Assembly (NCBI GenBank): GCA_028753945.1
Contig: JAPNXP010000008.1
Location: forward strand, 4,712,001 to 4,776,000
Reading direction: 5' to 3'
Origin: Hexactinellida sp. DTS-2022
Lineage: Eukaryota > Porifera > Hexactinellida
Length of the DNA stretch: 64,000 nt
The notes under the pieces were generated by a model, which saw only the letters and a list, made by a program, of their open reading frames with translations, did no database searches and was not told where the DNA came from. This document shows positions 1-64,000 of this stretch, piece after piece. Both the position numbers and the translations under genes were made by a program. Within the stretch, counting starts at the first letter, position 1, and every line of letters starts with the position of its first letter.

Positions 1-196
1 CTCATTTTGTGACTCAATAAAATTTATTATTTTAAGCGCCATTGATAAATTTTTCCGCTTAATGGGGTCAAAATTTCACAGGATTTATTGGACGGAATTA
101 CAGTTTGACTTAAAATATTTTCGGTTAATAGATTTCTCCGCTTAATCGGGTCAAAGTAACCTGGTCCCGAGGTGACTCTATTAAGCGGAGTCGACT
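1..196. mobile_element. MITE, 'TTAAGCGGAG' family (D), cut by the window edge
   Basis: The stretch carries repeated TTAAGCGGAG/CTCCGCTTAA words and ends with CTATTAAGCGGAGTCGACTG. This matches the ends of complete copies at 18373-18561, 37947-38136, 49519-49707 and 51395-51583. The left end lies outside the window. Pogo/Tigger-like affiliation is inferred from the CAGT/ACTG termini. Confidence 0.7.
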
Positions 197-227
197 GTAA
201 ATTAATTTTCTAATTTTTTTCTAAATT

Positions 228-412
228 ATTTATGAACATCCTTATATGTATGTAGACGGTCTATAAAACCCAATATAAATAAGCCAAAAATTTGTAGACC
301 TATAAATTCTGTAGACTAAAAGCCCTGGCGTCTATGGGTAATACTAATGTATATGTAAGAAAACCTAGTCTAGAAATAGACGGTCTACATACAAGTTATT
401 TCTTTATTTATC
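228..412. repeat. Inverted-repeat element, 'TAGACGGTCTA' family (S)
   Basis: Starts near CCTTATATGTAGACGGTCTA and ends near AGACGGTCTACATACAAG, so the ends are inverted copies of each other. Related copies are at 35270-35460, 36105-36240 and 47820-47935. No coding potential was recognised; an 82-codon open frame here (334-582) runs across the repeat and is not credible as a gene. Confidence 0.55.
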
Positions 413-880
413 TCTTAGGCTATGATGGTGTACGAACCTGGAGAACGCGTTTCAGCTCTGGTCGCTATGAACGACCCTTACTTCAAGAATGTGAAAATAC
501 CCGATTAACAAACAACCCGATACCTTATCAGTATATGACTTTGGATAACTATATTACGAAAATTCGGATAATATTCGTTTGATTTTTAGCGTTATTTGAT
601 AATCAAAGTTGTATTTGTGTTCTGAAATTGAATTTGTTACTTATAAGGCGATTTTAACGATATATTGTTAATCTAGAAATAATAATAAGTTCACTGGATT
701 ATCTCCTTAGTTACCACCATGGTCAATAGCTATGCTTATTATACGCTTCTATTGTGACTGAGTGTACTGAAATAATGTTCGTAATAACCGGAAATTCGTA
801 TAACGAGGTTATATTTGAATAATAACAATAAAAATAAAATTATTAAAAAAAATTAAAATTATGTAAAATAAGTCCAATTC
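413..880. other. Spacer with no recognised gene
   Basis: AT-rich sequence between a repeat element and the 3' end of the minus-strand transporter gene. I see no splice-flanked coding block or RNA gene here. Confidence 0.5.
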
Positions 881-2539
881 TTAGAAATTATTCGTTTCAG
901 GCCACACTTCTATTCTCTGTCTTTCTCTCCTCTTATAGCAGAACGCCACACAAGCCATAAACAAAATATAAACAAGTGTAAACACCGCGTAAACAACATA
1001 GTAAACATAATCACGCGAGTTTTTACCAAAACAAGGTGGCCAATGGATATAACAATTCTCGCAATTATTGTCACAATTCGAAATTATTTGCAACAAATAA
1101 TAGATAGCAGTTGGAAAATAGGAACCGACACCAATTATCAATTGTAATAACCCGAATACTGAACCAACCATTTGGTATGGTGACTGAGCATACACGAATT
1201 CCATTGCACCAACAAATGCTATGCATTCTGAGATCGCTATTAACATTGTCTGTGGTATTATAGCGGCAATGTTTATGCTCAAATTGTGATAGAAATAATT
1301 CACTAAATTAAGCGCCAATGCGACTAAAATAGCGCCAAAACTGAATACAATACCTAAAACGATTTTATTGAGAATCCTCTTAAATTCAAAACGGAACCTT
1401 CTAACTCTGTTTCTAAATAATTCAATCAAAGGAATCAAGAAAAGAATAGTCAGACAATCTGTAAGAAAAATAACTTTTGTGGAACTGAAGTTATTATTAG
1501 CACTAGATATCTCAGCACCTTGTAACGGGAAAATAGTATTGTACAAGTTATCCACTCCGAAATACCACATCATACACACCAACACGAATACTATTTTATA
1601 GAACGTTTTCACATCTTGTACCTGTTCATACGAATATATACCGGTGTTTTCTTCAAGCCCATAATCGAAGATTCGTCGAGAAATGTACCCATCATCCCCC
1701 CTATGCGAGAATCGGGTTTTAATTGCGGAATAACTAACACCTAAGACCTGTTTAAGCGGGGTGGACCCAGGTGGCTTATTCCTCTGTACCAATTTGAGGT
1801 GTAGCGATAGCATTAGCAACACAAGGGCAAGCCATACCGATACAGTAGCGAGATAGGAACTGGCTAGCAACGTAATGCGGTCATTGTTATTCGTCGCGTA
1901 CATAAAGTATCGACCTGCGGCCAAAGCTGCGCCTATATTAATGCACCAATAATGCCAACTGAAATATGACTTGAGTCTCATTTCACTTGCCCCCTCTAAC
2001 TGATCAACCCCCACTGGTATCAATAGGGCGTATACACCAGATGAACCTATGGTTAATAGGCATAAAGCCAATGCGTGTATACTGTAGTATAGGTAGTCGG
2101 GAATGCATACTAAATCGAGTTCGTAAAATGAGTGGAAAAGTGATTGAATAGATGAGCCTATAAATGAAATGAAAAGACATATGGATACCATTTTGGCGCG
2201 TGGTATGTACATGTCAGCGATTATACCGGAAATGGGCGCCAATAAGCGTGTGCAACTCATAAACAGCTGAGCTGTTACGTTAGAATCTTCGGTGATATTC
2301 CCCCGTGTTCTAGTTGCCGTTAGACCAACTATAAAATTGAAACTAGAGTATATGTGCAGTCTGTGTAGGAGGACTAATAATAGAACTATTTTACAGGCGG
2401 GAAAACGGGCAAAACCGGGGGGAAATGTAACTCTGTATAACAGCCGAAAAGGTTTTGTGAGAAAGTTAGTTTGAGTTTGAGTTTGGTTAGTCCCATGTTC
2501 ATTTAGATTGTTGATAAGTGGTGTATTTTCTAGAGCCAT
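881..2539 (-). CDS. POT/PTR family (SLC15-like) peptide or histidine transporter
   Basis: Single-exon 552-residue multi-pass membrane protein. Family knowledge: POT (SLC15) carriers are proton-coupled importers of di/tripeptides or histidine. Visible support is the loop after the first helices, PISGIIADMYIPRAKM (about residues 102-117), matching the PTR2 'G-x-xAD-x-xxGRxK' region. A second match is FSWHYWCINIGAALA (about 193-207), the second PTR2 signature with the conserved F-x-W/Y-x-x-I-N-x-G pattern. About twelve hydrophobic segments fit an MFS fold. The helix-1 ExxER proton-coupling motif is degenerate: the equivalent is VLLHR at 56-60, where only Arg remains. Substrate and coupling are therefore uncertain. 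The ATG at 2539 is preceded by a TATA box about 55 nt upstream. No intron is seen. Confidence 0.85.
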   Translation of the reverse strand: MALENTPLINNLNEHGTNQTQTQTNFLTKPFRLLYRVTFPPGFARFPACKIVLLLVLLHRLHIYSSFNFIVGLTATRTRGNITEDSNVTAQLFMSCTRLLAPISGIIADMYIPRAKMVSICLFISFIGSSIQSLFHSFYELDLVCIPDYLYYSIHALALCLLTIGSSGVYALLIPVGVDQLEGASEMRLKSYFSWHYWCINIGAALAAGRYFMYATNNNDRITLLASSYLATVSVWLALVLLMLSLHLKLVQRNKPPGSTPLKQVLGVSYSAIKTRFSHRGDDGYISRRIFDYGLEENTGIYSYEQVQDVKTFYKIVFVLVCMMWYFGVDNLYNTIFPLQGAEISSANNNFSSTKVIFLTDCLTILFLIPLIELFRNRVRRFRFEFKRILNKIVLGIVFSFGAILVALALNLVNYFYHNLSINIAAIIPQTMLIAISECIAFVGAMEFVYAQSPYQMVGSVFGLLQLIIGVGSYFPTAIYYLLQIISNCDNNCENCYIHWPPCFGKNSRDYVYYVVYAVFTLVYILFMACVAFCYKRRERQRIEVWPETNNF

Positions 2540-2592
2540 TATAATGTGTTTAGTGCATAGTCAATAACTAATGATATTGTAAGGTTGCTTTT

Positions 2593-2604
2593 CCTTATAT
2601 ACTG
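2593..2604 (-). promoter_or_regulatory. TATA box of the POT transporter gene
   Basis: Read on the minus strand the sequence is CAGTATATAAGGAA, about 55 nt upstream of the ATG at 2539. Spacing fits a short 5' UTR. Confidence 0.5.
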
Positions 2605-2979
2605 TGTATGGTACGATTGTAAGTGAAAATACAAATGCATTACTGGGCGAATAGATTATTTTACTCTGTAAAATATGTTTGCGAATAACAACAGTATCTA
2701 TATATAGATTCAAATTCCTGTCAGATTATTTCTTGTTAACATTCAAGCAAGGTACAAAAGTGTGTTCATAATAGAGAGAGACTTAATAATGAACAAATTA
2801 ATTAATCTAGAAAAAATTGATTTTTTGACTCGACCATTGAAAGTGGGTTTATTGCATTTTTAGTATGTACCACCTTTGTACAACATTGTGTGAAAAGATT
2901 TTTACCCCAAAACGAATATACCCTCCATTATTTCAGATTTTTCGATCTTCACTTTTTTCCCATAATTTTCCATCTATAA

Positions 2980-3254
2980 CAGGGGTTCGCAAACTTTTGT
3001 AGCATACCGGCCACACTTAGGTAAGGACATATCATTACCGGCCGCATCTAAAAAAATTATTTTGATGATTTTTTCGTATGAAACCTTTATAAAAATATAT
3101 CAAATTTCCAGCAGTAAAGAATGTTAAAAAATCCTTAAAATCTACCAAAAATCAAAATTGTCCTCGTAGAACATTTAGGCATTGCTGCTACCGGCCGCAC
3201 CAAAGAAGCAATCCGGCCGCATGCGGCCTAAAAAGGCGAGTTTGCGAACCCCTG
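2980..3254. mobile_element. hAT-like MITE with perfect 8-bp target duplication
   Basis: Terminal inverted repeats CAGGGGTTCGCAAAC and GTTTGCGAACCCCTG bound a 275-bp non-coding element. The flanks carry the same 8 bp, ATCTATAA, at 2972-2979 and 3255-3262. An 8-bp duplication and CAGGGGTTC-type ends are hallmarks of hAT elements. Internal CCGGCCGCA words are repeated. Confidence 0.85.
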
Positions 3255-3289
3255 ATCTATAAATTATCAGACCTGATTGTACTATTATT

Positions 3290-3690
3290 ACAGTATAACT
3301 CGGTTATAACGTACCCCTTCGGAAACCCTACATAGGTACTACTATAAACTTGGTAACATAAATAAGTACGTAGGTTATAACCTCGCTATAAGTTAGCTAT
3401 CAGTATTTATTACAAACCCTATGTAAGTTTTTAATTTGGGACCATAGGTCTGATTGTGCTATGTTACACTATAATTCGGTTATAACGTACCCCCTCGGGA
3501 ATGGAAATTATGGAATAAGTACGTACTAACCGAGTTTACGCTACATAGACATTCACTGCTTTATAAACTTGTTTAAAAATTTATAAGTACGTACTAACTT
3601 ATAACCTTGTTATAACCTAGCTATTAGTTAGCTATTAGTATGGCAAACTTGGTCAAATAAGTGCGTTATAACCTTGCTATAAGCTAGCTA
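3290..3690. mobile_element. MITE cluster, 'CGGTTATAACGTACC' family (F)
   Basis: Several direct and inverted copies of CTCGGTTATAACGTACC plus AACCTTGCTATAAGCTAGC-like words sit just upstream of the PDCD5 start. More compact copies are at 48852-48998 and 63716-63897. Element borders here are not clean; several insertions or internal duplication are likely. Confidence 0.5.
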
Positions 3691-3709
3691 TCTACCAGTA
3701 TATATCGTA

Positions 3710-4386
3710 ATGGCAGGAGTGTCAGACTCTGATGAGCTGGAGGCGATACGCGCTAAGCGCCTCTCTGAGCTCCAAACGGAGAGAGAGGGAAAGGAGGGAG
3801 AGGAGAAGGCACAGCTGGCAGACATGCAGAACGTAATGCTGTCTCAGATCCTGTCTCAGGACGCCAGGGCCCGGCTAAACAGCATTGCTATCGTTAAGCC
3901 GGACAGGGCAAAGGCCATAGAGGGAAGTCTGCTCAGGATGGCACAAACCGGACAGGTATAGCATAGGGATATAAGGGCAATGACCATAGTATATTTACAG
4001 TAGATGCCGGATATAAGAACATTCTACTGGAAAACTGTTGCCATATAGCCTATATAATTTATGCCGGTTATAACTTATTAGAACATTCCGATTTTAAGAA
4101 CACTATATGCAGTTCCCGACAATGTTCTTATAATTTAGGTTATATAATCATTTCTTCCAAATTCACCCCATGACTTTGATAAAACTCTCTAAATTAATTA
4201 CTGTATATCTCTATTTGAAGGTGTAATCACTGTTAGTGTAACTTTACAACTGCTGTGTAGATAGCAGAGAAGTTGACAGAGAATCAGCTGATTAACCTTT
4301 TGGAGAAATTCAGTTCCCAAAGCAAGAGTTCCACAAAAGTTAAGTTTCAGAGAAGAGCTATTGATTCCGATGGTGACGATGATTAA
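3710..4386 (+). CDS. PDCD5: PDCD5 (programmed cell death 5 / TFAR19-like protein)
   Basis: Two exons, 3710-3955 and 4261-4386, joined in phase 0, give a 123-residue protein, close to the usual 125. Exon 1 has the N-terminal helix and the conserved core ARARLNSIAIVKPDRAKAIE. Exon 2 gives LTENQLINLLEKF and the diagnostic tail KVKFQRRAIDSDGDDD. Family knowledge: PDCD5 is a small, mostly helical nuclear/cytoplasmic protein that binds TIP60 and the CCT chaperonin and affects apoptosis. The single intron (305 bp) holds a family C MITE at about 3998-4140. Donor CAG|GTATAG and acceptor GTGTAG|ATA are clear. Confidence 0.95.
3998..4140. mobile_element. MITE, 'GGTTATAAGAACA' family (C), inside the PDCD5 intron
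   Basis: Begins ACAGTAGATGCCGGATATAA and contains GGTTATAA, GAACATT and CCCGACAATGTTCTTATA. Complete relatives lie at 7068-7212, 34321-34484, 43297-43494 and 46316-46461. The right end is decayed. Confidence 0.7.
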
Positions 4387-4480
4387 TGTTAGTTTCATAA
4401 CTGGACTATGGATATGTTAAGCTGTCTCAATTAAACATGTTTGTTTGTTTTTTCTTGTAAGTAAGCAGGTAAATTGATAC

Positions 4481-4813
4481 AGTAGACTCCGCTTAATTGG
4501 GTCACGTATAATCCGAGCGTAATTTGACACAATTAACCGAAAAATTGTAATTTCGTAAATCCTGTGAAATCTAAAAAACTTTCTTAAAGCAAAATTATAC
4601 AGCCCCTCCCTATGTCACGCTTTTTAACCATTTTAGACATAAAACCTCGTTAGTACGAACACTATTTCAGTCCCCTTCAAAGCCTTTTCAATACAAATGA
4701 TATTGGTTAACACGAATTCCCGATAAGGCGAACGCCCTTCCCCTTGGAAGCGTACGTAACGTTTTAACGCCCCTTACCAATTAACCGGTGACTCTATTAA
4801 GCGGAGTATACTA
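4481..4813. mobile_element. Family D MITE with a family A fragment inside
   Basis: The outer parts, ACAGTAGACTCCGCTTAATT at the left and CTATTAAGCGGAGTATACT at the right, belong to the TTAAGCGGAG family. Between about 4642 and 4740 lies CCTCGTTAGTACGAACAC and CCCCTTCAAAGCCTTTTC, typical of family A. This looks like a nested insertion just upstream of the seryl-tRNA synthetase start. Confidence 0.6.
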
Positions 4814-4856
4814 TACCAACAACAACATAGTACGATTGGAATTGTACTAGCGTATA

Positions 4857-5843
4857 ATGGCAACCAACACCTATGACATTCCATCTCTCCACATGGATCT
4901 CCTGCGAGCTGAGAAGGGCGGGATACCCGAGTGTGTGCGGGATAACGAGCGGAAGCGGTATAACAGCAGTGAGAGGGTAGACAGGATTATAGAGCTGGAT
5001 GCTAGGTGGAGACAAGCCAGGTTCTGTGGAGATAACTGGAATAAGATTAAGCGAATTGTCAGCACGCAGGTATATATAGTGACTTATAGGCTATAGCACA
5101 GAGTTGTACAGTCGAAACCGGTTTATTCTAACTATTAGTGATACTACAATCTTTTGTAAGAAATTCCAACTTTACTAGTATTTTTCATCGTTTTTTTCTT
5201 ATTATTTTATCTGAAAAGAAATGGCTAGAAAAACCGGTTTCAATTGTATGACGGTTTACTAACCGTCTTTGCTATGGCTTCACACTTTATACTTCCTATT
5301 ACACATTTACACTTATAAGGATTCATATCTTCAATTCAGATTGGGAAATGTCACTATATATATAGGACCCAAAATATCTAATGCTAATATGGAAATTATT
5401 AAATGCTATGTTGATGCAATAACAAATTATGAAATTAGAATTAGAATTTGAGATATGAATCCTTATAAGTGTAGATGTGTAATAGGAAGTATAAAGTGTG
5501 GAGCCATAAGTAAACTGTCATACATATATAGAATCCATGGTTAATAATGGCCTTATTAATAGAGTTAATTATGCCTTCATACAACATACCTATTGACCCA
5601 ATATGTAACTATGTTCCTATTTTCAGATAGGAACACTAATGAAGAACAAGGGACAAATGGGACAGCCAGGTGACGATATTCCAAATGAAATTAGAACCAA
5701 GTTACCGGAACTAACCAAAGAGTTAGTTTCAGATCTAACTGTGACGGTTCTGAAGAAAATTATAGCGGAAATAGAGCAAGAATTGAAGACGAATTTTAAC
5801 AAACTTCAGGTGTTTATTAGTTCCAAATAAACAGTTTTAGTTC

Positions 5844-5897
<54 letters not shown>

Positions 5898-8800
5898 GCA
5901 ACAACCAAACATAAAAATCAAAAATAACAAAAATTTCGTTTATTGTTAATCAAGACAAAAACTAATAAAGAACAACAACAACCAAACATAAAAAATAACA
6001 CAAATTTTGTTTGTTGGTAATTAAAAAAAAACTAATAAACAACAACAACAACAATCAAAAATAAAAAAATAACACAAATTTTGTTTGTTGGTAATTTTTA
6101 AAAACCTAATAAACAACAACAACAACCAAAAATAAAAAATTCCACAAATTTTGTTTGTTAATTTTTTTTAACTAATAAACAACAACAACAACAACATACC
6201 ACCTAATGACCTATACCTTACCGACCTAACACGAATACCTATGCCCATTACCGTATCCATGCTATCTATATCTCCCAGGAATTCGAGAGAGAGAGAGACA
6301 GTCTATTCTCGGAGCTCGGGAATATGCTACACCCTGATGTTGTCATCTCCGATAACGAGGACAACAACAGAGTGGAACGGACACACGGGGACTGTAGTAT
6401 ACGTCATAAGCTCTCTCACGTAGATCTAATTGAGATGATAGATGCAGTGGACCTACACAGGGGCAGTATTGTGTCCGGATCTAGGTATAGCATAGCTACA
6501 CATAGGGTACATAGGAATGTGTAGGGTATATATTAATGACACAGGGTGGGGAATGTAGATTTTTGTATTTTAAAAAATTAAAAAAAATTATATTTGAAAA
6601 AAAGGCGAAATTATTTTTTGAAGAAATTTTGCAACAAATTATAAATGGAGTTTATATAATTTAAGTTCATTCAAATCAATGGTTTAAATTACTCTAAATA
6701 TACAATTAATAATAATTTCTCCTATCCCTACCCTAGCAACTAGTATAGTCTATAGGAATGTGTGTCTATAGATGTTACTACCTGAAGGGACCTGGCGTGT
6801 TCCTGGAGCAGGCCCTCATCCAGCTGGCTCTAAGGGAGCTGGGGGAGAGGGGCTTTGAGGTTCTGTCGACACCTCTCTTCATGAAGAAGGGAGTCATGCA
6901 GCAAGTGGCACAGCTAAGCCAGTTCGATGAAGAGCTGTATAAGGTACAGTAGATGCCGGATATAAGAATATACCGGTTATAATATATACTGTACAACAGT
7001 ACAAGGTATAGCTAAACAGTAGGGCTATATAAGGTATACAGTCAACTCCCGTTATAACCAAGTCTATACAGTAGATGCCGGATATAATGACATATCGGAT
7101 ATAAGAACGTTCTACTGGAAAACGGTTGTCATATACCCTATATAATTTATGTCGATTATAAGCACATTATATGCACTTCCCGACGATGTTCTTATAACCG
7201 GCATCTACTGTACAACAAAGTGCCATACAATCCCGTTTATATTAAACAAGATGTATATACTGTAAGTACAGGTATAATGCCCTAACTATATACTGTAGTT
7301 ACACGTATAATGCCCTAACTATCTTCCCTAGGTAGTAGGGCGACGCAGCGAGCTCAAAGATGACGTCAACACGGAGGAGAAATACCTGATAGCCACCAGC
7401 GAGCAGACACTAGCCGCATTCCACAGGGACGAATGGTTGCCAGCCAAACTAATGCCACTTCGCTACGCGGGATTGTCTACCTGTTTCAGACAGGAAGTGG
7501 GCTCCCACGGGAGAGACATGCTGGGCATATTCAGGGTGCACCAGTTCAATAAGATAGAGCAGTTCTGCATAACCGCACCAGATAAGTCATGGGATATGTT
7601 CCATGAAATGATAGATAATGCAGAGGCGTATTATAAGCTCCTGGGAATACCCTATAGGGTTAGTGTGTGTATTGTACTGTAGTAGTACCTCGTTAGTAGG
7701 AACACTATTCAGTCCCCTTCAAAGCCTTTTCAATACAAATGGTGTTGGTTAATACGAATTTGAAAAGGCGAATGTATTTTGGTGTTCGTACTAACGAGGT
7801 TATACTGTAGTTGTTAACAGGGGTAATAACAATAACTTATCGTAGTAAATTGATTGATTTCTGAGTGCCCCCTTAAAAGATAAAAAATAGATGATTATTA
7901 CGGTGAAGATTCCTTAAAAAATAGAAGAAAAAAAAAATTTCTTCATTTTTCAAATATATTTCAGGATAAATTTGGCCCACGAAAACTATAGGTCAGTTGG
8001 TTCCAATACACCATATAACATTCCATGTACCCGTGTGTGTATCCAGGTGGTGAGCATAGTATCTGGGGAGCTCAACAACGCGGCGGCTATGAAGTACGAC
8101 CTGGAGGCCTGGTTCCCCTGCGGAGGGAGGTTCCGGGAGCTGGTCTCCTGCAGCAACTGTACCGACTGGCAGAGCAGAAGGCTCCTTATAAGGTAAGTAG
8201 ATACCATAGCGGGCAATAGGAATGTAGGGGACAGTCAGTGTATTGTACAGCCATTTATAAATACGCTCCTAATCCTGGTCTGATCCAATTTCCATACGAC
8301 TAAATCACAAATTAATGTTACGGTATAAGGAGAGGATTCCAAATTTTCGCGCTCCTAATAAATTTTTTCCAAAAATCATACTCCAAAAGGAGCGTCTCGC
8401 GCTCCTGTATAATTCCTTGGCTACAGTAGAACAGTGGGACCAACCCGGGGTCCACGGACGGAAGTAGGGGGTCCACAAAATTTGTCAAAAAGAGAATAAA
8501 TCTAGGAGAATAAATTTGAGAAGGAAATTAAGTTAATTGATTGCTTTTAGGAGAATAAATTTGAGAAGGAATTTATAGTGTAAAAATAAAATAAACTAAT
8601 TCCCTGTTATAACTTGTATATATACTCTAAGTATGTCACAGGTGTTCACATAAGTGGAACTATACTAAGACTATACAGAGAATAACACCTGCATACAAAC
8701 TTCTGCTATTCTGTTTGTGATACAGAGTACGAAAAGTATAAATACAGTCAAGTTGTGAGATTTAAGAGCAGAATAAATACAGCTCTTAAATCTCAGAATA

Positions 8801-9293
8801 AAAGACAGTGGCTCCTATAAAAACACTGGTGTTATAATTATAATACAGTAGACTCTGCTAATAGGAACACGGATAAGGGAAATATCGGTTAAGGAGTACA
8901 AGGTTAATTCCCCTAGCCTATACAAATGCATGAAAGTGACTCCGGTTAATACGAATCCCGGTTAAGTCGAACATATTAAGACGGTCCCCTGGTGTCCTAT
9001 AACAGATCTACTATACAATGTCTAACATTCCTAACTTCTACCCTAGATACGGCCAGAAGAAGTTGAATGAGTCTGCCACTTATGTTCACATGTTGAATGC
9101 CACTTTATGTGCCACCACGCGTACCATATGTGCCATATTAGAGAACTACCAAACCGAGACTGGCATCCGTGTGCCAGAAGCCCTACAGACTTATATGCCT
9201 ACTAAGTATAGGCTGCACATTCCATTCGTTGCTAAGGAAAAACAAACCAATCAGGAGACAGCTGGGAAGAAATTAGGCGGGAAAGTTAATTAG
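4857..9293 (+). CDS. SARS1: Cytosolic seryl-tRNA synthetase (SerRS)
   Basis: Seven exons: 4857-5069, 5627-5809, 6279-6484, 6772-6943, 7332-7658, 8047-8192, 9047-9293. All junctions agree in phase and give about 497 residues, near the eukaryotic 510. The enzyme charges tRNA-Ser (and tRNA-Sec). Exon 1 has the start of the N-terminal tRNA-binding domain ([14 protein letters not shown]); exons 2-3 carry its coiled arm. Exon 4 has motif 1 ([19 protein letters not shown]) and [14 protein letters not shown]. Exon 5 holds the TSEQ serine/ATP site and motif 2 ([22 protein letters not shown]). Exon 6 has [20 protein letters not shown]. Exon 7 has motif 3 ([20 protein letters not shown]) and a short Lys-rich tail lacking the longer vertebrate extension. 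Introns are filled with MITEs and CAA repeats. Confidence 0.96.
5110..5249. mobile_element. MITE, 'GAAACCGGTTT' family (G), in SerRS intron 1
   Basis: Ends ACAGTCGAAACCGGTTTATT and AGAAAAACCGGTTTCAATTG are inverted copies. Related elements are at 13925-14095, 42625-42803 and 51934-52075. Confidence 0.7.
5272..5510. mobile_element. Long-TIR foldback element in SerRS intron 1
   Basis: About 55-58 bp at the left (CTATGGCTTCACACTTTATA through GGATTCATATC) is repeated in inverted orientation at the right (GATATGAATCC through AAGTGTGGAGCCATAAG). The AT-rich middle has no coding signal. This is the only copy in the window. Confidence 0.75.
5845..5900. repeat. (CAA)n microsatellite in SerRS intron 2
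   Basis: A near-perfect CAA run lies about 35 bp after the exon 2 donor site. Confidence 0.9.
5901..6196. repeat. Tandem repeat of about 75-90 bp units in SerRS intron 2
   Basis: About four degenerate units, each with AACAACAACAACC, AAAAATAACACAAATTTTG and TTTGTTGGTAATT, ending in ACTAATAAACAACAAC. The unit appears to have grown from the neighbouring CAA run. Confidence 0.75.
7068..7212. mobile_element. MITE family C, complete copy in SerRS intron 4
   Basis: Starts ACAGTAGATGCCGGATATAA and ends TTCTTATAACCGGCATCTAC followed by TGT: perfect inverted ends flanked by TA. A truncated copy of the same family lies at about 6946-6985, overlapping the exon 4 donor region. Confidence 0.85.
7677..7809. 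mobile_element. MITE family A in SerRS intron 5
   Basis: Starts near AGTACCTCGTTAGTAGGAAC and ends near CGTACTAACGAGGTTATACT. The interior has the family-typical CCCCTTCAAAGCCTTTTC and GGTTAATACGAATT. Confidence 0.8.
8430..8500. mobile_element. hAT-like fragment in SerRS intron 6
   Basis: CAGTGGGACCAACCCGGGGT followed by CCACGG and AGGGGGTCCACAAAATTTG resembles hAT ends of the CAGTGGTTCCCAACC type. A related fragment is at 31911-32020. The right end was not found. Confidence 0.45.
8846..9015. mobile_element. MITE family B in SerRS intron 6
   Basis: Contains the family B core GGTTAATTCCCCTAGCCTAT, AAATGCATGAAAGTGACTCC and GACGGTCCCCTGGTGT, with ends ACAGTAGACTCTG and CAGATCTACT. It ends about 30 bp before exon 7. 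Confidence 0.8.
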
Positions 9294-9490
9294 TCTCAAA
9301 CTATAATTCTATTGGTAGAAATAATCAATTCTATTTGTGTTTATTAGCAGAAATTATTAGTTCCAATTGTAAAGTTAGTTCCACATTATTAATAGAAAGG
9401 TTAGGTAAACAAACTACGAACTACCGACCATTTAAGCCACTTGAAAGGTGACTTATATTGACACCTATAATTAACCTTTTTCTCAAGTTA

Positions 9491-9673
9491 CAGTCAGGTC
9501 TGCTTATTATGAACAAGATTTCGTCTGCTTAATATGAAGATTTTTTATTATGAACAAGCCCTATGGTCCCAATTTAACAACTTACATTAAGTTGAGTTCC
9601 CTTATTATGAAGTCTCTCTATTATGAACACAATTTTTGGTCCCTTGAATGTCATAATAAAAGAACCTGACTGT
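9491..9673. mobile_element. MITE family E ('TTATTATGAACA')
   Basis: Starts ACAGTCAGGTCTGCTTATTA and ends AGAACCTGACTGTA. The interior has several TTATTATGAA words plus AAGCCCTATGGTCCCAATTT. Copies of the family are at 24127-24252, 39110-39294, 46912-47056, 48369-48565 and 60154-60349. Confidence 0.85.
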
Positions 9674-9703
9674 ATTTCTATGATTAGTTAAAATCATGTT
9701 TTA

Positions 9704-10540
9704 ATGTTATACCGTATCTATAGTATAATGCTGCACTTAGCACGTACTATATGTAGAGTCTATAGAATAGTTACCCCACGCGTTACACATTCCTGTGTGC
9801 AGTACCGTTGTCAGGGAACGTACCCTTTGTTTCCGCCGGGTGTAACTATTGAGGAGGATCCCAAAGATGACGATTACGATACAATAACCATAGGCGACGA
9901 GGTGTTTAGGAGGAAATATGCATGTTTCTCATGGCTATGCATTCCTAAACGTAAGTTCGTTACCAGGTTACCAACAAATTGTCCTACATATGTATTAACG
10001 GATGTTAATTACGTTAGTACGAACACAGTTAAACAAATTACACCGGTTAATACGAACACTATTTCAGTCCCCTTCAAAACCTTTTCAATTAATACGAATT
10101 CCGGATAAGGCGATTATATTTTGACGGTCCCCTGGTGTTCCTACTAACCAGGTTCTACTGTAGTATATATAACTGTGTTTAAGATACCCTCGTTACCAGT
10201 ATATCCCGGAATGGGAACTATGTCCCATGGTTCCATATCTCTCTCTCTTATTATAGCTAAAGTTGACCCTGTGCTAGACGCACAGCAACACGAGATGCTG
10301 CTTGAGTGGCGGACCCTCACGCAATACACGAAACCCCCCGTGTACCCGGATATGGAGTTCTACAGGAAATGGTTTGGCCTTATGATACAATGCGATATGT
10401 ATGAGGAAGTACAGCATTTCTATTCGCTGGAGCAAGACCTGCAACTTGATATCGTGTTCGAGGAAGACCTCACTCTGGAAATAGAAACGTATATTGAAGA
10501 GGCGAAGGCTAGGTCATACCATAACTGGGAACGAATGTAA
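9704..10540 (+). CDS. Unrecognised two-exon protein, possible mitochondrial precursor
   Basis: Proposed exons are 9704-9950 and about 10164-10540. Exon 1 starts MLYRIYSIMLHLARTICRVY, rich in Arg and hydrophobic residues and lacking acids, like a mitochondrial presequence. It continues to PGVTIEEDPKDDDYDTITIG and ends at a strong donor, GTAAGT. Exon 2 encodes an acidic C-terminal half with MLLEWRTLTQYTKPPVYPDM and WFGLMIQCDMYEEVQHFYSL, ending EEAKARSYHNWERM. Joining C|TA at the acceptor CTGTAG (10162-10163) keeps the frame; the nearer acceptor TTTAAG gives a stop. That acceptor lies at the end of a family A MITE. I do not recognise the family. Without splicing, the exon 1 frame runs into the MITE and stops at 10108. 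Confidence 0.5.
10011..10163. mobile_element. MITE family A in the intron of the 9.7-kb gene
   Basis: From about ACGTTAGTACGAACACAGTT to CTACTAACCAGGTTCTACTG with the typical CCCCTTCAAAACCTTTTC interior. Its terminal CTACTGTAG coincides with the only in-frame splice acceptor found for exon 2. Confidence 0.75.
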
Positions 10541-10574
10541 TGTTAAATAACTAATGTACTCATCCGTTGTCATG

Positions 10575-10732
10575 GGTATTTTGAACTCTCGTTAATAGGA
10601 ACACCAGGGGACCGTCTTAATATGTTCGTATTATCCTGAATTCGTATTAACCGGAGTCACTTGCATGCATTTGTATAGGCTAGGGGAATTAACCTTGTAT
10701 ATATCCGTGTTCCTATTAACAGAGTCTACTGT
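10575..10732. mobile_element. MITE family B, inverted orientation
   Basis: Starts CTCTCGTTAATAGGAACACC and ends CTATTAACAGAGTCTACTGT. The interior is the reverse complement of other family B copies (GGAGTCACTTGCATGCATTT, TAGGCTAGGGGAATTAACCT). Lies between the unrecognised gene and the myosin. Confidence 0.85.
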
Positions 10733-10843
10733 ATAAGGGTTAACGAGAGTATTTGTATGTAAAATCTTCCAATTATACTTATTGTAAGCACAACTGACAT
10801 ACCTATGTACCTTTACTGTATCTATGGTAGCTAACCCGATCAC

Positions 10844-13800
10844 ATGAGTTATCCAGAGCTCACTCAAACCAGCCTGCAGGAACTTACACATTCCTTAGAG
10901 CAGCTGTATCTCCAAGGAACCCTCCTGTCTGGAATAGGAACTAACGCAGTAGTTAGTGTCAGTTCCAGTTCCGGTCTCAAACCCGATCTCTCCCAGCTGT
11001 CCAATCAGATTCTCTCCTCGCCTAACAGTTCCATAGCTCTGGTGGTGACTGGCATTTCTGCCTCTGGCAAATCGGAACTATGCAATGCATTCCTACACAC
11101 ATTCCAATGCTCCCATACTTATGCACACGCGTTGCTAGACACATTCACGCACTGCATAACTCCACACAGCTATAACGCAACGCGGGCTATCAAACTAGCC
11201 GCATTCCATTTAGACTCTACCGGTGTCATAACCGGATATGAGATTATCCGACATTCGTTGCTGGATGTATTCCGAGTGACGTCACGCGTTGGGTTCAGTT
11301 TCCACTGTTTCTACTTGCTAGCCAAGGGAGCCCCAATTGACACACAAAGCGAACTGTTTATATCCGATATGCGCGGTAGATACATAGAGCACGGTTTGGG
11401 CGCCGGTATTAATGCTAGAAAGGGGTACGATATGATGATGAAGGTGTTCAGGGAGTGTGAGCTGAGCTGTGACGTCATAGCGTCTATTCTAGAGCTGCTA
11501 GCGGCTATACTGTTGGTAGGGGACCTGGAGTTTGGTGAGACCGGACTGACCACTTGTGAGGTGTCAAACCAGGAACAGCTGAGTAACATAGCCACCTTGT
11601 TAGGCGCGCAAAGGGATAAGTTAGGGGACGCTTTGACACACGTGACCTTACAGACTAAGACGGGAGGACAGATAAGGAACAGTTTAACAGCTGATCACTC
11701 CAGATTGGCCTGTGATGCCCTAGCGAGAGGGCTGTATGGGAAACTGATTGAATGGATTATAGGCCTGGTTAATAGCAGGGGGAATGATGATAAATCTAAA
11801 TGTGTGAAAGTTTTGAATATTTTAGAAGTGCCAGGATTTGAGAATGGAGCTGAGAATAATTTTGAAGCTTTGATGACAAACTTTGCTTTTGAGAAGATTA
11901 GCAACATGATGACGTCATTCCTGATCCGGGAGAGACAATTGGAACTGGCGAAAGAAGGAATTTCACAATTATCCGTGGACCCATTTGATAACTTCAATTT
12001 GTGCCAACTTTTGGTGGATAATTTCCGCGGAATTCTGCCAATCATCGACGCCACTTGTAGCCAAACAACAGCTGATCCGAAAGCTATTATTAAAAACCTA
12101 AATTCGAACTGCGGAAACTCCCATTTGTTCGCGAGTGGCATTTCTATTGGAGTTAGGGCATCTGGCAACTGTTTTAGGATAAAGCACCATTTGGGATCTG
12201 TGAACTATGACGTAACTAGCTTCAAACATAGGAACCTAGATAGGCCTTCTGGGAATATTATAGAGATGTTATCTGAATGTCAACATCCGTGTCTTATTGG
12301 AAAGTTTAACCGAAAAGACAAACTGAAATCCGTGATTAGACACACAAGAGAGGTTGTAAATGAAATTATTATTTCTCTCAAGGGAAGTGAGTTCTTCAGT
12401 TTATACTGTTTGAAGGCTAATCCTGGTTTTGAGGTTGGCTTGTTTGATAGGAAATATGTGTCCGAACAAGCCAAGTACTTCAATCTAACAGAACTTATAA
12501 AACTTGGTAAAATCGGTTTCACGTTCAGTGCCAACATTTCAGATTTCCTCAACAAGTACCGTACCCTAGCTGGCTACTATAAGCAGGAGGATCCCAACCA
12601 AGCCTGCAAGAGAGTGCTACAGGGGTTCAGTATACCCGATAGCGATTATATAATAGGAACCACAAAGGTGTTCTTCTCATCCCCCCACACTCTGGATATC
12701 CTAGAGCAAGTACGGGATATATCCTTATCTCGATCCGTCTCTGTTATACAGAGATATATACGGGCATGGATAACCCGTGTTGGATACAAGAAGATTCGTA
12801 GAAGCCAGATTGTCATCGCTTCTAACTACCGCGCTTATCGCGAAAGGAAACGCTTCCTAACCGTACGTACCGCTGCGGTTATAATAAGCAAGTACGTTAG
12901 GGGGTACCAGACTAGAAACTGGTATTATTGGGTTCAGGAGGAAAGGGAGATTTTATGGGCAGTCACCGTTATAGCTAGCTACTATCGGGGATGGAAAGTT
13001 AGGACGAGGTACAAGTTCAGATTTACTGGAAATGCGAAGGTCCTGATTCAAAGCTTTTTCTTGAACGCTTGTCGCTATTTATACTTGAGGCGCTTGGCTA
13101 GGAGCCTACCATCACTCTCTCCCGTGCGATTTGATTGGCCAGATTGTCCCTCCTTTCTGAAGGAAACTTCTGACATTCTGTTTAAGCTGTTCCACTCCTG
13201 GAGATGCGGCCTGTACAGAGGAATGTTGTTTAAGAACCCCGGACTTTTGCAATCGATGAAAGAGAAGTTACTTGCCAATAATCTGTTTCGGAGAAAGAAG
13301 GCTTCTTATCCGAAATCGATTCCATTTCATTTCCAAGGCGACCGTCTTTGCCTCGCCTCAAATACCAAATGGAAACGCGTGGCTCTACAAACCGGTGGTT
13401 TCACACCTATAGTTTGGGACTCAAATGTTCTAAAGGTTAACCGGACAAATGGGAAATTCCAAGAGCGCATATTGGTTGTCACACGTCAGGACGTGCTATT
13501 AATAGACCCGACTAATTTCAAACTTCTACAGCAATTCACGCTCCATACACTTAAGCAGATATCGGTTTCAACTTACTCCGATGGCTGTTTTGTACTACAC
13601 ATTAGCTCACTGCCTACTGTAGGCAAGCCTAGCAACACAAAGGGAGACTTGGTATTCATGTGTCCATACCTTATCGAGCTGGTTGCCAAGACAGCTTTAG
13701 CAGTGAGGGAACTGACCAATAGGAATCTGCCTGTACTCATTAGAAATGAGATTGAGATTGCAGGGAGAGAAGGCGAAAAGTTAATTTTAGAATTTCAATA

Positions 13801-13867
13801 TTTGAAAGGCGCACAGTTTGTAACTCAGCCTAAAAGACACGGAAATAGATTGATATTCACTTTATAA
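10844..13867 (+). CDS. Highly divergent class I myosin, intronless
   Basis: 1007 residues in one exon. The order is that of myosin I: motor (about 1-620), four IQ-like calmodulin-binding repeats (about 630-725; e.g. SVIQRYIRAWITRVGYKK and AVIISKYVRGYQTRNWYY), then a TH1 lipid-binding tail (about 815-1007, from NLFRRKKASYP). Family members link actin to membranes. Motor landmarks present: P-loop GISASGKS (70-77); RIKHHLGSVNYDVTSF (445-460); IIGTTKVFF at the converter (603-611). Switch I (normally N-x-x-S-S-R-F-G-K) is replaced by YNATRAIKLAAF (110-121). Switch II reads LEVPGFE (327-332 area), with Glu where Asp is nearly invariant. Walker A is intact, but ATP hydrolysis is doubtful. The long uninterrupted frame argues against a dead gene; lack of introns suggests intron loss or an old retrocopy. 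Confidence 0.85.
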   Translation: MSYPELTQTSLQELTHSLEQLYLQGTLLSGIGTNAVVSVSSSSGLKPDLSQLSNQILSSPNSSIALVVTGISASGKSELCNAFLHTFQCSHTYAHALLDTFTHCITPHSYNATRAIKLAAFHLDSTGVITGYEIIRHSLLDVFRVTSRVGFSFHCFYLLAKGAPIDTQSELFISDMRGRYIEHGLGAGINARKGYDMMMKVFRECELSCDVIASILELLAAILLVGDLEFGETGLTTCEVSNQEQLSNIATLLGAQRDKLGDALTHVTLQTKTGGQIRNSLTADHSRLACDALARGLYGKLIEWIIGLVNSRGNDDKSKCVKVLNILEVPGFENGAENNFEALMTNFAFEKISNMMTSFLIRERQLELAKEGISQLSVDPFDNFNLCQLLVDNFRGILPIIDATCSQTTADPKAIIKNLNSNCGNSHLFASGISIGVRASGNCFRIKHHLGSVNYDVTSFKHRNLDRPSGNIIEMLSECQHPCLIGKFNRKDKLKSVIRHTREVVNEIIISLKGSEFFSLYCLKANPGFEVGLFDRKYVSEQAKYFNLTELIKLGKIGFTFSANISDFLNKYRTLAGYYKQEDPNQACKRVLQGFSIPDSDYIIGTTKVFFSSPHTLDILEQVRDISLSRSVSVIQRYIRAWITRVGYKKIRRSQIVIASNYRAYRERKRFLTVRTAAVIISKYVRGYQTRNWYYWVQEEREILWAVTVIASYYRGWKVRTRYKFRFTGNAKVLIQSFFLNACRYLYLRRLARSLPSLSPVRFDWPDCPSFLKETSDILFKLFHSWRCGLYRGMLFKNPGLLQSMKEKLLANNLFRRKKASYPKSIPFHFQGDRLCLASNTKWKRVALQTGGFTPIVWDSNVLKVNRTNGKFQERILVVTRQDVLLIDPTNFKLLQQFTLHTLKQISVSTYSDGCFVLHISSLPTVGKPSNTKGDLVFMCPYLIELVAKTALAVRELTNRNLPVLIRNEIEIAGREGEKLILEFQYLKGAQFVTQPKRHGNRLIFTL

Positions 13868-13924
13868 ACTGTTTATATTAACATTATTTGTGCTATTATT
13901 TATTATTAAAGTATTAAACCAAGT

Positions 13925-14100
13925 TGAAACTGGTTTTTATACCCATTTCTTTTCAGATAAAAATAGTAAGAAAAAACCGAAAATTATAAAAAAACTATGA
14001 AAAATACTAGTAAAGTTGGAATTTCTTATAAAAGATTGTATGATGCCACTAACACAATAGAACCTCGTTAGTACGAATAAACCGGTTTCGACTACCACCA
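13925..14100. mobile_element. MITE family G after the myosin gene
   Basis: Contains AAACTGGTTTTTATACCC and ends AATAAACCGGTTTCGACT, with the interior AAAACCGAAAATTATAAAAA and a fragment of family A (ACCTCGTTAGTACGAAT) near the right end. Decayed. Confidence 0.5.
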
Positions 14101-14124
14101 ATAAGTGTTGTTACGAGCTTCAGG

Positions 14125-14322
14125 GATTTATCCAGGAGCGCGCCATACGCCTAGAGGCTATAAATTGTGATATGTTTGCGTTTAGGAGCGCGAAAACTGC
14201 TGAAAGTCCTCATAGAGTAACACAAAACTGACCTATTAGATGTACAAAATTAATACTCTAGTGACCTTAGGACAGTTAGGACTTAGGAGTATTCATTTTT
14301 ACTCCTGTATAATACCCTGATA
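14125..14322. repeat. Interspersed repeat 'AGGAGCGCG' (family I)
   Basis: TATCCAGGAGCGCGCCATAC, GTTTAGGAGCGCGAAAACTG and CTCCTGTATAATACCCTGA are shared with a copy at 62463-62642. Partial copies lie near 8265-8412 and 17200-17255. Ends are inverted (CAGGAGCG / GTATAATACCCTG is partial). Class unknown. Confidence 0.6.
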
Positions 14323-14356
14323 CGAGCTACCTGTGTGTAACATTCCATTAGCCCAA

Positions 14357-17300
14357 ATGAGTAACCACTCGTCTCTGAGTGGGGAGGAGGTGCTAGAGTA
14401 CAGTCCGGTGCACAGCTGTGCTAAGCTGGTGGATTGCCAGGGCCAGCCTATCGACAGGAGTGGTAGCATGGAATGCAGCTTCATGGAGTTCCTAGAGTCC
14501 GTTAGGATAAGAGCTATTGAGTCAGGGACTGATATGGGACATATACAAGTAGGTTGTTGTTGTTGTTGTTGTTTGTTTGTTTGTTTGTTTAGTTGTTTTT
14601 TGGTTGTTTGGTTGTTTGTTGGGTATTTTTGTTGTTGTTGTTTGTTTGTTTGTTTCTTTTGTTGTTGTTTGTTTGTTGTTTGGTTGTTTGTTGGTTATTT
14701 TTCTTGTTTGGTTTTTTTTCTTGTTTGGTTGTTTGTTTGTTTGTTTGTTTGTTTGTTTGTTTGTATAGTATATTATGCTAGTATTTGTTGGTTATTCGTT
14801 TATTTGTTTGTTTACCCGTGTCTACAAGTATATTTACCTATTTGTTTACCTATTTGTTTGCCTATGTGTTTACCTGTGTATTCACCTGTATATTACCCTA
14901 TGTATTCACCTGTGTATTTACCTATATTACCCTATATATTACCCACTACGTATATTACCCTATACCTACCACTATTCCTACTTACAACACAGGACAGACT
15001 GGCAGAGCTGGTACAGTCGACAGAGGAGTACCGCCAGGTGCGCCAGCTGGTGTCTGAGCTCTCCGCTCGGAACAGCTGTCTGGACAGCAGCCTCTCGGAG
15101 GCCCGGGAGGACAGACGGGACCACGAGGGGCGGGCTAGACAGCTGGAGCACGAGCTGCAGCTGATGAGGGAACAGCTGGAACTGGTGATCAGGGATGCCA
15201 ATGAGACCAACCAGTTGCTAGACTGGAAGAGTGGGAACGAGAAGCAGCTGATCGATAATCAAAAGTTTGTTGTTTTGTGTTTCATTTGTAGCAAACAATA
15301 TGCTTCCAACACCTTTCTATTGTATTTTCAGTAATTTTCAAACTAAAAAAATCTAAAATTACACCTGTGCCGACAGAATCTTATTTTGGAGGCACTATCT
15401 TGACCTTTATAGTGATGATGACTTGACAAAAAATCTAAAATTACAGCTGTGCCGACAGCATGTTATTTTCGAGGCACTCTCTTGGGTGACCTACCTATAG
15501 TGCCTCTAAAATAACATGCTGTCGGCACAGGTGTAATTTTAGATTTTTCGTCACGTCATCATCACTATGAAAATCGTCACCCCAGGTGCACTGTAACCCA
15601 TGAGACACCAATCCTGAAATTTGGGTTCTTAGTCATTAAACTCTGTTCTGTGGAGAGGATACGGACAAATAATAATATACCAAGGCAGTCATTTCATACT
15701 GGGCCACTCTATAGTATAGTATAGTCGGCACAGTAATAATTCGCTTGTTCGAAGCCGGGTTTTTATGTTGTAAAGGTGTTGGTGGATATTAAAATAAATT
15801 CTTGCTTTAAAAGGAATGTTTCATTAACCAGAGTTAGATCCAATTTGAGCGTATAGTATAATGTGTACCATATAGACTCTCGTTAATAGGAACACCAGGG
15901 GACCGTCTTAACAAGTACTACGTATTATTGGAGTATACTGTATTGTATGCACAAGTAATATGTACGTATTACCGGAGTATACTGTGCATACATTGTAGGA
16001 AAGCCAGTCGGTACCAGTTGGGACTTGAGCAAGAGAACCGACAGCTGCTGGACGAGTCCCAGGCGCTGAGAGCCGAGACGGAGAGTATAAATAGGAGAGA
16101 GAAGGAGCTGATAAAGCAGTGCTTCGAGCAGCTAGGCTCTGCCAACAGGAAAATAGATATCCTGAATACCGAGTCCGAACAGAGAGAGAATGCTAACTAT
16201 GCACTGGGTTAGTTCCTTATTAACAGTTCTATATCAAGCTTATTGGAACTATAGTGGCACTTGTATTGTAAGACCCTATCTTATACGATACTTATAGCAC
16301 ATATATTACAGTAGAACCTCGTTAGTAGGAACAGGGTTAATACGAACACTATTTCAGTCCCCTTCAAAGTGTTTTGAATACAAACGATATTGGTTAATAC
16401 GAATTCCTGATAAGGCGAACGCATTTTGACGATCCCCTGGTGTTCCTACTAACGAGGTTATACTGTAGTATAATACTAAGGCACTACTGTATATGACAGG
16501 ATTAATTGCCGGTTATAACCTGTGTTAATCAGTGTTTAATCCAGACATTTAGGCAAGGGGGGGGGAAGTAGAGTTTTGGAAATGTGAGGGGGGGCTTCAG
16601 CTTTTGGTGTATTTTTTCAAACTCCAAGGGTGGGAAAATGCCCCCCCCCCGCCCCTAAATGAAACCTTGCCTGTGTGTATAGAGGGGAGATTGCAAGAGC
16701 TCACCGATACAGTTAAGCAGATGCAGGAACACCAGAAGCTCCTATTCGCAGAGAACACCCAACTCAAGCAGCACCTCTCCTCCAACCACGAAACTCAGTC
16801 CCGAGTAGCCGGACACGTTATACTCCTGCAGTCTGTTAACGAGGAGTACAGGGCCATGCTAGGGGACACACAGTCACAGGTATACATAGCATAGATACCG
16901 GAATGTAGCATAGGAATGTTAATTAGTAGTAGGCTGCTTATAAGGATACGAGGAAACGAGCCCTTAGAAATCGAAAGCTTTGCGCCTTATTAGACGACCG
17001 CTGCGCTGCCTTACTAAGCCCTGAAAGTTGAAACTAATCATTTAGAATTATACATCACTGTGGTGTATTAAATATATTCCTCATAAAGTCCCCATTCCGT
17101 TTAGGAGGCATAGTCATTAGTCAATCAAATTTCAGCAAAAATCAAAAATTCGAACCAAATTCATCAAGGTGACTGATTAATGAATTAATCTAATTTTTAT
17201 CCAGGAGCGCGTACAAGATTCATACTCTAGTGACCTTAGGATATAGTCCTGTATAGTACTGGTTGTTGTTGTTGTGTTGTTGTTGTTGTTGTCTAGTTAC

Positions 17301-17701
17301 ACGAGTTGAAGGCTAGGACGGATCTAATCTCCCTACCTGCTATCCCGCTCTCCACAGAACTACAGTCTGCCTTGCAGTACCCTACTCACACACAGAGCAG
17401 TATAACCGGAACCAAACACCAGATAGTTCCACTTACCAGACCCCTGAGCCCGCTTATAGTGTACACACCCACTAACCTTGTAGCTATAGGGGGGCAATAC
17501 TCCAGTCAGAGAGATAGCAGTGATTCAGATAGCTTCATTTGTATTGCCGATCCAAAGTACAAGCTTACACAGAGCGAAAGAGTTAGTTATGACCTTATAT
17601 GGGAATACAGTAGAACCTCGTTAGTAGGAACATCATTAATAAGAAATTCTGGTTATACGAACACTATTTCAGTCCCCTTCAAAGCCTTTCAATACAAATG
17701 A
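14357..17701 (+). CDS. TRAK/Milton-like kinesin adaptor (HAP1_N coiled coil)
   Basis: Five exons: 14357-14548, 14993-15264, 15999-16207, 16683-16879, 17297-17701. All phases match, giving about 420 residues. TRAK/Milton proteins couple mitochondria (through Miro) to kinesin-1 and dynein. Exons 2-4 are continuous coiled coil. They follow the HAP1_N order: LEQENRQLLDESQALRAETE, then REKELIKQCFEQLGSANRKI, then LFAENTQLKQHLSSNHETQS and VNEEYRAMLGDTQSQLHELK. These align by eye with EEENVVLRSE.., ..QQLVNDCVKELRDAN.. and ..VENEELVQHLGAAKDAQ.. of animal TRAKs. The C-terminal part is short and Ser-rich, unlike the long TRAK tail. The last frame runs into a family A MITE (from 17608), which supplies the stop at 17699-17701. 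Either this is a domesticated end or a further donor (e.g. near 17590) was missed. Confidence 0.7.
14551..14980. repeat. (TTG)n/(TTTG)n and TATTTACCTG-type simple repeats, TRAK intron 1
   Basis: A TTG/TTTG run begins 3 bp after the donor and is followed by degenerate TTTACCTATTTG/TTACCCTATATA units up to about 20 bp before the acceptor. Open frames across it (Cys/Leu/Phe/Val only) are repeat artefacts. Confidence 0.85.
15346..15580. mobile_element. Foldback element in TRAK intron 2
   Basis: The arm around 15427-15478 (AAATCTAAAATTACAGCTGT, GCCGACAGCATGTTATTTTC) is matched by its inverse at about 15499-15550 (AAAATAACATGCTGTCGGCA, CAGGTGTAATTTTAGATTTT). A further partial direct copy of the left arm is at 15346-15395. 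Only locus seen. Confidence 0.8.
15867..15950. mobile_element. Family B MITE fragment in TRAK intron 2
   Basis: CTCTCGTTAATAGGAACACC followed by AGGGGACCGTCTTAA, then lost. The neighbouring ATTACCGGAGTATACTG repeats twice. Confidence 0.55.
16309..16465. mobile_element. MITE family A, near-complete reference copy (TRAK intron 3)
   Basis: CAGTAGAACCTCGTTAGTAG at the left and CTACTAACGAGGTTATACTG at the right are inverted. The interior is GGTTAATACGAACACTATTT, CCCCTTCAAAG and GGTTAATACGAATTCCTGAT. Flanked by TA on both sides, as expected for Tc1/mariner/pogo insertion. Confidence 0.9.
17257..17293. repeat. (TTG)n at the TRAK exon 5 acceptor
   Basis: The TTG run ends in TTGTTGTCTAG, so the repeat forms the polypyrimidine-like tract of the splice acceptor. 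Confidence 0.8.
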
Positions 17702-17768
17702 CACCGGTTAATACGAATTTCTGATGATAAGAACATATTTTACGGTCCCCTGGTGTTCATACCAACTC
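17608..17768. mobile_element. MITE family A at the TRAK 3' end
   Basis: Starts CAGTAGAACCTCGTTAGTAG and contains TACGAACACTATTTCAGTCC. The right end is degraded. The TRAK frame passes through about 90 bp of it. Confidence 0.8.
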
Positions 17769-18372
17769 ATTAATAATGTATTTATACTTTTTCCAACGTA
17801 AAATCGGGCACTGCAAGGTCGAAGCCGGGTTTTTATTATTATTATTAAAAGTCTTGGCCAATATATAAGTAAGCCTCTTGTAATACACTTAACCTATAAA
17901 CTTAACAAGGATATAAATTAATAATATATAATGTTAATCGATTACACATATTTCCCAAATGCAATTCCTTAAAAAGAATTATTTAGATTATATATTAAAC
18001 TGATTTTAAATACGAATGCTACGTAATTAATATTATAATTTGTATTACTTATTACAGTAATCTGTTATTCAATATATGTAAACTATCTTACATGTAGCAT
18101 TATTGATACATTTGTGAAAGCAAAGTTTGTTGACTTTATTCAAAATTTATAATTATCAGGTTTCACTATAACATAGAAAATGTTTAATTTGCCAGCACAG
18201 AAAAATTTATTATTTCTGAATTAATCTTGAAATTAATTAAACAATTTGGTTTGCTACTTATACGTATATACGTAGACTAATACGTTTCAATATAAAACCG
18301 AGAGAATTTTTGATTGTGTGACCGATGGCCAATTATTACAATTGATCTAATGTCTGAGATAATTTTAGAATT
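17769..18372. other. Spacer with no recognised gene
   Basis: AT-rich. Contains a GGTCGAAGCCGGGTTTTTAT word also found at 15750, probably a family G remnant. No coding block. Confidence 0.5.
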
Positions 18373-18561
18373 ACAGTCGACTCCGCTTAATAGAGTCACC
18401 TCGGGACCAGGTTGTTTTGACCCGATTAAGCGGAGAAATCGATTAACCGAAAATATTGTAAGCCAAATTGTAATTCTGTCTTATAAATCCTGTGAAATTT
18501 CGACCCGATTAAGCGGAGAAACCGATTAACCGGTGGCTCTATTAAGCGGAGTTGACTGTAG
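18373..18561. mobile_element. MITE family D, complete reference copy
   Basis: ACAGTCGACTCCGCTTAATA at the left and CTATTAAGCGGAGTTGACTG at the right are inverted. Between them are GACCCGATTAAGCGGAGAAA twice and AACCGAAAATATT. Flanking TT/TA. Confidence 0.9.
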
Positions 18562-20012
18562 TTCCAATAAAGGTTCCATAATAATGTGTATACGGGTAAA
18601 CAGGTATACCTACTAACTAGAGTATACCCAGTTCTGTTAAATATTAACCAGACCCTTGTAATTATACGAATTATGATGTATTGAATTAAATCATACTAAA
18701 ATGATTTTTAATATACTAAAATGGTTTTTAAAATACTATACAAAAATATAATTTTGTAACTAGGTTTAACATTTGTAATGCATAACAAATCACAAAACCT
18801 GCTTTGATCATTGTTTTTTATAAAATACAAAGTTTTCCTAGTAACATGATGAAAGTTCAGTTTTGCTTAAATAATGTGCGTTGGTGTTTTCCGATTAGTT
18901 TGTCGACAGGCCAGTGATTACATTTGATTCAACAACTTTGCATTTCTATTGAAAAATGAATTCTAATTCTAAAAATACAAATTTGTCTACTGAAGTACAG
19001 ATATGACTGTGATAAATGCTCTATAAAACGCCTTAAAACGTTCGTATCAACTTATCATATACGTACATGTATTTGTCAACTGCTTTTCCTATAATGACTT
19101 TAAAAAAGTTATTTAACAATTCCAAATTACCCATTCCCCTTCTATCATCCCAATAACTTAATGCTACGCAAAACCTACGCAAATAACAGGAATTAAGCCT
19201 GTAAACATATTCTGTAAGTACGTATGCATTCTGATTCAAGTGGGACGGCTCAACCTATCCTATGGAATTATCTACCGCTACATGTATTACACATTACTTA
19301 ATTACTTAGACAAACATTATACTGAATACTCGTCATATCATATCTGAATGATAAACAATACAGTAGATTCTCTTTACTACGAACACGGATAAGGGAATAT
19401 CGGTTAAGGAGTACAAGGTTTAATTCCCCTAGCCTATACAAATGCATGCAAGTGACTCCGGTTAATACGAATTCCGGGTTAATACGAACAGATTTCATCT
19501 AACAGAGTAGTTAGTTTTGCATTGCCTTATGGATAGTTTCCTTAACGGGAGTTTATAATAATGTTAAAGTCCTGTATTGGAATATGGGGTCAGTAGCGAG
19601 TATTCCCTGTCACGAGTTTTTAAACCTCTCTATCGAGTTTACATCGGCCGTTATTATATCAGAAAATACAAAACGATTTAGCTAGTCAGACACAAAAATA
19701 GGAATTTATATGTATATGAAAGTTGCAAACTAACTTTTCATTACTTCTGAAAATAAGTAGCTCGTTTGTTTTAGTTCCAAATATTAATTCGCTTTAATGA
19801 AACTGATTTGATTCCATTTATGATCATTCTATATTTTGAAATGTTGAAATTCTAAATTAACATTTGCGAGAATATGAACTTTATGATAGAAACACGTGTT
19901 AGTATAAAGGATGTACTTTCACATAAATCTGTTGGTTATCGTAATGTAATACGATATAAACATTCTTACAGAGAGTAGATTACTATCATAATAGTATCAT
20001 AGAGTCAGTTAG
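18562..20012. other. Intergenic, AT-rich, one MITE
   Basis: No coding exon recognised. It holds a family B MITE at about 19358-19510 (CAGTAGATTCTCTTTACTAC; GCAAGTGACTCCGGTTAATA). Confidence 0.6.
19358..19510. mobile_element. MITE family B
   Basis: Contains ATCGGTTAAGGAGTACAAGG, CCCTAGCCTATACAAATGCA and AATTCCGGGTTAATACGAAC; the right end (CATCTAACAGAGTAG) is shortened. Confidence 0.75.
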
Positions 20013-20020
20013 TATAAATA
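20013..20020 (+). promoter_or_regulatory. TATA box of the PP2C-like gene
   Basis: GTATAAATAC about 95 bp before the ATG, followed by an A/C-rich leader with ACTAATAAACAACTAATA repeats. Confidence 0.55.
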
Positions 20021-20115
20021 CATGAATACTTCCTAATAATATATTTATAAACACGCAAATAAACAACTAATAAACAACTAATACACAACTAATAAACAAC
20101 AAAACAACTAATAAA

Positions 20116-21393
20116 ATGTTTCAAAGACAGTATTCGCCAACCTCCATTCCCAACTTAGTGCAAATTACGCCAGAATTCCTAGATTTCCCGAAATCTTACA
20201 AACTGAACACATCATGTCTGACAGCTATTCCCTATAGAGACATCCCGTACTTAGAACCTGCCGTCATATCAGCGTACACGGGGCCCGAGGCCGGCATTAC
20301 GTGGGTGGAAGACAAAGCTAAGAACCACAGAGCGCCCACTGAGCATGATGGAATTCACTGGGGACAGAAGTGGAACCAAAACGCGTACGGGCTCGCCGTG
20401 TCGCTTTACGAAGAGGATAAGAAAAGTGGGAAAACAATGGGTGATCCGATAGCAGACGTGTTTGGGATAATTCGACGCAAGAATTGCTCGTTTATGGTTC
20501 TGGCTGACGGTTGTGGTTGGGGCGACAAACCTCGTTTGGCGGCTCGATCAGCTGTGAAAGCTGCCCTTGATTATCTGAACGCACATCTACACGATATTAA
20601 GACCACACATCGTCTGAGTAAACTGCTTATCGAGGCAATGTTTGAGGCCCAGAAGCTTATCATCGATAACGATGCAACTTTAACGACCCTTCTGCTGACT
20701 GTGGTCTGTCCGTTGAAAGGGGAAAACGGGGCCGCTTCCGACTGGATAGCCGTTAGCCTGAGTATTGGGGACTCGTCTTCGTTCGTTTACGATCCGAACA
20801 CAAAGCTGATACGAGCCCTGCAGATCCGCCCGGAGCGGGAGGGGGTAACAGACGCAGGGGGGTGCCTCGGGCCGCAGGTAGGGATTGACCCTGATCTGGA
20901 TAACCTCGTGCTAACCTACTCACGCGTGATGCCAAACGAAATCGTATTCCTAGTCTCGGATGGCATAACTGATAACTTCGATTCTAAATTCAATACGAAC
21001 GCCGAACCGAAGGCAAGTTCTGAGTCGCCCCCGGTTTATAGCAAGTTGCTACATAAAATATTCAAAAACCCAAAGTGCCTAACTCGCGATGAGAAAAGTC
21101 GCCTTAAAATGTCGGAAGTTATTAAGGATTATTTCTCGAAGCAGGAAGGGATCGTGTCTACATCGCAGGAGTTGTGTGTCGCTATGCTCAACTACGTGCT
21201 GTTTGTGACACAGGAGAAAAGGGGGTACCTTGAATTGGCGCTTAATAAGGATTACAGTTCACGAGCAATGCTAATGGATAAAGACCCTGAGTTGTACCAT
21301 AAAATGAAGGCCGCTACTGGGAAATTAGATCATGCGACAATAGTGGCTTGTTGTGTTGGGGAAGAGTTGAAACATATAATGACTACCTCTTAA
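20116..21393 (+). CDS. PP2C-like domain protein (resembles the CG9801-type family)
   Basis: 425 residues, one exon. PP2C (PPM) enzymes are Mn/Mg-dependent Ser/Thr phosphatases. Landmarks: MVLADGCGWGDKPRLAARSA (127-146) replaces the usual DG-H-G-G metal site but keeps the Asp. SLSIGDSSSF (214-223) is the GDS strand. VFLVSDGITDNF (277-288) corresponds to ASDG-x-W-D. LDHATIVACC (404-413) takes the place of the D-N-x-T metal motif, with His for Asn. This combination, with a long N-terminus and insert, recalls the animal 'PP2C-like domain-containing' family rather than classical PPM1. Activity is possible but unproven. The ATG lies after an AT-rich leader; an AATAAA is at 21418-21423. Confidence 0.75.
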   Translation: MFQRQYSPTSIPNLVQITPEFLDFPKSYKLNTSCLTAIPYRDIPYLEPAVISAYTGPEAGITWVEDKAKNHRAPTEHDGIHWGQKWNQNAYGLAVSLYEEDKKSGKTMGDPIADVFGIIRRKNCSFMVLADGCGWGDKPRLAARSAVKAALDYLNAHLHDIKTTHRLSKLLIEAMFEAQKLIIDNDATLTTLLLTVVCPLKGENGAASDWIAVSLSIGDSSSFVYDPNTKLIRALQIRPEREGVTDAGGCLGPQVGIDPDLDNLVLTYSRVMPNEIVFLVSDGITDNFDSKFNTNAEPKASSESPPVYSKLLHKIFKNPKCLTRDEKSRLKMSEVIKDYFSKQEGIVSTSQELCVAMLNYVLFVTQEKRGYLELALNKDYSSRAMLMDKDPELYHKMKAATGKLDHATIVACCVGEELKHIMTTS

Positions 21394-21417
21394 TTTTAAT
21401 ATTCTATATGTTGTTTC

Positions 21418-21423
21418 AATAAA
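21418..21423 (+). terminator. Poly(A) signal AATAAA after the PP2C-like gene
   Basis: TTTCAATAAATATATT begins about 25 bp after the stop codon. Confidence 0.6.
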
Positions 21424-23722
21424 TATATTAAATCAATTTACCTATTAACTATCTCAATGCGTAATGCTTATAAGGGTTTGGAATTTTCTCGGTCCCAAAT
21501 TTAATATACGGTACTTTAACATTGCACATAAAGAACAAATTAAGCTTTTGGTAATCCGCATATGATTAATAGTGTTCACTAGAATCACTATTTACCTGAT
21601 AATATCAGTATTCTTTGTGCCCAAACAAAGCCTCCTGAAATAAAGAATAACTTCCCTCCTAAGTAAAGCTAAAATTTCTTAAAACTCTCTTAGTATTATC
21701 TCTAATAACATTATTATTACAGTCGAACTTTAATTGAGCATATAGCATATGTTTCTAATTAAGCACCAATGTATAACTAATAATTTCGGCGCCTATTTTT
21801 AGAAGTATCTTACCACCAAATTAAAGCCCAACCTAATTATCCAAACACACCAGAATGTTTCCAATGTTGCTGTATAAAGTAGTTTGAGTATAAATGTATT
21901 TAATCGCGGTTGTACTCATCTAAAGTTCCAAATAATTATTTCGCGCCTAGATTTAATTGAGCTCGCTCGCACAGCTTAAATTATTCATTTTGTATAAAGT
22001 TCATCCGGGTATTTCTCAATTTTTGCGCGCCTAAATAAGTTCAGTTCAAATTATGCGCAGTGCCTTGATGATCCCTTACATTATACAATTAATCATGCGA
22101 CATATAATTAAGATTATCAGCAAGAATTTATTTGATGTAAAAACAATTGTGTATACGTGTCAGAGTGGACCATGGGTCGATCGGTTATGGGTCATGGGTC
22201 AAATGGGTCACCTAAATCGATGGGTCAGATGGGTCATGGGTCACGGCTCCGTGACCCATGACCCATGACCCATTTGGAATTTCAATGTATTCTTCAGTTA
22301 AAATTCGAATCACTCATCATCATCATTATTATTATAACATTGATGTGCATTGAAAGACTAAACATATTCGACATTGCAACAAGTAGGTTTGTTGAGGTAA
22401 TTTATACTGTTATTCTGTTATTCTGTTAATGTACAGTATAGTATATAGATATTTAAATTGTGTGATGGGTCAATGGGTCACTCGATGGGTCAATGGGTCA
22501 TGTTTGATATCCTGTTGATTTTAGAAGAAATCCAAATATAACTTATCCTATTTCCCCCTTTTAACAAATTAGCATATATCGTATACTTTCAAATGCTTCT
22601 AGGAATTATATTTGTGCCATAGAGGAGTTTTTCCAGGTTTTAGTTTATGGACGACTAATATCTTTTTTTATAGAAATTATGCATCATATATTTGTGTTAT
22701 TCCCTAAGTGCATTAGTAATAAGTTACTAATAACTTAATTTTGCATATATTTAGACATTTTGTATTCCTAGAATGAGCTTGAACTTACAACTTCACTTTC
22801 AATTGACTTATTGTGTAACATGAGGATAAACACGTGTATTTCTCTGTTTTGTTGACTGAGTTGAAACTTACTTTGTCCAATTTTTCATCTTATTATATAC
22901 AATTCCCAAAATATAATTCTACTTAAATCGTTGTTTTATGTTTTTGTGCACACAAGTTTGTCTATAACAACTTTGCTGATTTATAAAACAGCACAGTTGT
23001 TAAGGCAATCATTGCTACGTATCAAACTTGAAATATTTCTATGTAATCCAATACACAGATTAATTGAATAACATTGTACTCCCGTGTCTGGTCCTAATAT
23101 TCAAATAATTATTTGTAACTTAAACTTAGACACACGTGCCTTGGGCGGTCTACACTGTGATATCAGAGATTTAATCGATTCTCTGAATTATGTATGTATC
23201 ATGGTTTCCACACCCATAATATTTGAACTATTTAATCTTCTTTAACTGTACTTTTTATCTTCACATTCCAGCTAGATAAAAGCTGTATTTGGAGATACAA
23301 AGTTAAACAATGGATGTTAGACCAATTTTAGCTAAAAATGTATTTTCTTAGAGAAAATTGATTATTGTCTTTCTTATCAAACTTTTAGAGATAAATAGGA
23401 AGTTTAAACTAAGCTTATAGTCTCTTATAATTGCGAATGTATTGCTTTTGGCTCGTACCTTGTTTTTGATCCGTTTAAGTTTTAAACAAATCAAACTGTC
23501 TTAAACTTAAAACATTCCTGCATGGAAGTAAATATTATAACTTTTCTAATAGAGAAAGCATATTAGTATAGCTAGTTTGCTTCCTCAATAAACTTTAATT
23601 TTCCCAAACTTCGAACTAATGCCACTTCAGAGTATGCTCAATGTAATAGCAAGACAACAAACTTACTATCCAAACGATTAATGCAATATGGGAACAGGAA
23701 TATAACAATTTATTGTGTATAG
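21424..23722. other. Long AT-rich spacer
   Basis: Apart from the ATGGGTC repeat blocks (22170-22500) I see no clear coding exon. A short frame at 23310 (MDVRPILAKN) ends at a possible weak donor (AAT|GTATTT) in the phase required by the exon at 23723 and could be its first exon; this is speculative. Confidence 0.4.
22170..22500. repeat. ATGGGTC short repeats with a perfect palindrome
   Basis: ATGGGTC occurs repeatedly at 22172-22270 and again at 22464-22501. An 18-bp arm, ATGGGTCATGGGTCACGG (22229-22246), faces its exact inverse at 22249-22266 across a 2-nt loop. Confidence 0.9.
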
Positions 23723-24504
23723 GTTCGTACTCGTCGGCCTACTTTACCAAAATCGAAATCGGTTACATTTCTTGGACTCAGTGACACGGAAAGTACAGAC
23801 GAGGATCCTTATAGGTCCAACAGGAAGCAAGCCCCGATCCCAAATTCAATTTCTAGCATAATCCGCGGGTCTTATTCCCCCGAACTTAAACCGAAGCTTT
23901 TCGGAAATAGGAAATTATTAGCTCACCATGACAATGTAAAGTTAGTAAAGAATGTAAAGGGCTCAGTTCATTTAGAGAAATGGAGAGATTTGGCGAGTTC
24001 AAAGAACGAATTGTTAGATTCCGGAGCAGGAATTCGTAGGAAATCCAAGCAGAGACTGTTGGGAAGTTCAATGGAAGATATATCTTCATTTTTTAATGGT
24101 AATATTTGAATAATGTTTAAAATAATTGAGAGGCTCCATTATAAGCGAACTCAACTTAATACAAACCCTATGTAAGTTGTTAAATTGGGACCATAGGGCT
24201 TGTTCATATTGAGCAGACGAAAAGTGGCTTATAATGCGCAGACCTGACTGTAATTGTATAAAAATAATTAACCGCGATATTCCAGTGCGGCTAATTTAAA
24301 GTAATTTTGAAAATACGAAGTACTTAATGGGCCACATTGATTAACCTTACATTAATAGGTTCTTCTAATAACCAACTGCCAGACGAATCTACCACTATTA
24401 AGACGGGACACTCTCCTGAAATGAGAAATAAACAAGATTCCAAGACCGGCATTATCAATAATTTTACACAAACGATTGGACTTCTCTGGAAATGGAACAA
24501 TTAA
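23723..24504 (+). CDS. Unrecognised Ser/Lys-rich protein, two terminal exons; first exon missing
   Basis: Exon 23723-24098 has an open frame of 125 codons between acceptor TGTATAG and donor AATG|GTAATA. It joins in phase to 24359-24504 (acceptor AATAG), which ends in TAA after LLWKWNN. The frame before the acceptor is closed by TAG, so an upstream start exon is needed; none is certain. The product begins VRTRRPTLPKSKSVTFLGLS and contains DTESTDEDPYRS, RKSKQRLLGSSMEDISSFFN, then GSSNNQLPDESTT. It looks soluble, Ser/Lys-rich and probably largely disordered. I do not recognise the family. The intron contains a family E MITE (24127-24252). Confidence 0.55.
24127..24252. mobile_element. MITE family E fragment in the intron
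   Basis: AGGCTCCATTATAAGCGAAC, CTATGTAAGTTGTTAAATTG and GCGCAGACCTGACTGTA are inverse relative to the copy at 9491. The left end is lost. Confidence 0.75.
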
Positions 24505-24749
24505 TATTAAGCATCACACTTATAAATCCCACTGATCCCCTGACAACTATACTGATGCATTATATATATAAACTCTAATTTGTATATTGGTATGATACTT
24601 TTATTTATATTCATATTCATATCAACACGAAACAAATAAATATGCACATCACAATATGTATGTTTTTTTAACTCTCTTAGATAGGGGTGAGGTAGAAATT
24701 GTTTACTATTTTTATGTAAGCATTTTTTCTAAAAAAATACATTTCAAAT

Positions 24750-24876
24750 ACAGTACACTTAATTGGATCAACATTTCGCAAGATTTACAGAACGGAAATA
24801 CAGTTTGACTTTCAATGTTTCGGTTATTTAGGTCAAACTACCCAAGGCCCAAAGTTTAAGCGGAGCGACTGTATTA
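24750..24876. mobile_element. MITE family D, decayed
   Basis: Starts ATACAGTACACTTAATTGGA and ends TTTAAGCGGAGCGACTGTAT. Internal CAAGATTTACAGAACGGAAA is shared with the other copies. Confidence 0.65.
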
Positions 24877-25032
24877 TAACAATTTGCACGAAAAGCAAAA
24901 TTGAACTCCAAAAGTTATGCTTATAACTAAAATCCTAATATTGAGGCTATCTACCATAAATATAAACTTTAAATACCAGTTCTAATTTCAACTCCTAATT
25001 TAATCTTACTAAATAATAACAAATAATGTCTT

Positions 25033-26310
25033 TAATATGCACAGAATAATTCAACATATACAAACACACTTTCCTGTAATAACTAGGGCCTAATAGTAAT
25101 TAGTAGCTAAGCACACTCTAAATACAGATTGGTTAATCATCTCCACCATCATCCCCATCTCCATCATCAAGAGTCGCCTCTTCGTACTGCTGGTATTCTG
25201 TTATCATGTCGTTAACGTTAGCCTGAGCCTCAGTGAACTCCATCTCGTCCATACCCTCTCCAGTGTAGAAATGCAGGAAAGCCTTGCGTTTGAACATTTT
25301 GCTGAACTGTTCGATCAATCGTTCGAACAGTGCCTTGATAGCTGTTGTGTTGGCGATGAAAGTGGAGGACATTTTCAAGTTTTTCGGTGGCACGTTGCAA
25401 ACAGCTGTTTTCACATTGGATGGAATCCATTCCACGAAATACGCACTGTTCTTGGTTTGCATCGCAACCATTTGATCGTCAACCTCCTTCATGGCTACTT
25501 TCCCACGGAAAATGGCGGCTACTGTCAGGTATTTCCCGTTACGAGGATCGCAAGCAGCCATGCAGTGTTTGGAATCGAACATTTGCTGCGTGAGCTCTCC
25601 CACCGACACGGCTTGGTAGCTCTTGGTGTCTGCGGACACCAGAGGGGCGAATCCGGGCATGAAGAAGTGGAGACGCGGGAAGGGCACCATGTTAACGGCC
25701 AGCTTCCTGAGATCCGCATTCAGCTGTCCCGGGAAACGGAGACACGAGGTGACGCCTGACATTGCACAGCAAATCAGATGGTTCAGTTCTGTGTAGTTGG
25801 CTTTCTCCAGTTTCAACACGTGCTTGCAAATATCATGTAGAGCCTCGTTGTCAATGCAGAACGTCTGATCGGTGTTATCGATCAGCTGGTGTGTCGACAG
25901 TACAGCATTGTAGGGCTCCACAACTGTGTCCGACACCTTGGGGGAAGGCACGACACTGAACGACATCATGATCCTGTCGGGGTACTCCTCCTTTATCTTG
26001 GCGATCAGGAGGGTGCCCAGACCGGACCCAGTGCCCCCTCCCAGGGAGTGGGTCAGTTGGAACCCCTGCATACAGTCGCACCCTTCTGCTTCCTTGCGAA
26101 GCACATCAACAACTTTGTCCACTAAATCAGCCCCCTCTGTGTAGTGACCTTTCGCCCAATTGTTACCGGCACCGCTTTGTGCGTGGATAAGATTATCCGG
26201 TCGGAACAAATCTTTTAAAGGCCCCCCTTTTATTGAATCCATGGTACCAGGTTCCAAATCCACAAGGATGGCTCTTGGCACGTACTTGCCTCCTTGTGCC
26301 TCGTTATAGT
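25033..26310. repeat. Inverted duplication, left arm (partner 29913-31188)
   Basis: The 3' UTR and most of exon 2 of the two beta-tubulins are near-identical in opposite orientation. By eye the roughly 100 bp after the stop codons match without visible difference, whereas the 5' part of exon 2, the introns and the promoters do not. Such a boundary suggests recent gene conversion between the arms. Confidence 0.85.
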
Positions 26311-27515
26311 ACACATTGAGACGCTCCTGCCTAAGTATCACTGTTTCTTCATCATCATCAAGGTCGTGATAGAATAGTCCTGCTTTGTCAATGCTATGAT
26401 CCAAAGCAATTTCCTCCCAAAACTATAATCGAATTGTAACTTAGTAAAGAGTCATTGCTACTAGTTACTACTATTGAACATGTTATATATTATTATACTG
26501 AACAGTGGATCTGATACTTGATTAATTGCAAATATCCTTTATATTGAAATTTTGATATTTAAGCAAGTTCCAAATACGGAAAGTTTACCAACTATCTGTT
26601 CCTGGCAAAATGCCATGCGTTTTGTTAATGAATGGATTTTTCAAATACAGCGCATATTTATTCGTTTAAAAAAAACTATAGTATATATTCATCACAAAAA
26701 GTTGATTTGACATGGGTACAGTATCATTATGTTATATTGGCGTTAAATTTTCATAAAAGTGTATTAAATCTCGTTAGTACGAACACGGTTAAATAGGAAA
26801 TTCCGGTTAAGTCCCCTTTAAAGCCTTTTCAATACAAATGGAACCTTTTAATACGATTTCCGGATAAGGCGAACGCATTTTGACTGTACCATGGTGTTCG
26901 TACTTACGAGGTTCTACTGTACGAATGCCTAATGTTGCCAGATGATGTACCTACAAAGTTCATGACGCACCCTTTGCCAGAACTAAAAAGTCCATGCCAA
27001 TTCTTACCAAAATACAAGGTTAATTTAATATTATTAAGTTGCAAAATTGTTTATCATCAGGACCGGAGAAAGCAGTTATAAAGTGGTCAGGACATGGCTT
27101 GACTAGTGACGGTTTATTTTGAGAGAACAATCATTTGAAAACCAATTGGTGCTGATACAAAAGTTAGCTGGTAAGGCAAATTATATCAATTTAATTACAA
27201 AACCCAAAAAGTTCATGCTATGTTCATGAAAAAGTACAAATCAATGAACTTTGTTCATGATCTGGCATCACTGAAAATTAATTTAATTTAATACCCTGGC
27301 AGAATAAAACTTTTGAATTTTTTCTCAAATAATAATTGCTTGCAATTTTGAGAAGCAAATAATATTAAAATTTGTCATCTTTTAGTAGCTTTATTTACTA
27401 TAAAAAATAGATTTTGGATTTCCTAGTTTATTATAGAATGTATATTAATCTTACATACCTTTGTTCCAATCTGGTTGCCACATTGGCCGACTTGAATATG
27501 GATAATTTCCCTCAT
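25133..27515 (-). CDS. Beta-tubulin, divergent (copy 1)
   Basis: Two exons on the minus strand: 27515-27459 encodes [19 protein letters not shown]; 26422-25133 encodes the rest. Total 448 residues. Beta-tubulin polymerises with alpha-tubulin into microtubules. Present: MREI autoregulation start, GGGTGSG nucleotide loop ([17 protein letters not shown]), [34 protein letters not shown] and an acidic C-terminal tail ([11 protein letters not shown]). Unusual: the H1-S2 loop is longer ([19 protein letters not shown] against a shorter YHGDSDLQLERIN-like loop). The mid-region [20 protein letters not shown] also departs from the canonical sequence. The intron after codon 19 contains a family A MITE. 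It is head-to-head with copy 2. Confidence 0.93.
26764..26920. mobile_element. MITE family A in the intron of beta-tubulin copy 1
   Basis: From CTCGTTAGTACGAACACGGT to TACTTACGAGGTTCTACTGT with AAAGCCTTTTCAATACAAAT inside. It is absent from copy 2, whose intron is only about 305 bp against about 1036 bp here. Confidence 0.85.
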
Positions 27516-27561
27516 CTTTGTGAATAGTTTTCAATATTTAGATTTCCTTACAATTTTCTTG

Positions 27562-27569
27562 TATTTATA
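27562..27569 (-). promoter_or_regulatory. TATA box of beta-tubulin copy 1
   Basis: Minus-strand GTATAAATAC about 50 bp upstream of the ATG at 27515. Confidence 0.55.
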
Positions 27570-27813
27570 CACTATAGCCAAAGCATAATTACTTTAAACA
27601 TCGACATCATGTGGCCTTCGAATAACTATGGTAGAATATTAGGTTTCCTATGGATCAAATTATGTCTAATTCTTTTAATTAACTATGTATTACCTGAGCT
27701 TCAATATTTGGTTTTAGGAATTCTCACCATGGAATGGTATACCATTCATTTACGGGTATACATATTTCAACCTTGGAATTTATTAATACTTTTCTAGCTT
27801 CTACTAATACATA

Positions 27814-28158
27814 CCTGCCAACCACAGGGATTCCCTTTACAGTACAGGGATTTTGACCATTTTGGCTGGACCGTACAGGGATTTTTAAATTTGTACAGGG
27901 ATTTTTAGCTAGGGAAAAATTATTTATTGTGTGTCTATTAATACCTAACATGTCTACACCATCTAAATATAGCATTTCGTTTTGTGTAAATAATCTATTC
28001 CTATTCGAGCATACAGGGATTCCCTGTACAGTCTATATAAACTAATGTTTTCACCTTTCCAAGAAAGATTGTTTTGGGGTGTACAGGGATTTTGGCCAAT
28101 GTACAGGGGGAAATAGGAGCCTCGTACAGGAATATGTCTCAAATAGGTTGGCAGGTAT
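27814..28158. mobile_element. Terminal-inverted-repeat element with internal TACAGGGATTT repeats
   Basis: Ends ACATACCTGCCAACC and GGTTGGCAGGTATG are inverted. Between them GTACAGGGATTTT-type words recur at least six times. Non-coding. It lies between the divergent tubulin promoters. The target duplication is unclear. Confidence 0.75.
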
Positions 28159-29340
28159 GATAATACAATGTCTATGTGGTTTGAGAATCTCTGGGCTAGA
28201 ATCTAAATTTTAGAATATTCGCTCAGCTCAAATTATGATTTTGAACAAGCAACATGTACACAGTATTGTGTTTTAAGGAAATTATGTTGATTGAATATAA
28301 TTCAACAAAAAATAAGCTTAGTTAAGTCCATTAGTATATTTTCAGCTCATTCAAGGTTCAGAAACAAATTCCTTACGTGCATCTACGTTGCGAAGTTAAT
28401 CATTGATTCTTTGAATAACATTAGTGTTCGTCTATGAATTTAATTAGTAACGCTACGTATACAAGTTTAAGGGAAATGATACAATGTCAAAGTACAGCGT
28501 GGGCCAGAGAATCATCGAGAAACCAATATTGATGCATAGCCTTGATATCATGATTATTATCTGATAAAGTTAGGCATCATTATTACTGTAGTGTCGTAGA
28601 TACAATATATAGGAGATTTAACACTGATTTACACAATTTGATGCCAATAACAAGATGGAACACAAATGATATTGTTTTTAAATTCAATATTTGGATTGAG
28701 ACTCTATCAACTGGACTATAGTCTATATCACGGATCGTTTTATTGAAATTTAAAATAATTACCGCTAACATTGCGAACCTAAATGGTGACTGTTTAAAGT
28801 AATCAGTTCTCGATTTGTTTTCTAATTTGTTTCTTTCTAGGCGCGCTCAACACACCATGAACTTAATACTTATTACAAATTATCATTTTGGCGAGCAAAA
28901 ATTCGGGGCTAAGAACTAATCGCGCTCTATCTCTCAATTTAAACAGCAATAGTTATTACTCTATAACATGGTGCTTATAATTCACAATTGATATTTGGTG
29001 CTGCGATGCTTCCTAATTAGGAAACTTATACTATGGCTAATGGTATGCCAATTATTAAAGTATTACCAATATTCAACTATTATAATATTAAATTCCATCT
29101 GAATAGGATTATACATAGAAATATATAACCACCAAATTAAAGAATATTAGAAGCGAGAAAAGCTAATGACAATAACTAGGTTGAAAATATGACTGCAATT
29201 AATAGTATAAAGGAATTCCTATGACAATAGAATAGAAGCTCAGTTAAATTTAGCAATGTTATTAGGAAATTACAAAAGGCAAATAATGGAATTATTGATC
29301 CAAAGGAAACCTGAAATTTTGTATGTTTATGATATCTGTG
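28159..29340. other. Spacer between the head-to-head tubulin genes
   Basis: AT-rich; no coding block. A CGCGCTCAAC / CGCGCTCTAT pair near 28841 and 28921 is the only GC-richer patch. Confidence 0.5.
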
Positions 29341-29347
29341 GATTTTA

Positions 29348-29375
29348 TTGGTTGCAACTTGCAATGGGTATAAAT
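29348..29375 (+). promoter_or_regulatory. CCAAT and TATA boxes of beta-tubulin copy 2
   Basis: ATTGG (inverse CCAAT) at 29348 and TATAAAT at 29369-29375. Initiation about 30 bp later excludes the in-frame ATGs at 29374-29394, supporting the canonical MREI start at 29434. Confidence 0.6.
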
Positions 29376-29433
29376 GAGACATAGCGAGTTAATGAACGAT
29401 GAAAATTTAGTTCGACAAATAGGAATATTAAAG

Positions 29434-31085
29434 ATGAGGGAAATTATTCATGTTCAGGTCGGCCAATGTGGCAACCAGATTGGAACAAAGGTATGTATCA
29501 TAGTTATCCATTACTACAAAAAAACTAGAAATATTCTGTATAGTCTTACTTATATTATGAAAGTTATAAGAACACACAGTAACACTGTTTAAACCTGACC
29601 CTAGTGCATCTTAACTTGTTATATGAGAATATAATCATACATTCAAAAAAGTTTAAATGCCAAAATTAATTATGAGACCACTAAGTTAATGTTTATATTT
29701 GGAGGATCAGAGCCACAGTTCAGTATAAGAATATATAACATGTTCAATATTACGTAGTAGCAATGACTGTTTACTATGTTACAATTCGATTTTAGTTTTG
29801 GGAGGAAATTGGCTCGGATCATAACATTGACAGAACAGGAGTATTCTATGACGATAGTGATAATCCTGAAGATCAGGAGTTAATACCACTTAGGCGAGAG
29901 CGTCTCAATGTGTACTATAATGAGGCACAAGGAGGCAAGTACGTGCCAAGAGCCATCCTTGTGGATTTGGAACCTGGTACCATGGATGCAATAAAAGGGG
30001 GGCCTCTAGCAAATTTGTTCCGACCGGATAATCTTATCCACGCACAAAGCGGTGCTGGTAACAATTGGGCGAAAGGTCACTACACAGAGGGGGCTGATTT
30101 GGTGGACAGAGTTGTTGATGTGCTTCGCAAGGAAGCAGAGGGGTGCGACTGTATGCAGGGGTTCCAACTGACCCACTCCCTGGGAGGGGGCACTGGGTCC
30201 GGTCTGGGCACCCTCCTGATCGCCAAGATAAAGGAGGAGTACCCCGACAGGATCATGATGTCGTTCAGTGTCGTGCCTTCCCCCAAGGTGTCGGACACGG
30301 TTGTGGAGCCCTACAATGCTGTGCTGTCGACTCACCAGCTGATCGATAACACCGATCAGACATTCTGCATTGACAACGAGGCTCTCCATGATATTTGCAA
30401 ACGAGTACTAAAGCTTGAGAAAGCCAACTACACAGAACTGAACCATCTGATTTGCTGTGCAATGTCAGGTGTCACCTCGTGTCTCCGTTTCCCGGGACAG
30501 CTGAATGCGGATCTCAGGAAGCTGGCCGTTAACATGGTGCCCTTCCCGCGTCTCCACTTCTTCATGCCCGGATTCGCCCCTCTGGTGTCCGCAGACACCA
30601 AGAGCTACCAAGCCGTGTCGGTGGGAGAGCTCACACATCAAATGTTCGATTCCAAACACTGCATGGCTGCTTGCGATCCTCGTAACGGGAAATACCTGAC
30701 AGTAGCCGCCATTTTCCGTGGGAAAGTAGCCATGAAGGAGGTTGACGATCAAATGGTTGCAATGCAGAGTAAAAGTGCAGCTTATTTCGTGGAATGGATT
30801 CCATCCAATGTGAAAACAGCTGTTTGCAACGTGCCACCGAAAAACTTGAAAATGTCCTCCACCTTCATCGCCAATACAACAGCTATCAAGGCACTGTTCG
30901 AACGATTGATCGAACAGTTCAACAAAATGTTCAAACGCAAGGCTTTCCTGCATTTCTACACTGGAGAGGGTATGGACGAGATGGAATTCACAGAGGCTCA
31001 GGCAAACGTTAACGACATGATAACAGAATACCAGCAGTACGAAGAGGCGACTCTTGATGATGGGGATGGGGATGATGATGATTAA
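29434..31085 (+). CDS. Beta-tubulin, divergent (copy 2)
   Basis: Exons 29434-29490 ([19 protein letters not shown]) and 29796-31085, 448 residues. From [20 protein letters not shown] on it is almost identical to copy 1. Differences cluster in the N-terminal loop ([20 protein letters not shown]) and in a few places such as TKNSAYF versus SKSAAYF. The acidic tail is DDGDGDDDD. The enlarged H1-S2 loop is about two residues longer than in copy 1. That segment faces the microtubule lumen and adjoins lateral contacts in known structures, so lattice properties may differ (inference). Intron position and phase match copy 1. Confidence 0.95.
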
Positions 31086-31188
31086 CCAATCTGTATTTAG
31101 AGTGTGCTTAGCTACTAATTACTATTAGGCCCTAGTTATTACAGGAAAGTGTGTTTGTATATGTTGAATTATTCTGTGCATATTGATG
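29913..31188. repeat. Inverted duplication, right arm (partner 25033-26310)
   Basis: See the left arm. Similarity runs from the GTCTCAATGTGTACTATAA region to about 100 bp past the stop (ATATGTTGAATTATTCTGTG). Confidence 0.85.
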
Positions 31189-31790
31189 TTATTTGCTATT
31201 TAGAAAAATTAATAATCATTAGAGTATAGTGCACCCCAAATTAGTTATTTTGAGGTACAATATTTATGTGGCTCTGACCCTCTATTATCAAAAGAAAGTA
31301 GTTATAGTACGATACCCTAATTCGTAATAGTTTATCGATAATTTGATTTAAATCAATACATAGTTTATCTTATTTTTAATAAATAAAAAATTTGCTATAA
31401 TTTTTAAAATGCAAGAATATTGTGCACTGTATGTAGTAGTATAGCGTAACTGTACGTATGGAATAATTTGGGCTATCTACTGTATGGTAGGTAGATTGAT
31501 AAACTTTATTTAGAGAGAATAGCCCATTCACATAAAGTGATCTTCCATGGGATCAATTTCTCATGCAACATTCCTCTGTTCAAGTTAAATGTACATAAGA
31601 GGCAATGAAAAACAAACAACAACAACAAAAACGAAACACATAACTCAAAATATACTATTCTAGCTGACTAAACAAGTCTGTCTGTTTCTGAGATTGAGTG
31701 GTGTTCTAGAATTTAGAATTTAGATAAATATTTAAGTGCAATCGTGCAGCTAGTTTGTAGTTTGAAAAGTATTTGTTTACAACTAAATAA
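31189..31790. other. Spacer with no recognised gene
   Basis: AT-rich sequence between tubulin copy 2 and the exon 1 remnant. A short AACAACAACAAAAACG run is at about 31611. Confidence 0.5.
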
Positions 31791-31791
31791 T

Positions 31792-31818
31792 ATGCGGGAG
31801 ATCATACATATTCAAGTT
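31792..31818 (+). pseudogene. Third beta-tubulin exon 1 remnant
   Basis: ATGCGGGAGATCATACATAT followed by TCAAG encodes MREIIHIQ, the exact start of beta-tubulin. The frame then leaves the family (VFYLSLLNYDE) with no GQCGNQIGT. No exon 2 follows within the next 1.2 kb. It is best read as a truncated tubulin copy. Confidence 0.6.
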
Positions 31819-31910
31819 TTTTATCTTTCCCTATTAAATTATGATGAAATCCTTGTTGAAATATCTTGCAAGAGGAATTCGTCCATTAAACTTAGTTTGA
31901 TTATGCTCAA

Positions 31911-32020
31911 TGTCACTGATTCCCAACCTGGGATCCACAAGATCTCAAAATTTGTATTACGGTCAATGGGAGGGGGTCCACAGAATGTCTAATATTTGCT
32001 ATAGGGGGTCCACGGTTGAA
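31911..32020. mobile_element. hAT-like fragment
   Basis: CACTGATTCCCAACCTGGGA, GGGGGTCCACAGAATG and GGGGGTCCACGG resemble hAT CAGTGGTTCCCAACC ends and the fragment at 8430. Confidence 0.45.
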
Positions 32021-32262
32021 AAATATCTATATTAATTGTGTTTGTTTGTCTTTGTTGAATACAATGAATGTAGCATATGCAACAGTGTATCATTAAAATA
32101 TTCCATACGTACATTTACGTTGCTAAAGTAATAATTTAATTAACAATGTTGTTTGTCTAGCATTTAATTATCAACAGGCGTAAACTGATTGATTAAGAAA
32201 TTAAATACTATTATGTAAAGGATACTCCGCTTAATTGATACAATTATTTTATGTCTCGATTA

Positions 32263-32399
32263 CAGTAGACTCTCGTTAATACGAACACCAGGGGATCGTC
32301 GAAATTGTTGTATTAACCGGAGTCACTTGCATGCATTTGTATAGGCTAGGTAAATTAAACTTTGTACTCCTTAACCGATAATTCCCTTAGTCTACTGTA
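32263..32399. mobile_element. MITE family B, inverted
   Basis: ACAGTAGACTCTCGTTAATA at the left and CCCTTAGTCTACTGTA at the right; GGAGTCACTTGCATGCATTT inside. Confidence 0.75.
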
Positions 32400-33087
32400 T
32401 TTTGTATAAACGGATAACGGGATTTGTCCGATTAATTAACGGATTAACCGTCTTTTTATATTTTATTACAATTTCGTGTGTTACCTGAATATTGATATAC
32501 AATATGAACTGCCATATAATCTCAAAATACTTTTGTGCATATTATCCAATAAAATAAGTTTATATAGAAACGGTGAGATTCGGCGCCGAATTAAAGAGAA
32601 CTACTTATGGATTATTAACCAATAGAATTGAAGCATTTAAAATAGTTCTTATTGTTTAATTTACGTTATAAAATACAACAAAGAATTGTATTCAGTTATT
32701 TATTTTAGTTTTCTGTTCAAATACAATGAAAATTTAACTTCTATTCAAGTGGTTAAAGTCACCACTTTCCTTGTTGTGGGCTAATATTATTTTATGTATC
32801 TTTCACCAAGCTGGAGGTGGTTTAATTTAGTGGTTATATAAGTTATAAATTATTTCCCCACAAACCATTTGTGAAGAGAATACTATATAGAACTAAATTA
32901 ATATTTAAAGTTTAGTCCCAGTAATTATTAATTGAGTTAATACAAATATTCCCTTAAGTAGATTGTTATTGGAATAATCCAAGAAAATAAGTTTATTGTT
33001 CAGACCAAGAGAAGAAATGAGTAATGATTAACTGAATTCAGAAATAGGACAACATTCAGGAACAAATAGTGTATTCAGGGATTATTA
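32400..33087. other. Spacer with no recognised gene
   Basis: AT-rich. Near 32410-32450 is a short repeat of ACGGAT/TTAACGGATTAACCG type, probably another MITE remnant. Confidence 0.4.
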
Positions 33088-33730
33088 TTACTTAGTCCAG
33101 CTGACTTTTGGGATGTCATAGTGTTCTGTTTGGGACTCGAGTTGTGCGTTGAGTTCCTCCACCCTCTGTTTGTGGGTCTTCTCAGCTTTCTTGAGAATAC
33201 GCTCCGCTTGGCGACGCTCCTAACCAAACAATAATAATATTATTAATAAGGCTTATTTATATACAGTAGCTCTGTTAATAGGAACACATATAGGAACACT
33301 TTTCGACGGTCCCCTAGTATTAATTTCCATAATCAGTACTTTTTTCAGTGTAAAGATAAAGCCCTGAGTAGAACCTCGTTAGTTTGTATTAACTGTGACA
33401 TTTTTCCTATCCCAACATGTGTCGTATTAGGTTCTGTTAATGTTAGTATGTATGTTAGTATCTACTATCTAGAGATAGTATGTTAGTATCTACCTGAACA
33501 GAATCGAATGCTTTCTGTGCCTCAGTCCGTGTGTCCTCATGTTGTTCCCCTGTTCCCTGCCCTGCCCCCTGACCTGTTACTCCTGGCCCCTGTCTGGCTA
33601 CGGTAGCCTCTGCCGCCTCCAGAGCTCCTTTAGCTCTGTTCTTCTTCTTGAGTTTGAGTTTGCTCTCCTTTCCGGTTTTCAGTTTGAGACAGCTGCCCTG
33701 AGCAGAGCCGTAGGCGTCCTCAGTAGACAT
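33088..33730 (-). CDS. FAM32A: FAM32A homologue
   Basis: Two minus-strand exons, 33730-33494 and 33219-33088, phase 0, 122 residues (family about 112). Exon 1: Lys-rich LKLKTGKESKLKLKKKNRAK and a Gln/Gly-rich linker. Exon 2 carries the diagnostic C-terminus ERILKKAEKTHKQRVEELN followed by TEHYDIPKVSWTK, matching human FAM32A almost residue for residue at the end. Family knowledge: FAM32A is a nuclear protein whose C-terminus enters the catalytic spliceosome and helps 3' splice-site docking. The linker (PGVTGQGAGQGTGEQHEDTR) is expanded relative to vertebrates. A family B MITE fragment lies in the intron (about 33265-33330). Confidence 0.93.
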
Positions 33731-33773
33731 GCGTGGAATATTTATAGCTTAGTTATATAGTGGGGTAGTAAGT

Positions 33774-33775
33774 TG

Positions 33776-33810
<35 letters not shown>

Positions 33811-33812
33811 TT
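33774..33812. repeat. (TTG)n just upstream of FAM32A
   Basis: TTG run about 45 bp upstream of the FAM32A ATG, with further TTG blocks near 33870 and 34003. Confidence 0.85.
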
Positions 33813-34320
33813 TGTTAGCTGTTGTTAGCAAAATATACTTTAAATAGGTTATTTATTGATTTTGTTTTTGTTGTTGTTGTTGACAGAATATACTCCAAAT
33901 TCAGTATTTACTATGTTGTTGGTATTGACCAAATAGACGTTTAATTAATAATGTTGAATTTTACTCTGAATAGTCTTAATGAAAGAAGGAATATTAATAT
34001 TTATTGTTGTTGTTGTTGTGTTGACAAAATATACTATTTATGTTGAAATTTTCTCTTAAATACTAATCGAAGGAACAGGAATATTAGGCTTGTAATTACA
34101 GGTAAATTCGGGCAGCCAAATACTGATTAATATTAGTTAACATCGCATTGTATAAATGGAACTATAACTAATATCAGCAACTAATGCAATCAAGTTATTA
34201 CGCTAGATAATTATTCAAGGAAATTAATTTATATGTTAATGTACTATGGGTAATATAAATGCAAGTAACATTTACTTTATATAAGGCATGCATATAAAAT
34301 ACAATGGATACGTTATGTAC

Positions 34321-34484
34321 TACAGTAGATGTCGGATATAAGCACACCGGTTATAAGAACATATCGGATATAAGAACATTATATTGAAAAACGGTTGCCA
34401 TATACCCTATATAATTTATGTCGGTTATAAGAACATTAAGTGCAGTTCCCGACGATGTGCTTATAACCGGCATCCACTGTATTA
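34321..34484. mobile_element. MITE family C, complete
   Basis: TACAGTAGATGTCGGATATA at the left and TTATAACCGGCATCCACTGT at the right; GGTTATAAGAACAT occurs repeatedly inside. Confidence 0.9.
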
Positions 34485-36660
34485 CTACTAAATTGCCAGG
34501 CTTTAATACAGTAGCCATGGCTTGCTAATATAACTGCTATATAGGAACTGAACTAACAATCTAAGTTTAATTACAACAGAGATATCCATGGTACACAGTT
34601 TCAATTTGTAATTGAGGAGAAGAAATTCCTGAGTAATTATACTCTGTAATAATTGTGGCTGTAAATCAATTGAACTTTAATAATACAGAATTAATAAAAC
34701 CATATTATAAGGAATTTCTAATTAACAAAGCATATTTATTTCCTATTAAACCAAAATTTATTAAATATAGAAATATTGAAATATTATGCTAAGAATACAC
34801 GTATTACACTAAGAAAATCTTACATATGACAGGAAATTGTTTTAACTAGTGTAGATTAATATTTATGGATTTGGTAAACTCTTAGGAAACCAAAATGTAC
34901 TTTAATATGTAAATATTTACATTTTTTTGCCTCTTTCGAGAAAAATTGCTGTGCATTTTTTAAATTGTTGAAAGATTCTTTCAAAACTGAACAGAAAAAA
35001 CAGGGAAATTGAAACCATTTTAGGCGCTCAAATTTCAGCGCCAAAGAATTTAAGGCGCGTCCAATCCAACCTTAATTACCTTTAAAACAAATAACAACAA
35101 ATAACAATAGGAATATACTTTTAATATTTATCTCAAAACAGCCTATTTATCTTAGCTAAAATACAAATATGATGGAAGATAGTTATGTCTAAGATTCTAC
35201 TAATTTATATTAAATTTGGGGTAAATTGGAATTTAATTTTAAAAATTAATAAAAATTATACAATTAATAAATGAGCATCCTTATATGTAGACCGTCTAGA
35301 AATAGACGGTCTATAAAAGCCCATACAAATAAGCCAAAAATTTGTAGACCGTCTATAAATTATGTAGACCACTTGCCCTGCTTTTTATGGGTAATACTAA
35401 TGCATAGGGAATAAAACCTGGTCTATTTCTAGACGGTCTACATATAAGATATCTCTTTTAAAATTCGTATTAATTAAACCTACATGTATCTAGGTAAATA
35501 TTCTCAAAAATTGAAATTATATTTTAATTGAATTCTAAACCAATTTCTTTTGACATAAATTTGGTCCCAATTTACAGTCCAATGGAATTATAGGGTAAAT
35601 ATTAACTGTGCTATTCTATAAATTACATTATCTATTTAAAACTAGTTTGCTCCATTTACGCTAATTACGTTGCATTAACAGAATACCTAAATAACCGTTC
35701 GCAACGATATCAACATTCCACCAAATAAATGATTATTTTTATATCCCTTTCGTTGAGTGGGTTGAGATATATCAATTTACAAAAACATAAGGAACAAGGA
35801 ATCAACCAGTTACACAAATAGTTTGATAAAATCAAGGATTAGATTTGAACAGTCATCGTCATAGTTTAAAAGATTAGAATTTGTTCGAACCAAATCATGG
35901 TTTTATATTACCCTAGCTATTATGGTAAGCTATGGGGGTTATAACTTATAATTAGCATATTATGATGGTCACGCCTAAATAAAAGTTTGTTCCAGTTTAT
36001 ACGCCCCTAAATGTAGACTTGGAACTTAAATTAAATCATGACACCTCGTGTTTTTAGCTCATTTCCGGGACGTTTTCCTATACAGTATTTTAACATTTAA
36101 ATAACTTATATGTAGACCGTCTATTTCTAGACCAGGTTTATTTAGTTAATACTATTACCCATAGACGGTAGGGGATTTTGGTCTACAAATTTTTTGCTTA
36201 GTTTGTAAGGGCTTTTATAGATCGTCTACATAAAAGGAAGCTCTTTAATATTGGACCTCTGAACTTTTATAAGGAACCTTTTTAGGTACCATGGTCCTAT
36301 TGAGAAGTTTAACGTTACGTAACTCAAAATTCTTTAAATTATACATCATCCTATGTCACGTTTTTTAGCCATTTGTAATACAAAAAGGATGGTCTGTCAA
36401 CATTAATTAACCCCTTTGTAAGAGTTACGTAATGCTTAAACGGCTGTTTTATTAACACAATTATTGCATTAAATTATGGATATTTCAAAGTTACAATATG
36501 GGATGACTAACAAACCACATGTAAGAAACTACATATTATACACACCTGATTGAGGTGCAGCCATAGTATAGCAAATATGTTGATAACTAATGATTTAATT
36601 CTTACAATCTGCTATATCTATATATATCATATGACATACAATAGGATATTTAAGTCAATC
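34485..36660. other. Intergenic AT-rich DNA with TAGACGGTCTA elements
   Basis: No coding block. Inverted-repeat family S copies are at 35270-35460 and 36105-36240, with ends GTAGACCGTCTAG / CTAGACGGTCTACAT. Confidence 0.6.
35270..35460. repeat. Inverted-repeat element, family S, complete copy
   Basis: GAGCATCCTTATATGTAGAC at the left and GTCTACATATAAGATATCTC at the right, with internal AATAAGCCAAAAATTTGTAG and GGGTAATACTAATG as in the 228-412 copy. Confidence 0.65.
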
Positions 36661-36662
36661 AG

Positions 36663-36670
36663 TATAAATA
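36663..36670 (+). promoter_or_regulatory. TATA box of the Rab-like gene
   Basis: TATAAATAGA. Initiation is expected near 36690, which places the ATG at 36687 too far upstream and favours the ATG at 36717. Confidence 0.55.
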
Positions 36671-36716
36671 GAGATTGAGTAGTTAAATGCAACTAAATCG
36701 ACACAACAATAATACA

Positions 36717-37609
36717 ATGGCAAGTCTAGTAGAACGAAATTACAACAAACTTTTACAGTTAATAGTTATCGGCGATGTGAGTGTTGGAAAAACTGCAATT
36801 TGTAGACAATTTGTGTGGGAAGAAAGTCCAACCGATGATTTGAATGCAACTATTGGACTGGATTTGAATCTGAAATTAGTGAGGGCAAGGGGCATGCGAG
36901 TTAAACTACAAATATGGGATATGGCTGGACAAGAAAGGTATGTGTTGTATTTAGACTTAACTTCAAAGCAAATATAGTAAAAAATTCGCCCATTAAATTG
37001 CAAACAAATAAACAAGATTGAATTTGTTTACTATTAAGATTTGATAAATTTAAACTTGTTCACTATTAAATTGGGTAAACAAGTAAATAAATTTGCACTT
37101 GTTTACTATTAAATTAGGTAAACAAGTAAACAAATTTCAAGTATTCTTATAATAAACACAATATATTGCAATTCACCTTCAGATTATTACTTTGTTTGTT
37201 ATTTAGATTTGACAACCTAACAACAAGATATTACGCCAGGGCTCATGGCGTTGTCATAGTATACGACGTAACCAGGGAGAATACATTCAGGAATGTGTAC
37301 AATTGGTTGCAACTGGCTAGGGTTCGCTGTAAGGAAAATATACCCATAATCCTGGTTGGAAATAAAACAGATTTGAGTGGAAAAAGACGCGTAATGGCCT
37401 CATCCGGGCGAAAACTTGCCGAAATTGAAAGATTGAATTTTTTAGAAACGAGCGCGGTAACTAAGGAGAGTATACAGAATTTATTTCTGACGCTTACACA
37501 TTCAATTTTAGAAAAAGTATCAGTTCCTTTTCCAAAATTAAAGTTAGAGAAACGCGAACAGAAAGAACACGATTCCTACTTAATTGATTCTAATATTATT
37601 TGTCAGTAA
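36717..37609 (+). CDS. Rab-like small GTPase with an atypical C-terminus
   Basis: Exons 36717-36937 and 37207-37609 join AG|A, giving about 207 residues (ten more if the in-frame ATG at 36687 is used). Rab GTPases direct vesicle traffic. Motifs: G1 GDVSVGKT (19-26), switch I Thr in NATIGLDLNLK, G3 WDMAGQERF, the Rab-type YYARAHGVVIVYDVT, G4 NKTD, G5 ETSA. The intron interrupts the WDxAGQE/RF junction. The C-terminus EKREQKEHDSYLIDSNIICQ has only one Cys, second from the end. The CC, CXC or CAAX prenylation signals of Rabs are absent, so membrane anchoring is uncertain. Subfamily not assigned. Confidence 0.88.
37000..37140. repeat. Tandem repeat in the Rab intron
   Basis: About three units of 40-50 bp, each with AATTTGTTTACTATTAA or ACTTGTTTACTATTAAATT and GTAAACAAGTAAA. 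It fills most of the 269-bp intron. Confidence 0.75.
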
Positions 37610-37946
37610 ATACTATAATATCAAATCTCTTAACTGTTGTATACTATTATTAATTCCCATTAAATTATCAAATTTGTATTTTGAATTAAAAAACTTAATA
37701 TTTGCTCAAAATTCCTCTTTGTTTATTAAAACAAAAGTATTTATTTAATAGAAACCAAGTTTAAGAACTTGAATACAGTTAATTACTTGTACATTATAAT
37801 TTTAGATAGGATATAGTACGATCTCTATAAATAAAAGGGGTAATATAAACCCATGGGGTAATGAACAACATTCTATGAAATAAATTATTTGTTTTGATTT
37901 AGCAAACTGTAAAAATTTGGAACAATTATAGTTAATTCAATTCTCG

Positions 37947-38136
37947 TATAAAGTTGACTCCGCTTAATAGGGTCAGTTTTGTTCCAGGGTAGTTTGACCC
38001 GATTAAGCGGAGAAATCTAATAACCGAAATATTTTGAGTCAACTGTCATTCCGTCCTATAAATCCTGTGAAAATTTTGACCCCATTAAGCGGAGAAATCT
38101 ATTAACCGGTGGCTCTATTAAGCGGAGTATATTGTA
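37947..38136. mobile_element. MITE family D
   Basis: GTTGACTCCGCTTAATAGGG at the left and CTATTAAGCGGAGTATATTG at the right, with two internal ATTAAGCGGAGAAATCT words. Confidence 0.88.
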
Positions 38137-38479
38137 TTTTACAAAATGTCTTTAGTTAATGAATTTCTAACAAAAAATAGATAGTTAGATCATTAAGAAT
38201 AATGACTGCATAAATATTACATCTGATTACTTGGCAATTATTATGGGTTTTTTGGTTCTTGTACATAATATGTTTTATGTAAATTCCAATGTCTGCTTAT
38301 TTGTATGGTATGTCGTAATAACTGATTAATATTAAGTAATACAGAATAACAATAATAAAATTAACATTTTAATATTTTTCCTTGGGTAAATTTCCTTTCT
38401 GACACTGGCATAAAACTAGAATGCATAGGAGAGTATAATCCGGTTTTACTCTTGTAAATGTAGGGTTTAATTAATCAAA

Positions 38480-38653
38480 TACAGTATACTCTCGTTAATA
38501 GGAACACGGATAAAGGGAATATCGGTTAAGGAGTACAAGGTTAATTCCCCTAGCCTATACAAATGCATGCAAGTGACTCCGGTAATACGAATTCCGGATA
38601 ATACGAACATATTAAGACGGCCCTTTGGTATTCCTAGTAACAGAGTCTACTGT
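38480..38653. mobile_element. MITE family B
   Basis: TACAGTATACTCTCGTTAAT to CTAGTAACAGAGTCTACTGT with the standard interior. Confidence 0.88.
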
Positions 38654-39109
38654 TATAATTAAACTTAGAAAACACAAGATTAGCAAAGTTTAAAATATAC
38701 TATTGTCAGGTTCTTAGTTCCATTTAATAGTTCCATATTTTAAATTCTATTCAACTCAGTTTTTGCACCTGACTTTTTAATTAAAAACCAGAGTATATTT
38801 TGAATAATTTATTCATCAATTAACATTGTATAATATTACATACCAATTAACCAAACCATTTGTCATGCACTTAACGAGAAAAGTTCATATTTCATAATTA
38901 TGCATAAATAAATTACTTGCATTTTGGAAGAAAAAGCATTGACTGTTGCTAAAAGAACATTTTAAGGTCGTCATTTGTTATCAAATCATCTCCGATTAAT
39001 TTGAACACATGGCACCAAAGGAACTGCATATGATTTATTAGAGGAATTGAACTGAAATAAGTTCTCATGAAATTTAGAGTCACTTGTTAAATAGCAAGCT
39101 TGCTACAGT

Positions 39110-39294
39110 CAGGTTCTTATTATGAACATCAAGGGACCTAAATTGTGTTCATAATAGAGACTTCATAATAAGCGAACTCAACTTAATACAAACCCTATGT
39201 AAGTTGTTAAATTAGGACCATAGGGCTTGTTCATAAGAAATAGTTTTCATATTAAGCAGACGAAAAGTCGTTCACAATAAGCAGACCTGATTCT
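39110..39294. mobile_element. MITE family E
   Basis: TACAGTCAGGTTCTTATTAT to AATAAGCAGACCTGATTCTG, with ACCATAGGGCTTGTTCATAA inside. Confidence 0.85.
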
Positions 39295-39730
39295 GCATTA
39301 GTTAATCTACCAATTTTCGCATTTCTTGAATATATAATTTCAGCTGTGTTGGGATAAGTTCAAGATTTCATATAAAGTTGTGGTACTTACCACAGAATAA
39401 TTAGCATTCTTCATGGTATGTTAACACGTGTGATATATAATGGTTTGTATTAAGCTCGTTGTTTTAAATACACGAGCCCTTCGGTCTCGTAAATACGTAT
39501 ATATTATAGTGTAGGCCAGTAAGTACTATATTCTGGTTAATAAATACAAGGTTCTGATTAATAAACATAGATTCCAGCTAATTGGCTAACTTTTGGTCGT
39601 TTAACACGATTACCCGAAAATATTGCTAGCCAAACTGTAATCCGTTTCGTGATTCCTGTGAAATGTGAACCATTCATCAAGCGGAGTCAACTGACTAATT
39701 ATAAGACTCAATGCAATATTGTTATTAGAA

Positions 39731-39876
39731 TTTACTTATCCACCGATCATCGGCGTTTGTATTTAATAACCTGGCTAGTTTCTACCGATGGTGTTTTTTT
39801 TATAAAGATAAAAAACAATCGGTAGAAAGTAGCAAGGTTTTTTAATACAAACGCCGATGATCGGTGGATAAGTAAA
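39731..39876. repeat. Long perfect hairpin
   Basis: Arms 39731-39763 and 39844-39876 are exact inverse copies over 33 bp (core ATCCACCGATCATCGGCG). The inner 80 bp are imperfectly self-complementary (CTACCGATGG / AATCGGTAGAA). No TA or 8-bp duplication is obvious. Confidence 0.9.
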
Positions 39877-40503
39877 GTCTTGATAGATATTAAGACATAT
39901 TGGTCCCTCGATATTCGTCCGAATAATTCAGAATAATTAAGTCTTTGGCTAATAACTAACAGTAAGCAGTAATTATGGACATAAGAATGTTATTTTAATT
40001 GGATTATGTTTAAAATGTAGATAATTGAATAATTTCCCATTGGTTAGTTAAAATATTAGCAGCTGTTAAATATGATTTAGATAAAACTGTGATAATTTTT
40101 TTAACTTTCAGAAGATAAAAACCGACCAATAAATTTGGGACAAAAAAGTTCACATTTTTTTGTATGAATATTGGTCGGAACATCTGATCGTAATGTTTGA
40201 AATTAGAACTTGTTTCGTAATTGTAAAAAAAGTAAAAAACATATGTCAGAGTGAACTAATGTATTGCCTTTTAAGATCAGCTGTTTAAGGTATTAGCTAA
40301 CATAATATAACTAATGGAGATATCAAGCAGAGAGTAAAGCGATTTAGTTATTCATTATTCTTGCTACAATAACCGCCGAAATGTCGTTATTAATATTCCA
40401 GAGAAATTCGAATAATTCTATAATTCTAATTTCTAAAGTGTTAATGAGGGTAGAATTTGTTCCAAAAATGAGCGTAAAACCAATAGAAATAGAAATAGAA
40501 TAA

Positions 40504-40676
40504 AGTAGAACCTCGTTAGAATTAACACCAGGGGACCGTCAAATTGTATTCGCCTTATCCGGAATTCTTATTAACAAATTTCTTTTGTATTGAAAAGGCT
40601 TTAAAGGGGACTGAAATAGTGTTCGTATTTCCTGGAATTTCGTATTAACCGTGTTCGTACTAACGAGGTTCTACTG
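40504..40676. mobile_element. MITE family A
   Basis: GTAGAACCTCGTTAGAATTA to GTACTAACGAGGTTCTACTG, with GGCTTTAAAGGGGACTGAAA inside. Confidence 0.85.
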
Positions 40677-41496
40677 TATTCGCTTGTAACCTTGTCTAAA
40701 ACCAACAAAAACAAAATAATACTAAATGATAAAGATATCATAAATTATTGCTTGGATGGATAATCTAACATTCTAACATTACATTGCTGTAACCAAGGTT
40801 TTATCTAGGCGCCTGAATGCACGTTAATTAATAGGAAACTTTTCTAGGCGCCAAATCGATTTATACTCCAAAAGACGTAATACAAATTGAGTAATTTAGG
40901 CGCGTGCGAGTCAACTAAATCTAGGCGCGCATAAATATTTGCAATGAAAGCCTGATGTATTGATAAAATATTTCGATGGAATAATTTAACATTATTATAT
41001 TAAGTTCCAGTAAGAGTAAGTATGTAATAAGCAAATTACTTCCAAATTAGCAAATATATGTCTGTTCTCTATTACGTTTATAACAGAATGCTTATTTAAA
41101 ACTGATATTAATGACTGATTAACAAACGCAACAACGTAATTGACATTCTCAATGATTAAACGCTTAAATTAAAATTTCCTAATTACCGCTAATTTGACGT
41201 ATATGAAATTGCTCCAGCGGTAAATATTGTTATAACTGAAAAGTAATTCTTACTTAAACAAAAGAATGCTTTCTCAAAGGAAATTCCAGTATAATGTCCT
41301 TTCATCTAATAATGTAATATTCAGCTGTATATATGGTTTAGCGGTTAAATAGCTATCTACCTATTGTGTAACTACGCTTAATTATGCATGTGAGGTGAAT
41401 AGCAAATAATAATCAGGTATCTCGTCTGTAATTCTATAGAATTCAAACAATAATATTAACATTATTTATTTGCATAATTATACATACAGTAGACTC

Positions 41497-41882
41497 CAGA
41501 CATGGGGTCAAGCCCTTTCAAAAGGGCTTAAGTCCAAGCCCATCCCTAATCAGAAGGGCTTAAGTCCAAGCCCTTTTTCTAAGCCCTCTTTGAAAAAGGG
41601 CTTAAGTCCAAGCTCAAGCCCTTAATAAAGGGCTTAAGTCCGGACTTAAGTCTTTTACTCTAACTATTTAGAAATCCATACCGTATTTTATTGAATAAGT
41701 GCCTTGAAAAGAGCTTGAAAAAGGGCTTGAGAAGGGCTTGAAGCTCATCTATAAAGGGCTTAAGTCCAAGTCCGGACTTAAGCCCTTTTATTAAAGGAGG
41801 ACTTAAGTCCGGATTTAAGCCCTCTCAAAAATGGGCTTAAGTCCAAAGGGCTTAAGCCCTTTGGGGCTTGGCCCTATGCCTG
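41497..41882. mobile_element. hAT-like element made of GGGCTTAAGTCC repeats, nested in a MITE
   Basis: Ends CAGACATGGGGTCAAGCCC and GGGCTTGGCCCTATGCCTG are imperfect inverted repeats. The 8 bp GTAGACTC flank both sides (41489-41496 and 41883-41890). The target is the CAGTAGACTCTCGTTAATAG end of a family B MITE. The 386-bp interior consists of AGGGCTTAAGTCCAAGCCC and GGACTTAAGCCCTTT words in both orientations; no coding frame. Confidence 0.85.
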
Positions 41883-41906
41883 GTAGACTCTCGTTAATAG
41901 GAACTA

Positions 41907-42080
41907 CAGTATACTCTGGTTAATAGGAACACGGATAAGGGGAATATCTATTAAGGAGTACAAGGTTAATTCCCCTAGCCTATACAAATGCATGTAAGTG
42001 ACTCCGGTTAATACGAATTCCGGATAATACGAACATATTTCGGCGGTCCCCTGGTGTTCCTACTAACAGAGTCTACTGTA
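41907..42080. mobile_element. MITE family B
   Basis: ACAGTATACTCTGGTTAATA to TACTAACAGAGTCTACTGTA, with the family B interior. Confidence 0.88.
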
Positions 42081-42249
42081 TATATATGGGGGTGCAATTA
42101 AGTACCTTATAGATGTACAGAAGTGGAACTATAAATAGAACTAATTCTATAAACCAGCAACTCTATGTTCCAAGTGTAATTCAGTTCTATCAGTAAATAC
42201 AACAAATATAACCATGGATAATACAAACATACAATAAATAACAAATGTA

Positions 42250-43644
42250 CTATATAGACAAATTAACCCCAAATTCCTCCGCCATAAGTGGGCTCCCCAT
42301 TTCAACACCTGTGTCGTCATCACATTCTAACATTATTCTCAATTTACGCGCCCGTTTCTGTTTCACAGTTCTGCAAACAATAATAACAACAGCTGACATC
42401 AAAAGAAGTACTATTGAGAATAATACTATTGAGAATAGGCCGCCTCCTAATGCTATCAGTATTAAGCTGTTTGTTTGCTCTTGTGAGTACAAGTTGTGGT
42501 TACTGTTAGATCTATAAACAAGTGTTGTTTGTTTGTTAGTTAATTAGTTAGTTTGTTAGTTTGTTTGTTTATTAGTTAGTTAGCTAGTTAGCTAGTCAGT
42601 TAGTTTGTTCGTTAGTTAGTTAGGTACAGTTGAAACCGGATATTTTTAACACCGGATATTTTTAACAATCGGATATTTTTAACACTTTTCTTGTAAATAA
42701 TTAATTATTGTTGTTGTTGTAAAATCGGGTATTTTTAACAATCGGATATTTTTAACAAATTTTCGTGAAAAGAATGTGTTAAAAATATCCGGTTTCAACT
42801 GTAGTTAGTTAGTCAGTTAGTTGGTTAACTAACCCAATGGATTGCTCTCCTATCAATATACTCTCATAGCTCTTCAATAGAGAATCATTACAGTTAGATT
42901 TCTCCAAATCTTTTGCAAAACTTCCATCTCTGCAACAGCCAAATTGTGTCCCTTTGCAGCCTCCTATTAATCGGATTTTCGGACAATTCGACATTTCTAG
43001 ATCAGCCGCAACTGTAATTCCATCTGAACAACAACCGAACCTGTAAACAAACAAACAAACAAACAAACAAGTAAACAAACAAACAAACAAACAAACAAAC
43101 AAACAAACAAACAAACAAACAAACAAGTTATTAGAGACACGTGACTTTAGGTTCCAATTTTATCGGAAAACGTTTTTAACATCAAAAATTCAACTTTATG
43201 ATCCTGGTTTATATGGAAAGGTGTTGCTGCCTGTTAGCCTATAAGCAAGCCCAAAATTTAATCTAATTAATATGTACCAAGTTAATTTAGTGTGTAGTAC
43301 AGTAGATGTCGGATATAAGCACACCGGTTATAAGAACATATCGGATATAAGCACACTATGTTGGAAAACGGTTGCCATATATCCTGTATAATTTATGTTG
43401 GTTATAAGAACATGTCGGTTATAAGAACATGCCGGTTATAAGCACATTAAGTGCAGTTCGCGACGATGTGCTTATAACCGGCATCCACTGTATGAACTAA
43501 ATACAATTAGTGCATATATAGTATAACTATACTATACACATATTCTCACCTCGTATTACTGCAGTGAATTTCCAGAAGAGAATTCCATGAGTCCGAAGGG
43601 AGTGGTATCAGAGTAGCAACCAATATGAGACATAGGAATCTCAT
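42250..43644 (-). CDS. Small type I membrane protein with two FGCC modules
   Basis: Three minus-strand exons: 43644-43550, 43040-42834, 42502-42250. Both introns are phase 2 and join in frame, giving 184 residues. Exon 1 is a signal peptide (MRFLCLILVATLIPLPSDSW). Exon 2 has two related modules: FGCCSDGITVAADLEMSNC (33-51) and FGCCRDGSFAKDLEKSNC (about 65-82). They resemble the short Y/FGCC-x-DG-x-x-x-A-x(6)-C motif found in papilin-like extracellular proteins. Exon 3 has one hydrophobic helix (LFSIVLFSIVLLLMSAVVII) followed by KQKRARK and an acidic tail of about 35 residues. Topology: short extracellular part outside, tail in the cytosol. Function unknown. The introns are packed with (TTTG)n/(CAAA)n repeats, a family G MITE and a family C MITE. 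Confidence 0.7.
42520..42620. repeat. GTTAGTTA / GTTTGTTA simple repeats
   Basis: Runs of GTTTGTTAGTTAATTAGTTA type in the third-exon-proximal intron; continues at 42802-42830 on the other side of the family G MITE, so the MITE probably inserted into the repeat. Confidence 0.75.
42625..42803. mobile_element. MITE family G, complete reference copy
   Basis: ACAGTTGAAACCGGATATTT at the left and AATATCCGGTTTCAACTGTA at the right. GGATATTTTTAACA occurs five times inside. TA flanks. Confidence 0.92.
43050..43125. repeat. (CAAA)n microsatellite next to the FGCC exon acceptor
   Basis: Read on the minus strand it is (TTTG)n ending in TTTACAG, forming the acceptor tract. Confidence 0.9.
43297..43494. 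mobile_element. MITE family C, enlarged copy
   Basis: ACAGTAGATGTCGGATATAA to CTTATAACCGGCATCCACTG; contains an extra CGGTTATAAGAACATG unit. Confidence 0.9.
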
Positions 43645-43670
43645 GTAGCTAATTATAGCAACAATATACA

Positions 43671-43845
43671 TACAGTAGACTCTCGTTAATAGGAACACGG
43701 ATAAGGGAATATCGGTTAAGGAGTACAAGGTTAATTCCCCTAGCCTATACAAATGCATGCAAGTGACTCCGGTTAATACGAATTCCGGTTAATACGAACA
43801 TATTAAGACGGTCCCCTGGTGTTCCTATTAACAGAGTCTACTGTA
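43671..43845. mobile_element. MITE family B, near-perfect reference copy
   Basis: ACAGTAGACTCTCGTTAATA to CTATTAACAGAGTCTACTGT, perfect over the outer bases. It begins about 25 bp upstream of the FGCC gene's ATG, so it lies in that gene's promoter/5' UTR. Confidence 0.92.
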
Positions 43846-43997
43846 TATAAACACAAATAAATATCCCTATACGGTTACCATGGGACTATTCCTTATAGAG
43901 TTTAGCCAATATACTATCCGTTATAACTTATAAGGCGTTAGTTCTAATAGGGAAACATTTGTAGAATTCACAACATATATTTAATGTATGATACACA

Positions 43998-45885
43998 CTA
44001 TATAGTTCGTTTTAACTTCTCTCCTTTAATAACCTTGTTGATCTCATCAATATCTAGTGTCTCGTATTTAAGCAGCGCCTTAGCTAGGTACATATGCTCA
44101 TTACGGTGCTCGTATAGAATGGATTGGGCCCGGGAGAGAGCCTCGGTTATGAGACGCCGAACTTCGGTGTCGACTAGCTTTCTGAGGTCCCCACTTATTT
44201 TGCTAGGATTCTCTATGTAGACAGGTCCGAGCTACAAATGCAAACACAATAAATATAATACATACATATAATATGTGTTGTTTGTTTGTTTGTTTGTTGT
44301 TAGAATGTGTTTGTTGTTTATAGATGTGGTAATTTGTTGTTATATTTAATTGTTTATTTTGTTCTTTACAAATTTGTTTGTTTGTTTGTTTGTTTGTTTG
44401 TTGTTAGTTTCTATAAGTGTGTTTGTTGTTACAAACAACAAATGTTTGTATGATATTGTTTGTTTAACTGTATATTATTTGTTGTTCATATTACTGTTTG
44501 TTTAACTGTATATTATTTGTTGTTCATATTACTGTTTGTTTAACTGTATATTATTTGTTGTTCATATTACTGTTTGTTTAACTGTATTAACATCTACCTT
44601 ATCACTCATGCCATAGTGTGCCACCATGGTAGTGGCCAGCCCTGTGGCCCCTCTCATGTCGCTGCTGGCCCCCGCCGTGACCTCTCTCTCTCCGAATACC
44701 ATTTCCTCCGCCGCGCGGCCCCCCATAGCCACGTCCAGCTGAGCCAGCATTTGCTGCTTGGTCCAACCGAGCTCGTCTTTGTCCGGAAAGAAAGATACCA
44801 TCCCCAGGGACCCGCCCCGGGGGATAATCGTAGCCTTTCTGATGGCCATTGAGCCTAGGGAGGAGTGGACAATCAATAGTGTTTTAAGGAGACACTCGTT
44901 AGTAGGGACACCAGGGGACCGTTTAAATATTTGTTCGTATTATCCGGAATTCGTATTAACCAATGTCATTTGTGTTGAAAAAGCTTTGAAGCGCACTTAA
45001 ACAGTGTTCGAATTAACAGGAATTCGTATTAATCAATATCATTTGTATTGAAAAGGCTTTTAAGAGGACTGAAAATGTGTTCGTCTTATCCGGAATTGTA
45101 TTAACCGTGTCCGTACTAACGACGCTCTACTGTAGTTAGATAGCTAGCTAACTTTGTTGTTGTTTACGAGCTACCCCTACACCCATTACCTTCCGTGTAC
45201 AGAGACACGAGAGCATGTCCTGCCTCGTGGTAGGCTATGACCTCTTTGTTCTTCTCCCGGAGCTCCAGGCTCCGCCTCTCGGGTCCCATGCGTATCTTGT
45301 CCTCCGCATTGTCCAGATCCTGTCGGGTTACGAACTCCCGTCCCAACACACTGCCCCGAATAGCGGCCTGGTTAACCAGGTTAGCCAGGTCAGCCCCCGT
45401 CATGCCCAGCGTGCTGCGAGCCAGCGACTCTATGTTGAGCTCGGGGTCACACTTAACCTAGGGAGCAGTGGGAGTAAACAATAAGTAAACAGCTAGTAAA
45501 TAACATGTAAACAGAGAGAAGTAACAAGAAGAAGTAAATAACTAGTAAACAACCAGTAAACAGCTAGTAAACAACTAGTAAACAGCTAGTAAACAACTAG
45601 TAAACAGCAATAAGTAAACAACTAGTAAACAAGAAGAAGTAAACAACAATAAATAAACGAACAAACATGCAAACAGCAAGTAACAAACTAACATGTAAAT
45701 AAAGAGTAAACAACGCTAAGTAAATGACAAGTAAACAAATATCACTAGTAAATGACAAGTAAACAAAATAACAACAACACAAACAACAAGTAACAAAAAT
45801 AAGTAACAGCAACAAGTAAATAACTAGTAATAACAAGTAAACAATAAGTAACTAACAAACAAACAAACATCACACCTTCAAGTAT

Positions 45886-45939
<54 letters not shown>

Positions 45940-46213
45940 CAACACCTACCTTCTCCAGATATAGCTTGAGTATGTCGTGTCTCGCCTTCAGGTCTGGGAT
46001 GGGTATATTAATCTTAACATCGAATCTGCCCGGTCTAACCAGTGCCTTATCCAGGGACTCTGGGAAGTTAGTGGCGCCTATAACCACAACTTCTTCGTTC
46101 TCCGTGTATCCGTCTAACTCTACCAACAGCTGATTGAGAGTCATGCGTGCGTACGGATGCACGTCCGTAGCTATTCGGGCACCGCCGACCGCGTCCAGCT
46201 CATCGATAAAGAT
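43998..46213 (-). CDS. YME1L1: YME1L-type mitochondrial i-AAA protease, 5'-incomplete
   Basis: Four minus-strand exons: 46213-45950, 45457-45190, 44854-44598, 44231-43998, phases consistent, 340 residues. YME1L is the inner-membrane AAA protease facing the intermembrane space. Exon A starts inside the AAA module at Walker B (IFIDELDAVGG), then second region of homology (GATNFPESLDKALVRPGRFD). Exon B: SRH end and zinc site HEAGH (AYHEAGHALVSLY). Exon C: TIIPRGGSLGMVSFFP and GGRAAEEMVFGEREVTAGAS with the third zinc ligand region. Exon D: C-terminal helices (YIENPSKISGDLRKLV). Sequence matches YME1L better than AFG3L. Walker A (GPPGTGKT), the transmembrane segment and presequence are not found in the 1 kb upstream or elsewhere on this strand, so the gene is truncated here or has a very long intron. 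Confidence 0.88.
44280..44588. repeat. (TTTG)n and a 39-bp tandem repeat in the YME1L intron
   Basis: TTTG runs at 44282-44300 and 44377-44402, then about 3.5 copies of a 39-bp unit (GTTTGTTTAACTGTATATTA...TTGTTCATATTACT) at 44457-44588 ending at the exon C donor. Confidence 0.88.
44889..45135. mobile_element. MITE family A, with internal duplication
   Basis: ACTCGTTAGTAGGGACACCA to TACTAACGACGCTCTACTGT. The segment with CGGAATTCGTATTAACCAAT and AAAGCTTTGAAGCGCAC is present twice. Confidence 0.8.
45470..45940. repeat. AGTAAACAACTAG repeats and (CAA)n in the YME1L intron
   Basis: Degenerate AAGTAAACAACTAGTAAACA units fill 45480-45870, then a CAA run at 45889-45940 up to the exon A donor. Leucine/cysteine-rich frames across it are artefacts. 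Confidence 0.88.
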
Positions 46214-46315
46214 CTGAGGAGGACAGTGTTATGTGTTGTGTTGTTGTTGTTGTTGTGAGTATAGTGTTACAGTCACTGTCATTACAGTGGTGTTAGTATA
46301 GTAATAGCATTGTTA

Positions 46316-46461
46316 GTACAGTAGATGTCGGATATAATAACACCGGTTATAAGAACATTCTACTGGAAAACAGTTGCCATATAGCCTGTATAATTTATAC
46401 CGGTTATAAGAACATTATATGCAGTTCCCGACGATGTTCTTATAACCAGCATCCACTGTAT
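46316..46461. mobile_element. MITE family C
   Basis: GTACAGTAGATGTCGGATAT to TATAACCAGCATCCACTGTA. Confidence 0.88.
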
Positions 46462-46487
46462 AGTGTTATATATTGTTGTTGTTGTTG

Positions 46488-46609
46488 TTGATATAAAGGG
46501 ATATCGGTTAAGGAGTACAAGGTTATTTAATCCCCTAGCCTATACAAATGCATGCAAGTGACTCCGGTTAAGACGGTCCCCTGGTGTTCCTACTAACAGA
46601 GTCTACTGT
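46488..46609. mobile_element. MITE family B, left-truncated
   Basis: ATCGGTTAAGGAGTACAAGG to CTACTAACAGAGTCTACTGT. The left terminus is missing next to a TTG run. Confidence 0.8.
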
Positions 46610-47265
46610 AAGTATATTGTTGTTGTTGTGTACAGTAACATGGTTCCCTACTCTCTATAAAATACTGTCAGGTATCAGGGACTAATATACCCTGTGTCCG
46701 AATATACTGACACATAAGGTGACTATACATTATAGGAATCCTCATTTCCAGACATGCATTATGTAACAGCACACTAGGGCTTCCAACGGCTAATATTAAT
46801 AGTCTTCTTAAAATATTTACACTATTTTGAGTAGCGAATAATATTTTTATTGTAACTATGTAGAGTTATATAATTATTAATTAACTTATAATTATATATT
46901 AACATTGTTTTATAATGAACAAGCCCTATGGTCCCAATTAACAACTTACATAGGGTTAGTATTACGTAAGTTGAATTCGCTTATTATGAAGTCTCTCTTT
47001 ATTATAAACACAATTTTCTGTCCCCTGAATGTTCATTATAAGAACCTGACTGTATAATATAATATTTCTAAGCAATTATTGTATAAAATAGGAGCGCGCT
47101 CCTTTTAAGTTCTGCTAAATTAAATTATACACGGATGCATGATTATATTTCTGACCAATCTGCATTTAGAGTTTAGTATAAGTTGCGCTTGGCTTAAACT
47201 GACCAATAAGATTACATTTTATTGCAGTAGGCAGATAAACAGGATATAGGCTTTGCGAGCTACAA
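46610..47265. other. Spacer upstream of YME1L and of the first LITAF gene
   Basis: Searched on the minus strand for an AAA Walker A exon; none seen. Contains a family E MITE (46912-47056) and short TTG runs. Confidence 0.6.
46912..47056. mobile_element. MITE family E, left-truncated
   Basis: TAATGAACAAGCCCTATGGT to GTTCATTATAAGAACCTGAC plus TGTA. Confidence 0.78.
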
Positions 47266-48166
47266 ATGTCCGAAAATAATTCAACTGAAACGACACCAAC
47301 GGAAATAGCAATAGAACCGACAGAAACAATAACAACAACAACAGACATAGCAATAGAACCGACAGAAACAATAACAACAACAACAGAACTGGAATCAATC
47401 ATTATGGAACAAAACGGGAATCAGTCTGTATTGAGTCAACAGCCTCTTATGAATGGACGGTCGCACTCTAATGTTCTAACAAACGTACGAACGATTAGCT
47501 ACAATACTCAGGTGGATTGGGGAAGAAGACAAAATGATTTCACTTGCGTTAACTGTAAGGAAGAAGTGGTAAGGAATTGTTGTGCAAACTCTTACAAGTA
47601 AATCTCTTAAAAAACTCACAAGTAAAAAATTAATTAATTAATAAGTAAAACTCTTAAAAAATACAAATCCTTAAAAAATCGCTCGATTTTATGGTTTTCC
47701 ACGGATTTCTATAGATAAATGCCTTAAATAGTTAAATTATATTGTACGAGTTATTTTCATTATTTGTACACAAATGCAACTTTATTAAAATCTCTAAAAT
47801 CTCGAATATGAATTATTTAAGAGGTTCCTTATATGTAGACGGTCTATAAAGCTCATACAAAATAAGCAACAAATTTGTGTCAATGGGTAATAGTATTTAA
47901 GTCAAAAAGTGGTCTATTTATAGACGATTTAAGTTATTTCTTAATTAAACTCCCCTCTATTTCTCTAGGTATCTCAAATAGAATTAAAAGTTGGAAATTT
48001 GAACTGGGTAATGGCTGCCGTTTGTATTTTGTGTTTATGTTTTTGTTTTTGTTGGATTTGTGTGCCATGTGGCATAACCCCACTTTTCATGGACACTTTT
48101 AAAGATATAAACCACATATGTCCAAATTGTGGATACGTTAATGGAACGAAGAAACAAATGGATTAA
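47266..48166 (+). CDS. LITAF-domain protein 1 (Thr-rich N-terminus)
   Basis: Exons 47266-47568 and 47969-48166 (phase 0), 166 residues. LITAF/SIMPLE-type proteins are monotopic late-endosomal/lysosomal membrane proteins. Two Cys pairs form one zinc site, flanking a hydrophobic segment. Exon 1: Thr/Glu-rich region with a tandem duplication (EIAIEPTETITTTT twice), then the first half-site CVNCKEEV. Exon 2: hydrophobic, unusually Cys-rich segment (MAAVCILCLCFCFCWICVPC), then the second half-site HICPNCGYVNGTKK. The intron falls immediately after the first half-site, as in four other genes of the cluster, and carries a family S element (47820-47935). Confidence 0.82.
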
Positions 48167-48368
48167 CTAATCTAATTATGTTAGTATGCATACTATATGT
48201 AGTGAGACCTTGTAGATCAATCAATTTTAATTATATTATTTGTCCCTTGTTTATACTTTCAATAGTTATGTTAATAAGTCCGGTTAATACATACACACTT
48301 ACAGTCCCTTTAAGACCTTTAAAAATCCTTATGATACTTGCCGATACGAATTTCCGGTTAATACATAT

Positions 48369-48565
48369 ACAGTCAGGTCTGCTTATTGTGAACTATTATT
48401 CGTCTGCTTATATGAAAAACTTTCTATTATATACAAGCCCTATGGTCCCAAATTTTACAACTTACATAGGGTTTGTATTAAGTTGAGTTCGCTTATTATG
48501 AAGTCTCTCTATTATGAACACAATTTTTGGTCCCTTGAATGTTCATAATAAATAACCTGAATGTA
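48369..48565. mobile_element. MITE family E, complete
   Basis: TACAGTCAGGTCTGCTTATT to AATAACCTGAATGTAT; TTATTATGAA words four times. Confidence 0.88.
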
Positions 48566-48851
48566 TAAAGTTTATATTCCCTTAAAAGCCCGTAATACGT
48601 GAAAATTAACCGTACTTTAAACTAGTTTTTAGAAATTGAAAGTTTTCCGAAAATTTAATCTCAAAAAGCTATAATTCTAGTTATAAGGAATATCTCCACA
48701 TAGCAACATAAATGGCAATAGGTATGCAGCTGCCTGACTCTTACTATGCATATCATTACAGATAGCACCACAGTGGCTGCTATTCCTTATTTAATGTGGA
48801 ACTATGATTTAAGAGATTAATCCTATTACGTTAGTGGCATTAGAAATCTTA

Positions 48852-48998
48852 TACAGTAGAACTCGGTTATAACATACCGGTTATAGTATACCTTTAACCA
48901 AGTTTATAAAGCAGTGTATTTCTATGTATGTAGGGTACACTCGGTTAGTACGTACTTATTCCATTCCCGAGAGGGTACGTTATAACCGAGTTATACTG
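48852..48998. mobile_element. MITE family F, complete
   Basis: TACAGTAGAACTCGGTTATA to GTACGTTATAACCGAGTTAT followed by ACTG; internal ACTCGGTTAGTACGTACTT. Confidence 0.88.
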
Positions 48999-49025
48999 AG
49001 TACTAATAGAATATTAAAGTATACA

Positions 49026-49265
49026 TAGAACCTCGTTAATACGAACACCAACGGACGGTAAAATTGTTCGCTTTATCCGGAGTTCGTATTAACCGGAGTA
49101 ATACCCATTGAATAGCCATTGTAGGGACCTGATTTTGTGGAACTGTTTGTTCGTCTTATCCGGAAATTCGTATTAACCGTGTTCGTACTAACGAAGTTCT
49201 ACTATAGTATACTCTCGTTAGTAGGAACACCAGGGAACCCCTTATCCGATATTCGTATTAACAGG
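49026..49265. mobile_element. MITE family A plus an adjoining A/B fragment
   Basis: TAGAACCTCGTTAATACGAA to ACTAACGAAGTTCTACTATA, then immediately GTATACTCTCGTTAGTAGGA with ACCAGGG and TTATCCGATATTCGTATTAA. Confidence 0.75.
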
Positions 49266-49518
49266 TGTTAATAAGTATTAAATACTTTGAAGGAACTGTG
49301 TATGTATTAACCGCAACTAATATTAACTGTATCTACTATAGAGATATTATACTTTAATTATTATAGACATTAGCCTGGTTTTATAATTAGTCACATTATA
49401 TAATAAGGAACTAAGTGGTGTATTGAATTAGGCACCAAATTTAGAATGCTCGCTAATTTAATGATTAATCTACCATTGTATTAATCTGTCACAATGTGAC
49501 ATAGAGTAATAAGGAAAT

Positions 49519-49707
49519 ACAGTCGACTCCGCTTAATAGGGTCAGTTTTGTTCCAGGGTAGTTTGACCCGATTAAGCGGAGGAATCTATTAACCGAAAAT
49601 ATTTTGAGTCAAACTGTAATTCTGTCCTATAAATCCTGTGAAATTTTGACCCGATTAAGCGGAGAAATCTATTAACCGGTGGCTCTATTAAGCGGAGTAT
49701 ACTGTAT
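49519..49707. mobile_element. MITE family D, complete
   Basis: TACAGTCGACTCCGCTTAAT to CTATTAAGCGGAGTATACTG. Confidence 0.92.
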
Positions 49708-49802
49708 GTAATAATGTATCCAATCGTCATTAAAATATTGAATGTTATAAACGAAGGATTATTCATAAATTAATATCAAATACAAATTAAATTATTCTAA
49801 AT

Positions 49803-50384
49803 TTAGAACACTTGTCGATGCTTGCCCATACGGCTTTTACATTTAGAACATTTGTGTACAGTATCCTTTAGATCGGAATTTAATAAAATTCCTATTGCCA
49901 ATGGCGTTGCTGGGGCGAATACAATAGCGACAGTGGCAGCTACAAGCCCGAAAGTAAGTTTTGAAGCTTTCCCGATTTTCCTTTTAGTGATGGACAGTTG
50001 TTCTTTGTTACAAGTGGCACAAAATGCCACTTGTGGCTCTCTCCCGAATACCACAGGTGTTATAATTGTTGGTGTCACATTCTCAAATGTTTCCGAATCG
50101 GACCGGCTGAATTTAGGCGGGAAAAGCGGTGAGCTCATAGCCCGTTTTCGTACTTGTGTATTTTCCGGCGGTTTATAAGCTGGAGGTTCGGCGAAACTCT
50201 GTCGCCTAACTGGTGTAGGGGATTGGAAGCCAGGGGGGGCATATGTAGGGGGGTTGTATTTGGCATTTGGGGAACAATGTCGGTCTAATTCAGGAGCAGA
50301 TGTGCTTGCTTTTCTACAGGATTCTCCCAAAGAGGATTCTCCACATTCCTGTAAAGTGGGTAGCACGTTTTTGTATGAATTCAT
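49803..50384 (-). CDS. LITAF-domain protein 2 (long Pro-rich N-terminus)
   Basis: Single exon, 193 residues; the only LITAF gene of the cluster on the minus strand. The N-terminal 110 residues are Pro/Ser-rich with PPxY-type motifs NPPTYAPP and EPPAYKPP, as in vertebrate LITAF, where such motifs bind NEDD4-type WW domains. First half-site FCATCNKEQLS, hydrophobic segment LTFGLVAATVAIVFAPATPL, second half-site VHKCSKCKSRMGKHR. Intronless, unlike its neighbours. A TATA box sits just upstream. Confidence 0.85.
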   Translation of the reverse strand: MNSYKNVLPTLQECGESSLGESCRKASTSAPELDRHCSPNAKYNPPTYAPPGFQSPTPVRRQSFAEPPAYKPPENTQVRKRAMSSPLFPPKFSRSDSETFENVTPTIITPVVFGREPQVAFCATCNKEQLSITKRKIGKASKLTFGLVAATVAIVFAPATPLAIGILLNSDLKDTVHKCSKCKSRMGKHRQVF

Positions 50385-50411
50385 ATTTAGTTTACTTAGT
50401 TATAAAAGTGT

Positions 50412-50419
50412 GTATTTAT
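50412..50419 (-). promoter_or_regulatory. TATA box of LITAF gene 2
   Basis: Minus-strand CTATAAATACAC about 28 bp upstream of the ATG, implying a very short 5' UTR. A second TATA-like CTTTTATA lies at 50401-50408. Confidence 0.5.
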
Positions 50420-51394
50420 AGCTGATAGTTAGGTTAGTAGGCTAGTGTGTAATTTGAATAGTCTGGTTTGCACTGAATAATTAATGATATTGTTCTGTCG
50501 CACACCTGTACTATGAATAGTTTCAGTTCCATTATGTAGATTGGTGTTAGCAGGCGACACTGATATAGTGGCACGGATTAATCTGCCACTTTAACCGAAT
50601 ATCTGTAGATTGGAGCAAAAGATTGATTTGTAGTAAAATACTTACTTTTTTTTGTAGCTTTATAAAATTTTAGATATTATTTACTCTCGTTAGTAGGGAC
50701 ACCAGGGGACCGTAAAGATTCGAAATTTGTATTAACAGGTGTCAATAAGTATTAAAGGCATGACAACAACAACAACAACAACAACAACAACAGTCAGTGC
50801 TTACAAATTACACGGAAGATAGTGAAATGCCATAACACTTTTTATAATTTTCAGTAATATACTAACAGTAATTAAATAAAACAACAAATCATATTTGACA
50901 AATGCTGTATAATACTGTATAATAAACTCTGTTACTTTCACAACAACAACAACAACAACAACAACAACACAGGTGTGCTACCTAATAAATGCTAGGATAC
51001 AATTCCAGTTAATTGGAATGGTTTAACCTCCTTATCGGAAATGAAATCAAGAAATAAGTAATATTCTAGGAAAGGATAGTTGCAAACATAATTTCAATAA
51101 GGATAAATATCAAATATAATTAGTGAACACGAACAAACTTAATACATACACAATATCACTTTCCAAGAGGGGTCAACCAATGTGTGACAGACCATCCTTT
51201 GTGATACAAAATGGTCCAAAAAGCGTGACATAGGAGGGGTGTCTAATTTCCTGAGATTTTGCGTTCCGTAGCATTTGAACGGAATTGTAAATTGGATTGT
51301 TATTTCCAATGCTAAAGGAAATATAGAACCCTATACAGTAGTTTATAACTTAAACTGACTTCTAGTAATTAAAGTCTCTTTTCAGATACCAAAT

Positions 51395-51583
51395 ACAGTC
51401 GACTCCGCTTAATAGAGCTACTGGTTAATAGATTACTCCGCTTAATCGGGTCAAAATTTCACAGGATTTATAGGACAGAATTACATTTTGGCTTAAAATA
51501 TTTTCGGTTAATAGATTTCTCCGCTTAATCGGGTCAAAGCAACCTGGTCCCGAGGTGACTCTATTAAGCGGAGTCGACTGTAT
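51395..51583. mobile_element. MITE family D, complete
   Basis: ACAGTCGACTCCGCTTAATA to CTATTAAGCGGAGTCGACTG, the best-preserved inverted ends of this family in the window. Confidence 0.93.
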
Positions 51584-51933
51584 GTCCGTACAATCCCTTT
51601 TTGTTCTATATTAGTTTAGAGATCTTAATACCAGGTACAGATACATACACACTTGTGCTGAATATTACTATATTATAATATGAATTATGTAAGGAGTCTA
51701 AAGTTGAGTCTAGAATTACAATAAAGGTATTATGCAAGCTATAGAATAACATGCAGGTGCATTATAGATAGCATCATTTGATTAATATTATATTTTACAG
51801 ATTTACAGAAGAAAAATAACTATACACCTGTGGATAATTAACCCGATTCAATATACTACATGAATGGTATAAAGGAATTTATAAAGTTCATTTAATTATA
51901 TTTGCCAGCTTTTGCGGTTCATATTGATTGAAT

Positions 51934-52075
51934 ACAGTCGAAACCGGTTTTTCTAACTAATTATTTGCATGGAAATAAAGTAAGAAAATCCGATAGTTAG
52001 AATAAACCGATTGAAATTAAAACAAAATTGGAATTTCTTACACATTTAGAAAAAACAGTTAGAAAAACCGGAAAT
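51934..52075. mobile_element. MITE family G
   Basis: ACAGTCGAAACCGGTTTTTC to TTAGAAAAACCGGAAATTGC; interior AAAATCCGATAGTTAGAA. Confidence 0.75.
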
Positions 52076-52744
52076 TGCATTTAATATTGGAGCTAAATAA
52101 CACTTCTCTATAAGGAACAATTTAATGTCCAAAATGTGTCCGTATATATAGCAGGTATTTGTATAGCTACCGATTAGCATGTTAGGAATTATTGATTACT
52201 TATTTTGAATGAAATCCCGCTGCTCCTAATGGAACTATATAGCTATGGAAGAATAGGCTTAACTCGCTTATATAAAGTCCTAAATCTCAAATTAACCATT
52301 CTCTCTCTATTAATATTCTAAAACTGGCACTATGCATGGTATTATTTCAGTTCAATTCGATATGATTACTTATAGAAAGCCCGTCCATTTTATAATATAA
52401 TAAATCCAGAAATAAATGGTGAAAAAAATTGACTTCTAGAAATTATACAAATATTTCCATCAATATAGGGGTTGTATAAAAATATACTGTTTGGTATATG
52501 AAGGCAACTATCCTAAATATATCAAAGCAAGTAAATAACAGTATATACATATTTGGTATCATCAAGGGGTAATTAGCGCCTAATCTTGCACCTCACAGGG
52601 AGGTTTCAATTGCCCCCCTCTAGGGGTACAGGGTACACCCATGGGAATTAAACTGCCCCTATAACGAGGTATTTGAAGAGGTGTTAACATTTTGTTTAGA
52701 TTGGAGTTATAGCTGATATCTAGATTGTTACGGTACCCTGGGGC

Positions 52745-52895
52745 GATGTCCCATTGGTTAAACTAACCACTCTATAATCCTATTGGTTAAACTAACCTCT
52801 CTCTATAATCCTATTGAAGTGGTCAACAGCAGCTAGCCATTCTATTGGCTAGCGCTTTGACAGTTAAAGTGCTCATCTCTCTCTGCTATAAATAG
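52745..52895 (+). promoter_or_regulatory. Strong promoter with repeated CCAAT boxes and a TATA box
   Basis: About 30-bp tandem units, each with CTATTGGTTAAACTAACC (inverse CCAAT), occur two and a half times at 52750-52818. Another CTATTGGCTAGCG is near 52844. TATAAATAG is at 52887-52895. This is the most elaborate promoter-like block in the window, yet the first ATG after it (52981) opens only a four-codon frame unless spliced. Confidence 0.6.
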
Positions 52896-52980
52896 ACCAA
52901 CAAACCTAGTTTGTATTTGTAGATAATTGTTTATTCTATTTGTTGTTGTTGTTTGCCGTGTATTAATTAAAAAGTTTAAA

Positions 52981-53510
52981 ATGTCTTGTAAATAATTTGA
53001 TATTGAAACTAACACCTCTATAGGTACAGTTTCAGATCGCAGGGGAATCTATTAGCCAAAATATTTGGAATTACTTATAATATATTTGCCAACACCTTTC
53101 TAATAAATATAATTCACAAGTTTACAAATTTTAGGTAATTAGTAACTAAATTGTAACTATAGAAAGCAATTAGTAACTATAGAAAGCAATTAGTAACTAA
53201 ATAAAGAGAAATTAAATAAAACTAACAGTAAAGTGCTAATTATGTTATCACAATTTGTTAGTGGGTTTAATTGTATGTAATTCAACTCGTAATACACGTG
53301 TTTGTGTTAGGGAGTAGATTAGTTGATGGAGTGAAATCTAATAGTTTGTACTTATATTTGTGTATAGTAAGTTGTATATCCCTTGGTTCATTTAGGGGTT
53401 CATTTGGGGGTACATTTGTTCCTCCTCCATTTGGAGGAAAGTTTGTTTGTTTATTAGAAGAAGGAAAACAAGAGATGGTAAAATATAAAAATAGAATTAC
53501 ACACTGTTAA
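52981..53510 (+). CDS. Tentative two-exon small gene after the CCAAT promoter
   Basis: ATGTCTT|GTAAAT at 52981-52987 could splice to an acceptor at TGTGTTAG (exon from about 53312). That keeps frame and reads SRLVDGVKSNSLYLYLCIVS, then GSFRGSFGGTFVPPPFGG, ending THC at 53510. The phase fits, but donor and product are weak. I do not recognise the protein. The alternative is a dead or non-coding transcript. Confidence 0.22.
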
Positions 53511-53644
53511 GAATAACAATACTCTGAGAGATGATTGGTTGTTGTAAACATATAAATTCGATGATTTAATTGGCTGTTTAGAGTTTTCTAGAGTATAATT
53601 ATAGGATTTGATTTGTTAAAAACCGAAAAGTGCTTGGGAATTGC

Positions 53645-53890
53645 ATTACACACACAAAATTTAGTCATTTTACTGGGAATTATTATACGTATTTCGTTTT
53701 TAATATATAATCCAATATAATTATATGTGTAATCGTACAAATAATATTATTCATATTAAAGCCATTGCTTGATGATACACACGAAATTTAGTCATTTTGC
53801 TGGGAATTATTATATTTCTATATTAACAGAATCCACTATAATTCAATGTGTAATCATACAAATAACGTTATTAAAGCCATTGCATGATGA
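53645..53890. repeat. Tandem duplication of about 120 bp
   Basis: TTTAGTCATTTTACTGGGAA and TTTAGTCATTTTGCTGGGAA start two units. Both end with ATTAAAGCCATTGC(T/A)TGATGATG. Confidence 0.85.
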
Positions 53891-53973
53891 TGTATTCAAA
53901 ATCGCGATTATGTCAGAAAAGTGAAGCTAGAATAAATAAGAGAAATTACATACCAAACTAGGATAGTCATATA

Positions 53974-54147
53974 CAGTAGAAGCTCGTTAATACGTACTCG
54001 ATTAATACGAAATTCCGGTTATTACGTACACTATTTCAGTCCCTTTCAAAGCCTTTTCAGTACAAATGATATTGGCTAATACGAATTCAGGATTAGGCGA
54101 ACACATTATGACGGTCCCCTGGTGTTCCTACTAACGAGGTTCTACTA
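53974..54147. mobile_element. MITE family A
   Basis: ACAGTAGAAGCTCGTTAATA to CTACTAACGAGGTTCTACTA. Confidence 0.88.
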
Positions 54148-54537
54148 GGGATTTATATAACATATTAATAACTTATAGTATAACATACATTGGGAATTTT
54201 AAACAACCTGGTTAATTCTCTATTTATGGATAGGAGATAAAACAGAACTCTTATAGAGACTATAATGCGCATTAGGAATGTTATATTCTGGCTTCTTATA
54301 AGAAATCGAGCGGGATTTGTGAGATTCAGCATTTAACATTAGCTAATAGGAATTTGTAACTAGCATTTATAACTAGCAAATGTAATTTACCTGGACATAG
54401 TATATTTATAAACTTAATTAGGTTTAATTTATAAAGTATAACTAGTCTATTGTAATTCTAATAACTTCAAAAGCTTCATATATAAATTGTAGCATAGCTC
54501 AAATAACCTCAGAATTTGTTGACTTCTCAATATAAAG

Positions 54538-54546
54538 TATAAATAG
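54538..54546 (+). promoter_or_regulatory. TATA box of LITAF gene 3
   Basis: TATAAATAG about 45 bp before the ATG at 54590. Confidence 0.6.
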
Positions 54547-54589
54547 CTTAAAAGTGTCTTAATAATTAAACTAATATTATTCTCACAAA

Positions 54590-55048
54590 ATGAATACAAC
54601 TCGCCCGCAATACCTCAAAATACCGAAATTCCATCGCGAAACATTTAGGGACACATTAATCATTATAAGCCCTAGTAACGGTACAACACCAATGGAATTA
54701 ATAACAACAACATTATCCCCCGGAGTGCTCTCATATTGGGAGGAGGAGGAGAGAGAGGTGTGGACACCAACACCTACTAACTTCCGGTGTCGCGAGTGTA
54801 GGATAGAAGTCACCTCTGAGGTCACTTTTGTTAACGGGAAAGCAACAATTACCGCGTGTCTAATTATAGTAGCAATAATAGGCTTGTTAGCAGTGGTAAC
54901 TTTAGGCGGGAGTTTGCTGTTACTGCCGATAGCGCTAATTCCATTGGTTGTTAGACGCTGGAAAGATGTTAGGCATAAGTGCCCGGGATGTAAAATGCCA
55001 CAGGGATTGTTTCAACGGAAAATATGGAAAAGTCAGGTTATTGGGTAG
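54590..55048 (+). CDS. LITAF-domain protein 3
   Basis: Single exon, 152 residues. The N-terminus lacks PPxY. First half-site FRCRECRIEVTSEV; long hydrophobic segment (ACLIIVAIIGLLAVVTLGGS followed by LLLLPIALIPLVV); second half-site RHKCPGCKMPQGLFQRK. The hydrophobic stretch is long enough to dip into or span a membrane. Intronless. A TTG microsatellite follows the stop at 55070-55145. Confidence 0.85.
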   Translation: MNTTRPQYLKIPKFHRETFRDTLIIISPSNGTTPMELITTTLSPGVLSYWEEEEREVWTPTPTNFRCRECRIEVTSEVTFVNGKATITACLIIVAIIGLLAVVTLGGSLLLLPIALIPLVVRRWKDVRHKCPGCKMPQGLFQRKIWKSQVIG

Positions 55049-55069
55049 TGGTTTATAGGTTTTATATTT

Positions 55070-55108
55070 GTTGTGTTGTTGTGTTGTTGTTGTTGTTGTG
55101 TTGTGTTG

Positions 55109-55141
<33 letters not shown>

Positions 55142-55145
55142 GCTG
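55070..55145. repeat. (TTG)n/(TTGTG)n microsatellite after LITAF gene 3
   Basis: TTGTTGTTGTG-type run. Confidence 0.9.
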
Positions 55146-55279
55146 TTGTTGTCACTTATAATTATGTTTTGTTGTGTTGTTTTCAAAATACATTGCTTGG
55201 TAAAATAAATATATATTGGGACAGAATTGCTTAAGAATAGTTAGTTCTCATGGCCATGGTATTTCTTATGTATTATGCA

Positions 55280-55400
55280 AGTACAGTGGATGCCGGTTAT
55301 AACTTATAAGAACATCGTCGGGAACTGCATATAATGTTCTTATAACCGGCATAATTACATAGGGTATATGGCAACCGTTTTCGAGTATAATGTTCTTGTT
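55280..55400. mobile_element. MITE family C, right-truncated
   Basis: TACAGTGGATGCCGGTTATA, CGTCGGGAACTGCATATAAT, TTCTTATAACCGGCAT and GGCAACCGTTTTCGAGTA; inverse orientation. Confidence 0.78.
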
Positions 55401-56718
55401 TGCTTCTAACTTTGATAGTAAAAGCAAATTAGATTTTAAACTGAATTTTCCATTAAGATGATGGCTGAATAACAGGTCATGAAATAAACCTCATTATTTC
55501 TCATTATCATTTCATTCCTATAATATTAGATTTTGAAACGAATTATAATTTTATGTTGTTCCTAATCATTATATGAATTTAGGAGATGACAATGATGCCA
55601 TTTGGTAACAGTAACATTCGAATTTAATAATTGCATTTCTTATAAAAAAAACATATCAAATTATTATTAGTACGTATAATAAATAATTAAATTGTCTGAC
55701 TAAACAAATTAATTATGCAATAAAAACTTTATCTAATTAGCACAAATTCACCACAATTATGGGTTATATAATATAATAATTTTAATACGTAATACATAGT
55801 ACATATTTTGAATGCTTATACAGTAATTTTAATGTATGTTGTAATAAATTCTTTGTTGTATTAGCTAATATTATATTAGAGTTAGTTACATTTTAATGAA
55901 TTAATAGTTATAACTTAATTCCAATAGATAACCGACATAATATACATTATTGTATAGGTTATATTATAGAACCTTATTAGATCATTAAAATTACATATTT
56001 CTAAATTACATATTGTCTTACGATTAGTCAAAATAGTGTCATAATAACAATGCAGTTAGTTCCAATTACAAGGTGACTTATTATGATCGCAGGGGATCAA
56101 AATACCCTCTTATAAGAGTGGTCCCTTATCCGATATTCGTATTAACAGGGGGAAATAAATAAGATTAGAACTTAATAATAAAAATTTTAATGGACAAATT
56201 TCCCAATTTAAAGATAAAGTGAACTCTCGTTATAACAAGTCGGATATAACGAAGGAATTTACAGGTCCCAAGCACTTCATTATAAGTTATAACGAGAGTT
56301 AACTGTCTGTATAAATAATGTGTTATTTATTGTTCAATATACAAATACTAAATACCAGTCGAATATTAGCTTGGTCATTACAAATATTGAAAATACAGAT
56401 TATTAATTTGGAGAATTTTATTCAAATCAATTGCCCAAGTTTGGAAAACAATGTAAAACGGATTTTGCGAATGGCAAATACTAGATAACAGTCAACGATT
56501 AAAATTTCAATAAGGTAGTGAAACTGTGTTATATAAGGCAATGTTACTTTTGCCATAAGAATAAGCAATGAATAAATATTCAAATAGTTAATATTCATAA
56601 AAGTGTTAATATGCATAGGATACAATTATATATTCAAATCTGTATATAAAACGGAGAAAAGGTACAAAGAACAAAATACAATATTTCAATCACTCAATTA
56701 CAACATCAAAATATCCAA
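55401..56718. other. Very AT-rich spacer
   Basis: No coding block. A short inverted element lies at 56218-56306 (AACTCTCGTTATAACAAGTC / TAAGTTATAACGAGAGTTAA, family H) and a B-type fragment near 56096-56150. Confidence 0.55.
56218..56306. mobile_element. Minimal MITE (family H)
   Basis: GTGAACTCTCGTTATAACAA and TTATAACGAGAGTTAACTGT are inverted; internal CGGATATAACGAAGG. About 89 bp. Confidence 0.7.
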
Positions 56719-56768
56719 ATGGCTGCTGAGAATAAACAACCTAACAGCGACAAACTTATTACGAAAAG

Positions 56769-56801
<33 letters not shown>

Positions 56802-57009
56802 TATAGAAGGACCAGACGATGTGTTTATAAGCGAACCACCTTTCTTGAACCAATCCGATTCCAGGTTTGCACTTTATTTTCCTGACAAAGAGGACTCTGG
56901 TTGGCGGGCTTACTTCTGGAAGTTAGTTGGTTCCTTATGGAACTATGGCAGGTCACATTCCAGTGTGACAAGTACTGACATTGCTGGCATTGGCATTATT
57001 GACTTTTAA
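56719..57009 (+). CDS. Unknown small protein with polyQ and EGPDDVF motif (copy 1)
   Basis: 96 residues. Sequence order: MAAENKQPNSDKLITKR, then about ten Gln encoded only by CAA, then IEGPDDVFISEPPFLNQSDS, RFALYFPDKEDSGW, RAYFWKLVGSLWNYGRSHSS and VTSTD. A convergent neighbour (57255-57524, minus) shares EGPDDVF, a YFW-x-x-V-x-x-x-W block and a Ser-rich STAST/VTSTD end, so the two are paralogues. I recognise no known family. The short amphipathic W/F-rich segment could be membrane-interacting. It sits inside the LITAF cluster. Confidence 0.55.
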
Positions 57010-57254
57010 TATTTCAAAACTGTTTATACATTCAATGTTAAATATTTTGTTGTTTTGAAAACATGAATATTATTTGGAATTGGAATCTACTTTTGTAATA
57101 AGGGACACCAGGGGACCGTCGTAATATGTTCCCCTTATCCGATACCGGTCTTAACAGGAATAACCCCATTGAAAAATGAAAAGTTAACTAAAAGTTTATT
57201 TATTCTTGTTAAAATATGCATTGAAAAAAGTAAACACAAAATGTAAACAATTAT

Positions 57255-57524
57255 TTATTTTTTATCCGTGCTAGCTGTGCTAGAACTTCTGCTCGGCCAA
57301 ATGTACTCAACAAAACCCCAGAAATACGATTGACTCGATTCCCAGATGGTTTTCTCATTTCTCCGACTAATATCAAACCGAGAGGGTACATCTACTCTAT
57401 GGAAAGTTTGTGTCTCGAGAGGTGTCGAATCTTCTTCAAACACGTCATCAGGTCCTTCTAAGTCCCCTAGATACCACGAGTCTCGATTGGAATGTGTATT
57501 CTCAGTTATAATCTCTGTGCTCAT
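57255..57524 (-). CDS. Unknown small protein with EGPDDVF motif (copy 2)
   Basis: 89 residues from the ATG at 57524. Order: MSTEIITENTHSNRDSWYLG, DLEGPDDVFEEDSTPLETQT, FHRVDVPSRFDISRRNEKTI, WESSQSYFWGFVEYIWPSRS, SSTASTDKK. Shared with the gene at 56719: EGPDDVF, the R-F-x(6-8) region, YFW-x-x-V-x-x-x-W and the Ser/Thr end. Tail-to-tail with copy 1, about 245 bp apart, with an A/B MITE fragment (57102-57155) between. A TATA box lies 55 bp upstream. Conservation between two diverged copies supports real coding. Confidence 0.6.
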   Translation of the reverse strand: MSTEIITENTHSNRDSWYLGDLEGPDDVFEEDSTPLETQTFHRVDVPSRFDISRRNEKTIWESSQSYFWGFVEYIWPSRSSSTASTDKK

Positions 57525-57578
57525 TATGAATGTCAAATTATATTTGCTGTTGAACTTATATTAATATAAACTCGCCGC

Positions 57579-57586
57579 TATTTATA
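57579..57586 (-). promoter_or_regulatory. TATA box of the minus-strand EGPDDVF gene
   Basis: Minus-strand GGTATAAATAGC, about 55 bp before the ATG. Confidence 0.6.
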
Positions 57587-57589
57587 CCA

Positions 57590-58660
57590 TTTAATGAACC
57601 GTTGAGCCATAATAGAAATGACGTATATAAAAAGAGATACACTCATTGGCCAGTATTATTTCCTTTCGAGCGAAGAGGTATAAAGATCTTCTCAGAATAA
57701 AGACAGGAATTAATTTCAGTTTTATAATTTACTTAAGTTGGCGAATTCTTTGGGAGAATTGACAGTCTTCTAAATCCAAATTTGGTCGAACTGTTATACA
57801 ATTTCTTACTTTTATAGCTGTAACAAGTGCAGTATAATTATTCTTCAAATATACTTGCAAATATTTAAGATAAGACTTTCAAAACAGTGCATTTATGGGG
57901 GTTTAATTTAAGATAGAGGAAATCAATCATATAAACGCATCAGACAACCAAAATTAGATATAGTATAGCTGTGATATGGCCATAATTAAACCTGTCTATG
58001 TTAAGTATGTTGAAAACGTAAATTGTTAATCATTAAGTCAAAACCCTCACTTAGAAAGTGTATACGAATTACGTATTAAATACACTCGACGTAATAAACA
58101 TATAACAAGTGAAACAGTAAAGATTAAGTTATATAGAAAGTGAAATATTTTATTATAAAATAATAATATAACTGTAAAACAAGTTAGCTTTCACAATTAA
58201 CCGATTATTGTACATCATTATCCAAATACAGTATACTATAGTAGGAACACCAGGGGACCGTCAAAACGCGTTCGCCTTATCCCGGAATTCGTATTAACCA
58301 ATATCATTTGTACGTATTGAAAAGGCTTTGAAGGGGACTGAAATAGTGTTCCTACTAACGAGGTTATACTGTATTATGTATTATACATGATACGCGTTAA
58401 AACAAGTTATATAACAAGTGACTCCTATTAATACGAATAATAGATCAGAGAAGCACATTCCTACGGCCCCCTGGCGTATCTATAGTACCCTCTTACAAAG
58501 TAGAATAAATGTAAGCTAATTGTAATTATATCTAGTTTCATAATAACTTAATAAAGAGACATCAAGTTTGAATGCATATATTACCCAACCATGCTTGAGA
58601 GTACAATCAGCAGTTGAATAGTCCCAATATAGAATAGTATAACTAACTTATAGTTAGAAA
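57590..58660. other. AT-rich spacer with one MITE
   Basis: No coding block; MITE family A at 58228-58373 and a weak family-B-like scrap near 58420-58490. Confidence 0.55.
58228..58373. mobile_element. MITE family A, inverted
   Basis: ACAGTATACTATAGTAGGAA to CTACTAACGAGGTTATACTG; AAAGGCTTTGAAGGGGACTG inside. Confidence 0.85.
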
Positions 58661-58987
58661 ATGGAAGATCCTATCTTACAGAAAGAGCCGCCGCCCCAAT
58701 ATAACGGAGCCCCTCCCGTGTGCCAACAGCCCCGGAAATGGGGAGAAATATCCGAGAGGATTATATGTGTGAACTGCCAACAAGAAGTGGTGACTCGAGT
58801 TGAAAATAAGATCGGTTTAGGATCCTGGGTGGCAGTCGGAATAGTGGCTTGGGTGATGCTAGCTTTTGGTCTGATACTCTGCGTTCCATTCGCCCTGTTT
58901 GGTCTCCTGCTAGGGTTTGCAAAAGATAAGGTGCACGTATGTCCCAACTGTAACTTTGTGAATGGGGAGAAGAAAGCGTTCCATTGA
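58661..58987 (+). CDS. LITAF-domain protein 4
   Basis: Single exon, 108 residues, closest in overall layout to short animal LITAF/CDIP-like proteins. N-terminal PPxY motif in EPPPQYNGAPP; first half-site IICVNCQQEVVTRVE; hydrophobic WVAVGIVAWVMLAFGLILCV; second half-site VHVCPNCNFVNGEKKAFH. Intronless, whereas the downstream copies have an intron after the first half-site. Confidence 0.88.
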   Translation: MEDPILQKEPPPQYNGAPPVCQQPRKWGEISERIICVNCQQEVVTRVENKIGLGSWVAVGIVAWVMLAFGLILCVPFALFGLLLGFAKDKVHVCPNCNFVNGEKKAFH

Positions 58988-59089
58988 TTGTGTATTTGTA
59001 AACTCTAGTCTACTGTTTTGTTATAGTTTTTGTTTGTTTTATGATACTTTCGTTACTATCAATAGTACAATATAACTTGTAAACTAATT

Positions 59090-59212
59090 AAACAAAACAG
59101 ACACACAAACACACCAACCAACAACCAAACAAACAAACAAACAAACCAACCAACAAACAAACACCAACCAACAAACACCAACCAACAACCAAACAACCAA
59201 ACAAAAACACAT
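59090..59212. repeat. CAAACAAC/CCAACCAACA simple repeats
   Basis: Degenerate AACAAACAAACCAACCAACA units directly upstream of LITAF gene 5, probably within its promoter. Confidence 0.85.
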
Positions 59213-59243
59213 ATAATCTAGTATACTCCATTAGCAGTCATAC

Positions 59244-59849
59244 ATGAATACACACCAAACCCCGATTGCACCACTACAGGCACCCTACCCCACCTCCCAA
59301 AGTGGGACCTTAAGACAATACGGATTCCCAGATAATCAAGCGTTCATACAAATGAACAAACACTCACAGAGAGTGTTATGTCCCTCCTGCAAAACAGAAC
59401 AGGTATGTAAACAACAACAAATATCTAATTTGTTTACGTTTATACAGTAGGCTGTTATAAATAGGAACATACATAAGGAAAATATCGGTTAAGGAGTACA
59501 AGGTTAATTCCCCTAGCCTATACTAATGCATGCAAGTGACTCCGGTTAATACGAATTCAGGATAATACGAACATATTAAGACGGTCCCCTGGTGTTCCTA
59601 TTAACAGAGCTACTGTATTATATTATTACATTCCTTTAGAACACAGTGATTATCCTTCAAGTTGGATTAACGAATGTATTAATGGGCCTGCTATTCCTGC
59701 TAGTAATCTTCGTATACTCTATCTACATCATTCCAATGCTCCTAATCCCGGTTGCTATGCTACCGTGCTGCATGAAAACTATAGCGGACACCAGACACTA
59801 CTGTCCCAAATGCAGGAATTTCATTGGGAAAAGGAAGTTTATATATTAG
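59244..59849 (+). CDS. LITAF-domain protein 5
   Basis: Exons 59244-59402 and 59640-59849, phase 0, 122 residues. Exon 1 ends with QMNKHSQRVLCPSCKTEQ, nearly the same as the partial gene at 63467 (QMNKEPQRVICPNCRTER). Exon 2: VILQVGLTN, hydrophobic VLMGLLFLLVIFVYSIYIIP, then RHYCPKCRNFIGKRK. The intron contains a complete family B MITE (59444-59618). Confidence 0.86.
59444..59618. mobile_element. MITE family B inside the LITAF gene 5 intron
   Basis: ACAGTAGGCTGTTATAAATA to CTATTAACAGAGCTACTGTA; takes up most of the 237-bp intron. Confidence 0.85.
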
Positions 59850-60048
59850 GCCCAGGATTTCTCTATACCCCCCCCCTGAAATTTTTATTTGAAAAAAAGG
59901 ACCCCCTGATTTAATTAACTATAGCGGAATGTAAATTACCCCCCCCCTGAGGTAAACTCTAGATCCATCACTGATTAGGCTTGTTTGTAATCCGTTGTAT
60001 TAATTAACAGTTATTTTTGTGTTAGTTCAGTTAACAGTTCTATTTAAG
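59850..60048. other. Short spacer
   Basis: Two CCCCCCCCTGA stretches (59870 and 59940) about 70 bp apart form a small direct repeat; no gene. Confidence 0.5.
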
Positions 60049-60102
60049 TCAGGCCTTAATACAGTAGCTATTACAATCAATAGCTACTGTATTAAGGCCT
60101 GA
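60049..60102. repeat. Perfect 24-bp stem hairpin
   Basis: Arms 60049-60072 and 60079-60102 are exact inverses (TCAGGCCTTAATACAGTAGC...), with a 6-nt loop. Confidence 0.93.
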
Positions 60103-60153
60103 CAGTAATATTGACAATAGTAGTTAGTAAAGATGTATATTAGTGGAACTGAA

Positions 60154-60349
60154 AACAGTCAGGTCTGCTTATTGTGAACACTATTCGTCTGTTTAATATG
60201 AATTTTTATTATTATGAACAAGCCCTATGGTCCCAAATTAACAACTTACATAGGGTTTGTATTAAGTTGAGTTCGCATATTATAAAGTCTCTCTATTATG
60301 AACACAATTTAGGTCCCTTGAATATTCACACTATAAGACCTGACTGTAT
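60154..60349. mobile_element. MITE family E, complete, just upstream of LITAF gene 6
   Basis: ACAGTCAGGTCTGCTTATTG to TATAAGACCTGACTGTA. It ends about 25 bp before the ATG at 60375, so it probably forms part of the promoter or leader. Confidence 0.88.
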
Positions 60350-60374
60350 TTACTGTACTAATGAGTAGTTAGAT

Positions 60375-61019
60375 ATGTTAGAGTATCCTGACTCTCCTCC
60401 TGCATACAACACAGTGTATCCTAGTAACGCAACTGATCAGTCAGGATTCATAAGGGGACCTTACTCTGTGTATAGCAGGGGTATGCTAGTGTTGGGAGAT
60501 AATGAGACATTGGGGGATGATCCGAGGGTGTTGACATGTCCCAACTGTCTTGTTAACCAGGTAAGATACTTATGGAGTATTTGTAAACAACAACACAACA
60601 ACAACAACAACATTAACAAATATATACTCATGTACATATGTTGTTGTTGTTGCTGTTGTTGTTGTTTGATTGATTGATTGTTTGATTGTTTGTTTGTTTT
60701 GTTTGTTTTGTTTGTTTGTTTGTTTGTTTGTTTGTTTGTTTGTTTGTTTGTTTGTTTGTTTGTTTGATTGTTTGTTTGTTTGTTTGTTTGTTTGTTTGTT
60801 TGTTTGTTTGTTTTATAGATGTCAATAGTCCAGAGAGAGACGGGAAGAAAGAACTTGATTGTAGTTCTGTGCTTTTTCTCAATCTTAGTGGCTACAATGA
60901 TGTTTATTGTACCGTTTATTTGTTTACCTTTGTTGATTATTCCTCTATATATTGATAAGTTCAAACACACAGAACATATTTGTCCCAGCTGCAACCATCT
61001 TATTGGAATAAATAAATAA
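60375..61019 (+). CDS. LITAF-domain protein 6
   Basis: Exons 60375-60560 and 60819-61019, phase 0, 128 residues. PPxY motif in SPPAYNTVYP; first half-site LTCPNCLVNQ; second exon MSIVQRETGRKNLIVVLCFF, hydrophobic ATMMFIVPFICLPLLIIPLY, then second half-site EHICPSCNHLIGINK. The intron is almost entirely (TTG)n and (TTTG)n, ending in TTTTATAG. Confidence 0.86.
60588..60812. repeat. CAA, TTG and (TTTG)n microsatellites filling the LITAF gene 6 intron
   Basis: CAACAACAAC at 60588, TTG run at 60640, then an uninterrupted TTTG array to 60812. Confidence 0.93.
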
Positions 61020-61023
61020 ATAA

Positions 61024-61560
61024 AAAGAATCAATGTCAATGAATTTGTAAACAAATATGCATTAAATTTGTTGTTTGTATTATAACAAGTCCTTATCATG
61101 TCAATAGATTTAGTAGGAACACCAGGGGACCGTCTAAATATGTTCCCTTATCCGATATTCCTAATAACAGGTGTTACTAAATTGAGTTTTAAAGTGAACT
61201 ACAAATAGTGTCCGAAAATAACATACTATACGTATTAACTGTAAATGATAAACCTTGTACGTAAATCTGATGTTTGCAAATATATAAAGTATAAGTACGC
61301 CCTTTATATATAACGTATATGCTTATTCAAATCGAGTTTGTATTTATAAGGTCATTATATAATCCATTATGCACATAATACGTAATCGAGCAATTAGTAT
61401 AAATAGAATCAGTGTCAATGAATTTGTTAACAAATACTGTATTTACTAAACTTATATTTTATTTATTAACAAGTCCTTATCATGTCAATACATTCAGTAG
61501 GGGCACCAGGGGACCGTCTAAATATGTTCCCTTATCCAATATTCCTAATAACAGGTGTCA
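61024..61560. repeat. Duplicated flank downstream of LITAF gene 6
   Basis: 61024-61165 and 61402-61560 share AATCAATGTCAATGAATTTG-type sequence, AACAAGTCCTTATCATGTCA and ACCAGGGGACCGTCTAAATA, then TTCCTAATAACAGGTGT. The second unit has no LITAF exon before it, so it may be the remains of a duplicated gene's 3' flank. Confidence 0.75.
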
Positions 61561-61598
61561 ATAAGTATCAAAAGGTAGCGAAAAAGTCACATTATATG

Positions 61599-61790
61599 AA
61601 ATACAAACCTTCAGAAAGTGAACACCCTGGGGACTATAAAAAAAGGTTCACTTTTGAGAGGTGTTCACTTTTCATGATTTATGATAACGTATGTCTAAAG
61701 CAATGGGGGAAATTTGTGATCAAGAAAAGTGTTCATATTTTGGAGTTGTTCATTTCTTGAAGGTGTTCACTTTTGGAGGTTTTACTGTAT
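61599..61790. mobile_element. MITE with 'AAGTGTTCACTTTTGGA' words
   Basis: AACCTTCAGAAAGTGAACAC at the left and GTGTTCACTTTTGGAGGTTT at the right are inverted and end in TACTGTA; GTGTTCACTTTT-type words occur four times. Confidence 0.75.
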
Positions 61791-61831
61791 AACATTAACT
61801 CTACAATTAACATTAGTTGATTAGCCTAGAA

Positions 61832-62945
61832 ATGTCACAGTACCCTAGCCATGTACCCCAGGGGTACGAAAGTGGACCCCCTCCCCCTGACTATGCCTCT
61901 ATAGCACAAACAGACCCAAAGGGACACAGATATGAGACAGCTGTTAAATTCTGCGTTAGTAAAGAGCGCCAAACAATAGAGTGTCCAAACTGCATGGTTA
62001 CACTGGTGAGAGATAGGAATTTAGTAGATATTGGATATCTACATATATGTTAGATTTTGTTGTTGTTTGTTCTAATTTATTGAGGAACTGGTAAGAGCTA
62101 AAGACTTTAAATTTGGCAGGGGGGTGGGAAATACTGTATATAGAAATTTATTCAAATATCTAAGAAAAATATTCACATCTTCCCCCCCCCCCCTAAAAGG
62201 TGACAAAACTTAAACCAATTAAATGTCCCACTATACATCATAAAATTCCTTAATTGGTAACATAATAACATTCCTTTGTACCGATATGGTAACCGTGTGT
62301 ACCATAGGTTCCAGTGGCGGTACAGCCTCAGTTTTCAGCGGAAAATCAAGAAGTCGTTTTCGGGAAGATTCCTCAGAAAATAATTTGCACGAATTGCAAT
62401 ACAGAACAGGTGAGTGCTCCTAGTTCCCTTGAGAGTTCGAATTTAATTTCAAACACTAACAGGATATTATCCAGGAGCGGGCCATACGCCTAGGGCGGAT
62501 AAATTGGGATATTTTTGCGTTTAGGAGCGCGAAAACTGCCGAAAGTCCCCATAGAATAATACAAAACAAACCTTTTAGGCGTACAACATTAATATACTAG
62601 TGACCTTAGGAGTGTTTAATTCTAGTCCTGTATAATACCCTGAATACAAACCCTTGTAATTATAGATTTATTGTTAAGTTTCAGTTGTATTCAAAATTGG
62701 AATAAAATATTTTATTCTCTCCTCTCCTCTAGGTTACAATTGTGAAAAGGAAGTTTGGAGATTTGAACTATTTGGTGTGTTGGTTAACAGCATTTATCCT
62801 CTTTATAATGGGGATATTCCTCATTATACCGTTATTACTAATTCCACTGGCAGGCATAGCATATTGCATACCGGCGCTTAAAGATGTAAAGCACGTGTGT
62901 CCCAACTGTAAATACACTAACGGAGTGTATAAACAGATAGGGTGA
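61832..62945 (+). CDS. LITAF-domain protein 7 with a duplicated first zinc half-site
   Basis: Exons 61832-62005, 62308-62409 and 62733-62945, all phase 0, 162 residues if joined. Exon 1: PPxY (PPPPDYASIA) and IECPNCMVTL. Exon 2: VPVAVQPQFSAENQEVVFGK, then a second first-type half-site IICTNCNTEQ. Exon 3: VTIVKRKFGDLN, hydrophobic AFILFIMGIFLIIPLLLIPL, then KHVCPNCKYTNGVYKQIG. Exon 2 has no start codon. Either the protein holds three CxxC pairs, or exons 1 and 2 are alternative partners of exon 3 (exon 1 could also join exon 3 in frame). An AGGAGCG repeat sits in intron 2. Confidence 0.75.
62463..62642. repeat. Family I 'AGGAGCGCG' repeat in LITAF gene 7 intron 2
   Basis: TTATCCAGGAGCGGGCCATA, TTTAGGAGCGCGAAAACTGC and GTCCTGTATAATACCCTGA match 14125-14322. 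Confidence 0.7.
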
Positions 62946-63246
62946 GACCATAAAGCTGTTGTTGTTGACTGTCTGTATTAGTGTTTGGTTTATACTACAC
63001 GTATACATTTTGTATTCTCAATAAGTACTGTGCTTTTTATAAAAATATTCTTTCTTTCAAATATATATTCGTTGTTTAGTAAACAATAATATCAACAATA
63101 ATATTCGAACTCTAAAGGGGAAAATATATTTGGTCGAATTAGCGAGTGTTCGAACTAACGGATGTGACTGTATACTCTCGTTTGTTTCACAAAATATTAA
63201 AGACATTAATTTAAGGGGATACATACAAGTTTATTGTAAATTGAAA

Positions 63247-63303
63247 TACAGTAGAACCTTGTTATACTAATGCCTGGTGTTCGTACTAATGAGGTTCTAC
63301 AGT
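63247..63303. mobile_element. Smallest family A MITE (about 57 bp)
   Basis: ACAGTAGAACCTTGTTATAC to CTAATGAGGTTCTACAGTGT: essentially two ends with almost no interior. Confidence 0.8.
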
Positions 63304-63466
63304 GTTAAGTAGTGTAATAGGAGAGCTCAGTTTATGGGATTATGTAATACCAAATAGACAGTATAAGCACGGGATATAAAGCAACGCACCTATAGTTCCA
63401 ATAACAGATATATAGAGTTACATGCCATCAGTATAAGAGAGCGCCTAACTTCATTGCAATAGAGCA

Positions 63467-63658
63467 ATGGAGAAAGACCAATTGATTCCTAGGAACAACG
63501 ACAATGCGTACGCGCGTCCTATGGGAACAGGGGGCACTTTAACTGGGTCGTACCCCCTCGTGGTGTGTCCCAGCTTTCAACAGCTGGGGTACACAGGAGC
63601 GATTCAGATGAATAAGGAGCCACAAAGGGTCATATGTCCAAACTGCAGAACGGAAAGG
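63467..63658 (+). CDS. LITAF-domain protein 8, first exon only (window edge)
   Basis: 64 codons from ATG to a donor (AGG|GTAGGT): MEKDQLIPRNNDNAYARPMG, LVVCPSFQQLGYTGAIQMNK, EPQRVICPNCRTER. The end matches LITAF gene 5, so these two are recent paralogues. The second half-site exon is expected past position 64000. A family F MITE follows in the intron. Confidence 0.8.
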
Positions 63659-63715
63659 GTAGGTTGTTAACTTGTTACTACAGTTGTTATAACTAGCCAA
63701 TAGTAGGGATAGCTA

Positions 63716-63897
63716 TAGTAGAACTTGGTTATAACGTACCTGGGTAGTACGTAGAAATTTGTTTAATTAATTCATTAATTAACCAAGTTAATAAAGCAGT
63801 ATGTATTTCTATGTAGGGTAAACTCGGTTAGTAGGTACACTCGGATAATAAGTACTTATTCCATTCCCGAGGGGTACGTTATAAGAAAGTTATACTA
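63716..63897. mobile_element. MITE family F
   Basis: ATAGTAGAACTTGGTTATAA to GTACGTTATAAGAAAGTTAT with ACTA; ACTCGGTTAGTAGGTACACT inside. Confidence 0.82.
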
Positions 63898-64000
63898 CAT
63901 ATCAAACAAGGTTTAATCCAGGCTCCTAATTTGAAAGAAAACTTTTCTAGACGCGAAAAAATATTGTCTGTTGCAAGCCAGATTTCAAATAATTATAATT

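Follow-up and report, generated by a model that had tools for sequence, protein, structure and literature searches.

The LITAF-domain genes of the locus

The window, a stretch of 64,000 nucleotides on contig JAPNXP010000008.1 of the sponge Hexactinellida sp. DTS-2022, carries between positions 47266 and 63658 eight genes whose products share one plan: a CxxC motif, a hydrophobic segment (assessed by eye) and HxCxxC. Apart from g02, which lies on the minus strand, all are on the plus strand. The coding regions of g02 (49803..50384), g03 (54590..55048) and g04 (58661..58987) have no intron. In g01 a first exon with a Thr-rich N-terminus, CVNC and a phase-0 donor (47266..47568) is followed by an exon with the hydrophobic segment and HICPNC (47969..48166). 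The same division is seen in g05 (59244..59402 with CPSC; 59640..59849 with HYCPKC), in g06 (60375..60560 with PPAY and CPNC; 60819..61019 with HICPSC) and in g08, whose first exon (63467..63658) contains CPNC and whose second (64008-64229) falls just beyond the window. The remaining gene, g07, is of a different composition and is treated separately below.

The first-pass annotation had assigned these eight genes to the LITAF family and had proposed a profile search. We ran it against the zf-LITAF-like profile (PF10601) with ten proteins, namely the eight window genes, with g07 represented by two splice forms, plus g13, which lies beyond the window. The assignment is confirmed: all eight window genes exceed the cut-off of 23.8 bits, with 41.8 to 57.1 bits, and g13 reaches 62.3. 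A comparison of g04 with solved structures gave a single match with E 0.68, which we did not accept.

The annotation was also right in counting eight genes in about 16 kb, but not in the limits of the cluster, which is cut by the end of the window: these genes are the left half of a run of 15 LITAF loci that occupies 32.6 kb, from 47266 up to window-position 79843. A genome-wide profile search finds 20 LITAF loci over the PF10601 cut-off, consisting of the 15 in the cluster, a two-gene copy on contig C6 (c6a and c6b) and three dispersed intronless genes. As 15 of the 20 genomic matches fall within this one run, the clustering is beyond chance. Two weak matches below the cut-off, on C4 and C12, were excluded from the 20, as neither has an open frame in which CxxC precedes HxCxxC. 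In the same genome a T-box search gives nine matches over its cut-off on four contigs, which points at most to an animal or a close relative of animals; a Wnt search gives 0 hits and carries no information.

The cysteine and histidine positions of the motifs are strictly kept. Histidine and both cysteines of the second half are invariant in 19/19 aligned loci (g12m left out), as are both cysteines of the first half in 17/17 exons, a count that excludes g12m and the three dispersed genes. The N-termini do differ strongly, as had been claimed: PPxY occurs in four of the eight window genes and in 11 of the 20 loci overall, P[ST]AP in one of the 20, and the N-terminus of g01 is Thr-rich.

Division of the domain by a phase-0 intron

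All splice sites discussed here are predictions, and the scan for donors covered phase 0 only. Five window genes have a phase-0 intron and three are intronless, exactly as the first-pass annotation had listed them; its statement that the intron directly follows the first CxxC needs correction, because the actual position is after the fourth codon following the motif (CxxCxxxx|). In the predicted models, 14 of 14 introns separating CxxC from HxCxxC are in phase 0 and at the same codon. Since this intron is common to all intron-bearing members, their common ancestor probably had it already. Beyond the right end of the window, six genes consist of three exons each, encoding in turn a proline-rich part, CxxC and HxCxxC. 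That each zinc half-site forms its own exon in the five genes of the window is correct with regard to the split, but not for g07, where there are two CxxC exons and then one HxCxxC exon.

Growth of the array and proposed exchange between its members

Expansion by tandem duplication is supported by the 15 of 20 loci in one run, by the inverted pair g12m/g13 within the array and by the copying of a two-gene block to contig C6, and this much of the proposed lineage-specific expansion stands. It is a separate matter whether the array diversified through repeated exchange of half-site exons, either by general exon shuffling or by exon-wise gene conversion. The exons are indeed phase-0 symmetric, and g07 offers an example. 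Trees of the two halves, which the annotation had also proposed, conflict in their best topologies, and each half rejects the best tree of the other (p-AU 0.012 and 0.003). The disagreement lies within two groups, with c6a joining g08 or g05 and c6b joining g06 or g09; c6a in particular goes with g05 in the last-exon tree (support 97) and with g08 in the first-half tree (75). However, the two halves are able to share one topology: the joint tree is accepted by both (p-AU 0.093 and 0.238), although, having been built from both halves together, it is biased towards acceptance, and the comparison of half-trees is of low power. Since a joint tree is accepted, we do not read shuffling into the conflict. 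The identities of the half-sites also correlate (Mantel r 0.658, p 0.0001, 190 pairs).

The pair g08/c6a may also speak for exchange. The two genes are 87.5% identical over the 5' flank together with exon 1 and 83.3% over the 3' flank, but only 57.3% over exon 2, which is lower than in the 3' flank with p 1.1e-5; queries with the flanks each match those two places only, and of the 13 other intron-bearing loci eight nominally resemble g08 more than c6a does when the middle of exon 2 is compared. The exons of this pair are strongly unequal, but trees alone are no proof of exchange. A last-exon tree that makes g08 and c6a sisters is not rejected (p-AU 0.237), and c6a remains the best genome match of g08 over the whole of exon 2. 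Among the genome matches and the intron-bearing loci we looked for a sequence that could have donated the last exon of either gene and identified none; all middles are at most 56% like that of g08. In addition, no difference is seen between the exons of g09/c6b (p 0.55). We regard repeated exchange throughout the array as quite unlikely. Mix-and-match is not shown as a general mode, and what survives of that claim is the fusion-like structure of g07 and the unequal exons of g08/c6a.

Could diversifying selection on the membrane segment, with no exchange at all, account instead for the excess in divergence between exon 2 of g08 and that of c6a? The distribution of differences would agree with this, since the ends of the exon can be aligned (80% identity in the first 30 nt, 65% in the last 81 nt) and the excess is in the hydrophobic middle (44%); that c6a is the best match of g08 over the whole exon points the same way. 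On the other side, dS is also high, 1.63 in exon 2 against 0.37 in exon 1, which counts against selection as selection at the protein level would not cause it, with the reservation that the figure for exon 2 is close to saturation and varies with the alignment chosen. The intron, moreover, is as dissimilar (50.6% identity) as exon 2. Selection is, in our opinion, a conceivable but somewhat doubtful explanation. The low identity of the intron suggests rather that exon 1 and the 5' flank of the two genes were made alike later; in g09/c6b, a pair from the same block, the 5' flanks are 43% identical.

A fusion-like gene within the array

The exons of g07 resemble two different paralogue classes within one locus. 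Exon 1 (61832..62005, plus strand), with PPDY and CPNC, is similar to g09 and c6b, with local scores of 134 and 89 and 45 for the next; in a genome search at E <= 1 it matches only itself and these two genes. Exon 3 (62733..62945, plus strand), with HVCPNC, is nearest to the three-exon class and scores 197 with g11, g12m and g13, against 111 with c6b and 105 with g09. It has 36 of 64 residues identical with g13, compared with 19 of 68 for g09 and 21 of 68 for c6b, while g09 and c6b have 44 of 68 residues in common in their own last exons. Immediately before exon 3 lies a CxxC exon of the three-exon type, exon 2 (62308..62409, plus strand), which contains CTNC, has no start codon and scores highest with g12m (72), g14 (69) and g13 (68), those with g08 (63) and g02 (62) being nearly as high. 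We also note that a dispersed gene, c1s, scores 129 with g07 exon 3, more than g09 or c6b, and a slowly changing last exon could explain part of the similarity of this exon.

Intron 1 (62006..62307, plus strand) appears to be of two origins as well, with a breakpoint inside it: its 5' end is like g09 and c6b, its 3' end like the introns between the first and second exons of g11, g12m and g13. In comparison with shuffled sequences, the first 49 nt match g09 (0 of 500 shuffles as good) and c6b (2 of 500), whereas none of eight other introns beats the shuffles (110 of 500 or more). For the last 82 nt it is g13, g12m and g11 that stand out (0 of 500 each); g14 (16 of 500), g09 (31) and g15 (44) also match fairly well, c6b (489) does not. 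The borders of the segments were set after the alignments had been viewed, and the matches to g12m and g13 are not independent, one gene being nearly a copy of the other. Within the intron, at about 62055-62225, lies a dispersed repeat with 40 scored matches genome-wide of 935 candidates, itself included; it is 87% like the repeats that g12m and g13 carry in their corresponding introns.

In tree tests, placement of g07 exon 1 among the three-exon genes gives p-AU 0.060, which is borderline, and the other first-exon value is 0.042; placement of the last exon with g09 and c6b is not rejected (p-AU 0.131, or 0.293 with g06 added). As the last-exon test is not significant, we do not offer trees as proof of fusion, and the case is made from the similarity of exons and intron. 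On these comparisons g07 looks like a fusion, in which a g09-like exon 1 was joined inside a phase-0 intron to CxxC and HxCxxC exons like those of g12 and g13.

The gene could be dead. It is possible to see in it two remnants lying side by side that make no protein, exon 1 being what is left of a g09-like gene after loss of its last exon and 62308-62945 a three-exon gene without its head. Profile searches of 62006-62307 find no HxCxxC match between the two CxxC exons, which would be the missing second half of exon 1; the same interval has no start exon for exon 2, and upstream of exon 2 there is no proline-rich start exon other than exon 1 itself. By splice scores, which are rough and derived from the cluster's own sites, the exon 2 acceptor ranks 19th of 20 (g10 exon 2, whose first base was picked by eye, is absent from these 20) and the exon 1 donor 13th of 21. 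However, the models have three open frames with GT/AG sites and compatible phases, 0 on both sides of the introns, and the exon 2 donor is first of 21. In exon 1, dN is below dS in comparison with g09 (0.40/1.18) and with c6b (0.27/0.66), values that include the other lineages. Taking both sides together, we consider two silent remnants unlikely.

Our preferred reading, to which we give a probability of about 0.75, is that the array arose by ordinary local duplication and that fusion, by joining inside an intron, is visible once, at g07. Duplication of neighbouring LITAF genes would have built the tandem array. As the exons begin and finish in phase 0, two introns that are broken and joined to each other would keep the frame, and at g07 a g09-like first exon seems to have been joined in this way to two exons, CxxC and HxCxxC, from a gene like g12 or g13. 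Our guess is that the extra CxxC exon with its weak acceptor would most likely often be skipped, giving a chimeric protein whose one zinc site is complete. A more far-reaching proposal is that g07 is a functional fusion, its transcripts joining the one HxCxxC exon to either of the CxxC exons or to both, providing alternative first half-sites and N-termini, and that phase-0 introns allow new pairings of N-terminus and membrane half by recombination; this we find very unlikely.

Relation to known LITAF families and chimeric genes

The predicted proteins would begin with a short N-terminus, which contains PPxY in roughly half of the loci; two zinc knuckles follow, with a hydrophobic segment between them. 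According to the excerpted text of PMC5142333, human LITAF binds zinc and is monotopic on endosomal membranes, and LITAF-type genes have expanded repeatedly in animals. By homology the proteins of the array should be adaptors on endosomal membranes. They differ from the LITAF/CDIP1 family, and human LITAF, as excerpted there, in that g01 is Thr-rich and 9 of the 20 loci have no PPxY; unlike human LITAF, g07 may have a second first-half knuckle. Intron positions of human LITAF were not found in the open-access literature, among the matches listed.

Anopheles gambiae has six LITAF-like genes, four of them in about 50 kb on 3R (excerpts of PMC3475675). The likeness is that several LITAF-like paralogues lie close together; the sponge array differs in having 15 in 32.6 kb, with two intron classes and genes without intron. 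In copy number it is comparable to the larger animal sets, the counts being 14 in C. elegans, 11 in B. floridae and 4 in human (PMC8122590, Table 1, the part consulted). Expansions and clusters of LITAF genes are already published, and the array itself is of the ordinary tandem kind. A chimeric LITAF gene or half-site exons are not described in the open-access literature, among the matches listed.

In our opinion g07 is the best sign here that parts of the array can mix, and phase-0 exons that split a zinc site are a natural place to watch domain halves being re-paired through recombination in introns. It is one concrete and checkable case: if g07 is transcribed, its zinc site would have been assembled from two genes, and otherwise the array is a tandem expansion of the ordinary kind. 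A parallel is in Drosophila yakuba, where chimeric genes arise from tandem duplication (excerpts of PMC5460883). In contrast to those chimeras g07 is deduced from one assembled genome alone, and the likeness between them is that adjacent paralogues are joined to give a new combination of exons.

Extent and gene structure of the LITAF array

A PF10601 (zf-LITAF-like) profile search across the 112.4-Mb genome (18 contigs), with the curated cut-off applied, returned 20 matches. Fifteen of them form a run on contig C17, of which the window covers 4712001-4776000; the search and the gene models place this run at 47266-79843 in window coordinates, so that it begins inside the window and finishes beyond it. 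Two further matches lie near 625 kb on contig C6 (the pair c6a and c6b), and dispersed single genes occur on C6, C1 and C8, one on each. The C17 loci are called g01 to g15; the first-pass annotation had assigned g01-g08 to the LITAF family, and all eight indeed match the profile.

Gene models, constructed for all 20 loci, fall into three classes, to which g07 is the exception. The coding region has no intron in six loci (g02, g03, g04 and the three dispersed genes), while seven loci have two exons (g01, g05, g06, g08, g09, c6a, c6b). The six with three exons (g10, g11, g12m, g13, g14, g15) all lie to the right of the window; their order is start exon (proline-rich or other), CxxC exon and HxCxxC exon. 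The earlier count within the first eight genes, five with an intron and three without, is correct by these models. It had also been said that the intron is of phase 0 and falls directly after the first CxxC: the phase holds, the position does not. In the predicted models all 14 introns between the CxxC and HxCxxC half-sites are of phase 0 and lie four codons past CxxC, the first intron scan having been restricted to phase-0 donors. Donor scores are low at some loci, for instance g01, g08 and g14.

Judging from sequence comparison, growth of the array is a matter of ordinary tandem and segmental duplication. The genes g12m and g13 are inverted copies, 87% identical over 1507 aligned bases: exons 2 and 3 reach 98%, introns 96-97% and the upstream region 90%, while the first exon, rich in repeats, stands at 73% in that alignment (84% in a codon alignment). 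The neighbours g08 and g09 recur as a two-gene copy on C6 with the order kept.

Do the zinc half-sites mix and match?

Exon-level mix-and-match had been proposed for these genes. We built separate trees of the 20 loci, one from 22 columns of the CxxC half and one from 80 columns of the HxCxxC half, a test of low power because the former has only 22 residues. Each half rejects the best tree of the other (p-AU 0.012 and 0.003); both accept the joint tree, itself built from both halves together (p-AU 0.093 and 0.238), and half identities correlate across 190 pairs (Mantel r 0.658, p 0.0001). Therefore general shuffling is not demonstrated, and the proposal is not borne out in its general form. 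Common to both trees are g05/g08/c6a (supports 91, 97), g06/g09/c6b (92, 91) and g12m/g13 (86, 95). Partners within them differ: c6a joins g08 in the first-half tree (75) and g05 in the second (97), c6b joins g06 (89) and g09 (98), respectively. Neither half-tree of the 20 loci contains a supported group of three-exon genes; such a group including the last exon of g07 is accepted (p-AU 0.545).

The biggest discrepancy between halves among the 190 pairs is g08/c6a. Upstream and in exon 1 the two agree at 87.5% of aligned sites; the figure is 50.6% across the intron, 57.3% across exon 2 (44% for the middle of that exon) and 83.3% downstream. In genome searches, neither the upstream stretch nor a stretch spanning the exon end and downstream sequence hit anything but the g08 and c6a places. 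Exon 2 is less alike than the 3' flank (p 1.1e-5, sites treated as independent). In g09/c6b, from the same block, this exon difference is absent (p 0.55), and the upstream stretch is only 43% alike. Either exon 1 and the 5' flank of g08/c6a were homogenised later, or diversifying selection acted on the membrane part of exon 2, or an exchange altered exon 2. Across the whole last exon c6a is the best match of g08, and a sister relation of the two in that exon is not rejected (p-AU 0.237). For the exon 2 middle alone, 8 of the 13 other intron-bearing loci compared are nominally nearer to g08 than c6a is, and none of them is above 56%.

A putative fusion gene

The exons of g07 differ in affinity. 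Exon 1 (61832-62005, +) scores 134 against g09 and 89 against c6b, the next best being 45. Exon 3 (62733-62945, +) scores 197 against each of g11, g12m and g13, followed by g14, g15, g10 and c1s, the dispersed intronless gene on C1 (129), and below them c6b (111) and g09 (105); it has 36/64 residues in common with g13 and 19/68 with g09, compared with 44/68 between g09 and c6b. Exon 2 (62308-62409, +), a second CxxC exon, scores 72, 69 and 68 against g12m, g14 and g13, with g08 (63) and g02 (62) close behind.

In intron 1 (62006-62307), which separates exons 1 and 2, the opening 49 nt are similar to g09 (0/500 shuffles score as well) and c6b (2/500) and to none among eight further introns tested. 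The closing 82 nt are similar to g13, g12m and g11 (0/500 each; g14 16/500, g09 31/500, g15 44/500, c6b 489/500), both segments having been picked post hoc from alignments already inspected. Between them lies a dispersed repeat of ~170 bases (about 62055-62225); the 40 matches scored in the genome, out of 935 candidates, include this copy, and the others are 83-87% alike. Similar copies sit inside the corresponding introns of g12m and g13. From its sequence the intron looks to be of two origins, and we infer a join inside it. Formal tree tests are not decisive on the fusion: p-AU is 0.131 with the last exon placed with g09/c6b (0.293 with g06 added), 0.060 with exon 1 inside the three-exon class and 0.042 with exon 1 as sister of exon 2.

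Both predicted products match PF10601, exons 1+3 at 51.8 bits and exons 1+2+3 at 53.5 bits; in the latter form the match falls on exon 2, without exon 1. Partial skipping of exon 2 can only be guessed at, because within the cluster its acceptor ranks 19th of 20 and its donor 1st of 21, with the exon 1 donor 13th of 21. In our opinion, the putative g07 fusion is the part of the array that merits testing.

Neighbouring features

More short repeats lie between or inside LITAF genes (48370-48567, 49511-49708, 51394-51591, 59474-59618, 60156-60350), some of them present on C6 too. Two small proteins encoded within the array, at 56719-57009 (+) and 57258-57524 (-), have GPDDVF and W..YFW stretches in common by eye; a Pfam search with them gave zero matches at E 1e-5. 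Used as a genome query, the second protein recovered itself plus one weak match on C13 (E 0.27), and did not report the first. A head-to-head tubulin pair occupies 25136-26422 (-) and 29796-31082 (+), and at G000:C1:11732699-11738852 c1s lies ~5 kb from a T-box gene.

Comparison with known LITAF systems

LITAF domains are described as eukaryote-wide, with multiple expansions, above all in animals, and a mostly kept architecture in which a proline-rich N-terminus is combined with the LITAF domain; human LITAF is a zinc-binding, monotopic protein (PMC5142333). LITAFs are among the immune families named as changed in symbiotic bivalves (PMC9993606). For the array proteins, an endosomal adaptor role via PPxY would be carried over from known family biology. 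In Anopheles gambiae the LITAF-like genes number six, and four of them fall inside about 50 kb (PMC3475675); Table 1 of another study gives counts of 14 for C. elegans and 11 for B. floridae (PMC8122590). Given these published expansions and clusters (PMC5142333, PMC3475675, PMC8122590), the sponge array is thus of a known type, a further example of what has already been seen elsewhere.
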